Positions 1 to 43,942 of a stretch of 43,942 nt of DNA are shown piece by piece. Source of the stretch: an uncultured Ectothiorhodospiraceae bacterium (GTDB taxonomy: Bacteria; Pseudomonadota; Gammaproteobacteria; JAABTG01); the NCBI GenBank assembly GCA_937867305.1, contig CALMKJ010000137.1, positions 1 through 43,942 on the forward strand. The letters are read 5' to 3'. The position numbers were made by a program, and so were the translations under genes. The notes under the pieces were generated by a model. That model was not told the DNA's origin and searched no databases. It saw only the letters and a list, made by a program, of their open reading frames with translations. Position 1 is the stretch's first letter; every line of letters starts with the position of its first letter.

Positions 1-88
1 CTAGCAGGGACCCCGTGAGGGTGGAGGGGCGCGCGTCCCGCCCCGGGAGGGTGTCGAGCAGGGCCGGGGCGTCACCCCCGGCAGCGCC

Positions 89-948
89 CTACCCCCGCCC
101 GCCGAGACCCAGGCGCTCCCAGATGGCGAGCGTCGGCTCGGCGCGATTCATCGTGTAGAAGTGCAGCCCCGGCGCGCCCTCTTCGAGCAGGCGGGCGCAG
201 AGCTCGCTCACCACGTCGGCACCGAGCTCGGCGACGGCCCCGGTGTCCTCGCCGAGGGCCTCCAGGCGCCTGCGCAGCCAGCGCGGGATCTCCGCGCCGC
301 TGGCGTCCGAGAAGCGCGCGAGCTGGGCGTAATTCGTGATCGGCATGATCCCGGGGACGATGGGCACGGCGAGCCCCATCGCCTCGCAGCTCTCCACGAA
401 GCGCAGGTAGGCGTCGGCGTTGAAGAAATACTGGGTGATCGCGCCGTCGGCACCCGCCTCCACCTTGTTCCGGAAGGCCTCGAGGTCCGCCGGCGCGCTG
501 CGCGCCTGCGGGTGGAACTCGGGGTAGGCCGCCACCTCGATGTGGAAGTGGCGCCCGGTCTCGGCGCGGATGAACTCGACGAGGTCGCGCGCATAGCGGA
601 AGTCCCCGGGCTCGTGCATCCCCGAGGGCATGTCGCCGCGCAGCGCCACGAGGCGCGCGATCCCCTGGGCGCGGTAGTCCTCGAGCATCTCGCGGATGCT
701 CTCGCGGCTCGCGCCGATGCAGGAGATGTGGGGCGCGCAGTCCACCCCCGACTCGCGCTGGACCTCGAGCACGGTCTCCCGCGTACGGTCCCGGGTGGAG
801 CCCCCGGCCCCGTAGGTCACCGAGAAGAACCGGGGTCCGAGGCGCGCCAGGCGGTCGCGGACCCCCCGCAGCTTCGCCTGTCCTTCCTCCGTCTTGGGGG
901 GGAAGAACTCGAAGCTGAAGGTCCGGGGGTGGCGGCGTTGGGATTCCA

Positions 949-949
<1 letters not shown>
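89..949 (-). CDS. metF: 5,10-methylenetetrahydrofolate reductase MetF (286 aa)
   Basis: MetF reduces 5,10-methylene-THF to 5-methyl-THF with an FAD cofactor, supplying the methyl group for methionine synthesis. The N-terminus carries the family motif SFEFFPPKT (residues 12-20) with the catalytic Glu at 14. SVTYGAGGST, HISCIGAS, LVALRGDMP, ITQYFFN and PGIMPI follow in the normal order, and GLHFYTMNR lies near the C-terminus. Length is normal for bacterial MetF (about 280-300 aa). The ATG overlaps the ahcY stop by one base (TGATG), so this start is well supported and translation is probably coupled. It is the last gene of metK-ahcY-metF, which together runs the activated-methyl cycle. I see no clear terminator in the 88 bases left of the stop. 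Confidence 0.97.
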
Positions 950-2271
<1,322 letters not shown>

Positions 2272-2308
2272 GTTCTGGACTCTGTCTCGCTGTTCGGTGT
2301 CGCTCGGA

Positions 2309-2378
2309 AATCGGTATTCAGGAATCGGTATTCGGCAATCAGTATCCGGGAGTCGGTATCCGGGAATCGCTGCCGGTC
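2309..2378. repeat. 14-bp tandem repeat between metK and ahcY
   Basis: On the plus strand four consecutive 14-bp units with consensus AATCGGTATCCGGG start at 2309, 2323, 2337 and 2351, and a degraded fifth begins at 2365. Units differ by one to four bases. The array fills about half of the 119-nt metK-ahcY spacer and lies in the untranslated leader of ahcY. It has no spacers and no long dyad symmetry, so it is neither CRISPR nor an obvious terminator. Confidence 0.85.
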
Positions 2379-2390
2379 GCGCCCCGCGGC

Positions 2391-3545
2391 TCAGATACCG
2401 GCCGCCTCGCGCAGCTCCTCGGCCTTGTCGACCCGTTCCCAGGGGAACTCCTCGCGCCCGAAGTGGCCGTAGGCCGCGGTCTTGCGGTAGATGGGGTGCA
2501 GCAGGTCGAGCATCGTGATGAGGCCCTTCGGGCGCAGGTCGAAGTGCGCCTGGATGAGCTCGGCGAGCCGGGCGTCGGAGACCCGCCCCGTGCCGAAGCT
2601 GTCCACCGAGATGGAGGTCGGGCGGGCCACGCCAATGGCGTAGGACACCTGGATCTCGCAGCGCTCGGCGAGGCCCGCCGCCACCAGATTCTTGGCGACG
2701 TAGCGCGCGGCGTAGGCGGCCGAGCGGTCGACCTTGCTCGGGTCCTTGCCCGAGAAGGCGCCGCCGCCGTGGCGGCCCATGCCGCCGTAGGTGTCCACGA
2801 TGATCTTGCGCCCCGTGACCCCGGCGTCGCCGAGCGGGCCGCCGATGACGAAGCGCCCGGTCGGGTTGATGTGGTAGCGGGTGTCCCGCGTGAGCCACTC
2901 GGCGGGCAGCACGGGCTTCACGATCTCCTCCATCACCGCCTCGCGCAGGGTGGTGATCCCCACGTCCGGCCCGTGCTGGGTCGAGAGCACCACCGCCTCG
3001 ATCGCCACCGGCCGGTGGTTCTCGTAGCGGAAGGTCACCTGGCTCTTGGCGTCCGGACGCAGCCACGGCAGGCGCCCCGCCTTGCGCACCTCGGCCTGGC
3101 GGGCGACCAGCCGGTGGGCGTAGGTGATCGGGGCCGGCATCAGGACGTCGGTCTCGCGGGTCGCGTAGCCGAACATCAGCCCCTGGTCACCGGCGCCCTG
3201 CTCGTGCTCGGTGGTCTCGTCGACGCCCATGGCGATGTCGCCCGACTGCTTGCCGATGGCGGTCAGCACCGCGCAGGTCTGCCAGTCGAAGCCCATGTCC
3301 GAGCCGGAGTAGCCGATCTCCCGGATCGCCTGGCGCACGAGCTGGTCGTAGTCGACCGAGGCGTTGCTCGTGATCTCGCCGGCGAGCACCACCATGCCGG
3401 TCTTGACCAGGGTCTCGCAGGCCACGCGGGCCCGGCGATCCTGGGCCAGGTAGGCATCCAGAACGGCGTCCGAAACCTGGTCGGCGACCTTGTCCGGGTG
3501 CCCCTCCGAGACCGACTCGGAGGTGAAGAGGAAGCTGTCCGCCAT
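2391..3545 (-). CDS. metK: S-adenosylmethionine synthetase MetK (384 aa)
   Basis: Makes S-adenosylmethionine from methionine and ATP. The sequence opens [19 protein letters not shown], containing the methionine-binding GHPDK motif, and continues with the ATP-binding [12 protein letters not shown], then KTQVT-like KSQVTFRYE and the phosphate-loop [16 protein letters not shown]. Length equals that of the E. coli enzyme (384 aa). I chose the ATG at 3545 because homologues begin at this position; the in-frame extension to 3602 would encode a non-conserved segment that overlaps the -10 box. First gene of the metK-ahcY-metF operon and divergent from tkt, a pairing commonly seen in gammaproteobacteria. 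Confidence 0.98.
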
Positions 3546-3591
3546 GGGGGTGGGTCCTCGCCACGTTGCAGGTGGATGGTCTGAACCGTGC

Positions 3592-3619
3592 ATTATAGCC
3601 ACGCTCCGCCCGCCGACGA
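3592..3619 (-). promoter_or_regulatory. Predicted sigma70 promoter of metK
   Basis: Reading the minus strand, a perfect -10 box TATAAT occupies 3597-3592. A weak -35 candidate (TCGTCG, 3619-3614) lies 16 nt upstream. Transcription would start near 3585, giving a leader of about 40 nt. The -10 box is convincing and the -35 is not. Confidence 0.6.
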
Positions 3620-3706
3620 CCCCCCCGGGCCCCCTGGGGCCCCCGGACCTCCCCGGACCATCCCCCCGGACCTCCCCCTCCCCTGCCCCCGGGGGGCCGC
3701 CCGGCC
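3618..3706 (-). other. G-run tract with G-quadruplex potential between metK and tkt
   Basis: The metK-tkt spacer (3546-3851, 306 nt) contains no gene. Its centre is a C-rich stretch on the plus strand, i.e. eight runs of four to seven G on the minus strand separated by short loops (for example GGGGAGGGGGAGGTCCGGGG). This fits the canonical G3+N1-7 quadruplex pattern and lies just upstream of the metK -10 box. Within it a roughly 12-bp unit, CCCCGGACCTCC, is imperfectly repeated around 3640-3676. The rest of the spacer (3707-3851) is the tkt leader with a possible weak promoter. Confidence 0.55.
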
Positions 3707-3713
3707 GCCGCTA

Positions 3714-3743
3714 TTGCCGCTCGGGCGCCGATGGGGGGAAAAT
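3714..3743 (+). promoter_or_regulatory. Possible weak promoter for the tkt-gap-pgk-fba operon
   Basis: TTGCCG (3714-3719) and GAAAAT (3738-3743) are separated by 18 nt and match the sigma70 consensus in four of six positions each. This is the best pair I find upstream of tkt, but it is weak, and a CbbR-dependent promoter cannot be excluded. Confidence 0.25.
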
Positions 3744-3851
3744 TCACCCACACGGGCCCCGCCAGGACGGTCACGGGGCCAGGATCCTTCCAACCACGAG
3801 GCCGGGGCCACGCGGCGCCGCCATTGCCGTCTTGCTGTGAGGAGAATCCTG

Positions 3852-5852
3852 ATGCCCTCCCGTAGAGACCTCGCGAACGCCATCCGCGCCCTCAGCATGG
3901 ACGCGGTCCAGAAGGCCCGGTCGGGGCACCCCGGGGCGCCGATGGGCATGGCGGACATCGCCGAGGTGCTCTGGAACGACTTCCTCAAGCACAACCCGGC
4001 CGACCCCGCGTGGCCGGACCGCGACCGGTTCGTGCTCTCGAACGGCCACGGCTCGATGCTGCTCTACTCCCTGCTGCACCTCTCGGGCTACGAGCTTTCC
4101 CTGGAGGACCTCAGGCAGTTCCGGCAGCTGCACTCGAAGACCCCCGGCCACCCCGAGCACGGCTACACCCCGGGCGTGGAGACCACCACCGGCCCGCTCG
4201 GTCAGGGGCTCGCCAACGCCGTCGGCATGGCGCTCGCCGAGAAGGTCCTCGCCGCCCGGTTCAACCGGCCCGGCCACGCCGTGGTGGACCACTACACCTA
4301 CGTCTTCCTCGGCGACGGCTGCATGATGGAGGGGATCTCCCACGAGGTCTGCTCCCTCGCCGGCACCTGGGGGCTCGGCAAGCTCGTCGCCTTCTACGAC
4401 GACAACGGGATCTCCATCGACGGCCACGTCGAGGGCTGGCTCACCGACGACACCCCCGCGCGCTTCGAGGCCTACGGCTGGCACGTCATCCGCGGCGTGG
4501 ACGGCCACGACGCCGCGTCCGTGCGGCGGGCGACCGAGGAGGCACGCGCCGAGCGCGACCGACCGACGCTCGTCTGCTGCAAGACCGTCATCGGCTATGG
4601 CTCCCCCAACCTCGCCGGGAGCCACGACTGCCACGGCTCGCCCCTCGGCGAGGACGAGGTCGCGGCGACCCGCGAGAACATCGGCTGGCCCCACCCGCCG
4701 TTCGTGATCCCGGAAGAGATCTACGCCGGCTGGAGCGCCCGCGTCCGGGGCGCCGCGGCCGAGGACGAGTGGCGCGAGCGCTTCGCGGCCTATCGGGCGG
4801 CCTTCCCCGAGCTCGCGGCCGAGCTCGAGCGGCGCCTCGCCGGCGACCTCCCCGCGCAGTGGGAGGAGAAGGCCGGCGCCTTCGTGGACGCCGTGGCCGC
4901 GAAGGCCGAGAGCATCGCCACCCGCAAGGCCTCGCAGAACGCGCTCGAGGGCTACGGCCCGCTGCTGCCGGAGCTCCTCGGCGGCTCGGCCGACCTCGCC
5001 GGCTCGAACCTGACGCTGTGGAAGGGCTCGAAGGGCGTGCGCAGGGACGACGCCGCGGGCAACTACGTCTACTACGGCGTGCGCGAGTTCGGGATGTCGG
5101 CCATCATGAACGGCGTCGCCCTGCACGGGGGCTTCATCCCCTACGGCGGCACGTTCCTCGTCTTCATGGACTATGCGCGCAACGCGGTCCGCATGGCGGC
5201 GTTGATGAAGCAGCGCTGCGTCTTCGTCTACACGCACGACTCCATCGGCCTCGGCGAGGACGGCCCGACCCACCAGCCGGTGGAGCAGGTCGCGGCCCTG
5301 CGCCTGACGCCCAACCTGTCGGTGTGGCGCCCGGCCGACGCGGTGGAGACCGCCGTCGCCTGGAAGGCCGCGATCGAGCGCAGGGGCGGGCCCACGAGCC
5401 TCGTCCTCTCGCGCCAGAACCTCGCCCACCAGCCGCGCACGCCGGCCCAGACGGCCGCCGTCGCCCGCGGGGGATACGTGCTCCTGGAGCCCGCCGGGGC
5501 GCCCGAGGCGATCCTGATCGCCACCGGCTCCGAGGTCGCCCTCGCGGTCGACGCCGCCCGCCGGCTGAACGATCGGGGACGGCGGGTGCGGGTGGTGTCG
5601 ATGCCCTCGACCGACGTGTTCGACGCCCAGGACGCCGCCTATCGCGAGTCCGTGCTGCCGGCGGCGGTGAGCGCGCGGGTCGCGGTCGAGGCGCTCGTCA
5701 CGGACGGCTGGTACAGGTACGTGGGAATGGCAGGCCGGGTCGTCGGCATGCGCAGTTTCGGAGAATCGGGCCCTGCGGGTGCCCTGTTCAAGCACTTCGG
5801 GCTCACCACGGAGAACGTGGTCCAGGCGGTCGAAGACGTCCTCGCCGCCTGA
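3852..5852 (+). CDS. tkt: Transketolase (666 aa), Calvin cycle/pentose phosphate
   Basis: Thiamine-diphosphate enzyme that moves two-carbon units between ketose and aldose phosphates; here it belongs to the regenerative phase of the Calvin cycle. The N-terminus ([22 protein letters not shown]) and the motif [16 protein letters not shown] are typical. The ThDP/Mg motif GDGCMMEG starts at codon 154 with the NG partner 27 residues later, and [22 protein letters not shown] in the pyrimidine domain holds the cofactor-activating region. Length is normal (about 660-670 aa). Start ATG 3852 is preceded by a good ribosome site (TGAGGAG, 3838-3844); upstream in-frame sequence is low-complexity leader. 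First gene of tkt-gap-pgk-fba, 56 nt before gap. Confidence 0.97.
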
Positions 5853-5908
5853 GCCCGTCACTTCGCTTCCATCGGTAAGACCAGTGGGTTGAGGGAGGCT
5901 AGAGCAAC

Positions 5909-6922
5909 ATGGCAATCAAGGTCGCAATCAACGGCTACGGGCGCATCGGCCGCAACATCCTGCGCGCGCTCTACGATGCGGGCCGCACCGGGGAGATCCA
6001 GATCGTCGCGGTGAACGATCTGGGCGACGCCAGCATCAACGCGCACCTGACGCGCTACGACACCGTGCACGGCAAGTTCGCGGGCACCGTCGCGGTGGAC
6101 GGCGACTCGCTGGTGGTCAACGGCGACCGGATCCGGGTCCTCTCCCAGCGCGACCCCGCGAAGCTGCCCTGGGGCGAACTCGGCGTGGACGTGGTGATGG
6201 AGTGCACGGGCCTCTTCACCAGCAAGGAGAAGGCGGGCGCGCACCTCGCCGGCGGCGCGAGGAAGGTGATCATCTCGGCGCCGGGCGGCAAGGACATCGA
6301 CGCCACCATCGTCTACGGCGTCAACCACAAGACGCTGAAGGCCTCCGACACGGTCATCTCCAACGCCTCCTGCACCACCAACTGCCTCGCGCCCCTGGTG
6401 GCCCCGCTGCACGAGAAGATCGGCCTCGTCTGCGGCCTGATGACGACCATCCACTCCTACACCAACGACCAGGTCCTGACCGACGTCTTCCACAAGGACC
6501 TGCGCCGCGCCCGCTCGGCGACCATGTCGATGATCCCCACGAAGACCGGCGCCGCGGCGGCGGTCGGGCTCGTGCTCCCCGAGTTGAACGGCAAGCTGGA
6601 CGGCTTCGCGATGCGCGTGCCGACGATCAACGTCTCGGTGGTGGACCTGACCTTCGAGGCCGCGCGCCCCACGAGCAAGGACGAGGTCAACGCGATCCTG
6701 AAGGATGCCGCCCAGGGCGAGCTCAAGGGGATCCTCGCGTACAACGAGGAGCCGCTCGTCTCCATCGACTTCAACCACACCGCCGTCTCGTCCACCTACG
6801 ACGCGGGCCTCACCAAGGTCATCGACGGCAAGCTGGTGAAGGTCCTGTCCTGGTACGACAACGAGTGGGGCTTCTGCAACCGCATGCTCGACACCACCGT
6901 CGCCCTGATGAAGGCGAAGTGA
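5909..6922 (+). CDS. gap: Glyceraldehyde-3-phosphate dehydrogenase, type I (337 aa)
   Basis: Interconverts glyceraldehyde-3-phosphate and 1,3-bisphosphoglycerate. The dinucleotide-binding motif NGYGRIGR spans residues 8-15, and the acidic/hydrophobic end of strand 2 (VNDLGD, 35-40) is compatible with NAD. The catalytic Cys is residue 155 in SNASCTTNC, and WYDNEWGF sits near the C-terminus. Length is standard. A ribosome site (GGGAGG, 5893-5898) precedes the ATG. In a Calvin-cycle operon the enzyme works in the reductive direction; an erythrose-4-phosphate dehydrogenase (Epd) occupies this slot in some heterotrophic relatives, but the cysteine context and operon favour Gap. Its stop overlaps the pgk start (TGATG). 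Confidence 0.95.
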
Positions 6923-8106
6923 TGAACGTCATCAGGATGACGGACCTGGACCTCAGGGGGAAGCGCGTGCTCGTGCGCGCCGACCTGAACGTGCCGGTCA
7001 AGGAGGGCCGGGTGACGAGCGACGCCCGCATCAGCGCGTCGCTGCCCACGTTCCGGCACGCGCTGGAGCAGGGCGCGCGGGTGATGGTCATGTCCCACCT
7101 GGGGCGCCCCACGGAAGGCGAATACTCCCCGGAGAACTCCCTGCGGCCCGTCGCCGAGGACCTCTCCGCCAAGCTCGGCCGACCGGTGCGGCTCGTCCGG
7201 GACTGGATCGACGGCGGCTTCGAGGTGGCCGAAGGCGAGCTGGTGCTCCTCGAGAACGTGCGCTTCAACAAGGGTGAGAAGAAGAACCTCGACGAGACGG
7301 CGAAGAAGTACGCCGCGCTCTGCGACGTGTTCGTGATGGACGCCTTCGGCACCGCGCACCGGGCCGAGGGCTCCACCCACGGGGTCGCCCGCTTCGCCCC
7401 CGTCGCCTGCGCCGGGATCCTGCTCACGCGGGAGCTCGACGCCCTCCAGCAGGCCCTCGCCCACCCCGCCCGGCCGCTGGTCGCCATCGTCGGCGGGTCG
7501 AAGGTCTCCACCAAGCTGACGGTGCTCGAGGCGCTCTCCGAGAAGGTCGACCAGCTGGTGGTCGGCGGCGGCATGGGCAACACGTTCCTCAAGGCGAGCG
7601 GGAAGAACGTGGGCAAGTCGCTCTGCGAGGACGACCTCGTCCCCGTCGCCCGGGACCTGATGACGAAGATGAGCGCGCGCGGCGCGACCATCCCGGTCGC
7701 GGTGGACGTGGTCGTCGGCAAGAACCTGGACGCGGCCGAGCCGGCCGTGGTCAAGGACGCGGGCGCGGTGGCCGACGACGACATGATCCTCGACATCGGC
7801 CCCCGCAGCGCCCGGGAGCTGGCCGACATCATCCTCGCGGCCGGCACGGTCGTCTGGAACGGGCCGGTCGGCGTCTTCGAATTCGATCAGTTCGGTGCCG
7901 GTACCCGGACCATCGCCGAGGCGATCGCCGCCACCCGGGCCTTCACCCTGGCCGGCGGGGGCGACACCATCGCCGCCATCCAGAAATACGGCATCTACGA
8001 CAAGGTCTCGTACATCTCCACCGCGGGCGGCGCCTTCCTCGAGTTCCTCGAGGGCAAGAAGCTGCCTGCGGTCGCCATCCTCGAAGAGCGCGCCACCGGG
8101 AAGTAG
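6922..8106 (+). CDS. pgk: Phosphoglycerate kinase (394 aa)
   Basis: Phosphorylates 3-phosphoglycerate with ATP in the Calvin cycle and runs the reverse way in glycolysis. Recognisable family blocks are [15 protein letters not shown] (substrate site, N-domain), [30 protein letters not shown], the nucleotide-domain GGSKVSTKL, and GGGDTIAA near the C-terminus. Length matches bacterial Pgk (about 390 aa). The ATG at 6922 overlaps the gap stop by one base, implying coupled translation; a second in-frame ATG 15 nt later (MTDLDL) is a possible alternative start. Confidence 0.97.
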
Positions 8107-8121
8107 AGGGAGCGATCCACC

Positions 8122-9186
8122 ATGGCCCTGATTTCACTGCGCCAGCTTCTGGACCACGCGGCCGAGCACGGTTACGGCTGCCCGGCGTTCAACGTCAACA
8201 ACCTCGAGCAGATGCGCGCCATCATGGAGGCCGCGGACGAGACCGACAGCCCCGTCATCGTCCAGGCCTCGGCCGGCGCGCGCAAGTACGCCGGCGCGCC
8301 CTTCCTGCGCCACCTGATCCTGGCCGCGGTCGAAGAGTTCCCGCACATCCCGGTGGTGATGCACCAGGACCACGGGACTTCGCCCGCGGTCTGCCAGCGC
8401 TCGATCCAGCTCGGGTTCTCCTCGGTGATGATGGACGGGTCGCTCGGCGAGGACGGCAAGACGCCGACCTCCTACGAGTACAACGTGGGCGTCACCCGCC
8501 GCGTCGTGGAGATGGCCCACGCCTGCGGGGTCTCGGTGGAGGGCGAGCTCGGCTGCCTCGGCTCGCTCGAGACCGGGGTCGCGGGGGAGGAGGACGGGGT
8601 CGGGGCCGAGGGCACCCTCGACCACAGCCAGCTGCTCACCGACCCGGAGGAAGCGGCGCGGTTCGTGAAGGCGACCGGCGTGGACGCGCTCGCGATCGCC
8701 ATCGGCACCAGCCACGGCGCCTACAAGTTCACGCGGCCGCCGACCGGCGACATCCTCGCCATCGACCGCATCCGCGAGATCCACGCGCGCATCCCCAACA
8801 CCCACCTGGTGATGCACGGCTCCTCCTCGGTGCCCCAGGACTGGCTCGCCATCATCAACAGCTACGGCGGCGACATGGGCGAGACCTACGGGGTGCCCGT
8901 CGAGGAGATCCAGGAGGGGATCCGCAACGGCGTGCGCAAGGTCAACATCGACACGGACCTGCGCATGGCCTCCACGGGGGCGGTCCGCAAGTTCCTGGCC
9001 GAGAACCGCAAGGAGTTCGACCCCCGGAAGTGGCTCACCGCGACCGTGAAGGCCATGAAGGGGATCTGCAAGGCGCGCTACGAGGCCTTCGGGACCCCGG
9101 GCTACGCGTCGAAGATCAAGCCCATCTCCCTCGAGAAGATGGTCCGCCGCTACGAGAGCGGCGAGCTCGACCCGCGGGTGAATTGA
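8122..9186 (+). CDS. fba: Class II fructose-1,6-bisphosphate aldolase (354 aa)
   Basis: Zinc-dependent aldolase joining dihydroxyacetone phosphate to glyceraldehyde-3-phosphate (and, in the Calvin cycle, to erythrose-4-phosphate). Zinc ligands and phosphate-binding motifs are visible in [41 protein letters not shown] and VNIDTDLR. The 354-residue length and the [10 protein letters not shown] start are those of the CbbA/Calvin-cycle subtype. It starts 15 nt after pgk with a GAGGGAGCG ribosome site. It closes the operon and converges with cbbO; the last codons (PRVN) are encoded by the first unit of a 16-bp tandem repeat. Confidence 0.96.
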
Positions 9187-9230
9187 CTCAATGGTGAATC
9201 AACCCGCGGGTGAATCAACCCGCGGGTGAC
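9177..9230. repeat. 16-bp tandem repeat in the fba/cbbO convergent junction
   Basis: Two identical units GGTGAATCAACCCGCG lie at 9193-9208 and 9209-9224. They are preceded by a degenerate unit (9177-9192) that contains the fba stop codon and followed by the first bases of another. Each junction between units makes the palindrome CCCGCGGG. The first CCCGCGGGTGAATTGA can also pair imperfectly with the later TGAATCAACCCGCGGG, so the array may act as a bidirectional transcription stop. No T-run follows. Confidence 0.8.
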
Positions 9231-9235
9231 GGGAG

Positions 9236-11584
9236 TCAGCGCGTCAGTTGCCCGAAGAGCGCCGGCAGGCGCTCGGGCAGGCGCTGCACGCGGTCCACGA
9301 CCGCGAAGCGGCCCGCCCCGAAGATCCGCGCCACGTACTCGTCGGCCGCGGGGTCGAGCGTCAGGCAGAAGGTCTGCACCCCGCGGGCGGCGAGCTCCTC
9401 CACCGCCTTGCGGGTGTCCTGGCGCAGGTACTGCGGGTCGCGCACGTCGATGTCGGCCGGCTCACCGTCGGTCACCAGGAGCAGGAGCTTCTTCTGCTGA
9501 CGCTGGCGGCGCAGGAACCCCGCGGCGTGCCGCAGCGCCGCCCCCATCCGGGTCGACAGGCCCCCCTGCATCCCCGCCAGCCGCGCCTTCGCCGCGTCGT
9601 CCCAGGGCTGGTCGAAGTCCTTGAAGCGGTAGTACTGGACGTCGTGGCGCCCGTCCGAGGCGAAGCCGTGCACGGCGAAGGGGTCCCCGATGCCGTGGAT
9701 GGCCCAGGCGAGGAGCGCCGTCGCCTCCCGGGCGAGCTGGAGCACCGACCGGTCGCTGCCCGGAAGGACCTCGCGGGTGGACTCGGAGAGGTCCAGCAGC
9801 AGCAGGACGGCCAGGTCCCGGGTCTTGCGCAGGTAGCGCACGCTCACCCGCGGGTCCGGCGTCTGGCCCAGGCGCAGGGCCACCATCGCCCCCACCGCGG
9901 CGTCGATGTCGATCTCCTCGCCGTCCTCCTGGCGACGCAGGCGCACCAGCCCCTGGGGCTGGAGGGCGTCGATGGTGTGCCGGATCCGGCGCGCGAGCGG
10001 CCCGTATTCCGCCAGGATCGCGTCGATGTCGGCCGCGCGCCCCCGGGGCTGGCGCTTCTCCAGGACGGTCGCCCAGTCCGGGCGGTGCAGCTGCACCTGG
10101 TAGTCCCACTCCGGGTAGGGGTGCGGCTCGCTCACCGGCTCCCGGCCCTCGAGCCGGTTCACGCTGACCCCTGGCGGGTCGCCGTCGCGGAAGAACTCGC
10201 TCGCGAGCGTCCACACCTCCTGGGCATCGTCCCCGGCCAGCTCGCAGTCGACCTCGTTGACCATCTCCATGACGCCGACGGTCCTGCGGGTCTGCCGCTG
10301 GCTCGCCGGGACGTACGCGGCCTCGCGCCAGGCCGCCTCGTCCGCGGCCCAGAGGTAGCGATTGTCGTCCCGGTAGGGCGCCCCGGCGGCCTCCAGGACC
10401 CGCAGCGGGGGGAGCTCACCCTCCGCCGCGACGAGCCCCTCGAGGAGGGCCGCCCCGAGCTCCCGGGACCCGCGCGGGTCCCCGCCCCGCCGCGCGAGCT
10501 CTCCCTGGAAGCGCGCCGCCGCCTCGCGCACCCAGGGGTCCAGGTCCCCCTGCCCCGGGTCCAGCAGCGCCCGGGCGCAGCGCTCGAGCCGGCGCACCAC
10601 CGGGTCGCGCTCCGGCCTGGCCGATTCCACCTGCGCGGCGTGGAACGGCGCCCAGAGCGCCTGCAGCCCCGGGAGCTCGCGGATGGCGAGGGCCTCGACC
10701 CGCGCGTCCTCCACGAGCCCGACGAGCAGCCGGAGCACCGGGTCGAGCTCCCCGGAGCCGAGGGGCTCGCGCGTGTACGCGAGGTGCGCCGCGGCGTGGG
10801 CCGCCGCCGCGCGGTACAGGTCCCGACCGGGGAGCCCCGCGAAGTCGTCCCAGGCGTCCGGGAGGTGGATCACCCCGGCCTCGATGAAGGGCCGTGTCCC
10901 CTCCCGGGTCTCGTGGTCCCCGGAGGTCGGCCGCAGGAAGAAGTCCCGCCCCCAGAGGGCACGCAGGTAGAAGTTGAGCCCGCGCTGGGTGTCCACGAAC
11001 AGCGTCCCGCGCCGCTCCCTCTGCAGGACCGCGCGGCTGTCGGCGGACTCGAGCGCGAAGTAGGCGGCGAGCGCGGGGTAGTCGCGGCCGTGCACCTGCG
11101 CCCCCCAGAGCGCCCAGCGGCGCAGCCCTCCGAGCGTCAACCTCGCGAGGAGCTCGTCCAGACGCGCGAGCATGGGCCGCAGGCCCCGGGGCGCCTTCGC
11201 CGAGAGCTGGTGCACCAGCGCGAGATACCCCCGCAGGAGCTCCGGGTCCCCGAGCCGGCGGGCGGCCGTGGGCAGGCTCGAGAAGAGGAGGCCGACCACC
11301 TCGCCGCTCACCATCGAGGCGAGCTTCATCGCGGCGCCGACGCAGTCCGCAAGGACGTCCTCACCCACCTCCCTGCAGACCGGCGGCATCGCCTGGAGAT
11401 AGGACACCACGAGATCGGTGCCCCGGCCGAGCCGGCGCAGCGCCGTCGCCCCCTCGAGGTAGCCCTGCAGGGCGCGCGGCGACATGCAGCGCGCCGCCTC
11501 CGCGAAGCTCGCCGCCAGCGTGTCCCGCACCGCCGGGTCGGCGCCCTCGAGGAGCTCGCGGTGCCCTTCGAGGCTGACGCTCAT
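9236..11584 (-). CDS. cbbO: CbbO, von Willebrand factor A subunit of RuBisCO activase (782 aa)
   Basis: CbbO works with the AAA+ ring CbbQ to remove inhibitory sugar phosphates from RuBisCO; CbbO is the adaptor that contacts RuBisCO. The C-terminal VWA domain begins near residue 590. A complete MIDAS set is visible: DLSES (D598, S600, S602), a Thr in GGLSTRMG (about 678) and the Asp in VTDGEPAD (about 706). The long N-terminal part (1-590) is mostly helical and has no other recognised domain, as in known CbbO proteins (about 770-800 aa). The start ATG overlaps the cbbQ stop by four bases. It is the last gene of ygfB-pepP-cbbLSQO and converges with fba. Confidence 0.93.
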
Positions 11585-12384
11585 CCGAAGAACGTCGCGA
11601 CCGCCGCCTCCAGGGTCTCGCGCAGGTCCGGGTCGTCGGTGAGGGGGCGCACCAGGGTCATGGAGCAGGCCGCGCGCGCCTCGATGCCCCGGGCGATCAG
11701 GCTCCCCGCGTAGACCAGGAGCCGGGTGGAGACCCCTTCGTCGAGCCCGTGCCCCTTCAGGTTGCGCGCCCGCTGGGCGACCTGCACCAGCTTCTCCGCC
11801 GTCGCGGCGTCCACGCCGCTCTCGTGGGCCACCACCTCCACTTCCACCTCGAGCGGGGGGTAGCCGAAGTCGATGGCCCCGAAGCGCTGCTTGGTCGACT
11901 GCTTCAGGTCCTTCATCAGGCTCTGGTAGCCGGGGTTGTAGGAGATGACGAGCTGGAAGTCGGGGTGCGCGCGCACGAGCTCGCCCTTCTTGTCGAGCGG
12001 GAGCTGGCGCCGGTGGTCGGTGAGCGGGTGGATGACCACCGTGGTGTCCTGGCGGGCCTCGACGACCTCGTCCAGATAGCAGATGGCGCCGATCCGAGCG
12101 GCGGTCGTGAGCGGGCCGTCCTGCCAGCGCGTGCCCGAGACGTCGAGCAGGAACCGCCCCACCAGGTCCGAGGCGGTCATGTCCTCGTTGCAGGCCACGC
12201 TCACCAGCGGCCGGCCGAGCCTCCAGGCCATGTACTCCACGAAGCGCGACTTGCCGGCCCCGGTCGGGCCCTTCAGCATCACCGGCATGCGCGCCCCGTA
12301 GGCCGCCTCGTAGAGGGCGACCTCGTCGGCGACGGGGCGGTAGTAGGGCTCCGCGCCCACCAGGTACGGATCGCGCTCGCTCAC
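11581..12384 (-). CDS. cbbQ: CbbQ, AAA+ (MoxR-type) RuBisCO activase ATPase (267 aa)
   Basis: Hexameric ATPase that remodels RuBisCO together with CbbO. Walker A GPTGAGKS lies at residues 39-46 and Walker B CYLDEV near 105. The MoxR/CbbQ hallmark [16 protein letters not shown] and the sensor-1 region VISYNPGYQ follow. I use the GTG at 12384 because it gives the standard CbbQ N-terminus (SERDPYLVG) and overlaps the cbbS stop in GTGA. An ATG further upstream would only add residues translated out of frame from cbbS. Presence of cbbQ/cbbO behind cbbLS marks this as the non-carboxysomal IAq type. Confidence 0.95.
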
Positions 12385-12746
12385 CGCGGCTCCTGCAGTG
12401 GCGCCCGGAAGACCACCATCGCGGTGCCCTGGGACTGGGCGAAATTGTCGTAGCCCACGAGGCGCACGTGGTGATTCGGGTGCGCCCGATGACAGGCCTC
12501 GGCCTCGGCCAGGATGCGGTCGACGACGGTCTCGCCGAACATCGGCAGCTTCCACATGTACCAGTAGTGATCGAAGGCGTTCTCCGGCTCGGTGTGCTCG
12601 ATGGCCGGGTTCCAGCCCTTCTTCACGATGTACTCCACCTGCTTGCGGATCTGCTCCGGGGTCATCGGCGGCAGGTAGGAGAAGGTCTCGAACTTGCGGC
12701 TCTTCGGGTCGCTCAGGCTCGACTGGTAGTCCTGCATCTCGCTCAT
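12381..12746 (-). CDS. cbbS: RuBisCO small subunit, form IA (121 aa)
   Basis: Small subunit of ribulose-1,5-bisphosphate carboxylase/oxygenase, needed to assemble the L8S8 holoenzyme. The sequence shows the canonical [44 protein letters not shown], and [20 protein letters not shown]. Length and motifs are those of form IA small subunits. It follows cbbL after 74 nt that contain a strong hairpin, and overlaps cbbQ by four bases. Confidence 0.97.
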
Positions 12747-12779
12747 GGTGTCTCGGCCTCCCGGCTCATCCGTCCCGGC

Positions 12780-12821
12780 GGCGCGCCCGGGGGCCCCAAC
12801 GGCCCCGGGCCGCGGCGCGCC
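12780..12821 (-). other. Strong imperfect hairpin in the cbbL-cbbS spacer
   Basis: GGCGCGCC at 12780-12787 pairs with the complementary copy at 12814-12821. A second GC-rich stem (GGGGCC with GGCCCC) lies inside it around an AAC loop, with a bulge of about four bases. The hairpin starts directly at the cbbL stop codon, and no T-run follows on the minus strand. It could act as an mRNA stabiliser for cbbL or a partial attenuator setting the L:S ratio; this role is inference. Confidence 0.55.
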
Positions 12822-14242
12822 TACTTGTGCGCGACGTCGAGCTTGTCGACGGTGTCGAACTCGAACTTGATCTCCTTCCAGGTCTCCATCGCCATCTTCA
12901 GCTCGGGGCTGTGGCGCGCAGCGCCGGCCAGCACCTCCCGGCCCTCCTTCTCGACGGGGCGGCCCTGGTTGCGGGCCTCCACGCAGGCCTCCAGCGCCAC
13001 GCGGTTCGCCGCCGCGCCTGCCGCGTTGCCCCAGGGGTGCCCGAGGGTGCCACCGCCGAACTGCAGCACCGAGTCGTCGCCGAAGATGGAGAGCAGCGCC
13101 GGCATGTGCCAGACGTGGATTCCGCCCGAGGCGACCGCGAACACCCCCGGCATCGACCCCCAGTCCTGGTCGAAGAAGATGCCCCGGCTGCGGTCCTCGG
13201 CGATGTGCTTCTCGCGCAGCAGGTCGATCCAGCCCAGGGTGGAGGCGCGGTCGCCCTCGAGCTTGCCCACCACGGTGCCGGTGTGCAGGTGGTCGCCGCC
13301 CGAGAGGCGCAGGATCTTGGTGAGCACGCGGAAGTGGATGCCGTGGTGCGGGTTGCGGTCGAGCACCGCGTGCATCGCGCGGTGGATGTGCAGCAACACC
13401 CCGTTGTCCCGGCACCAGTTGGCGAGGCCCGTGTTGGCGCAGAACCCGCCGGTGATGAAGTCGTGCATGATGATGGGCGCGCCGAGCTCCTTGGCGTACT
13501 CCGCGCGCTTGTACATCTCCTCGGGCGTCGGGGCGGTGACGTTCAGATAGTGGCCCTTGCGCTCGCCGGTCTCCTCCTCGGCCTTGTCGACGGCGTCCAT
13601 GACGAAATCGAAGCGCTGGCGCCAGCGCATGAAGGGCTGGCTGTTGACGTTCTCGTCGTCCTTGGTGAAGTCGAGCCCCCCGCGCAGGCACTCGTACACC
13701 GCGCGCCCGTAGTTCTTCGCCGAGAGTCCGAGCTTCGGCTTGATGGTGCAGCCGAGCAGCGGGCGGCCGTACTTGTTCAGGATGTCGCGCTCGACCTGGA
13801 TGCCGTGGGGCGGCCCGCCGCAGGTCATCACGTAGGCGATGGGGAAGCGCACGTCCTCCAGGCGCAGGGCGCGCACGGCCTTGAAGCCGAACACGTTGCC
13901 GACGAGCGAGGTGAAGACGTTCACCACCGAGCCTTCCTCGAAGAGGTCGATGGGGTAGGCGACGAAGGCGTAGAAGCAGGTGTCGTCGCCCGGCACGTCC
14001 TCGATGCGGTAGGCGCGGCCCTTGTAGTAGTCGAGGTCGGTCAGCAGGTCGGTCCAGACCGTGGTCCAGGTGCCGGTGGAGGACTCGGCGGCGACCGCGG
14101 CGGCGGCCTCCTCGCGGGGCACGCCCGGCTGGGGCGTGATCTTGAAACAGGCGAGCAGGTCGGTGTCCACCGGCGTGTACTCCGGCATCCAGTACGTCTC
14201 GCGGTATTCCTTCACCCCTGCCTTGTAGGTCTTCACGGCCAT
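12821..14242 (-). CDS. cbbL: RuBisCO large subunit, form IA (473 aa)
   Basis: Catalytic subunit fixing CO2 onto ribulose-1,5-bisphosphate. The active-site segment [17 protein letters not shown] carries the carbamylated Lys and its Asp/Glu neighbours. [11 protein letters not shown] contains the first catalytic Lys, and [11 protein letters not shown] is loop 6. The start [18 protein letters not shown] is the usual form IA N-terminus and the length is normal. Its ATG is only 3 nt beyond the pepP stop. The ribosome site GGGAGG (14256-14251) lies inside the last codons of pepP, so translation of the two genes is likely coupled. No carboxysome shell genes accompany it; cbbQ and cbbO do. Confidence 0.98.
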
Positions 14243-14245
14243 CGC

Positions 14246-15613
14246 TCATCCCTCCCGGGGGAGATGTTTTCTTTCCGAGGCCACCGCGCCGGCCGAGGCC
14301 ATCACGGCCTCGATGTCCGCGACGGTCTTCGGCACGGCGCGGGTCAGGACCTCGCAGCCGTCTCTGGTGACGAGAACGTCGTCCTCGATCCGAATCCCGA
14401 TGCCCCACCAGCGCCGGGGCACGCCGCGCGCGCCCGGCGCCACGTACAGCCCCGGCTCCACGGTCATGGTCATGCCGGGCTCCAGCACCCGCCACTCACC
14501 GTCGACCTTGTAGTCGCCCACGTCGTGGACGTCCATGCCGAGCCAGTGTCCGGTGCGGTGCATGTAGAAGGGCTTGTAGGCCTCCTCCTTGACCAGCCGC
14601 GGCACGCGGCCCTTGAGCAGCCCCAGGTCCACGAGGCCCCGGGTGATGACGGCGACGGCCGCCTCGTGGGGCTCGTTCCAGTGGTTGCCCGGGCGCACCT
14701 TCGCGATCGCAGCCTCCTGGGCCTCCAGCACCAGCTCGTAGAGGCCGCGCTGGGGCGAGGTGAAGCGCCCGTTGACGGGGAACGTTCGGGTGATGTCGGC
14801 CGCGTAGTACTCGTACTCCGCGCCCGCGTCGATGAGGAGCAGGTCACCGTCGCGCAGGGGGTCGCGGTTCTCCGTGTAGTGCAGGATCACCCCGTTCTCG
14901 CCGCTGCCGACGATGGGGGCGTAGGCGGAGGCGCGGCAGCCCCCGCTCATGAAGGCGTGCACGAGTTCCGCCTCCACCTGGTACTCGGTCATCCCCGGGC
15001 GCGCCACCTGCATCGCCCGCAGGTGGGCCGCCGCGGTGACCTCGGCCGCGCGGCGCATCAGGCGCAGCTCCCCGGCGCTCTTGATGAGGCGCATCTCGTG
15101 CACCAGCTGGTCGAGGGCCACGAACTCCCCCGGCACGCTCACCCCGGCACGCGCCCGGCTGCGCACGCGGCTCACCCAGCCCATCACCTGCTGGTCGACC
15201 TCCGGGTACACGCCCATCGCGTAGAACACCCGGTCGCGGTTCTCGATGAGCCCCGGGACGATGTCGTCGATGTCCCCGATGGGAAACGCGTCGTCCGCGC
15301 CGTAGTCCGCGCACGCGCCCTCGAGACCCGCCCGGCGCCCGTTCCAGACCTCCTTCGCCAGGTCGCGCTCGCGCACGAAGAGCAGGTACTCGCCCTCGGG
15401 CCGCCCGGGGACCAGCACCATCACCGCCTCGGGCTCCGGGAACCCCGTCAGGTAGTAGAAGTCGCTGTCCGGGCGGAAGGCGTACTCCACGTCGCGGTTG
15501 CGCATGCGCACCGGAGCGGTGAAGAGGATGGCGACGCTGTTCTCGTCCATCTGGCGCATCAACGACTTGCGCCGGCGTGCGAACTCCTTGCGCTCGAGGG
15601 TGAGCCCGATCAT
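14246..15613 (-). CDS. pepP: Xaa-Pro aminopeptidase PepP (455 aa)
   Basis: Dinuclear manganese enzyme of the pita-bread fold that removes N-terminal residues before proline. The N-terminal domain has [13 protein letters not shown] and [14 protein letters not shown]. Metal ligands are visible in [18 protein letters not shown] (two Asp), [16 protein letters not shown] (His), TVEPGLYV (Glu) and [11 protein letters not shown] (Glu). Slightly longer than E. coli PepP (441 aa). The ATG overlaps the ygfB stop in TGATG. In most gammaproteobacteria pepP is followed by ubiH; here it is followed after 3 nt by cbbL. Confidence 0.95.
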
Positions 15614-16173
15614 CAGTGCAGTGTCGGGTGCTCCGCGCGGTCACGCTCGCGCAGGTCCTCGTAGAGCAGCATGACGGAGACCCGCACGAACTCGCTCACG
15701 TCGAAGAAGGCCCGCTCGTCCTCCTCCCCTTCGGCCTCGGGGTCGAGCTGGCTGACCTCCGTCAACTCCTCCAGCACCTCGCGCGCCTGGGGGCTGAGGG
15801 ATGCGTCGTCCCTCAGCCCCGCGACCCCGAGTCCATAGAGAAACGCGTTGCACCAGTGGATCAGAGCCTCGGTGCGCAGCATGAGCGCCGCGTCGTCCGC
15901 GGGCAGGAAGAGCTGCAGCCCAACCTCCTCGCCGGCCAGCGCGGCGGCACTGGCCCCGCGCAGGCGCGCCAGCAGCTCCCGCGCCCCGGCGGGGTCCGTC
16001 CCGCCCTCCGGGCTCTCGGACACCACCTCCCCGATCCAGCGGTCGTCGGACACCGCCGGGTCGACACAGAGCATCCCGCAGATGAGCCCGTGGCTCTCGG
16101 CGGGGCTCATCTCGGATTCGGCTTGGCGCAGCGCAGACTCCAGCGCTTCGTAGGTGGGCTCGTGGTCGGTCAC
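15613..16173 (-). CDS. ygfB: YgfB/UPF0149 family protein (186 aa)
   Basis: UPF0149 proteins are small, acidic, helical proteins usually encoded immediately before pepP; their general function is unclear, although a YgfB protein has been linked to antibiotic-response regulation in Pseudomonas. Typical features here are the N-terminal YEALESALRQAESEMSPAESHGLICGMLC, the central IHWCNAFLYGLG, and the C-terminal FVRVSVMLLYEDL. The gene starts with GTG at 16173; no better ATG is available. It is divergent from the TIGR02449-zapA genes, and the promoter in front of it is probably the one that feeds pepP and cbbLSQO. Confidence 0.9.
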   Translation of the reverse strand: MTDHEPTYEALESALRQAESEMSPAESHGLICGMLCVDPAVSDDRWIGEVVSESPEGGTDPAGARELLARLRGASAAALAGEEVGLQLFLPADDAALMLRTEALIHWCNAFLYGLGVAGLRDDASLSPQAREVLEELTEVSQLDPEAEGEEDERAFFDVSEFVRVSVMLLYEDLRERDRAEHPTLH

Positions 16174-16209
16174 GGTCGGCTTACCTTCGGCGAGGGTGGC
16201 TCCAGGGCT

Positions 16210-16238
16210 ATGCTAGCACCGCCCCACGGGCGCCCCAA
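16210..16238 (-). promoter_or_regulatory. Predicted promoter of the ygfB-pepP-cbbLSQO operon
   Basis: On the minus strand TTGGGG (16238-16233) and TAGCAT (16215-16210) are spaced by 17 nt, giving a reasonable sigma70 pair. Transcription would start near 16203, about 30 nt before the ygfB GTG. Genes downstream are linked by overlaps or very short gaps as far as cbbL, so this is the best visible candidate for driving RuBisCO. A promoter inside pepP cannot be ruled out. Confidence 0.5.
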
Positions 16239-16278
16239 CCACCGCCCGTCTGCAGGAAAAGCGTGACGGCGCGCGCCG

Positions 16279-16307
16279 TTGACCCCCTCAGGCCCGGGTT
16301 CTATAGT
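16279..16307 (+). promoter_or_regulatory. Predicted promoter of the TIGR02449-zapA operon
   Basis: TTGACC (16279-16284) and TATAGT (16302-16307) are separated by exactly 17 nt and each match five of six consensus positions. Transcription would start near 16314, about 75 nt before the small coiled-coil gene. Confidence 0.75.
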
Positions 16308-16390
16308 GCCGATAAAACGACCAGATGGCGCACGGCTCGGGATCCCGTCCGAGGGACGGACCGCAGACCGGAGCCCACACCGGGGAACCC

Positions 16391-16594
16391 ATGGACACGC
16401 CGGACATCAAGGCGCTCGAGCAACTCGTGGACGAGTTGATCGCCAGGAGCAAACGTCTCGCCGACGAGAACCGCGCCCTGCGCAATCAGCACACGCACCT
16501 GCTGACCGAGCGCGCGGCCCTCATCGAGAAGACGGAGCACGCGCGCAATCGGGTCGAGTCCATGATCGCCCGCCTGAAGTCCATGGAGATGTGA
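16391..16594 (+). CDS. TIGR02449-family small coiled-coil protein upstream of zapA (67 aa)
   Basis: A short, highly charged protein with heptad-like spacing throughout (ALEQLVDELIARSKRLADEN and onward), almost certainly one long coiled coil. Proteins of this type (TIGR02449) lie directly before zapA in many gammaproteobacteria, and a ZapB-like role in division-ring organisation has been suggested by position and shape only. I chose the ATG at 16391 because coiled-coil sequence starts there; an upstream ATG at 16325 would add a Gly/Pro/Arg-rich segment that does not look conserved. It ends one base before the zapA start. Confidence 0.8.
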   Translation: MDTPDIKALEQLVDELIARSKRLADENRALRNQHTHLLTERAALIEKTEHARNRVESMIARLKSMEM

Positions 16595-16595
16595 A

Positions 16596-16913
16596 GTGCC
16601 AGAGTCGAGCACCCCGATCTCCATCCGCATCCTCGACAAGGAATACACGGTGGGCTGTCCGCCGAGCGAGCGTGACGCCCTCTTGCAGGCCGCCCAGCTG
16701 CTGGACCACAAGATGCGCGAGATGCGCGACGGGGGGCGGGTCATCGGGGCCGAGCGGGTCGCCGTGATCACCGCGCTCAACCTCGCGCACGAACTGCTCC
16801 AGGACCGCCGCCGCCACGATATTCTCGCCGACGCGGTCGGCGCGGGAATGCAGCGGATCCAGGGCAAGCTCGAGCTCGCGCTGCGCAGTGACAGCAGCGG
16901 ACAAACGGTTTAG
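16596..16913 (+). CDS. zapA: Cell division protein ZapA (105 aa)
   Basis: ZapA binds and cross-links FtsZ filaments at mid-cell. The N-terminal beta-hairpin ISIRILDKEYTVGCPPSERDALLQAAQLLDHKMREMR and the following VAVITALNLAHELL helix are the family signature, and a coiled coil makes up the rest. It starts with GTG, one base after the preceding gene's stop. The 6S RNA promoter lies inside its 3' end, and the order zapA - ssrS - fau is conserved in gammaproteobacteria. Confidence 0.92.
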   Translation: MPESSTPISIRILDKEYTVGCPPSERDALLQAAQLLDHKMREMRDGGRVIGAERVAVITALNLAHELLQDRRRHDILADAVGAGMQRIQGKLELALRSDSSGQTV

Positions 16914-16916
16914 AGT
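16888..16916 (+). promoter_or_regulatory. Predicted promoter of the 6S RNA gene
   Basis: GTGACA (16888-16893, five of six to TTGACA) and TAGAGT (16911-16916, four of six) are spaced by 17 nt. The predicted start (about 16922-16924) falls exactly at the 5' end of the 6S RNA. The promoter overlaps the last codons of zapA. Confidence 0.65.
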
Positions 16917-16921
16917 GCTTT

Positions 16922-17108
16922 TCGTCCCCTGTGGTGTTCGCAAAGAGATCCAGTACTCTTTGAGCCTATATCACAGCCCTCGGGGGTCGGCTCTCGGCGT
17001 CGTTGTGCATGTCCGCCTCGCTGCGGAAAGCCTGAAACGCCGAACCATTCCCCCTAGTTGAACTTCGGTTCAAGGGGGCAGGATCTCGGTCGGCACCTAC
17101 GGGGGACA
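16922..17108 (+). ncRNA. ssrS: 6S RNA
   Basis: 6S RNA binds the sigma70 RNA polymerase holoenzyme by imitating an open promoter and lowers transcription in stationary phase. The ends pair (GTCCCC at 16924 with GGGGAC ending at 17107). The conserved segments GTGGTGTTCGCAA, CTTTGAGCC, GTTGTGCATGTCCG, GGAAAGCCTGAAACGCCG, AGTTGAACTTCGGTTCAAGG and GGATCTCGGTCGGCACCTA appear in the same order as in the E. coli RNA. Length of about 187 nt agrees with the E. coli 184 nt. Its position between zapA and fau is the classical one, and fau is likely on the same primary transcript. Confidence 0.93.
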
Positions 17109-17165
17109 CCTCATCAAGGCACGCCGCACGCTGAGCCGAGCCCGATCCATCCGGACCTGCCCGCG

Positions 17166-17750
17166 GTGATCCCCTCGAGAGACCTGCGCCGGGCGTTGCG
17201 GGAGCAGCGCCGGCGGTTGGACCCGGCCACCCGGGCGCACGCGAGCGCGCGCGTCTGCCGGGCCCTCGCCGCGACCGGGGCCTTCCACCGGGCGCGCCGC
17301 CTGGCGGTGTACCTGTCCCGGGGAGGCGAGGTGGACCTCACGGCCCTGGTCATCCGGGCCTGGAAGGCCGGCAAGCGCTGTTACCTGCCGGTGGTCGAGC
17401 GGGGGCGCCTGCGCTTCCTGCCCTACGCGCCCGACACGGTCCTACGCCCGAACCGGTTCGGCATCCCCGAGCCGGCGGAGACGGCCAGTCGCCAGGTGCC
17501 CGCCTCCGCCCTCGACCTGGTGGTGCTGCCCCTCGTCGCCTTCGACGCCGCAGGCAACCGCCTCGGGATGGGCGGTGGCTACTACGACCGCACCTTCGCG
17601 TTCTCCCACCGGCGCCTGCGCTGGAGGCGGCCGGTCCTGATCGGGGCCGCGTACGGCTTCCAACGGGTCCCCGCGCTCGCCGTGAGCCCGTGGGACGTCC
17701 CCCTCGACGCCGCCGCCACCGAGGGCGGCCTGGAGTGGTTCCGCCGATGA
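17166..17750 (+). CDS. fau: 5-formyltetrahydrofolate cyclo-ligase (194 aa)
   Basis: Converts 5-formyl-THF to 5,10-methenyl-THF with ATP, clearing an inhibitory folate. The N-terminal RRALREQRRRLDP, the central RCYLPVVERGRLRF and FGIPEP, and the signature GNRLGMGGGYYDR are visible. I place the start at GTG 17166, where homology begins and which lies 58 nt beyond the 6S RNA; the open frame further upstream would run through the 6S gene. It overlaps corA by four bases (ATGA). Confidence 0.92.
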   Translation: MIPSRDLRRALREQRRRLDPATRAHASARVCRALAATGAFHRARRLAVYLSRGGEVDLTALVIRAWKAGKRCYLPVVERGRLRFLPYAPDTVLRPNRFGIPEPAETASRQVPASALDLVVLPLVAFDAAGNRLGMGGGYYDRTFAFSHRRLRWRRPVLIGAAYGFQRVPALAVSPWDVPLDAAATEGGLEWFRR

Positions 17751-18880
17751 CACACCGCAGGAAGAATCACGGACCCTCGGAACGGCCCCGCCGGAACCGC
17801 TTCGGCCGCGCCCTCGGCCGCCCGGGCAAGGCGCCCGGGATCGAGCCCCACGAGCTTCCGGGCCTCGCCCGGGGCGACGCCCCGGTCACGGTCACCTGCG
17901 TCGACTACTGCCCGGAGCAGGCTCGCGTCGAGCGGGTGGACGACGTGCGCAGCTTCCTCGCCACTCACCGCCCCGAGTGGTCGAGCGTGCGCTGGATCGA
18001 CGTGGTGGGGGTGGGGGACCCGACGCTCCTGCGCGCGCTCGCCGAGAAGTACGAGCTGCACCCGCTCGCCGTGGAGGACGTGGTGAACCGCGGGCAGCGC
18101 CCGAAGGCCGAAGACTACCCCGCCTCGGCGGAGCATCCCGGGCGCCTGTTCGTGGTGGTTCGGCTGGTGGACCGGGTGGACGGCAACCTGAGCACCGAGC
18201 AGGTGAGCCTCTTCCTCGGCCGCGACACCGTGCTCAGCTTTCGCGCACGCGGTCCGGAGCCGTTCGTGCCCATCGTTCAGCGCATCGAGACCCCCAACTC
18301 ACGGCTGCGCCGCAGCGACGCGAGCTTCCTGCTCTACTGCCTGATCGACGCGGTCGTGGACCACTCGTTCCCCCTGCTGGAAGAGGTCTCCGACGGCCTC
18401 GAGGAGCTCGAGGAGGCGGTCTTCCAGGACCAGGCAGGCCGCGACGCGCCCCAGCGGCTCCACCGCATGAACCGGGAGCTGATGGTCCTGCGCCGCGTGA
18501 CCTGGCCCATGCGGGACCTGCTGGACAACCTGCACCGCGAGCACCACGAGTGCCTCTCCGACACGACGCGGACCTACCTGCGCGACGTGCACGACCACGT
18601 GGTGCGCATCCTCGACCTGCTGGAGACCTACCGCGAGCTCGCCTCCAACCTGGTGGAAATGCACATGGTCTCGGCCTCCAACCGCCTCGGCGACATCGTG
18701 AAGACGCTGACCATCATCAGCACCATCTTCGTCCCGCTGACCTTCCTCGCCGGCGTCTACGGCATGAACATGCCCATCCCGGAGAACGAGCACGCCTGGA
18801 CCTACCCGGCGTTCTGGATGGTGAGCGTCGGCATCGCCGGCGCCCTCCTCTACTGGTTCCGGCGCCGCGACTGGCTCTGA
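17747..18880 (+). CDS. corA: CorA-type divalent metal cation transporter (377 aa)
   Basis: Pentameric inner-membrane channel for Mg2+ (or Co2+/Ni2+/Zn2+ in subfamilies). A soluble alpha/beta domain of about 290 residues is followed by the long coiled stalk and two membrane helices. The channel signature YGMNMP lies near residues 338-343 between the helices (IISTIFVPLTFLAGVYGMNM, then FWMVSVGIAGALLYWF), and the end RRRDWL is basic. The first about 40 residues are a basic, Pro/Gly/Arg-rich extension. The ATG overlaps the fau stop. The gene ends 24 bases from the convergent pit gene. Confidence 0.92.
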   Translation: MTHRRKNHGPSERPRRNRFGRALGRPGKAPGIEPHELPGLARGDAPVTVTCVDYCPEQARVERVDDVRSFLATHRPEWSSVRWIDVVGVGDPTLLRALAEKYELHPLAVEDVVNRGQRPKAEDYPASAEHPGRLFVVVRLVDRVDGNLSTEQVSLFLGRDTVLSFRARGPEPFVPIVQRIETPNSRLRRSDASFLLYCLIDAVVDHSFPLLEEVSDGLEELEEAVFQDQAGRDAPQRLHRMNRELMVLRRVTWPMRDLLDNLHREHHECLSDTTRTYLRDVHDHVVRILDLLETYRELASNLVEMHMVSASNRLGDIVKTLTIISTIFVPLTFLAGVYGMNMPIPENEHAWTYPAFWMVSVGIAGALLYWFRRRDWL

Positions 18881-18904
18881 TCGACAGGGCCCGGCGGCGC
18901 GGGG

Positions 18905-20032
18905 TCAGGTCAGGCCGAAGACGTGCAGTAGCCGGAACAGCCCGTAGGCCATCCCGCCCGCGGCGGGGATGGTCAGGATCCAGGCCCACAGCATGCGCTC
19001 CACGACCGTCCAGCGGATGGCCGAGAAGCCCTTGGCAGCGCCGACGCCGAGGATGGCGGCGGAGATGTTGTGGGTGGTGGACAGGGGGATGCCGAGCGAG
19101 GAGGCGATGGTGATGATGGTGGCCGCGGACGTCTCGGCCGCGAAGCCGTGCACGGGCTGCAGCCGGACCATCTTGTGGCCGAGGGTGCGGATGATGCGCC
19201 AGCCGCCCACGGCGGTGCCCGCCGCCATGGTCACCGCGCAGGTGACCTTGATCCAGGTGTCGATGTCCCCGTGGGTGAGCGCCGCCTCGCTCGGGTGCAG
19301 CCAGGCGAGCCAGCCGGGCAGCCCGTCGAGCGTCCCTGCCTGCTGGGCGGAGACCAGGGCGAGGGCGATGATCCCCATCGTCTTCTGGGCGTCGTTCAGC
19401 CCGTGGGCCAGCCCCATGTAGCTGGCCGAGGCGAGCTGGGCCTTGCCGAAGAAGGCGTTGGCCCAGCGCGGCCGGGCGATGCGCCGCAACACCCCCGGGC
19501 TGAGCGACATCCCCCAGAACAGGGCGAAGACCAGGCCCATCAGCAGCAGCCCCACCGCGAACCCCAGCAAGGGACTGGTGATCATCGGCACCACGACCTT
19601 CCAGAGCACCCCCGCGCTGTGGTACCAGGGCTCCGCGGGCTGCGACCAGATGACCGCGCTCCAGCGCCCGTCGCTGGCGGCGATGGCCGCGCCCGCCAGC
19701 CCACCCACCAGGGCGTGGGAGGAGGAAGAGGGCAGGCCCACGTACCAGGTCGTCAGGTTCCAGACGATCCCGCCCGCCAGGGCGCACACGATCACCTGGG
19801 AGGTGACCTCGACGACCGCCTGGTCGATCAGGCCGGAGGCGATGGTCTTCGCCACCGCAGTGCCCCAGAGCGCGCCGATCAGGTTGGCGACCGCCGCCAG
19901 CCCGACCGCCTGCATCGGCGAGAGCACCTTGGTCGCGACCACGGTGGCGATGGAGTTCGCCGTGTCGTGGAAACCGTTGATGTATTCGAAGACGAGCGCG
20001 GTGACGAGCACCAGGATGAGGGTGGAGAGCAA
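18905..20032 (-). CDS. pit: PiT-family inorganic phosphate transporter (375 aa)
   Basis: Low-affinity cation-coupled phosphate permease of the inner membrane. The two inverted PiT signatures are present: EYINGFHDTANSIATVVATK near the start and GLAHGLNDAQKTMGIIAL in the second half. About ten hydrophobic segments and the conserved LPSSSSHALVGG and GIPLSTTHNISAAILG loops are visible. The likely start is TTG at 20032, preceded by GAGGGGG; no ATG gives a complete first membrane segment. It follows the DUF47 gene by 11 nt, the usual Pit/DUF47 pairing. Confidence 0.93.
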   Translation of the reverse strand: MLSTLILVLVTALVFEYINGFHDTANSIATVVATKVLSPMQAVGLAAVANLIGALWGTAVAKTIASGLIDQAVVEVTSQVIVCALAGGIVWNLTTWYVGLPSSSSHALVGGLAGAAIAASDGRWSAVIWSQPAEPWYHSAGVLWKVVVPMITSPLLGFAVGLLLMGLVFALFWGMSLSPGVLRRIARPRWANAFFGKAQLASASYMGLAHGLNDAQKTMGIIALALVSAQQAGTLDGLPGWLAWLHPSEAALTHGDIDTWIKVTCAVTMAAGTAVGGWRIIRTLGHKMVRLQPVHGFAAETSAATIITIASSLGIPLSTTHNISAAILGVGAAKGFSAIRWTVVERMLWAWILTIPAAGGMAYGLFRLLHVFGLT

Positions 20033-20043
20033 GGTCGTCCCCC

Positions 20044-20670
20044 TCAGTTGTTCTTCAGGACGATCTGGTAGGCCACGGTGCCCGCCTCGCGGCAGCGGTC
20101 GATGGCCTTCTCCAGGATCTCGAAGAACTCCTTGATGAGGAACATCTGTTGCCCACCGAAGCGGCCGGCGTAGATCTCCCGGTACAGCTCCAGCATGAGC
20201 CGGTCGGCCTCGCTCTCGATGGAGCGCAGGCGGTCGTTGAGCAGTCTCATCTCCTCCGCCTTCATACGGCGGAGCTTCTGGACCATCTCCAGCACGACCT
20301 CGGCCGCCTGCTCGAGCATGGCCGCCCGGGGCGCGAAGTCCACCTGGTCGAGGATGCCGGTGGCGAGGACGTAACGCTCGGCGAAGCGCTCCACCTGCTT
20401 CGGGATGCGGACCAGGGCGGCGCGCAGCGCCTCGATGTCCTCCCGCTCGAGGGCGGTGACGAAGCTGCAGAGGAGCTCCTCGTTGATCTTGTCGGAGACG
20501 GCCCTCTCCCGTTCCCGGGCGAGGCGAAAGACATCGAGCTGGAGCGGCTGATGGTGCTCCCGGAGCATGGCGTGCAAGGCCCGGGTACTGTCCACGGCGG
20601 TCACCGCCGCATCCTCGAGCAGCCCGAAGAACTGGGTGCCCTTACCGAAAATCGTCTGCAGGGAGAACAT
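20044..20670 (-). CDS. DUF47/PhoU-like phosphate transport accessory protein (208 aa)
   Basis: A helical PhoU-divergent (DUF47) protein, the normal partner of Pit transporters and thought to regulate them. Typical segments are MFSLQTIFGKGTQFFGLLEDAA, LAREREREAVSDKINEEL-type spacing, TALEREDIEALRAAL, ESEADRLMLELYREI, and the C-terminal KEFFEILEKAIDRCREAGTV. The ATG at 20670 gives the standard N-terminus. It is divergent from the universal stress protein gene, with a 132-nt GC-rich spacer in which I see only one AT-rich spot (TATAAC at 20746) and no reliable promoter pair or Pho box. Confidence 0.88.
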   Translation of the reverse strand: MFSLQTIFGKGTQFFGLLEDAAVTAVDSTRALHAMLREHHQPLQLDVFRLARERERAVSDKINEELLCSFVTALEREDIEALRAALVRIPKQVERFAERYVLATGILDQVDFAPRAAMLEQAAEVVLEMVQKLRRMKAEEMRLLNDRLRSIESEADRLMLELYREIYAGRFGGQQMFLIKEFFEILEKAIDRCREAGTVAYQIVLKNN

Positions 20671-20802
20671 GAGAGCCCCTCGGTGGAGCGGGAGTGCCGG
20701 CCCGCGGGAGACCCGGGGCCCGGGCCCGGCCGGCGGGCGTAATGATATAACGGCGCTTGCCCGATGCGTTCCCCCCCGGATGAGTAGCTGTGGAGGTGCG
20801 AG

Positions 20803-21783
20803 ATGAAGCCATTCGAGAACATCCTCTTCGTCGTGAACCCCGAGGAGCCCTGCGCCCTGGTGCTGGAGCGCACGGTGGCGCTCGCCGAGAACAACCAGGC
20901 GGCGCTCACGGTCGTGGACGTGCTCCCGCGGCTCGCCCTGGGCGCTGGCGGCCCGGAGGCCGGCCTCACCGGCCTCGAGCTGCAGGCGGGGCTCGCGGCG
21001 GAGCGCGGCGCGCTCCTCGAGGGCCTGGTCTCGCCCTTCCGCGAGCGGCTCCCCATCCGGACCCGGGTGCTGACGGGCACCCCCTATCTCGAGGTCGTGC
21101 GCGAGGTGATCCGCGGCGGTCACGACCTGGTGGTCCGACCGCCCGAGCGCCCCGGCTGGCTGGACCGGCTCTTCGGGAGCGACGACATGCACCTCCTGCG
21201 CAAGTGTCCCTGCCCGGTCTGGCTCATCCAGTGCGAGCCCCCGAAGTCGAGGCAGCGCATCCTGGCGACGGTGGACGCGGACGACCGATACCCGGCGGAG
21301 GAGCTGGAGACCCGGCGCGCGCTGAATCACGAGGTCCTCGAGCGGGCCGCCGCGCTTGCCCTGTCGGAGTTCGCGGAGCTGCACGTCGCCAGCGTCTGGG
21401 ACGCCATGGGCGAGTCCCTGCTGCGCGGCCCCTTCGAGAACAGCCCGGAGGAGAAGATTGCGCCCTACGTGGAGCACGCGCGCCGGCGCGTCGCGGCCAA
21501 CCTGGACCAGCTGATGCTCGACCTGGAGGACGCGTTCGGCAAGGAGACGGCGCAGTACCTCAGACCGAGCGTGCATCTGGTGAAGGGGTCGGCCCGCAGG
21601 GAGATCCCGGCCCTCGCCCGGCGCCTGGAGGCCAACCTCGTGGTCATGGGCACCGTGGCCCGCACGGGGATCCCGGGCCTGATCATGGGCAACACGGCCG
21701 AGGCCATCCTCGAGCAGATCGGGTGCTCGGTTCTCGCCATCAAGCCGCCCGGCTTCGTCACACCCGTCTCCCTGCAGGACTGA
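20803..21783 (+). CDS. Tandem universal stress protein, UspE-like (326 aa)
   Basis: Two Usp domains in one chain. The first (about 1-145) begins MKPFENILFVVNPEE and ends CPCPVWLIQC. The second (about 150-320) begins RQRILATVDADDRYP and ends GCSVLAIKPPGFVTP, with the ATP-loop-like MGTVARTGIPGLIMGNTAEAIL. This architecture and length correspond to UspE-type proteins, which bind nucleotides and support stress survival. The first domain lacks the G-x2-G-x9-G nucleotide loop. The ATG has GGAGGTG just upstream. The zinc transporter genes follow in the same direction after 155 nt. Confidence 0.88.
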   Translation: MKPFENILFVVNPEEPCALVLERTVALAENNQAALTVVDVLPRLALGAGGPEAGLTGLELQAGLAAERGALLEGLVSPFRERLPIRTRVLTGTPYLEVVREVIRGGHDLVVRPPERPGWLDRLFGSDDMHLLRKCPCPVWLIQCEPPKSRQRILATVDADDRYPAEELETRRALNHEVLERAAALALSEFAELHVASVWDAMGESLLRGPFENSPEEKIAPYVEHARRRVAANLDQLMLDLEDAFGKETAQYLRPSVHLVKGSARREIPALARRLEANLVVMGTVARTGIPGLIMGNTAEAILEQIGCSVLAIKPPGFVTPVSLQD

Positions 21784-21790
21784 CGCCCCC

Positions 21791-21811
21791 GGGGCCTTGG
21801 CCCGGGGAGGT
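21791..21811 (+). other. GC-rich hairpin after the universal stress gene
   Basis: CCCCGGGGCC, a TT loop and GGCCCGGGG form a stem with a single bulged base seven nucleotides beyond the stop codon. No T-run follows, so efficient intrinsic termination is uncertain. The remaining spacer to znuA (about 130 nt) has no recognisable Zur operator. Confidence 0.4.
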
Positions 21812-21938
21812 GATGGCGTTACTGTGGCGCCAGGCCGGGGCCGGGCGTGGCGGTGACACCGCGCACCCGAGGGCCTGGGGTGGACTGATGAGGCGGCCGG
21901 GCGTGACGGAGGCCTGGCGCAACCTGAGGGGCAACGAG

Positions 21939-22874
21939 ATGCACCAGAAGATGGCCCCCCGACTCGCCCTCACCGCCCTCCTCGCCTGGGTCTTCGCGGG
22001 TCTCGCCGCGAGCGCCGCGGCCGAGCCCCTGGCGGTGCTCGTCAGCGTGGCGCCCCAGCAGTATCTGGTGGACCGGGTTGGCGGGGAGCGGGTCCACACC
22101 ACGGTGCTGGTCGGGCCCGGCCGCGACCCGCACGCCTACGAGCCGTCCCCGCGGCAGATGGCGGAGGCCTCGCGGGCCCGGGTCTATTTCCGCGTCGGGG
22201 TCGACTTCGAGGAGGTGTGGCTGGAGCGGATCCGGCAGGCGAGCCCGAGCCTGCGGGTCGTGGACCAGCGCGAGGTGGTCACGCTCCGCCAGGTGGAGGG
22301 CCACCGGCACGACGGGCCCCGGCACCGGCGCGCCGCCGAGCCGGAGACCGCCGACGCGCAACGGCAACCCGCGGCCCAGGCCCCCGGCCGGGCCGACCCC
22401 CACGTCTGGACCAGCCCACCGCTCGCGCAGCGCATGGCGGCCCAGGTCCGCGACGAGCTGACCCGCGCCGATCCCGCCGGCGCCGCGGCCTACGCCGCGG
22501 GCTACGCCCGGCTCGCCCGCGACCTCGACGCCCTGGACGCCGAGATCCGGGCGGCCCTCGCCGGGGCGCAGGGACGCCGCTTCATGGTGTTCCACCCGGC
22601 CTGGGGCTACTTCGCCGACACCTACGGCCTCACCCAGGTCCCCATCGAGCAGGGCGGCAAGGAGCCCGGCGCCCGCACGCTGGCGACCCTGATCGAGCAG
22701 GCGCGGGACGCAGGCGTGCAGGTGATCTTCGTGGGGCCGCGGGACAACCCCGCCCCCGCGCAGGCCATCGCCCGGGCCCTGGGGGGCACCGTGGCGGCGG
22801 TGGACCCGCTCGCAGCGGACTACGCCGACAACCTGCGGCGGGTGACCGCGGCCTTCCGGGCGGCCCTGAGGTAG
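21939..22874 (+). CDS. znuA: Zinc ABC transporter periplasmic binding protein ZnuA (311 aa)
   Basis: Cluster A-I metal-binding protein that delivers Zn2+ (possibly Mn2+) to the membrane permease. The N-terminus is a Sec signal peptide (basic start, hydrophobic ALTALLAWVFAGLAA, cleavage near ASAAAEP). Metal ligands expected for the family are visible: His in DPHAYEPSP, His in DPHVWTSP, His in FHPAWGYFAD and an Asp in VDPLAADY. A His-rich loop (GHRHDGPRHRR, around 118-128) lies between the first two ligands and points to zinc. I prefer ATG 21939 (ribosome site GAGGGG, signal peptide directly after) over ATG 21888. The gene ends two bases before znuC. Confidence 0.88.
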   Translation: MHQKMAPRLALTALLAWVFAGLAASAAAEPLAVLVSVAPQQYLVDRVGGERVHTTVLVGPGRDPHAYEPSPRQMAEASRARVYFRVGVDFEEVWLERIRQASPSLRVVDQREVVTLRQVEGHRHDGPRHRRAAEPETADAQRQPAAQAPGRADPHVWTSPPLAQRMAAQVRDELTRADPAGAAAYAAGYARLARDLDALDAEIRAALAGAQGRRFMVFHPAWGYFADTYGLTQVPIEQGGKEPGARTLATLIEQARDAGVQVIFVGPRDNPAPAQAIARALGGTVAAVDPLAADYADNLRRVTAAFRAALR

Positions 22875-22876
22875 GG

Positions 22877-23707
22877 ATGGAGCCCGTCCCCGTCATCAAG
22901 CTCGAGGACGTGAGCTTCGCCTACGACGGCGTCGGCGTCCTGGAAGGGGTCAACCTCGAGGTCGGCAGGCGGGAGTTCCTGGGGCTCGTCGGCCCGAACG
23001 GGGGCGGCAAGAGCACCCTCCTCAAGCTCGTCCTGGGGCTCCTCGCCCCGACGCGGGGCCGGGTCAGCGTCCTGGGCGGCAGCCCGGCGGCGGGTCGGCG
23101 GCGCATCGGTTACGTTCCGCAGTACCCCTCCTTCTCGCGGGATTTCCCCATCTCGGTGCGCGACTGCGTCGCCCTCGGCCGGCTGGGGCGCACCCGGCCG
23201 TTCGGGGGGTTCACCGCCCGGGACCGGGCGCTCGCGGCCGAGGCCATGCGCGAGACCGAAGTCGCCGGGCTCGCCGAGCGCCCCATCGGTACCCTGTCGG
23301 GGGGGCAGATGCAGCGCGTGCTGGTGGCGCGGGCGCTCGTCTCCGAGCCGGAGGTGCTGCTGCTCGACGAGCCCACCGCGAACATCGACCAGCGGGTGGA
23401 GATGGAGATCTTCGACCTGCTGAAGCACCTGAGCGAGCGCCTGACGGTGGTCGTGGTCTCCCACGACGTGGGCTTCATCTCCCGCTACGTGACCCGGGTC
23501 GCGTGCCTGAACCGCACCCTGATGTGCCACGCCACCGAGGAACTGACGGGCGAGACCATCTCCGCCCTCTACGGCCAGCCCGTGCGCATGATTCGCCACG
23601 CCCACGCGGACCACGGCTCCGGGACGCACCCCGGCGCCACCCGCCCCGCGAGCCAGGGCCCCCACCGCGACGCGCCCCCCGACCGACCCGGCGACCTGCC
23701 CCCGTGA
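22877..23707 (+). CDS. znuC: Zinc ABC transporter ATP-binding protein ZnuC (276 aa)
   Basis: ATPase subunit energising zinc import. Walker A GPNGGGKST lies at residues 39-47, with Q-loop YVPQYP, signature LSGGQMQRV, Walker B VLLLDEPTANID and H-loop VVSHD. The C-terminal about 40 residues are a His/Pro-rich tail (HAHADHGSGTHPG and beyond) not needed for the ABC fold and possibly metal-binding, a feature seen in some zinc ABC ATPases. The stop overlaps the znuB GTG by four bases. Confidence 0.93.
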   Translation: MEPVPVIKLEDVSFAYDGVGVLEGVNLEVGRREFLGLVGPNGGGKSTLLKLVLGLLAPTRGRVSVLGGSPAAGRRRIGYVPQYPSFSRDFPISVRDCVALGRLGRTRPFGGFTARDRALAAEAMRETEVAGLAERPIGTLSGGQMQRVLVARALVSEPEVLLLDEPTANIDQRVEMEIFDLLKHLSERLTVVVVSHDVGFISRYVTRVACLNRTLMCHATEELTGETISALYGQPVRMIRHAHADHGSGTHPGATRPASQGPHRDAPPDRPGDLPP

Positions 23708-24534
23708 ACGAGTTCCTTCAGGCCCTCTCCCAGCACGCCTTCCTGCAGCACGCCCTCGCCGCAGGCCTGCTCGCCAGCGTCGGTTGCGGCGTCGTGGGGA
23801 CCTACGTGGTGGTCAAGCGCATCGCCTTCCTCGCGGGGGGCATCGCCCACGCCGTCCTCGGCGGCATGGGCGTCGCGTACTACCTCGGCGCGGACCCGCT
23901 CTGGGGGGCTCTGGCCGCGGCGCTCGTGACCGCCTTCCTGGTGGGCTGGGTCTCCCTGCGCTGGCGCCAGCACGAGGACACGCTGGTCGGGGCGTTGTGG
24001 GCCGTGGGCATGGCGGTCGGGGTGCTGTTCCTGTCGCGCGCCCCGGGCTACGGGCCCGACCTGATGAGCTACCTGTTCGGGAACATCCTGATGGTGACCC
24101 GGGAGGACCTCTACCTGATGGCGGCCATCGACGGGGGCATCCTGCTGGTGGTGGGGGTCCTCTACAAGCCGTTCCTGGCCGTGTGCTTCGACGACGAGCA
24201 CGCGCTCCTGCGCGGGGTACGCGTGGAGCTCGTCTACCTCCTGCTGCTGGCCCTGGTCGCGGTGACGGTGGTGCTCCTCATCCGCGTGGTCGGGCTGATC
24301 CTGGTCATCGCGCTGCTCACGCTGCCCGCGGCCATCGCGGCCCAGTACGTGGGTTCCATCGGCCGGATGATGCTGCTGGCGACGGCCCTCGGAGCCACCT
24401 TCACCAGCGGCGGTCTGGCGCTTTCGTATGGCGCCGACCTGCCTTCGGGCTCCGTCATCATCGTCCTGGCAGGACTCGCGTACCTGGCGTCGACCCTCGG
24501 CCGGGAGGCGGTACGCAGGCGTGTCCTCCGATGA
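23704..24534 (+). CDS. znuB: Zinc ABC transporter permease ZnuB (276 aa)
   Basis: Integral membrane permease of the ABC-3 family. About eight hydrophobic segments are evident; conserved stretches include VGTYVVVKRIAFLAGGIAHAVLGG, SYLFGNILMV and VGLILVIALLTLPAAIA. Start GTG overlaps znuC (GTGA). Length is slightly longer than E. coli ZnuB (261 aa). Order znuA-znuC-znuB without a divergent partner; no zur gene is visible in this window. Confidence 0.93.
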   Translation: MNEFLQALSQHAFLQHALAAGLLASVGCGVVGTYVVVKRIAFLAGGIAHAVLGGMGVAYYLGADPLWGALAAALVTAFLVGWVSLRWRQHEDTLVGALWAVGMAVGVLFLSRAPGYGPDLMSYLFGNILMVTREDLYLMAAIDGGILLVVGVLYKPFLAVCFDDEHALLRGVRVELVYLLLLALVAVTVVLLIRVVGLILVIALLTLPAAIAAQYVGSIGRMMLLATALGATFTSGGLALSYGADLPSGSVIIVLAGLAYLASTLGREAVRRRVLR

Positions 24535-24558
24535 CGGGCTACGCTTGGGGAGGCCCGG

Positions 24559-24588
24559 TTGTCAGACCGGTCCACGACACGCTATAAA
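24559..24588 (+). promoter_or_regulatory. Predicted promoter of the DksA-like gene
   Basis: TTGTCA (24559-24564) and TATAAA (24583-24588), five of six matches each, are separated by 18 nt. Transcription would begin near 24595, giving a 50-nt leader. The gene can therefore be expressed independently of znuACB. No palindromic Zur-like operator overlaps it as far as I can see. Confidence 0.65.
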
Positions 24589-24646
24589 CATCCGCCCTGC
24601 CGGGCGAAGTCGGCAGTCCACCAGGAATGAACCGTCGGAGAACCCG

Positions 24647-25630
24647 ATGGCCGCAAAGAAAGCCCAGTCGGTACCCGCAGGCGCAGCCGCCAAGGCGGCG
24701 CCGGTGAAGGCGCAGGCCTCGAAGAAGGCCCCAGCGGTTGCGGTGGCGGTGGCGGCGAAGAAGAGGGCCACGCCCGCAAAGGCGGCGCCGCCGGAGAAGG
24801 CGGCCACGCCGAAGAAGCCCGTTGCGAAGAAGGGCTCCACGGCGAAGGCCGGCGGGCCGGCAAAGCCGCCAGAGCGCAAGAAGGCGTTGCCGGCGAAGGC
24901 GCCGGAAGCGAAGAAGACAGCGCCGGCGAAGGCGCCGGAACCGAAGAAGACAGCGCCCGCGAAGGCGCCGACCCCGACCCGGGCCGAGCCGAAGAAGGCG
25001 AAGCCCCCACCGAAGCGCCAGCCGGAGAGAGTGATGGCTGCAAGACAGGCTCAGGAGGAACCCACGGCGGCAGCCAAGCCGCCCCCGCCCAGAGCAGCGG
25101 CGGGGAAAAAGAAAGCCGCTCAGAAGACCGCCGGGGTGGTGACCACCGCCCCATCGGGGACGGGCACAACCCCCGAGGCGCCGCCCGAGCTCGAGTTACC
25201 CATCTCCGAGGTCGCGCTGGCGCCGGGCTACGAGCCCTCGCCCCACGAGGAGTACATGAATCCCCTGCAGCTCGCCTACTTCCGGCGCAAGCTGCTCGAC
25301 TGGCGCGACGCGCTGTTGCGCGAGTCCCAGCAGACCATCGATCACCTGCGCAGCGACGGCGCCTCCCGGTACGTCGGCGACGAGGCCGACCGGGCCCGCG
25401 ACGAGAGCGAGGTGGCGCTGGAGCTGCGCACGCGGGACCGCTACCGCAAGCTGCTGCCCAAGATCGAGGCCGCCCTGCGGCGGATCGACGACGGCAGCTA
25501 CGGGTTCTGCGAGGAGACGGGCGAGCCGATCGGGTTGAAGCGCCTGGAGGCGCGGCCCATCGCCACCCTGAGCGTGGAGGCCCAAGAGCTGCGGGAGAAG
25601 TCCCAGCGGGGCTACCGGGACGACGCCTAG
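24647..25630 (+). CDS. dksA: DksA-like RNA polymerase-binding protein, zinc-finger-less, with long Lys/Ala/Pro N-terminal tail (327 aa)
   Basis: The last about 125 residues align along their length with DksA: YMNPLQLAYFRRKLLDWRD, the coiled-coil tip DEADRARDE with both functional Asp residues, ELRTRDRYRKLLPKIEAALRRI and RLEARPIATL. DksA reaches into the secondary channel of RNA polymerase and, with ppGpp, alters initiation. Of the four zinc cysteines only the first remains (CEET; then SVEA in place of CxxC), as in zinc-independent DksA variants. Residues 1-175 are a histone-H1-like tail rich in AAK, KAP and KKTAPAK repeats. E. coli DksA is 151 aa, so the tail more than doubles it. The first ATG in the frame following the promoter is used. 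It converges with sufE (6 nt apart). Confidence 0.85.
   Translation: MAAKKAQSVPAGAAAKAAPVKAQASKKAPAVAVAVAAKKRATPAKAAPPEKAATPKKPVAKKGSTAKAGGPAKPPERKKALPAKAPEAKKTAPAKAPEPKKTAPAKAPTPTRAEPKKAKPPPKRQPERVMAARQAQEEPTAAAKPPPPRAAAGKKKAAQKTAGVVTTAPSGTGTTPEAPPELELPISEVALAPGYEPSPHEEYMNPLQLAYFRRKLLDWRDALLRESQQTIDHLRSDGASRYVGDEADRARDESEVALELRTRDRYRKLLPKIEAALRRIDDGSYGFCEETGEPIGLKRLEARPIATLSVEAQELREKSQRGYRDDA
24890..24975 (+). repeat. 33-bp coding repeat in the DksA tail
   Basis: A 33-bp unit encoding an 11-residue block (PAKAPEPKKTA type) is repeated about two and a half times, in frame and nearly identical at DNA level. The preceding KKALPAKAPEAKK is a diverged copy. It produces evenly spaced Lys pairs in a Pro/Ala background. 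Confidence 0.7.
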
Positions 25631-25636
25631 AGGGCG

Positions 25637-26056
25637 TCAGGCAGGGGATCCGCGCGCGATGGCCTTGAAGCGCTCGATCATCGCGTGCAGCCCCATGCGG
25701 CGATTGGCGCTCAGGTGCTCGTCCAGACCCAACCGCTGGATGACGCCCTGGGCGTCGAGCTCGAGCACCTCGGCGCGCGGCCTGTCCTGGAAGAGCATCA
25801 GGACGAGCGCCACCAGCCCGCGCACGACGGCGCCTTCGCCGTCCGCGTGGTACTCCATGATCGGGGGCTCGCCCACCGCCCGACCGGTGACCCAGACCGA
25901 GCTGACACAGCCCTGGACTCGATGGGCCTCGGTCTTTTCCGCCTCGGGCATGGGCGCCAGCTTCGCGCCCACTTCGCTCAGGTAGTCGTAGCGCTCCTGC
26001 CAGTCCTCGAGGAGCGCGAAGGCGTCCAGCAAACGGTCGATCGTCATGGTGCCCAT
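25637..26056 (-). CDS. sufE: SufE-family sulfur acceptor protein (139 aa)
   Basis: SufE takes persulfide sulfur from the cysteine desulfurase SufS and passes it to the Fe-S scaffold (CsdE is the homologue paired with CsdA). The persulfide-accepting Cys lies in HRVQGCVSSVWV, in the family's usual context. RYDYLSEVGAKLAPMPEAEK, ADGEGAVVRGLVALVL and LSANRRMGLHAMIERFKAIA follow as in SufE proteins. Length is normal. Either ATG 26056 or ATG 26047 could be used. No suf or csd partner is nearby. Confidence 0.92.
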   Translation of the reverse strand: MGTMTIDRLLDAFALLEDWQERYDYLSEVGAKLAPMPEAEKTEAHRVQGCVSSVWVTGRAVGEPPIMEYHADGEGAVVRGLVALVLMLFQDRPRAEVLELDAQGVIQRLGLDEHLSANRRMGLHAMIERFKAIARGSPA

Positions 26057-26149
26057 GGCCGATCATGTTGACGGGTGCGCCAGCCGAAGGAAAGTATCTC
26101 ATCGTGCGGGGGCGGGGGTGCCACCCCGACCCCGGGCGCCGGAGGGTCG

Positions 26150-26196
26150 TGGGGCCGCAGGGCCTTGGGCCCTTGGGGCCTTGGGGCCGCAGGGCG
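26150..26196. repeat. GGGCC-rich low-complexity repeats before the M48 peptidase gene
   Basis: GGGGCCGCAGGGC occurs twice (26151-26163 and 26184-26196) and encloses two copies of an 8-bp TTGGGGCC unit. The 178-nt spacer between sufE and the peptidase otherwise holds only a TTGACG at 26068 without a matching -10 box. Confidence 0.6.
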
Positions 26197-26234
26197 GCGC
26201 GGGTTAGAGGTTCCGAGCGACGCGGGGTGCAGTC

Positions 26235-27578
26235 ATGTCGAGCGAGCGAGCAGACCGAATCTTCCACCGGCGGATGGACCGCCGTGACTTTCTCTGGCTG
26301 CTGACGGCGTCCGTGGGCGCATCGGCCCTCGAGGGCTGCGCCGTCGACCCGGTCACCGGCGAGCAGACCCTGATGCTGATGTCGGAGTCGCAGGAGATCT
26401 CCATCGACCAGCAGCAGTCGCCCCAGCAGTTCTCGAGCGACTACGGCCCGGTCCAGGACGCGAGCGTCAACGCCTATCTCAGCGAGGTCGGGAATCGCCT
26501 CGCGCGCCTCTCCCATCGCCCCGGCATGCCCTACTCCTTCCGGGCCGTGAACGCGAGCTACGTGAACGCCTACGCCTTCCCCGGCGGCAGCATCGCGGCG
26601 ACCCGCGGCATCCTGGCGGAGATCGACAACGAGGCCGAGCTCGGGGCCCTGCTGGGGCACGAGATCGGGCACGTGAACGCCCGCCACACCGCCGAGCACG
26701 CGAGCAAGACCATGATCACCCAGGTTGCCGTGGCCGGCGTGGGGATCGCCGCCCAGGTCTCGGGCTTCGGCGGCCTGGGTTCCCTCGCCGAGGACATCGG
26801 CAACATCGGCGCCGGCGCCCTCCTCGCCCACTACAGCCGGGAGAACGAGCGCGAGGCGGACGCCCTCGGCATGGAGTACCTGCACCGCGCGGGCCTGAAC
26901 CCCGAGGGCATGGTGGGGCTGCACGAGATCCTGCAGCGGCAGTCCCGGGAGCGCCCGAGCGCCATCGAGCTGATGTTCTCCACCCACCCCATGAGCGACG
27001 AGCGTGTCGCCAACGCTCGCGAGACCATGCGCAGCCGCTACGCCGCCGATCGGGGCCTGCCGTTCAACCGCGAGCGCTACCAGGACAAGACCGCAGCGGT
27101 GCGCCGGATCAAGGGTGCCCTCCAGTCCATGCAGCGGGCCGACACGGACATGCGCAAGAAGGATTATTCGCGCGCCGAGCAGGAGTTGAACCAGGCCCTG
27201 AAGCAGGCCCCGAACGACTACGCCGCCCTGGTCATGATGTCCAAGTGCCAGCTCGCCCTGGAGCGCCCCGAGCAGGCCCAGCGCTACGCGAGCCAGGCCA
27301 AGTCGGTCTACCCCCGGGAGGCCCAGGGGCACCGGGTCGGCGCGGTGAGCTCGCTGATGCGCCGCGACTACGACCGCGCCTACCAGGACCTGAGCACCTA
27401 CGACCGGCTGCTCCCGGGCAACGCCGACATCGCCTTCCTGAAGGGGGTGAGCCTCGAGGGGATGCAGAACCTCCAGGGCGCGGCCCGGGAATACGCCCGT
27501 TACGTCAAGGCCGCTCCCCAGGGGTCCCAGTCCCGCTACGCCACCCAGCGCCTGCAGAAGTGGGGCTATCTGCGGTAA
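26235..27578 (+). CDS. M48-family metallopeptidase lipoprotein with C-terminal TPR-like region, BepA/YfgC-like (447 aa)
   Basis: Zinc metallopeptidase likely facing the periplasm. MDRRDFLWLL is a twin-arginine-like signal followed by a hydrophobic stretch and the lipobox-like LEGC (Cys near residue 35), so export as a lipoprotein is probable. The catalytic motif is HEIGHVNARH, and the third ligand Glu lies in ENEREADALGMEYL; both are intact. After about residue 290 the sequence becomes helical repeats (RAEQELNQALKQAPNDYAAL and following) resembling TPRs, the architecture of BepA, which degrades or assembles outer-membrane beta-barrel proteins. The start at 26235 places the signal at the N-terminus. 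It converges with the next gene. Confidence 0.88.
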   Translation: MSSERADRIFHRRMDRRDFLWLLTASVGASALEGCAVDPVTGEQTLMLMSESQEISIDQQQSPQQFSSDYGPVQDASVNAYLSEVGNRLARLSHRPGMPYSFRAVNASYVNAYAFPGGSIAATRGILAEIDNEAELGALLGHEIGHVNARHTAEHASKTMITQVAVAGVGIAAQVSGFGGLGSLAEDIGNIGAGALLAHYSRENEREADALGMEYLHRAGLNPEGMVGLHEILQRQSRERPSAIELMFSTHPMSDERVANARETMRSRYAADRGLPFNRERYQDKTAAVRRIKGALQSMQRADTDMRKKDYSRAEQELNQALKQAPNDYAALVMMSKCQLALERPEQAQRYASQAKSVYPREAQGHRVGAVSSLMRRDYDRAYQDLSTYDRLLPGNADIAFLKGVSLEGMQNLQGAAREYARYVKAAPQGSQSRYATQRLQKWGYLR

Positions 27579-27588
27579 GGGGGAGGCC

Positions 27589-28203
27589 CTACTCCGAGGC
27601 CATCGCCTGGACGGGGTGCGGCTCCAGGACGGGCGAGGCCGGGGGGGCCTGCTTCATCAACCACTTCGGACAGGCGTAGTACTCGATCTCGCGCTGGCTC
27701 GAAGGGAAGCGTCCGCAGTTGAAGTAGCGCCAGTAGAACGAGTCGTACCCGCGGCAGAACCCCGTCTCCCGGTCCAGCACGGGGCAACGGATGAGCGAGC
27801 AGCAGCGGTCGCACGGCCCGCAGGAGGGTCCGTGCGACCAGGTTGGGTTCAATTGCACGAGCGAGGGGACCGGGGCGCTGTGGGGCGGCGCGCCGAGGGG
27901 CACGTCCAGCATGTAGCCGCTCTCGCCCTTCAGCAGCAGCCCCAGCATGCGCCAGCCCTGCGCGTAGAGGCGCACGCCCGGGCGCCAGTGGCGCCAGAAC
28001 CGCCAGTCGCCGAAGAAGTACCAGGTGGCAACGGGGGCGGTCAGGAAGCCGCCGACGCCCGTGAAGAGCGAAAAGCCCACGTAGCCGATGAAGACCGTGC
28101 GCGCCGCACCCCACTTGACGGGGAGCAGGCCCTCCTTGACGCGGGCCGTCCAGCTCGCGGCGGGCCGGCGTGGCGTCCGCGTGGACGGAAAATGGCTCGA
28201 CAT
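27589..28203 (-). CDS. Unrecognised membrane-anchored CxxCxxCC protein (204 aa)
   Basis: I do not recognise a named family. The N-terminal third has one or two membrane-spanning stretches (TVFIGYVGFSLFTGVGGFL, then TAPVATWYFFG). The C-terminal part carries eight cysteines in about 55 residues, CGPCDRCC followed by single Cys in IRCPVLD, GFCRGYD, FNCGRFP and YYACPKW. This resembles the YkgJ-type CxxCxxCC metal-binding domain, so a metal- or Fe-S-binding role at the membrane is plausible. ATG 28203 is chosen because GAGGGGAGAGG precedes it; an earlier ATG at 28266 would add 21 residues without membrane character. Divergent from the YpfJ gene across a 192-nt spacer in which I see no firm promoter. 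Confidence 0.7.
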   Translation of the reverse strand: MSSHFPSTRTPRRPAASWTARVKEGLLPVKWGAARTVFIGYVGFSLFTGVGGFLTAPVATWYFFGDWRFWRHWRPGVRLYAQGWRMLGLLLKGESGYMLDVPLGAPPHSAPVPSLVQLNPTWSHGPSCGPCDRCCSLIRCPVLDRETGFCRGYDSFYWRYFNCGRFPSSQREIEYYACPKWLMKQAPPASPVLEPHPVQAMASE

Positions 28204-28395
28204 GGGTACGCCTCTCCCCTCAGCCGGAAGGGCTGCGCGGTCACTGTTAACCCGGAATTTTCTCACGACGACGCCGATCCGCGCCAGCGCGGGCGCTGAC
28301 CCCCGGCAATGCCCTCCGGGGTGGAGCTTTCGTCGCCCGAGCGTTTATCCTGGCAGCCGTACCGAGAGGCTGGCCGCACCGGGAGGAGGGCTCAA

Positions 28396-29277
28396 ATGCG
28401 CTGGAGGGTGAGCAGACGGAGTGAGAACGTGGAGGACCGTCGGGGCGAGGGCTCTTCCATGTCCATGGGGCTCGGCGGTCTGCGCCTCGGCGGCGCGGGC
28501 CTCGTCGCCGCCCTGCTGCTGGCCCTGGTACTGGGGGTCGACCCCACGATCCTCCTGCAGGGCATCCCCACGGGCTCGCTGCCGGGCTCGGCGCCCGAGG
28601 CGGGATCCGAGAGGGCTCCGCGCTCGGCCGAAGAGGAGGAGCTGGCCGAGTTCGTCTCCTTCGTGCTCGGCGACATCGAGGACACCTGGCAGGAGTTGTT
28701 CCGCCAGGCGGGCCGCGAGTACCAGGCGCCGAAGCTCGTCCTCTTCAGCGGCGCGGTGAACTCCGCCTGCGGGTTCGCCCAGGCCGCGATGGGCCCGTTC
28801 TACTGTCCGGCCGACCAGAAGGTGTACATCGACCTCGTCTTCTACGAGGAGATGCGCAACCGCTTCCGGGCCCCCGGGGACTTCGCCCAGGCCTACGTCA
28901 TCGCCCACGAGGTGGGCCACCACGTCCAGAACCTGCTCGGGGTCTCGGACCAGGTGCGACGCCTGCAGGGGCGCGCCGACGAGGTCGAGGCGAACCAGCT
29001 CTCCGTGCGCCAGGAACTCCAGGCCGACTGCCTCGCGGGCGTCTGGGCCCACCACGCCCACCGGGCCCGCCAGGTCCTGGAGGCGGGCGACGTGGAGGAG
29101 GCCCTCGGTGCGGCCAGCGCCATCGGCGACGACCGCATGCAGCGCCAGTCCCGGGGCTACGTGACCCCGGACAGCTTCACCCACGGCAGCTCGGCCCAGC
29201 GCGTGCGCTGGTTCAAGCGCGGCCTCGAGGAGGGCCGGCTGTCCGCCTGCGAGACCTTCGCCACGGAAGAGCTTTAA
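28396..29277 (+). CDS. ypfJ: YpfJ-family neutral zinc metallopeptidase (293 aa)
   Basis: A predicted inner-membrane-anchored metalloprotease. A single hydrophobic helix (LVAALLLALVLGV, around residues 35-50) follows a short basic N-terminus beginning MRWRVSRRSENVEDRRG, which is typical of YpfJ proteins. The family blocks FSGAVNSACGFAQAAMGPFYCPADQKVYID, the zinc motif AYVIAHEVGHHVQN and the third-ligand segment RQELQADCLAGVWA are intact. The C-terminus FTHGSSAQRVRWFKRGLEEG is standard. ATG 28396 has a very strong ribosome site (GGGAGGAGGG). Confidence 0.92.
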   Translation: MRWRVSRRSENVEDRRGEGSSMSMGLGGLRLGGAGLVAALLLALVLGVDPTILLQGIPTGSLPGSAPEAGSERAPRSAEEEELAEFVSFVLGDIEDTWQELFRQAGREYQAPKLVLFSGAVNSACGFAQAAMGPFYCPADQKVYIDLVFYEEMRNRFRAPGDFAQAYVIAHEVGHHVQNLLGVSDQVRRLQGRADEVEANQLSVRQELQADCLAGVWAHHAHRARQVLEAGDVEEALGAASAIGDDRMQRQSRGYVTPDSFTHGSSAQRVRWFKRGLEEGRLSACETFATEEL

Positions 29278-29299
29278 CGGAGTTTCATGGTAGGATTTA

Positions 29300-29322
29300 G
29301 GGCAGGATCGCCGCTCCTGCCC
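29300..29322 (+). other. Perfect 8-bp hairpin between ypfJ and the prenyltransferase gene
   Basis: GGGCAGGA, loop TCGCCGC and TCCTGCCC form a perfect 8-bp stem 22 nt after the ypfJ stop and 17 nt before the next start. No T-run follows. It may be a weak terminator or a structured 5' leader. Confidence 0.5.
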
Positions 29323-29339
29323 ACCCGATTCGCTCGCCC

Positions 29340-30236
29340 ATGCCCACGGCTCGCAGTTACTTCCTCGCCACCCGGCCCTGGTCGTTCACCATGACCCTCC
29401 TGTCCGTCGGCCTGGGGACGGCGGTCGCCGCGGCCGACGGGCCGGTCGCCTGGGGCTGGGTCTTGCTGACGGCCCTCGGCGCGGTGCTCGTCCACGCCGC
29501 GGGCAACGTCATGAACGACTACTTCGACACCCGCAACGGCGTCGACCAGAGCGACTCGCCCACCGTCCACTACCGCCCCCACCCCCTGGTGGGGGGGTTG
29601 ATGAGCCCGCGCACGCTGCTCGTCGAGGGCCTGGTGCTCCTCGCCCTGGCCGTTCTCATCGGCGCCACCCTGGCCTGGCATCGCTCGGCCCACGTCCTCT
29701 GGATCTCGCTGGCGGGCCTCGCGCTCACCGTCTTCTACACCGCTCGCCCGGTCAGCCTGAAGTACCGCGCCCTCGGCGAGGCAACCGTGTTCCTCATCTG
29801 GGGGCCGCTCATGGTCGAGGGGGCCTACGCCGTACAGCGCGACGCCCTCTCGCTCGACGCCTTCGGGGTCTCCGTGCCCTTCGGCGCCCTGGTCGCGCTG
29901 GTCCTGCTGGCGAACAACCTGCGCGACATCGACCACGACGGCCGCACGGGGATCCAGACCCTCGGCACCGCCTTCGGCCGGGAGCAGGGGCTGTACCTCT
30001 TCAGCGGGCTGATGCTCTCGGCCTACTCCTACACGCTGGGCGCGGTGTTCACCGGCGGGCTGAGCCCCTGGGTCCTCGTGGTCTTCCTCTCCCTGCCCAT
30101 GGCCTTCAACCTCCTCGACCGGTTCCACGGGGAGATCCCGGCCATGGCCGACGCCATGACCGCCCAGCTCGACACCGTCTTCGGCCTGCTCTTCCTCGGC
30201 GGTCTCTTCGCGGCGCAGGTCGCGCCATGGGGGTGA
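29340..30236 (+). CDS. UbiA-superfamily prenyltransferase, MenA-like (298 aa)
   Basis: Membrane enzyme of the UbiA superfamily transferring a polyprenyl chain to an aromatic ring. The first Asp-rich motif is NDYFDTRNGVDQSD (around residues 59-72) and the second is NNLRDIDHDGRTG (around 191-203); about nine membrane helices are visible. The N-terminal FLATRPWSFTMTLLSVGLGTAVA is of the 1,4-dihydroxy-2-naphthoate (MenA) type rather than UbiA. No other men genes are present, so substrate assignment (menaquinone or another quinone) is open. It overlaps the following gene by 10 bases. Confidence 0.82.
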   Translation: MPTARSYFLATRPWSFTMTLLSVGLGTAVAAADGPVAWGWVLLTALGAVLVHAAGNVMNDYFDTRNGVDQSDSPTVHYRPHPLVGGLMSPRTLLVEGLVLLALAVLIGATLAWHRSAHVLWISLAGLALTVFYTARPVSLKYRALGEATVFLIWGPLMVEGAYAVQRDALSLDAFGVSVPFGALVALVLLANNLRDIDHDGRTGIQTLGTAFGREQGLYLFSGLMLSAYSYTLGAVFTGGLSPWVLVVFLSLPMAFNLLDRFHGEIPAMADAMTAQLDTVFGLLFLGGLFAAQVAPWG

Positions 30237-30835
30237 TCGCCGGCGCCCTCGCGCTCGCCGTCGCCGGCTGGGCGTTCATCTTCGGTCTGGCGTGGGGCAG
30301 CTTCTGGGTCAAGCTCGGGCTCACCGCGACCACGGTCGCCCTGTACGCGCTCGCCTTCGAGCGCCCGCGCCTGCGCCTCTCCGCTGCGTCCGTCGCCCTC
30401 GGGGTGGTCTCCGCGGCACTGCTCTACGCCGTGTTCTACCTGGGCAACGCGCTCGCCCCGTACGTCGTTCCCGGGGCCGGCTCCCAGGTCGGGGGGATCT
30501 ACGACCTCGGCGTGGGGGCCTCGCGGGTCGCGGTGTTCTTCCTGCTCCTCCTCGTGACCGGACCGGCGGAGGAGATCTTCTGGCGCGGCTTCCTGCAGAA
30601 ACGCCTGATGGGCCGGCTGGGCCCCCTCGCGGGCTACGCGGCCGCGACCCTCGTCTACGGCGGGGTCCACGCCTTCTCCGGCAACCTGATGCTGGTCCTG
30701 GCCGCCCTGGTGGCGGGCGCCTGGTGGGGCGCGCAGTACCTCTGGCGCCGGGACATGACCGCCCTCATCGTCTCCCACTCGCTCTGGAGCGCGGTCATCT
30801 TCGCCGTCGCCCCGGTCGCCCCCGCGGCCGGCTAG
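30227..30835 (+). CDS. CPBP-family intramembrane metalloprotease (202 aa)
   Basis: An Abi/CAAX-prenyl-protease-2-like membrane protein with five to six helices. The active-site motifs EEIFWRGFLQ (paired Glu and Arg), a conserved His in YGGVHAFSGN and a second His in LIVSHSLWSA are present in order. Bacterial members cleave peptides or confer bacteriocin immunity; the substrate here is unknown. The ATG overlaps the end of the prenyltransferase gene by 10 bases, so the two are probably co-translated. Confidence 0.85.
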   Translation: MGVIAGALALAVAGWAFIFGLAWGSFWVKLGLTATTVALYALAFERPRLRLSAASVALGVVSAALLYAVFYLGNALAPYVVPGAGSQVGGIYDLGVGASRVAVFFLLLLVTGPAEEIFWRGFLQKRLMGRLGPLAGYAAATLVYGGVHAFSGNLMLVLAALVAGAWWGAQYLWRRDMTALIVSHSLWSAVIFAVAPVAPAAG

Positions 30836-30934
30836 CCTCCCCGACGCCCGGCACCCCGGGGTCGCCGGGGACCGCCGGTCGCGCCGGCGCGGACCCCCTG
30901 GCCCTGGTAGGATCCCCCCGGGAGGTACCCCTGC

Positions 30935-31372
30935 GTGACACCGGATACCTGGGTCTGCTGGAAGTGCGGCGCGAGCCTGGAGGGCCTGCCCCGGCCCTTC
31001 GGCCGGCGCGAGGAGTGCCCGGCCTGCCGCGCCGAGCTGCACGTCTGCCGGATGTGCCGGCACTACGACCCGCGCGTCTCCCGGGCCTGCCGGGAGCCGG
31101 TGGCCGGAGAGGTGAAGGACAAGGAGCGGGCGAACTTCTGCGACTGGTTCCAGGCCCGGCAGGGCGCCGGACCGGGCTCCCCCGGGGGTTCGGACGCCTC
31201 CTCCCGCCAGGCCCTGGAGGCCCTCTTCGGGCTCGGCGGCGACCCGGGGGGTGTCCCCGCCGACTCCCGGGCAGACCCCGCGGCGGGTGGCGCCCCGGCC
31301 CCCAGGGACGAGGCCGCGGCCGCCCGCGCGGCCCTCGAGCGCCTCTTCGGGGCCCCCTCGAAGGGCGATTGA
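30935..31372 (+). CDS. Conserved zinc-ribbon protein of unknown function (145 aa)
   Basis: The N-terminal about 70 residues have three CxxC pairs (CWKCG, CPAC, CRMC) plus further Cys in RACREP and NFCDWF, consistent with one or two zinc ribbons; the segment EVKDKERANFCDWF looks strongly conserved in style. The rest is Gly/Ala/Pro-rich with two short amphipathic helices that are near repeats of each other (QALEALFGL and AALERLFGA). Start GTG 30935 is preceded by GGGAGG. Function unknown; the small size suggests an accessory or regulatory protein. Confidence 0.75.
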   Translation: MTPDTWVCWKCGASLEGLPRPFGRREECPACRAELHVCRMCRHYDPRVSRACREPVAGEVKDKERANFCDWFQARQGAGPGSPGGSDASSRQALEALFGLGGDPGGVPADSRADPAAGGAPAPRDEAAAARAALERLFGAPSKGD

Positions 31373-31385
31373 GGGGCGAAGAGCG

Positions 31386-31796
31386 ATGCCTCCCTGGGTG
31401 GTGCCCGCCGCGCTCGCGTTCCTCCTCTGGGGGGTCTATGCGTTCCTGCCGAAGCTCACCACCCGCTACGTCGACGCCGCGAGCGCCGTCGTCTACCACG
31501 CCCTGGGTGGCCTCGTGGTCGCCCTGGTGGTCCTCGTCGTGCTGGGCTTCCGGCCGGCCGCGGACCCCCGGGGGGCGGGCCTCGCGCTGGTGACGGGCAT
31601 GCTCGGGGTCGCCGGGGCGCTCGCCTACCTCTACGCCGTGACCCGCGGCCCGGTCGGGGTGATCGCCACCGTCACCGCCCTCTATCCGGTGCTGAGCATC
31701 GCGCTCGCCACCCTTTACCTGCACGAGCCCCTGACCCTGCGCCAGGGCGTCGGCATCGCACTGGCGCTGGTCGCCATCGTCCTGGTGAGCTTCTAG
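31386..31796 (+). CDS. Half-size EamA/DMT-type membrane protein (136 aa)
   Basis: Four to five hydrophobic segments with the EamA signature at both ends: ALAFLLWGVYAFLPKLTTRY and LYPVLSIALATLYLHEPLTLRQGVGIALALVAIVLV. Canonical DMT exporters contain two EamA units (about 300 aa); this protein has one and would have to dimerise, as the small multidrug-type members do. Not a truncation, since start (ATG with GAGGGGCGAAGAG upstream) and stop are clean and single-EamA proteins of this length are common. Substrate unknown. Confidence 0.82.
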   Translation: MPPWVVPAALAFLLWGVYAFLPKLTTRYVDAASAVVYHALGGLVVALVVLVVLGFRPAADPRGAGLALVTGMLGVAGALAYLYAVTRGPVGVIATVTALYPVLSIALATLYLHEPLTLRQGVGIALALVAIVLVSF

Positions 31797-31899
31797 CAAG
31801 CGCGCATTGACGGCTCGCCCCGCGGTCGGCAAAGCTTGCGCGTCCGCACCCCCGGGCAACGACCGGAAGGGCCCGGACGAAGCCGAGGAGGGCCTGCCC

Positions 31900-32418
31900 A
31901 TGTCCTTTGACGCCTTCACCCTGAGCGCCGTCAGCGTCGTCGTGCTGCTCGGCTTCCTGCTGGTCGTCGTGACCGCGATGGCCGCCCGCCCCCACCCCCC
32001 CGCGCCCGGCGAGAGCCCGCCGCCCGGGGGGGCGGAAGGGGAGCCGGGGGCGCCGCGCTCTCTCGCGGTGAGCCGCGCCCACCGGGAGTTCTGCGGCGCG
32101 ATCCACCGCCTGTACCCGAACGCCCGGGTCGGCCTCGACTTCCTGGTGAAGAAGGAAGGCAAGGGGTTCGCCATCGCCGAGTGGCTGCTGCCGACCGCGG
32201 TGCCCACCGCCGAGGAGCTGGACCGGGCGATGGCCGAGTACCGCCAGGAGCAGCGCACGGAGGCGTACCGCGAGGCGCGCGAAGCGGAGTACCCTTCCAT
32301 CGGCGACCAGCTCGACGCGCTCTACAAGGAGCGCCAGGGCGACCCGAGCGAGCTCGCCGCGATCGACGCGCGGATCGCGGAGGTGAAGGCGCGCCACCCC
32401 AAGCCCGGGCAATGTTGA
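31900..32418 (+). CDS. Unknown protein with one N-terminal membrane helix (172 aa)
   Basis: A single hydrophobic segment (AVSVVVLLGFLLVVVTAMAA, residues about 9-28) is followed by a Pro/Gly linker and a charged, largely helical domain. The C-terminus YPSIGDQLDALYKER ... IAEVKARHPKP closely resembles a motif known to me from phage tail and virion-associated proteins (YPSIGDQLDAL followed by I..VK..YPKP), but there are no phage genes around. The ATG has GAGGAGGG upstream. The stop lies at the first unit of a 17-bp repeat array. Function not assignable. Confidence 0.65.
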   Translation: MSFDAFTLSAVSVVVLLGFLLVVVTAMAARPHPPAPGESPPPGGAEGEPGAPRSLAVSRAHREFCGAIHRLYPNARVGLDFLVKKEGKGFAIAEWLLPTAVPTAEELDRAMAEYRQEQRTEAYREAREAEYPSIGDQLDALYKERQGDPSELAAIDARIAEVKARHPKPGQC

Positions 32419-32501
32419 AGCCCCGGGGTCGTCGAAGCCCCGGGCATGATGAAGCCCCAAGCATGATGAAGCCCCAGGCATGATGAAGCCCCAGCGACGT
32501 C
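32417..32501. repeat. 17-bp tandem repeat upstream of the ABC substrate-binding gene
   Basis: Five consecutive 17-bp units begin at 32417, 32434, 32451, 32468 and 32485 (consensus GAAGCCCCAGGCATGAT). A degenerate sixth at 32400-32416 overlaps the end of the preceding gene. The central units differ at only one or two positions. The array fills nearly the whole intergenic region and stops directly before the ribosome site GAGGAGAG of the next gene. Confidence 0.92.
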
Positions 32502-32517
32502 GAGGAGAGCCAACCCG

Positions 32518-33675
32518 ATGACCAGGACCTTCCCGCTGCTGCTCACCCTGCTCGCCGCCCTCGGCACGGCGTCCTGCGACAGCGACCGCTCGCTGAAGCT
32601 GGGCGTCATCGCGGAGCTGACCGGCGACATGCCCGCGGTGGGCGCCTCCTGCCGCAACGCGGCGCAGATGGCGGTGGCGGAGGTCAACGCCGCCGGCGGC
32701 CTGGAGATCGGCGCCGAGCGGGTCAAGCTCAAGCTGGTGGTGGAGGACAACGCCGGCAAGGCCGACCAGTCCGCGGTCGCCGCCCAGAAGCTCATCACCC
32801 AGGACGAGGTGCTCGCGATCGTCGGCCCCAACGCCAGCCGCTACGCCATCCCGGCCGCCGAGGTGGCCGAGAGCGCGGGCACGGTGCTGGTCACCCCCTG
32901 GTCCACCAACCCCAAGACCACGGTGGACGGCGTCACCGGCAAGCCGAAGAAGTACGTGTTCCGCGCCTGCTTCGTCGACCCGTTCCAGGGCGGCGTGCTC
33001 GCCCGCTTCGCCCACGAGAACCTGAAGGCCGCGCGCGCAGCGGTGCTCTACGACGTCGCCTCCGACTACAACAAGGGCATCGCCGAGGTCTTCCGGGAGA
33101 GCTTCGAGCGCCTCGGGGGCAAGGTGGTGGCGTTCGAGACCTACACCACGGGCGACAAGGACTTCTCCGCGCAGCTCACCAAGATCAAGGACGCGAAGCC
33201 CCAGGTCGTCTTCCTCCCGAACTACTACAGCGAGGTCCCGCTGCAGGTGCAGCAGGCCAAGCGCCTCGGGATCGACGTGCCCTTCATCGGCAGCGACTCC
33301 TGGGGCAGTGACGAGCTGCTGAAGCTCGGTGGCGCGGACATGAACGGCTACTTCTTCAGCACGCACTACTCGGCGGACAACGCCGCGCCGGCGGCCAAGA
33401 AGTTCCTGCAGGACTACGAGGCGACCTACGGCGCCAAGCCGGACGACGTGGCCGCGCTCACCTACGACGCCTTCGGCCTGCTGTTCGGTGCGATCCGCAC
33501 CGCGGGCAAGGCCGACCGCGAGGCGGTGCGCGCCGCGCTCTCCACGCTGGCGGAGTACCGCGGCGTCACCGGCGACCTGCAGTTCCGCGCCGACTCGCGC
33601 GACCCCGTGAAGAGCGCCGTCATCCTGCAGATCCGGGAGGGCCGCTTCCACTACTTCACGAACGCGAGCCCGTGA
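32518..33675 (+). CDS. livK: Branched-chain amino acid/amide-type ABC transporter substrate-binding protein (385 aa)
   Basis: Periplasmic type-I binding protein of the LivJ/LivK family. The N-terminus is a lipoprotein-like signal (LLTLLAALGTASC, Cys about 19). The mature part starts SLKLGVIAELTGDMPAVG, followed by NAAQMAVAEVNAAGG, AIVGPNASRYAIPAAEVAES, VTPWSTNP and DYNKGIAEVF, and ends with LTYDAFGLLFGAI, all characteristic. It heads livK-H-M-G-F. Substrate cannot be read from sequence; members transport branched-chain or other amino acids, amides or urea. Confidence 0.92.
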   Translation: MTRTFPLLLTLLAALGTASCDSDRSLKLGVIAELTGDMPAVGASCRNAAQMAVAEVNAAGGLEIGAERVKLKLVVEDNAGKADQSAVAAQKLITQDEVLAIVGPNASRYAIPAAEVAESAGTVLVTPWSTNPKTTVDGVTGKPKKYVFRACFVDPFQGGVLARFAHENLKAARAAVLYDVASDYNKGIAEVFRESFERLGGKVVAFETYTTGDKDFSAQLTKIKDAKPQVVFLPNYYSEVPLQVQQAKRLGIDVPFIGSDSWGSDELLKLGGADMNGYFFSTHYSADNAAPAAKKFLQDYEATYGAKPDDVAALTYDAFGLLFGAIRTAGKADREAVRAALSTLAEYRGVTGDLQFRADSRDPVKSAVILQIREGRFHYFTNASP

Positions 33676-33683
33676 TCGGGCGC

Positions 33684-33731
33684 GGGACTGGGACCGGGTC
33701 CGGGATCGAGATCGGGATCGAGGTCGGGAAG
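33684..33731. repeat. Hexanucleotide array ending in the livH ribosome site
   Basis: Eight contiguous hexamers of the form GGGATC (GGGACT, GGGACC, GGGTCC, GGGATC, GAGATC, GGGATC, GAGGTC, GGGAAG) run from 33684 to 33731. They lie between the livK stop and the livH GTG. The last unit, GGGAAG, is the apparent Shine-Dalgarno sequence five bases before the GTG at 33737. Confidence 0.85.
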
Positions 33732-33736
33732 CGGCC

Positions 33737-34624
33737 GTGAGCGAGGCCCTCGTCTACTGGCTGCAGCAGGTCCTGAACGCCCTGCAGCTGGGCAGCATCT
33801 ACGCCCTGATCGCGCTCGGCTACACCCTGGTCTACGGGATCCTCACCATGATCAACTTCGCCCACGGCGACGTGTTCATGGTGGGGGCCTTCTTCTGTTT
33901 CCTGTCCGCGGTGTACCTGGGGCTGCCCTTCGTCCCGACGCTCCTGCTCACCATCCTCGGCACCGCGCTCCTCGGGGTGCTGATCGAGCGCCTCGCCTAC
34001 AAGCCCCTGCGCCACGCCCCGCGCGTCTCCGCGGTCATCACCGCGCTCGGGGTCGGGCTGTTCCTGGAGAACTTCACGCTGGCGCTCGCGCCCTACCCTA
34101 AGAACGTGCCCGCGCTCCTGGACAACGTGACCTGGGACCTGGGGGGCGTTTCGCTCTCCTCGCTGCAGGTCATCATCATCTTCCTCTCCCTCGGGCTGAT
34201 GCTGGTCCTCGACCACGTGGTGCACCGCACCCCGGTGGGCATGGCGATGCGCGCGATCTCCTGGGACCGGACCTTCGTCCCGCTGATGGGCGTCCCGGTC
34301 AACACGATCATCTCCGTCACCTTCGCCATCGGGGCCGGGCTCGCGGGCGCGGCGGGCACCATGTACGCCCTCGCCTACCCGGTGATCGACCCGTACATGG
34401 GGATCATGGTGGGCTGGAAGGCGTTCATCTCCGCGGTGGTCGGCGGCATCGGCAACATCCGGGGGGCGATGATCGGCGCCTTCCTGCTGGGCGGGGTGGA
34501 GATCATGGTCACCGCCTTCTTCCCGTCCACCTACCGTGACTTCGTCGCGTTCACGCTCCTGCTGCTCCTGATCCTCGTGCGCCCGTACGGGATCCTCGGC
34601 CAGCCGCGCACCCAGAAGGTATGA
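33737..34624 (+). CDS. livH: Branched-chain amino acid-type ABC permease LivH (295 aa)
   Basis: Inner-membrane permease with about eight hydrophobic segments. The family segments LNALQLGSIYALIALGYTLVYGILTMINFAHG (start) and VGGIGNIRGAMIGAFLLGGVEI (C-terminal part) are clear. GTG start follows the hexamer-derived ribosome site. The stop overlaps the livM ATG (ATGA). Confidence 0.94.
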   Translation: MSEALVYWLQQVLNALQLGSIYALIALGYTLVYGILTMINFAHGDVFMVGAFFCFLSAVYLGLPFVPTLLLTILGTALLGVLIERLAYKPLRHAPRVSAVITALGVGLFLENFTLALAPYPKNVPALLDNVTWDLGGVSLSSLQVIIIFLSLGLMLVLDHVVHRTPVGMAMRAISWDRTFVPLMGVPVNTIISVTFAIGAGLAGAAGTMYALAYPVIDPYMGIMVGWKAFISAVVGGIGNIRGAMIGAFLLGGVEIMVTAFFPSTYRDFVAFTLLLLLILVRPYGILGQPRTQKV

Positions 34625-35727
34625 GCCGCCCGCTGCGCCGCCGCTGGGACTGGCTGCTCGAGCAGCGCTGGCTGCTGCCCGGGCTGCTCGTCGCCGGGCT
34701 CGCGCTCTCCTTCGCCATCCCCGAGTACGGACTGCTGAACAGGTACGTCCAGATGGTCCTGATGTACGTGGGGATCAACATCATCCTCGCCGTCAGCCTG
34801 AACCTGGTGAACGGCTTCATGGGCGAGTTCTCCCTCGCCCACGCCGGGTTCATGGCGGTGGGGGCGTACACCGCGGCGCTCCTCACCATGAGGGTGCTGC
34901 CGGTCGCGGAGTTTCCCGCGCTCTTCCCGGTGGCGGTGCTGGCCGGCGGGCTCGCCGCCGCGCTGCTCGGGCTCGTGGTGGCCGTGCCCTCGTTCAAGGT
35001 GCGGGGCGACTACCTCGCGATCATCACGCTCGCCTTCCTGATGATCGTGAAGTCGGTCATCGAGAACATCGACGCCGTGGGCGGGCCGCGCGGGATCCCC
35101 GGCATCGGCAAGCTGACCACCCTGCCCTGGGTGTTCTTCTGGGCCGTCGCCGTCGTGTGGCTCGTGCGCAATTTCGTCTATTCGCGCTACGGGCGCGGCG
35201 TGCTCGCGGTGCGCGAGGACGAGATCGCGAGCGAGTTGATGAGCGTGCACACCCGCCGGGTGAAGTTCCTCGCCTTCACCCTGTCCTCGTTCGGCGCCGG
35301 CGTGGCGGGCGCGCTCTTCGCGCACCTGCTGCAGTTCATCAGCCCGCGCGTGTTCGACGTGATCAAGACCACCGACATCCTGATCATGGTGTACCTCGGG
35401 GGCATCGCCTCCATCGGCGGGTCGATCCTGGGGGCGACGCTCTACACCGTGCTGCTGGAGATCCTGCGCCCGTCCACGGTGGCCGCCCTGCTCTCCTGGC
35501 TGCCGGCGGTGGTCTTCGACCCGCTGAACGAGCACTTCATCCGCCACCTCGGCGTGTGGCGCATGGTCATCATGCCGCTCGCCCTGGTGCTGGTGATGCT
35601 CTACTGGCCGCGCGGGATCATGGGGCTGCGCGAGTACCGCGGATTCATCCCCCGCCTCGACCGCGAGGCCCACCGCCGCGGCGACCCCCAGGGAGGCCGC
35701 CGCGATGGCGCTGCTCACCGCGACTGA
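34621..35727 (+). CDS. livM: Branched-chain amino acid-type ABC permease LivM (368 aa)
   Basis: Second permease of the transporter. Typical segments are LNLVNGFMGEFSLAHAGFMAVGAYTAALL, RGDYLAIITLAFLMIVKSV, GRGVLAVREDEIASELM and YLGGIASIGGSILGATLYTVL; about nine membrane helices. The C-terminus is a short basic/Gly-rich tail which overlaps the start of livG by 23 bases, implying coupled translation. Confidence 0.94.
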   Translation: MSRPLRRRWDWLLEQRWLLPGLLVAGLALSFAIPEYGLLNRYVQMVLMYVGINIILAVSLNLVNGFMGEFSLAHAGFMAVGAYTAALLTMRVLPVAEFPALFPVAVLAGGLAAALLGLVVAVPSFKVRGDYLAIITLAFLMIVKSVIENIDAVGGPRGIPGIGKLTTLPWVFFWAVAVVWLVRNFVYSRYGRGVLAVREDEIASELMSVHTRRVKFLAFTLSSFGAGVAGALFAHLLQFISPRVFDVIKTTDILIMVYLGGIASIGGSILGATLYTVLLEILRPSTVAALLSWLPAVVFDPLNEHFIRHLGVWRMVIMPLALVLVMLYWPRGIMGLREYRGFIPRLDREAHRRGDPQGGRRDGAAHRD

Positions 35728-36475
35728 CGTGCGGCACTATTTCGGCGGGCTGTGCGCGCTCGCCGGCTTCAACCTCGCGCTCGAGGAGGGCGAGCTGATG
35801 GGGCTCATCGGCCCCAACGGCGCGGGCAAGACGACGGTCTTCAACCTGATCACGGGGGTGTACCGGGCGAGCTCGGGCAGCATCCGCTTCAAGGACACGG
35901 AGCTCGTGGGCAAGACTCCGCACCAGATCACGGCCCTGCGCATCGGGCGCACGTTCCAGAACATCCGCCTGTTCCGCGACCTCTCGGTCCTCGACAACGT
36001 GCGCATCGCGCACTACGCCCGGGCGCGTTACACGCCCATCGAGGCGCTGCTGCACCTGGGGCGCTACCGGGGCGAGGAGCGCCGCATCGTCGACGATTCC
36101 CGCCGCCTGCTCTCGATCTTCAAGCTCGAGCGCCTCGCCGGCGAGACCGCGAAGAACCTGCCCTACGGCATGCAGCGCCGGCTCGAGATCGCGCGCGCGC
36201 TCGCCATCGGCCCGGAGCTGCTCCTGCTCGACGAGCCGGCGGCCGGCATGAACCCGAACGAGATCGACCAGCTGATGGACTTCATCCAGTGGATACGGCG
36301 CGAGTTCCGGCTGACCATCCTGCTGATCGAGCACCAGATGAAGCTGGTGATGGGGATCTGCGAGCGCATCCAGGTCCTCGACTTCGGCGAGACCCTCATC
36401 GAGGGACCGCCGGAGGCGATCCGCAGCGACCCGCGCGTGCTCGAGGCCTATCTCGGCGAGGCCCCGGTCGCGTGA
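35705..36475 (+). CDS. livG: Branched-chain amino acid-type ABC ATPase LivG (256 aa)
   Basis: ATP-binding subunit. Walker A GPNGAGKTT lies at about residues 37-45. The Liv-specific FQNIRLFRDLSVLDNV, the variant signature LPYGMQRRLEIARAL (normal for LivG), Walker B LLLDEPAAGMN and the H-loop LLIEHQMKLVM follow. The end EAIRSDPRVLEAYLGE is typical. It overlaps livM (23 bp) and livF (4 bp, GTGA). Confidence 0.95.
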   Translation: MALLTATDVRHYFGGLCALAGFNLALEEGELMGLIGPNGAGKTTVFNLITGVYRASSGSIRFKDTELVGKTPHQITALRIGRTFQNIRLFRDLSVLDNVRIAHYARARYTPIEALLHLGRYRGEERRIVDDSRRLLSIFKLERLAGETAKNLPYGMQRRLEIARALAIGPELLLLDEPAAGMNPNEIDQLMDFIQWIRREFRLTILLIEHQMKLVMGICERIQVLDFGETLIEGPPEAIRSDPRVLEAYLGEAPVA

Positions 36476-37230
36476 GCGCCCCCCTCGCACCGGCCGCTGA
36501 GGCCCGGCTCGCACCGGCCGCTGAGGCACAGCTCGAGGTCCGCGACCTCACCCTGAGCTACGACGGCATCCGCGCGCTCCACGGCGTGTCCTTCACGGTG
36601 GGGGCGGGCGAGATCGTCACCCTGGTCGGCGCGAACGGGGCCGGCAAGACCTCGGTGCTCCGGGCGATCTCGGGCCTGGCGCCCTTCGGGGGGAGCATCC
36701 GCTTCGAGGGCCAGGACCTCCGGCGCGTCCCGGCCCACCGCATCGTCGGGCTCGGCATCGCCCACGTCCCCGAGGGGCGCGGGGTCTTCGGCAACCTCAC
36801 GGTGCATGAGAACCTGCGCCTCGCCACCTGGCAGCGGCGCGACCGGGCCGGCATCGAGGCCGACCTGGAGCGGGTCCTCGGGACCTTCCCGCGCCTGCGC
36901 GAGCGGCTGCGCCAGCCGGCGGGCACCCTCTCGGGCGGGGAGCAGCAGATGCTGGCGGTGGGGCGGGCGCTGATGAGCCGGGCGCGCCTGCTGCTCCTCG
37001 ACGAGCCGTCCATGGGGCTCTCGCCGCGGCTGGTGCAGGAGATCTTCCGGGTGATCGAGGAGATCAATCGCAGCGGTGTCACCGTGCTCCTGGTGGAGCA
37101 GAATGCCAACATGGCCCTGCACGTCGCCTCCCGCGCCTACGTCCTCGAGACGGGCGCCGTCACCCTCTCCGGGACCGGACCCGAGCTCCGGGGCGACCCC
37201 CGGGTGAGGGAGGCGTACCTCGGTGCCTGA
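36472..37230 (+). CDS. livF: Branched-chain amino acid-type ABC ATPase LivF (252 aa)
   Basis: Second ATPase subunit. Walker A GANGAGKTS, the LivF-typical HVPEGRGVFGNLTVHENL, signature LSGGEQQMLAVGRAL, Walker B LLLDEPSMGLSP and LLVEQNANMAL are present. The C-terminal REAYLGA is standard. The first about 18 residues are an unusual extension made of two copies of an eight-residue block (LAPAAEAR, LAPAAEAQ) inserted between the GTG start and the normal LEVRDLTLSYDG. An internal start just before LEVRDL is not available as ATG, GTG or TTG, so the extension is probably translated. Confidence 0.94.
   Translation: MSAPLAPAAEARLAPAAEAQLEVRDLTLSYDGIRALHGVSFTVGAGEIVTLVGANGAGKTSVLRAISGLAPFGGSIRFEGQDLRRVPAHRIVGLGIAHVPEGRGVFGNLTVHENLRLATWQRRDRAGIEADLERVLGTFPRLRERLRQPAGTLSGGEQQMLAVGRALMSRARLLLLDEPSMGLSPRLVQEIFRVIEEINRSGVTVLLVEQNANMALHVASRAYVLETGAVTLSGTGPELRGDPRVREAYLGA
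36484..36531 (+). repeat. 24-bp in-frame tandem duplication at the livF N-terminus
   Basis: A 24-bp unit beginning CTCGCACCGGCCGCTGAGGC is present twice (36484-36507 and 36508-36531), differing at two bases near the 3' end. It encodes LAPAAEAR and LAPAAEAQ right after the start codon. It looks like a recent duplication. Confidence 0.85.
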
Positions 37231-37242
37231 GGCCCACCGCCC

Positions 37243-39252
37243 GTGACGGACCCCGCGCTCGTCCTCGCCCTCGGGGCGGTCGTCGTCGCGCTGGCCGCGA
37301 GCTCGCTCGCGGTCTCGACCTGCGCCTGGGCGGAACGGGTCGGGCGCCTGTACTTCCTGCTTCTCGGCCTCACCGGCGTGCTCGCGGTCGCCGCCGGAAT
37401 GGGCGCCCTCACGGGCGGGGGCACGGTGGCCACCGCCCAGTTGCCCCTCGGCCTGCCCTGGCTGCCCTGGCGCGTGCGTCTCGACGCCCTGTCCGGCTTC
37501 TTCCTGGTCCTGATCGGGATCGTCACCGTCGCGGTCGCGCTCTTCGGCCCCGGCTACGTGCGGGAGTTCTCCCGCAGCCGCGACCCCCTGTGGCTGCTCG
37601 GCGGGCTCACCGGGCTCTTCCTCACCGGCATGCTGCTGGTGGTGCTCGCCGACGACGCCTTCCTGTTCATGGTGGCGTGGGAGCTGATGTCGGTCAGCTC
37701 CTACTTCCTCGTGGTGTTCCAGCACGAGCACGCGGCCAACCGCCGGGCCGCGTTCCTCTACCTGCTCATGGCCCACGTGGGCGGTCTCAGCATCCTGCTC
37801 GGCTACGGCGTGCTGGCCGCCTTCGGGCACGGCTTCACCTTCGAGGCGATGCGCGCCGGGGAGCTGCAGCCGGTGTGGTCCAGCGTGGCCTTCGGGCTCG
37901 CCTTCCTCGGCTTCGGGACCAAGGCCGGGCTCGTGCCGCTGCACGCCTGGCTGCCCGAGGCGCACCCGGCCGCCCCGTCCCACGTCTCCGCGCTCATGTC
38001 CGGGGTGATGCTGAAGGTCGCCGTGTACGGCTTCATCCGCTTCACCTTCGACCTCCTCGGCGACGCGCGGCTCGGCTGGGGGGTCACGGTGCTCCTGGTG
38101 GGCAGCGTCTCCGCGCTGATGGGGGTGCTCTACGCCCTGATGCAGCACGACCTGAAGCGGCTACTCGCCTACCACTCGGTCGAGAACGTCGGGATCATCT
38201 TCATCGGCCTCGGCCTGTCGCTCGTCTTCCTCTCCGCGGGGCTGACCGTCGCGGGGGTCGTCGCGCTCATCGCGGCGCTCTACCACACCCTGAACCACGC
38301 CCTCTTCAAGAGCCTGCTCTTCTTCGGCGCGGGCGCGGTGCTGCACGCGACCCACGAGCGCGACATCGACCGCATGGGCGGGCTGCTGCGCCGGATGCCC
38401 TGGACGGGGCTGTTCTTCCTGGTGGGCTGCATCAGCATCTCCGCCCTGCCGCCCTTCAACGGCTTCGTCTCCGAGTGGCTCACCTTCCAGGCGGCGCTGC
38501 AGGCCTGGAGCCTGAAGAGCGGCGTGCTGCGCAGCCTGCTCCCCATCACCGCCGCCATGCTCGCGGTGACCGGGGCGCTCGCCGCCGCCTGCTTCGTCAA
38601 GGTCTACGGGGTCGCCTTCCTCGGCCAGGCCCGCTCCCGGCACGTGCGCCGGGCCCGCGAGGTGAGCCTCGGCATGCGCGCCGGCCAGGCGCTGCTCGCC
38701 GCACTCTGCCTGCTCCTGGGGGTGCTGCCCACCACGGTGGTGGGCCTGCTGAACCCGGTCTCCCAGCTGCTCCTCGGCCAGGGCCTCGACCCGGTCACCA
38801 CCGAGAGCTGGCTGTGGCTCACCCCGGTGCCGGCCGAGGGGGCGAGCTACGGCGCCCCGCTGGTGCTGCTCTCCCTCGCCGTGCTCTGGTGGGGCGGGCG
38901 CTGGCTCCTCGCCCGCGGGCCGCGCGCCGCGGTGCGCCGCTGCGACGCCTGGGACTGCGGCTTCTCGCCCCCGAACGCCCGCATGCAGTACACCGCCACC
39001 TCCTTCGCCCAGCCCATCCGCCGGGTGTTCGGCCCGCTGTTCCGGATCGACGAGCGGGTCGAGACCGAGGGCGGGCGCCAGCGCCACTTCCTGCACGTGG
39101 AAGACCGGGCCTGGGATCTCCTCTACGCGCCGGTGGCGCGCCTCGTGGAGCGCTCGGCGAGCCGCGTGGTGCGCCTGCAGACGGGGCAGGTGCGCACCTA
39201 CCTGGCGTGGTCGCTCGCAACCCTCCTGGTGCTGCTGTGGATCATCTCCTGA
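37243..39252 (+). CDS. hyfB: Hydrogenase-4 subunit B-like antiporter subunit HyfB (669 aa)
   Basis: Large membrane protein homologous to NuoL/NuoM-type and Mrp-type antiporter subunits; in hydrogenase-4 and related complexes it is a proton-pumping unit. About 14-16 membrane helices are visible. The conserved Glu of helix 5 lies in FMVAWELMSVSSYFLV, and the charged helix 7-8 region is GTKAGLVPLHAWLPEAHPAAPSHVS with GVMLKVAVYG; further Lys/His occur in YHTLNHALFKSLLFFGAG. The C-terminal RRCDAWDCGFSPPNARMQYTATSFAQPIRRVF is diagnostic of HyfB-type subunits rather than NuoL. It starts with GTG, 12 nt after livF, suggesting one transcription unit with the liv genes. Confidence 0.92.
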   Translation: MTDPALVLALGAVVVALAASSLAVSTCAWAERVGRLYFLLLGLTGVLAVAAGMGALTGGGTVATAQLPLGLPWLPWRVRLDALSGFFLVLIGIVTVAVALFGPGYVREFSRSRDPLWLLGGLTGLFLTGMLLVVLADDAFLFMVAWELMSVSSYFLVVFQHEHAANRRAAFLYLLMAHVGGLSILLGYGVLAAFGHGFTFEAMRAGELQPVWSSVAFGLAFLGFGTKAGLVPLHAWLPEAHPAAPSHVSALMSGVMLKVAVYGFIRFTFDLLGDARLGWGVTVLLVGSVSALMGVLYALMQHDLKRLLAYHSVENVGIIFIGLGLSLVFLSAGLTVAGVVALIAALYHTLNHALFKSLLFFGAGAVLHATHERDIDRMGGLLRRMPWTGLFFLVGCISISALPPFNGFVSEWLTFQAALQAWSLKSGVLRSLLPITAAMLAVTGALAAACFVKVYGVAFLGQARSRHVRRAREVSLGMRAGQALLAALCLLLGVLPTTVVGLLNPVSQLLLGQGLDPVTTESWLWLTPVPAEGASYGAPLVLLSLAVLWWGGRWLLARGPRAAVRRCDAWDCGFSPPNARMQYTATSFAQPIRRVFGPLFRIDERVETEGGRQRHFLHVEDRAWDLLYAPVARLVERSASRVVRLQTGQVRTYLAWSLATLLVLLWIIS

Positions 39253-40202
39253 GCGTCTGGGCCTGGTCGCTCGCGGTGCTGCAGGCGCTCCTGGTGCTCG
39301 CGGCGGCCCCGCTCCTCGTCGGCTGGGTGCGGCGGGTGAAGGCGCGCCTGCAGAACCGCAAGGGTCCCCCGCTGACGCAGCCCTACCGGGAGCTCGCGAA
39401 GCTGCTCACGAAGGAGGCCCTGGTCGCCCACACGGCCTCGCCGGTGTTCCGGGCCGCGCCCTACATCGTGTTCGGGGCGACCTGGATCGCCACCGCCACG
39501 CTGCCCTCGCTCGCCACCGGCCTGCCGAGCGCGGCGGTCGCCGACGTGGTGGTGCTGGCCGGCTTCCTCGCCCTGGCGCGGTTCTTCCTGGCGCTCGCGG
39601 GGCTCGACGTGGGCACCGCGTTCGGCGGCATGGGCTCCTCGCGGGAGATGATGATCTCGGCGCTCGCCGAGCCCGCCATGCTGACCGCCGTCTTCACCAT
39701 CACCATGACGGCGCACACCACCAACCTCTCGGGGGTCATGGAGCAGCTGCTCGGCGCCCCGCTCGCCCTGCGGCCCTCGATCCTCTTCGCCCTCGGGGCG
39801 CTCGCCCTGGTGGCCATCGCGGAGACCGGCCGGATCCCCATCGACAACCCCGCGACCCACCTCGAGCTCACGATGATCCACGAGGCGATGATCCTCGAGT
39901 ACAGCGGGCGCCACCTGGCGCTGATGGAGTGGGCCGCGCAGCTGAAGCTCCTGCTCTACGGCACCCTGATCGCAAACGTCTTCTTCCCCTGGGGCGTCGC
40001 CACCGTGCTGAAACCGTCCGCGCTCGCCTTCGCGGCGCTGGCCCTTGCCGGCAAGCTCGCCGTCCTCGGGGTCCTGCTCGCCCTCGCCGAGACCACGCTC
40101 GCCAAGATGCGGCTCTTCCGCGCCCCGCTGTTCCTGAACCTCGCCTTCCTGCTGGCCCTGCTCGGGATGTTCAGCCACGTGATCCTCGAGGTGGGGGCGT
40201 AG
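39237..40202 (+). CDS. hyfC: Hydrogenase-4 subunit C-like/NuoH-type membrane anchor HyfC (321 aa)
   Basis: Homologue of the NuoH subunit, which joins the hydrophilic arm to the membrane arm and forms part of the quinone site in complex I. Typical blocks are RLQNRKGPPLTQPYRELAKLL, AETGRIPIDNPATHLELTMIHEAMILEYSG (the strongly conserved loop with Glu/Asp residues) and KMRLFRAPLFLNLAFLLALLGMF; eight helices. The most likely start is the GTG at 39237 overlapping hyfB by 16 bases, giving a length close to E. coli HyfC (322 aa). No clear ribosome site is visible, so translational coupling is assumed. Confidence 0.88.
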   Translation: MDHLLSVWAWSLAVLQALLVLAAAPLLVGWVRRVKARLQNRKGPPLTQPYRELAKLLTKEALVAHTASPVFRAAPYIVFGATWIATATLPSLATGLPSAAVADVVVLAGFLALARFFLALAGLDVGTAFGGMGSSREMMISALAEPAMLTAVFTITMTAHTTNLSGVMEQLLGAPLALRPSILFALGALALVAIAETGRIPIDNPATHLELTMIHEAMILEYSGRHLALMEWAAQLKLLLYGTLIANVFFPWGVATVLKPSALAFAALALAGKLAVLGVLLALAETTLAKMRLFRAPLFLNLAFLLALLGMFSHVILEVGA

Positions 40203-40205
40203 CAC

Positions 40206-40883
40206 GTGACCCATCTCACCCTCCTCGACCAGGCGGTCTTCGTCCTCGCGGCGGTGGTGCTCTTCACCTGCTTCGCGCTCCTCACCCAGGCCCGGCTGGT
40301 CGCCACCCTGCGCACCTTCGCCTGGCAGGGCGGGCTGGTGGCTGCGGTGACCGCGCTGATGGCCGCCGCGCACCGCGAGCCGCACCTCTACGTCACGGCC
40401 GCGCTCACCCTCGTCCTGAAGGCGGGCGTGATCCCCTGGATGCTGCACCGCTGGGTGCGGCGCCTCGGCCTCGACCGGCACGTGGAGAGCCTGGCCTCCC
40501 CCCCGGCGGTCACGCTCGCCGGCGTCGGCCTGGTGATCTTCTGCTACTGGGTCGTGCTGCCCATCGAGCGCATGGAGTTGACGGCCACCCGCAACGTCAT
40601 CGCGGTGAGCCTGGCGGTGGTGGTGCTCGGCCTGCTGATGATGGTGACCCGGCGCCAGGCGGTGAGCCAGGTGGTGGGCTTCATGGCGATGGAGAACGGC
40701 CTCTTCCTCGCCGCCGTGACCGCCACCAGCGGCATGCCCCTGGTGGTGGAGCTCGGCGTCGCCTTCGACATCCTGGTGGCCGCGGTGCTCTTCGGCGTGT
40801 TCTTCCTGCAGATCCGCGACGCCATCGACTCGCTCGACGTGGACCGGCTGAACCGGCTGGCCGAAGGCATGGAGCAGGAATGA
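40206..40883 (+). CDS. hyfE: Hydrogenase-4 subunit E-like/NuoK-type protein HyfE (225 aa)
   Basis: Six to seven membrane helices; the C-terminal half contains the NuoK-like segment VVGFMAMENGLFLAAVTATSGMPLVVELGVAFDILVAAVLFGVF with the conserved membrane Glu residues (MEN and VEL). Length is that of HyfE (about 216-225 aa), i.e. longer than NuoK. GTG start three bases after hyfC. The stop overlaps hyfF (ATGA). No hyfD is present between C and E. Confidence 0.9.
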   Translation: MTHLTLLDQAVFVLAAVVLFTCFALLTQARLVATLRTFAWQGGLVAAVTALMAAAHREPHLYVTAALTLVLKAGVIPWMLHRWVRRLGLDRHVESLASPPAVTLAGVGLVIFCYWVVLPIERMELTATRNVIAVSLAVVVLGLLMMVTRRQAVSQVVGFMAMENGLFLAAVTATSGMPLVVELGVAFDILVAAVLFGVFFLQIRDAIDSLDVDRLNRLAEGMEQE

Positions 40884-42352
40884 ACGCCCTGCTCGTGGCG
40901 GTGTTCACGCCGGCCGTCGGCCTGCTCCTCCTGGGGCTCGTGCCCGGCCTCACCCTCGCGGGCTGGCTGAACGTGGGGCTGTCCTCGCTGAGCCTCGCCG
41001 GGGCCGTCACCCTCGCCTGGCAGGTGCTCGCGGACGGGCCCCTCAACGCCAACGGCTTCCACGTGGACGCCTTCAACGTCTACCTGGTGGCGCTCACGGC
41101 CTTCGTCGGCTTCACGACGAGCGTCTTCTCGCGCCCCTACATGCGCCACGTCTGCGACTCCCGCCACCTGCCCCGCCGGCACATGCGTCTCTACCACGCC
41201 ATGTTCCAGGGCTTCATGTTCACCATGATGCTGGCGCTCACCACCGACAACCTGGGGATCCTCTGGGTCTCGGTGGAGGGGGCCACCCTCGCGACGGTGC
41301 TGCTGGTCTCGCTGTACCGCACCCCCGAGGCGGTGGAGGCGGCATGGAAGTACTTCATCCTCTGCGGCGTCGGCCTCGCCCAGGCCCTGTTCGGCACCAT
41401 CCTCGTGTACTTCGCCGCCCAGCTCGCGCTCACCGACCCCACCCGCGGCCTGAGCTGGACCGTGCTCTACGCGATCTCCGACAAGCTCGACCCGACGGTG
41501 ATGAGCATCGCCTTCGTGTTCCTGCTGGTGGGCTACGGCACGAAGGTGGGCCTGGTCCCGCTGCACAGCTGGCTGCCGGACGCCCACTCGGAGGGCCCGA
41601 CACCCATGTCGGCGGTGCTCTCCGGGCTCCTCCTCAACGTGGCCCTGTACGCCCTCGTCCGCCTGAAGATGCTGACCGACGGCGCCCTCCTCGGGACCGC
41701 CGCGCCCCACACCGCGGGGCACCTGCTGATGGCCTTCGGGCTCGTCTCGTTCCTCGTGGCCGGGCTCTTCCTGCACCGCCAGCGCGACGTGAAGCGCATG
41801 TTCAGCTACTCGTCCATCGAGCACATGGGGCTGATGACCTTCGCCTTCGGCATCGGCGGACCGCTCGCGACCTTCGGCGCGTTGCTGCACATGCTGGTGC
41901 ACTCCCTCACCAAGTCGGCGATCTTCGTCACCGTGGGCCACGCCGCGCACATCGCCGGGACCCAGACCATCGACCACATCCGGGGGCTCATCCGCACCCA
42001 GCCCGCGGTCGGCTGGGGCCTCACCGTGGGCGTGCTCGCCATCGCGGGGTTCCCGCCCTTCGGGGTGTTCACGAGCGAGTTCCTGCTGCTCACCGCGACC
42101 ATGGAGAGCTGGCCCTGGCTCACCGTGACGCTGCTCGCCGGCCTCGTCATCGCCTTCGCCGGTCTGTTCCGGCACCTGCACCCCATGGTCTTCGGGGTCG
42201 CGCCCGAGGGGCAGCAGCCGGTGCCCGCGAACATGGCCCCGGTGACCGTGCATTTGCTCCTGGTGCTCTGGCTCGGACTCGCGATCCCGGGCTTCCTGGC
42301 GGGCTGGCTCGACCAGGCGACGCACCTCATCACCGGCAGCGGGCTCCTGTGA
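40880..42352 (+). CDS. hyfF: Hydrogenase-4 subunit F-like antiporter subunit HyfF (490 aa)
   Basis: Second antiporter-like subunit (NuoN/NuoM relative). Helix-5 Glu lies in LWVSVEGATLATVLL. The helix 7-8 region is GYGTKVGLVPLHSWLPDAHSEGPTPMSAVLSG, where the usual second Lys is Asn in LLLNVALYAL, as in HyfF/HycC-type subunits. LVHSLTKSAIFVTVGHAA follows, and the late segment GFPPFGVFTSEFLLLTA is typical. About 13-14 helices. Together with HyfB it gives this complex two putative proton channels. ATG overlaps hyfE; its own stop overlaps the HyfG GTG. Confidence 0.92.
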   Translation: MNALLVAVFTPAVGLLLLGLVPGLTLAGWLNVGLSSLSLAGAVTLAWQVLADGPLNANGFHVDAFNVYLVALTAFVGFTTSVFSRPYMRHVCDSRHLPRRHMRLYHAMFQGFMFTMMLALTTDNLGILWVSVEGATLATVLLVSLYRTPEAVEAAWKYFILCGVGLAQALFGTILVYFAAQLALTDPTRGLSWTVLYAISDKLDPTVMSIAFVFLLVGYGTKVGLVPLHSWLPDAHSEGPTPMSAVLSGLLLNVALYALVRLKMLTDGALLGTAAPHTAGHLLMAFGLVSFLVAGLFLHRQRDVKRMFSYSSIEHMGLMTFAFGIGGPLATFGALLHMLVHSLTKSAIFVTVGHAAHIAGTQTIDHIRGLIRTQPAVGWGLTVGVLAIAGFPPFGVFTSEFLLLTATMESWPWLTVTLLAGLVIAFAGLFRHLHPMVFGVAPEGQQPVPANMAPVTVHLLLVLWLGLAIPGFLAGWLDQATHLITGSGLL

Positions 42353-43942
42353 GCGAGGGCACTTCCACCGCCGCCCCCCTCGGCGCACCCACCGGCGCCC
42401 CTCTCGGCGCACCCGCCGCTGACCGGCGCCTGGCGTGGGTCGAGGAGTACGCGGCGCGACTGCGCGAGGAGCTGGTGGGGGTCCGGCGGCGCTCGACGAG
42501 CGTGCTCGCCCCCGCCCAGGTCCTCGCGGTCGACCCGGAGGACTGGGCACGGGCGGGGGCCGTCGCGGCGGCCTTCGGCTGCCGGTGGGCCGCCCTCTGG
42601 GCCGACCCCCGGGAGGACACGCTGCTCGTGCGCAGCGTCCTCGAGAAGGGCGGCGGCCACCTGGTGCTCGAGACCGGCGTGCCGCTCGCCAGCCCCCGCC
42701 TGGCCTCCCTCGCCGGGCAATTCCCGGCCGCGGACCGCCCCGAGCGCCACGCCCACGACCTGCTCGGACTCGAGCTCCTGGACCACCCCCAGCCCCAGCG
42801 CTGGACGCGCCACCAGGCCTGGCCCGAGACCCGATTCCCCTTGCGCCCCGACGACTTCCCCCCGAGCGGGGAGCCCCCTGGAGCCACGCCCCCCGACCCC
42901 GACTACCCCTTCGCGCGAGTCGAGGGCAGCGGGGTCTACGAGATCCCCGTGGGGCCGGTGCACGCCGGCATCATCGAGCCCGGGCACTTCCGCTTCCACG
43001 CGGTGGGCGAAGAGGTCCTGCGGCTCGAGGAGCGCCTCGGCTACGTCCACAAGGGCGTCGAGAAGGCGGCGGTCGGCCGCAATGCCGAGGGACTCGCCCG
43101 GCTCGCCGGCCGGGTCTCCGGGGACTCCACCGTCGCCCACACCTGGGCGGCCTGCCAGGCCCTCGAGCGGGCGGTGGGCTGCGTGGTCCCGCCCCGGGCG
43201 CTGCACCTGCGCGCGATCCTCGCCGAGCGCGAGCGCATCGCGAACCACCTCGGGGACATCGGCGCCATCTGCAACGACGTCGCCTTCACCTTCGCGCTCG
43301 CCCAGCTCGGGCGCCTGCGCGAGCTCTGGCAGCGGCGCAGCCAGCAGTGCTTCGGCCACCGCCTGCTGATGGACGTGGTCGTCCCCGGGGGCGTGCGGGG
43401 AGACATCGGGATCGGCGGCATCGGGAACCTGCGGGCCGACCACCGGAGCCTGCGCCAGGAGGTCGAGGTCCTCTTCGACCTGCTGGAGGACAACCCCTCC
43501 CTCATGGACCGCCTGGTGACCACCGGACGGCTCGCCCCGCAGACCGCGGGCCTCATGGGCGCGTTGGGCTACGTGGGCCGGGGCTCGGGTCAGGCCTTCG
43601 ACGCGCGCCGGGACAGCCCCTACCCGCCCTACGACGGGCTCGAGGTCCCCGTGCCGGTCTTCGCCGAGGGCGACGTGGCGGCGCGGGTGCGGGTGCGCAT
43701 GGAAGAGGTCCGGATCTCCCTCGACCTGATGGACCAGCTCCTGGAGACCCTGCCGGCAGGCGCGACCCGGGCCCCCTGGCCAGCCGCCGGGGACGGTGAA
43801 GGGGGCAGAGGCGGTGAAGCGGGCAGAGGCGGCGACGGGGGCGGGGAAGGCCTCGGCGTCGTCGAGGGCTGGCGCGGCGAAGTGCTCACCTACGTGCGCC
43901 TCGACGGGGCGGGGCGGGTCGCCCGCTTCTTCCCGCGCGACC
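42349..43942 (+). CDS. hyfG: HyfG/HycE-like fused NuoC-NuoD large subunit, 3' truncated by window edge, lacking N-terminal NiFe cysteines
   Basis: The first 531 codons are visible and the frame stays open to the window end. After a repeat-derived extension (residues 1-24), residues about 28-175 match the 30-kDa NuoC-type domain. From about residue 190 the 49-kDa domain begins (YEIPVGPVHAGIIEPGHFRF, LEERLGYVHKGVEK). Where [NiFe] hydrogenases have RxCGxC, this protein reads RVSGDSTVAHTWAAC: Ser257, Gly258, Asp259, Ser260, so both N-terminal Ni-Fe ligands are missing. The C-terminal ligand pair lies beyond the window. A Gly/Glu-rich insertion occurs at codons about 482-505. GTG start overlaps hyfF (GTGA). 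It should be a complex-I-like coupling subunit, not a hydrogenase. Confidence 0.9.
   Translation, partial: MSEGTSTAAPLGAPTGAPLGAPAADRRLAWVEEYAARLREELVGVRRRSTSVLAPAQVLAVDPEDWARAGAVAAAFGCRWAALWADPREDTLLVRSVLEKGGGHLVLETGVPLASPRLASLAGQFPAADRPERHAHDLLGLELLDHPQPQRWTRHQAWPETRFPLRPDDFPPSGEPPGATPPDPDYPFARVEGSGVYEIPVGPVHAGIIEPGHFRFHAVGEEVLRLEERLGYVHKGVEKAAVGRNAEGLARLAGRVSGDSTVAHTWAACQALERAVGCVVPPRALHLRAILAERERIANHLGDIGAICNDVAFTFALAQLGRLRELWQRRSQQCFGHRLLMDVVVPGGVRGDIGIGGIGNLRADHRSLRQEVEVLFDLLEDNPSLMDRLVTTGRLAPQTAGLMGALGYVGRGSGQAFDARRDSPYPPYDGLEVPVPVFAEGDVAARVRVRMEEVRISLDLMDQLLETLPAGATRAPWPAAGDGEGGRGGEAGRGGDGGGEGLGVVEGWRGEVLTYVRLDGAGRVARFFPRD
42373..42420 (+). repeat. 24-bp in-frame tandem duplication at the hyfG N-terminus
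   Basis: Two 24-bp units (42373-42396 and 42397-42420) share the core CTCGGCGCACCC and differ at about five positions. They encode APLGAPTG and APLGAPAA directly behind the start codon, before the NuoC-like domain. Confidence 0.8.
43795..43855 (+). repeat. 18-bp coding repeat in the HyfG 49-kDa domain
   Basis: GGTGAAGGGGGCAGAGGC (43795-43812) is followed by a copy with one substitution (43813-43830) and a degenerate third. It encodes a Gly/Glu/Arg-rich loop (GEGGRG, GEAGRG, GDGGGEG) that separates LETLPAGATRAPW from VVEGWRGEVLTYVRL, two stretches that normally lie closer together in the family. Confidence 0.8.

Follow-up and report, generated by a model that had tools for sequence, protein, structure and literature searches.

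The contig analysed here (the window, 43,942 nucleotides from an uncultured Ectothiorhodospiraceae bacterium) ends in an operon resembling hydrogenase 4, which raises the question of whether the encoded complex is a hydrogenase at all and, if not, what it may do. Open reading frames and NCBIfam and Pfam profiles place hyfB, hyfC, hyfE, hyfF and hyfG where a first-pass annotation had put them (Table 1), and HyfG indeed combines a NuoC-type domain (residues ~103-169) with a NuoD-type domain. Its gene starts with GTG, and since the contig stops within the reading frame the C-terminus is unreadable in the window. A RuBisCO large subunit gene in the window makes the host likely autotrophic, as previously proposed. 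Compared with a sister genome of the same genus (G001), dN/dS ranges from 0.07 to 0.37 per gene, and the operon genes are thus under purifying selection.

Table 1. Features of the operon and its surroundings in the window.
Feature	Position	Strand	Description	Basis
ehrA / hyfB	37243..39252	+	NuoL/M-like antiporter subunit, 669 aa	NCBIfam hydrogenase 4 subunit B, 852 bits (cut-off 667)
ehrB / hyfC	39249..40205	+	NuoH-like membrane subunit, ~317 aa	Pfam NADHdh, 133 bits
ehrC / hyfE	40206..40883	+	HyfE-like membrane subunit, NuoK-like C-terminus, 225 aa	NCBIfam hydrogenase 4 membrane subunit, 83 bits (below cut-off)
ehrD / hyfF	40883..42352	+	NuoM/N-like antiporter subunit, 489 aa	NCBIfam hydrogenase 4 subunit F, 715 bits (cut-off 543)
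ehrL / hyfG	42349..43942	+	NuoC-NuoD fusion large subunit, 531 of ~544 aa	Pfam Complex1_30kDa and Complex1_49kDa
Ser257-Gly-Asp-Ser260	43117..43128	+	Replaces the N-terminal Ni-ligand CxxC	Translation; alignment with HycE RVCGIC and ~85 homologues
LIV-type ABC transporter genes	32518..37230	+	Branched-chain-amino-acid transporter	ORF coordinates; named from translations
RuBisCO large subunit	12824..14242	-	Context, outside the complex	Pfam RuBisCO_large, 469 bits

The first-pass annotation had argued against a hydrogenase on the basis of the large subunit, in which a serine motif (R255-V-S257-G-D-S260-T-V-A-H, counted from the GTG start) replaces the N-terminal CxxC. Our translation and alignment agree, and nearly all of ~85 homologues have S-G-D-S/T at this position. 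At the C-terminal site, the sister copy and its relatives read SYSG where E. coli HycE and HyfG have CYSC. Thus, all four nickel ligands are lost in the family; the loss is seen in every complete homologue aligned, and the replacements are common to ~80 named relatives from the Pseudomonadota, Nitrospirota, Thermodesulfobacteriota and Myxococcota. A cysteine near the C-terminus (FPVCNKS) was considered as a leftover ligand and rejected, as the HycE alignment puts the ligand positions further on, at the S and G of SYSG. Judged from these alignments, both Ni-binding CxxC motifs of a group 4 NiFe hydrogenase are missing, and the claim that this is not a hydrogenase is upheld.

A working hydrogenase would therefore require that the ligands be hidden by a sequencing error at 43117-43128 or functionally replaced by serines. 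Serine or threonine is conserved at three of the four ligand positions and HypD is present in the window's own genome, which would speak for such an enzyme. However, a motif of the same kind recurs in the sister genome and in the ~85 homologues, so it is no sequencing error. HypD is required to build the NiFe cofactor, and among 249 sampled Pseudomonadota genomes it is absent from 24 of the 44 that carry the complex, as well as from one further carrier genome (G044). The complex is, unlike a hydrogenase, independent of Hyp maturation, and this alternative is essentially refuted, its chance being close to nil.

What, then, is the complex? It is almost certainly Ehr (energy-converting hydrogenase-related, EhrABCDLS), which received its name in Geobacter and is also on record for Nitrospira, Margulisbacteria and mycobacteria (PMC7894505, PMC12342949, PMC10284858, PMC6349859, PMC6728331). 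Published Ehr (Geobacter sulfurreducens GSU0739-45, Nitrospira and the mycobacterial Rv0081-Rv0087 region) has the same HyfB, C, E, F, G and I-type subunits, no NiFe ligands and neither HyfA nor HyfH; we found nothing distinctive in the window's version, whose upstream neighbour is a LIV transporter. The window Ehr is a further member of a widespread, previously described family, not a new kind. The first-pass annotation was therefore mistaken in treating it as unnamed, although it was right on the lost hydrogenase function, the pump residues, the missing hyfD, the probably autotrophic host and the misleading names. Its statement that other chemolithoautotrophs have similar clusters without these cysteines was also correct, as was its remark that no function is established: Ehr has been published as of unknown function, and the accounts consulted report measured activity for no Ehr of this type. 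In a tree that holds few references for groups 4b-4h and no published Ehr sequences, the ligand-less large subunits, the window's HyfG among them, form one clade (support 99/94) that adjoins the group 4a hydrogenases and lies apart from NuoD. Ehr genes are common, yet they are labelled hydrogenase 4 or formate hydrogenlyase, and H2 metabolism is thereby assigned to organisms that possibly have none.

The part of the operon beyond the contig end can be read in the sister genome, where the full set hyfB-C-E-F-G-I is present (locus L033) on the same contig as a RuBisCO large subunit gene. The five subunits of the window and the small subunit of the sister make up the Ehr gene set, in which a pair of antiporter-like subunits and one each of the NuoH-like and HyfE-like kinds accompany a large and a small subunit. 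In the window's genome, EhrS (hyfI) lies in the assembly gap, and a search of the other contigs for hyfI returned solely the NuoB of complex I, on contig C15. The sister operon, too, lacks hyfD, as well as hyfA and hyfH; this six-gene set is usual among relatives, and the absence of HyfA and HyfH is constant across them. A second NiFe large subunit downstream, which would have spoken for a hydrogenase after all, is not found in the sister operon, where MFS and DUF6384 genes follow.

The nickel site is gone; the pump residues and the small-subunit cysteines have been kept. Aligned to E. coli HyfB, NuoL, NuoM and homologues, HyfB conserves the pump residues E147, K227, K258, K305, K356 and E411; HyfC conserves E141, D199, E206 and E217, HyfE E163 and E182, and HyfF E132, K221, K304, K344 and E399. 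The charged residues of EhrA, EhrB and EhrD are at least 0.9 conserved, mostly 1.0, so those previously described as intact in HyfB, HyfC and HyfF are in fact nearly invariant. EhrS retains its four [4Fe-4S] cysteines in 77-78 of 78 sequences and is predicted to carry one [4Fe-4S] site. The AlphaFold model of the large subunit gives a clear fold match, though confidence is low over residues 164-226, in the N-terminal portion of the site; its best structural match is HycE (7z0s_E), with complex I CD subunits also close.

Ehr shares a homologous membrane arm and a CD-type large subunit with hydrogenase 4 and formate hydrogenlyase (group 4a, E. coli Hyf and Hyc), but lacks their nickel ligands, HyfD and any extension beyond the C-terminal motif. 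With complex I (NuoB, CD, H, K, L, M) it has the fold, the pump residues and a NuoB-like cluster in common, whereas the NADH module, NuoI and the quinone-site tyrosine motif are missing and the tree branch is separate. No NADH-module genes stand beside the operon, and separate NuoD genes of the host lie on contigs C15 and C83. Pyrococcus MBS and Mbh belong to the same superfamily of ion-pumping oxidoreductases; the sequence similarity of Ehr to MBS is weak.

Ehr is, quite probably, an ion-coupled redox enzyme. As the best overall explanation, with a probability of about 0.6, we propose an oxidoreductase that couples ion movement to electron exchange between a soluble carrier of low potential and a quinone-like substrate. 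The four membrane subunits would move ions, with the large and small subunits completing the complex; the carrier, most likely ferredoxin, would dock at the EhrS cluster, and the cavity of the ancestral NiFe centre would hold a small molecule, most likely a quinone. Electron transfer between the two would be coupled to the movement of ions, as it is in complex I and Mbh. The specific ferredoxin-quinone couple is a tentative assignment. In an autotroph, the enzyme running in reverse could turn an ion gradient into low-potential reductant, and such reverse electron flow is possible. Several points count against this explanation: no recurring redox partner gene was recognised beside the operon (gene clusters in at least 3 loci, 80 loci), and the quinone-tyrosine motif of complex I (YTDRIEY / YVDRLNY) is replaced by LAGRVSGDS, so quinone binding would need to differ. 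The low model confidence near the site and the loss of the window genome's EhrS to the assembly gap also weigh against it.

Other functions were weighed against this proposal. By analogy with the cyanobacterial CO2-hydrating NDH-1, Ehr might work with a SulP anion transporter, in some species also with a carbonic anhydrase, to support carbon fixation by gathering bicarbonate or controlling pH, which we consider unlikely. A SulP gene adjoins hyfB in 17 loci (upstream on the same strand in 15) across Gammaproteobacteria (methanotrophs), Betaproteobacteria and Muproteobacteria, and in two of them (L106, L126) a gene for a gamma-carbonic-anhydrase-like hexapeptide protein lies in between. The hyf genes of Acidithiobacillus caldus adjoin a beta-carbonic anhydrase (PMC3826726), and those of A. 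ferrooxidans (ANFP_19460-19510) adjoin cbbM (ANFP_19520) (PMC8759370). The comparison with autotrophy genes that the first-pass annotation had suggested points the same way, with RuBisCO in 27/44 carriers versus 40/205 non-carriers (odds ratio 6.6, or 8.5 outside one autotrophic family), figures that ignore kinship. However, 17 of the 44 carriers lack RuBisCO, so Ehr is not restricted to autotrophs that use the Calvin cycle; SulP and carbonic anhydrase are both missing from the surroundings of most Ehr loci, and a motif search found no beta-carbonic anhydrase near the 80 loci examined. The SulP proteins match the model for sulfate permeases in general and score far under the cut-off for BicA, and the window and sister have the LIV transporter instead. 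Of published work on a SulP-Ehr link, our search turned up the A. caldus paper alone, in which hyf is joined to beta-carbonic anhydrase rather than SulP. The SulP-Ehr neighbourhood is a lead absent from the Ehr literature we found, and together with the carbonic-anhydrase-like protein and RuBisCO it gives a hypothesis that can be tested in hosts amenable to culture, such as Thiobacillus, methanotrophs and Azospirillum. That at least the SulP-linked and acidithiobacillus Ehr might be redox-powered inorganic-carbon or pH machines for carbon fixation, derived from a former hydrogenase and counterparts of cyanobacterial CO2-hydrating NDH-1, is improbable.

Of similarly low probability, Ehr may reduce polysulfide or another small molecule like archaeal MBS, with the small-subunit cluster becoming the terminal catalytic centre. 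Ligand loss with that cluster retained is broadly the situation in MBS as well, and 6u8y_L is among the matches; yet the large subunit scores 89 bits against 6u8y, far below the 222 bits against HycE, and many carriers, such as Methylobacter, Azospirillum and Rhizobium, are not known as sulfur organisms. Less probable again is an Ehr linked to formate dehydrogenase, a pared-down chain that would respire formate with no H2 involved. This has been proposed in Margulisbacteria and Saganbacteria (PMC6349859), and Ehr subunits increase in formate-grown G. sulfurreducens (PMC7894505), but no formate dehydrogenase was recognised among the recurring neighbours of 80 loci, nor directly downstream in the sister.

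The LIV transporter was also considered as a conserved partner of Ehr and rejected: its cluster is absent at five or more relatives' Ehr loci, so it is probably not a functional part of Ehr. The last transporter gene stops 12 bp before hyfB, a spacing identical in the sister genome, and co-transcription with the operon is possible.

The operon in the window begins a hydrogenase-4-like gene set and is broken off by the end of contig C137 (base 43942, within hyfG), the contig belonging to a 2.8 Mb genome of 222 contigs. In comparisons with family models, HyfB and HyfF exceeded the cut-offs of the NCBIfam entries hydrogenase 4 subunit B and subunit F, HyfC matched the NuoH family, and both the 30 kDa and the 49 kDa complex I domains were recognised in HyfG, the large subunit; HyfE matched its own model below the cut-off. 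Just 12 bp separate hyfB from the last gene of a LIV-type ABC transporter, and the sister genome is alike. In this same-genus genome (locus L033), whose copies of these Hyf proteins are 87-99% identical to those of the window, the sequence extends beyond the break: HyfG stops after residue 544 (...NIVPDFPVCNKSVNGSYSGQDL) without an extension, and its gene is followed by hyfI, encoding the small subunit, and by unrelated MFS transporter and DUF6384 genes.

Coordinates of the operon and of other features in the window, its genome (contig C15) and loci of relatives (L-numbers)
Feature	Location	Strand	Remark
hyfB, hyfC, hyfE, hyfF, hyfG	window 37243-43942	+	head-to-tail order
LIV-type ABC transporter	window 32518-37230	+	
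RuBisCO large subunit with adjoining CbbQ-type ATPase and VWA protein	window 9236-14242	-	VWA protein CbbO-like by position
gamma-carbonic-anhydrase-like protein	L106:2827-3384		between SulP and hyfB
gamma-carbonic-anhydrase-like protein	L126:2745-3302		between SulP and hyfB
gamma-carbonic-anhydrase-like protein	L112:13472-14029		near Ehr
second, divergent complex I operon	C15:1-8000 (L006)		NuoA, B, D, F, G, H, I, J
helix-turn-helix and PTS EIIA domain protein	L076:3044-3784		near Ehr

The first-pass annotation had argued that the large subunit has lost its NiFe ligands and that the complex is very unlikely to act as a hydrogenase. Indeed, translation from the GTG start at 42349 puts Ser257-Gly-Asp-Ser260 where it was reported, and alignment with the sister HyfG shows S, S, S and G at the four Ni-ligand cysteines of E. 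coli HycE; the chemical argument was right, in that the NiFe site is absent and the complex is not a hydrogenase. The HyfG proteins of relatives have the same loss with small variation, position two being mostly S or T and a few aligned rows deviating at single positions, and none of the complete rows has regained a CxxC pair. Because the replacement residues are conserved, the alignment argues for a site that was rebuilt rather than decayed. Comparison of window and sister gave dN/dS values of 0.07-0.18 in the genes of the membrane subunits and 0.37 in hyfG.

A scan with one genome per species gave at least 80 named loci. Carriers among the matches listed include purple sulfur bacteria, methanotrophs, Thiobacillus, Burkholderiales, Azospirillum, Rhizobium, Zetaproteobacteria, Nitrospirota and deltaproteobacterial lineages, with the same six-gene set wherever the locus was long enough and no HyfA, HyfD or HyfH recognised in such loci; in 77-78 of 78 sequences the small subunit retained the four cysteines of its cluster. 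HyfB (E147, K227, K258, K305, K356, E411), HyfF (E132, K221, K304, E399) and HyfC (E141, D199, E206, E217) show almost no variation at residues known for their part in complex I pumping. In a maximum-likelihood tree with MbhL as sole representative of groups 4b-4h, the ligand-less large subunits formed one group (support 99/94), adjoining the group 4a hydrogenases and separate from NuoD and MbhL. Its neighbour was a second ligand-less group, L039 and L040, both from genome G044. This family has the motifs RVSGVGS and RLSGSSA, its genes run in the order C-E-F-G-I-B, and its small subunit is preceded by a ferredoxin-like stretch rich in cysteines; G044 additionally carries an ordinary Ehr locus (L037).

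The energy-converting hydrogenase-related (Ehr) complex was reportedly first described by Coppi and by Marreiros and co-workers. Judged by its matching defining features, on which the assignment rests because the tree held none of the published Ehr sequences, the window's complex is an Ehr complex, a new member of a kind already known but uncharacterised. Ehr complexes lacking the NiFe ligands, their function described as unknown, have been reported from Nitrospira (PMC10284858, PMC12342949), Margulisbacteria (PMC6349859), Geobacter (EhrA, EhrC, EhrL and EhrS; PMC7894505) and mycobacteria (PMC6728331).

Of 249 evenly sampled Pseudomonadota genomes, 44 carried Ehr (called at >490 bits, or from a clear fragment in one case); matches of 307-337 bits were counted as group 4a hydrogenases, and three of them group with HycE and HyfG of E. 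coli in the tree. The NiFe cofactor maturation protein HypD was absent from 24 of the 44 carriers, G011 included, and from the Ehr-bearing class relative G044. The window's host has HypD on contig C25, so it may possess a separate true hydrogenase. The Ehr operon (L138) has been kept in G214, a genome of 0.9 Mb with a completeness rating of 100%, in which HypD and RuBisCO gave no matches.

The complex lacks a NiFe site but has a single predicted [4Fe-4S] site and a full set of pump residues. In the inferred mechanism a soluble carrier would exchange electrons, in either direction, with the small-subunit cluster, a small molecule, for which a quinone is the likeliest candidate, would react within the old active-site cavity, and this redox reaction would be coupled to ion movement. 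No recurring redox partner gene was found among the neighbours of Ehr operons in the matches listed. Complex I has a quinone tyrosine motif whereas the Ehr large subunit does not, which speaks against a plain complex I site. The structure prediction is similar to HycE (TM 0.83) and to CD subunits of complex I, with poor confidence exactly at residues 164-226.

The neighbourhood of Ehr and its co-occurrence with RuBisCO point to carbon fixation as a candidate role in some lineages. Among the matches listed, of which about 56 loci had enough upstream sequence to reveal such a neighbour, a SulP family anion transporter gene adjoins hyfB in 17, upstream and on the same strand in 15 of them, and the pairing spans several orders of Gamma- and Betaproteobacteria. 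The gamma-carbonic-anhydrase-like hexapeptide proteins of L106 and L126 score below curated cut-offs. Form I/II RuBisCO occurred in 27/44 Ehr carriers vs 40/205 non-carriers (Fisher p ~1e-7, kinship uncorrected) and, outside one autotrophic family, in 13/27 vs 18/183 (p ~7e-6, kinship uncorrected). In A. ferrooxidans cbbM follows directly on the hyf locus tags (PMC8759370), and A. caldus has one hyf cluster beside a beta-carbonic anhydrase and another beside carbon fixation genes (PMC3826726). RuBisCO and hyfB lie ~23 kb apart in the window; the sister genome has RuBisCO and Ehr on one contig, ~30 kb apart.

The window's genome encodes, besides the complex I operon on C15, a further NuoD on C83. 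Helix-turn-helix proteins with a PTS EIIA domain lie near Ehr at L076, L094 and L117 (Geothermobacter, Nitrospirota), and a two-component sensor and a sigma-54 regulator at the methanotroph loci L066, L067, L078, L079 and L083.
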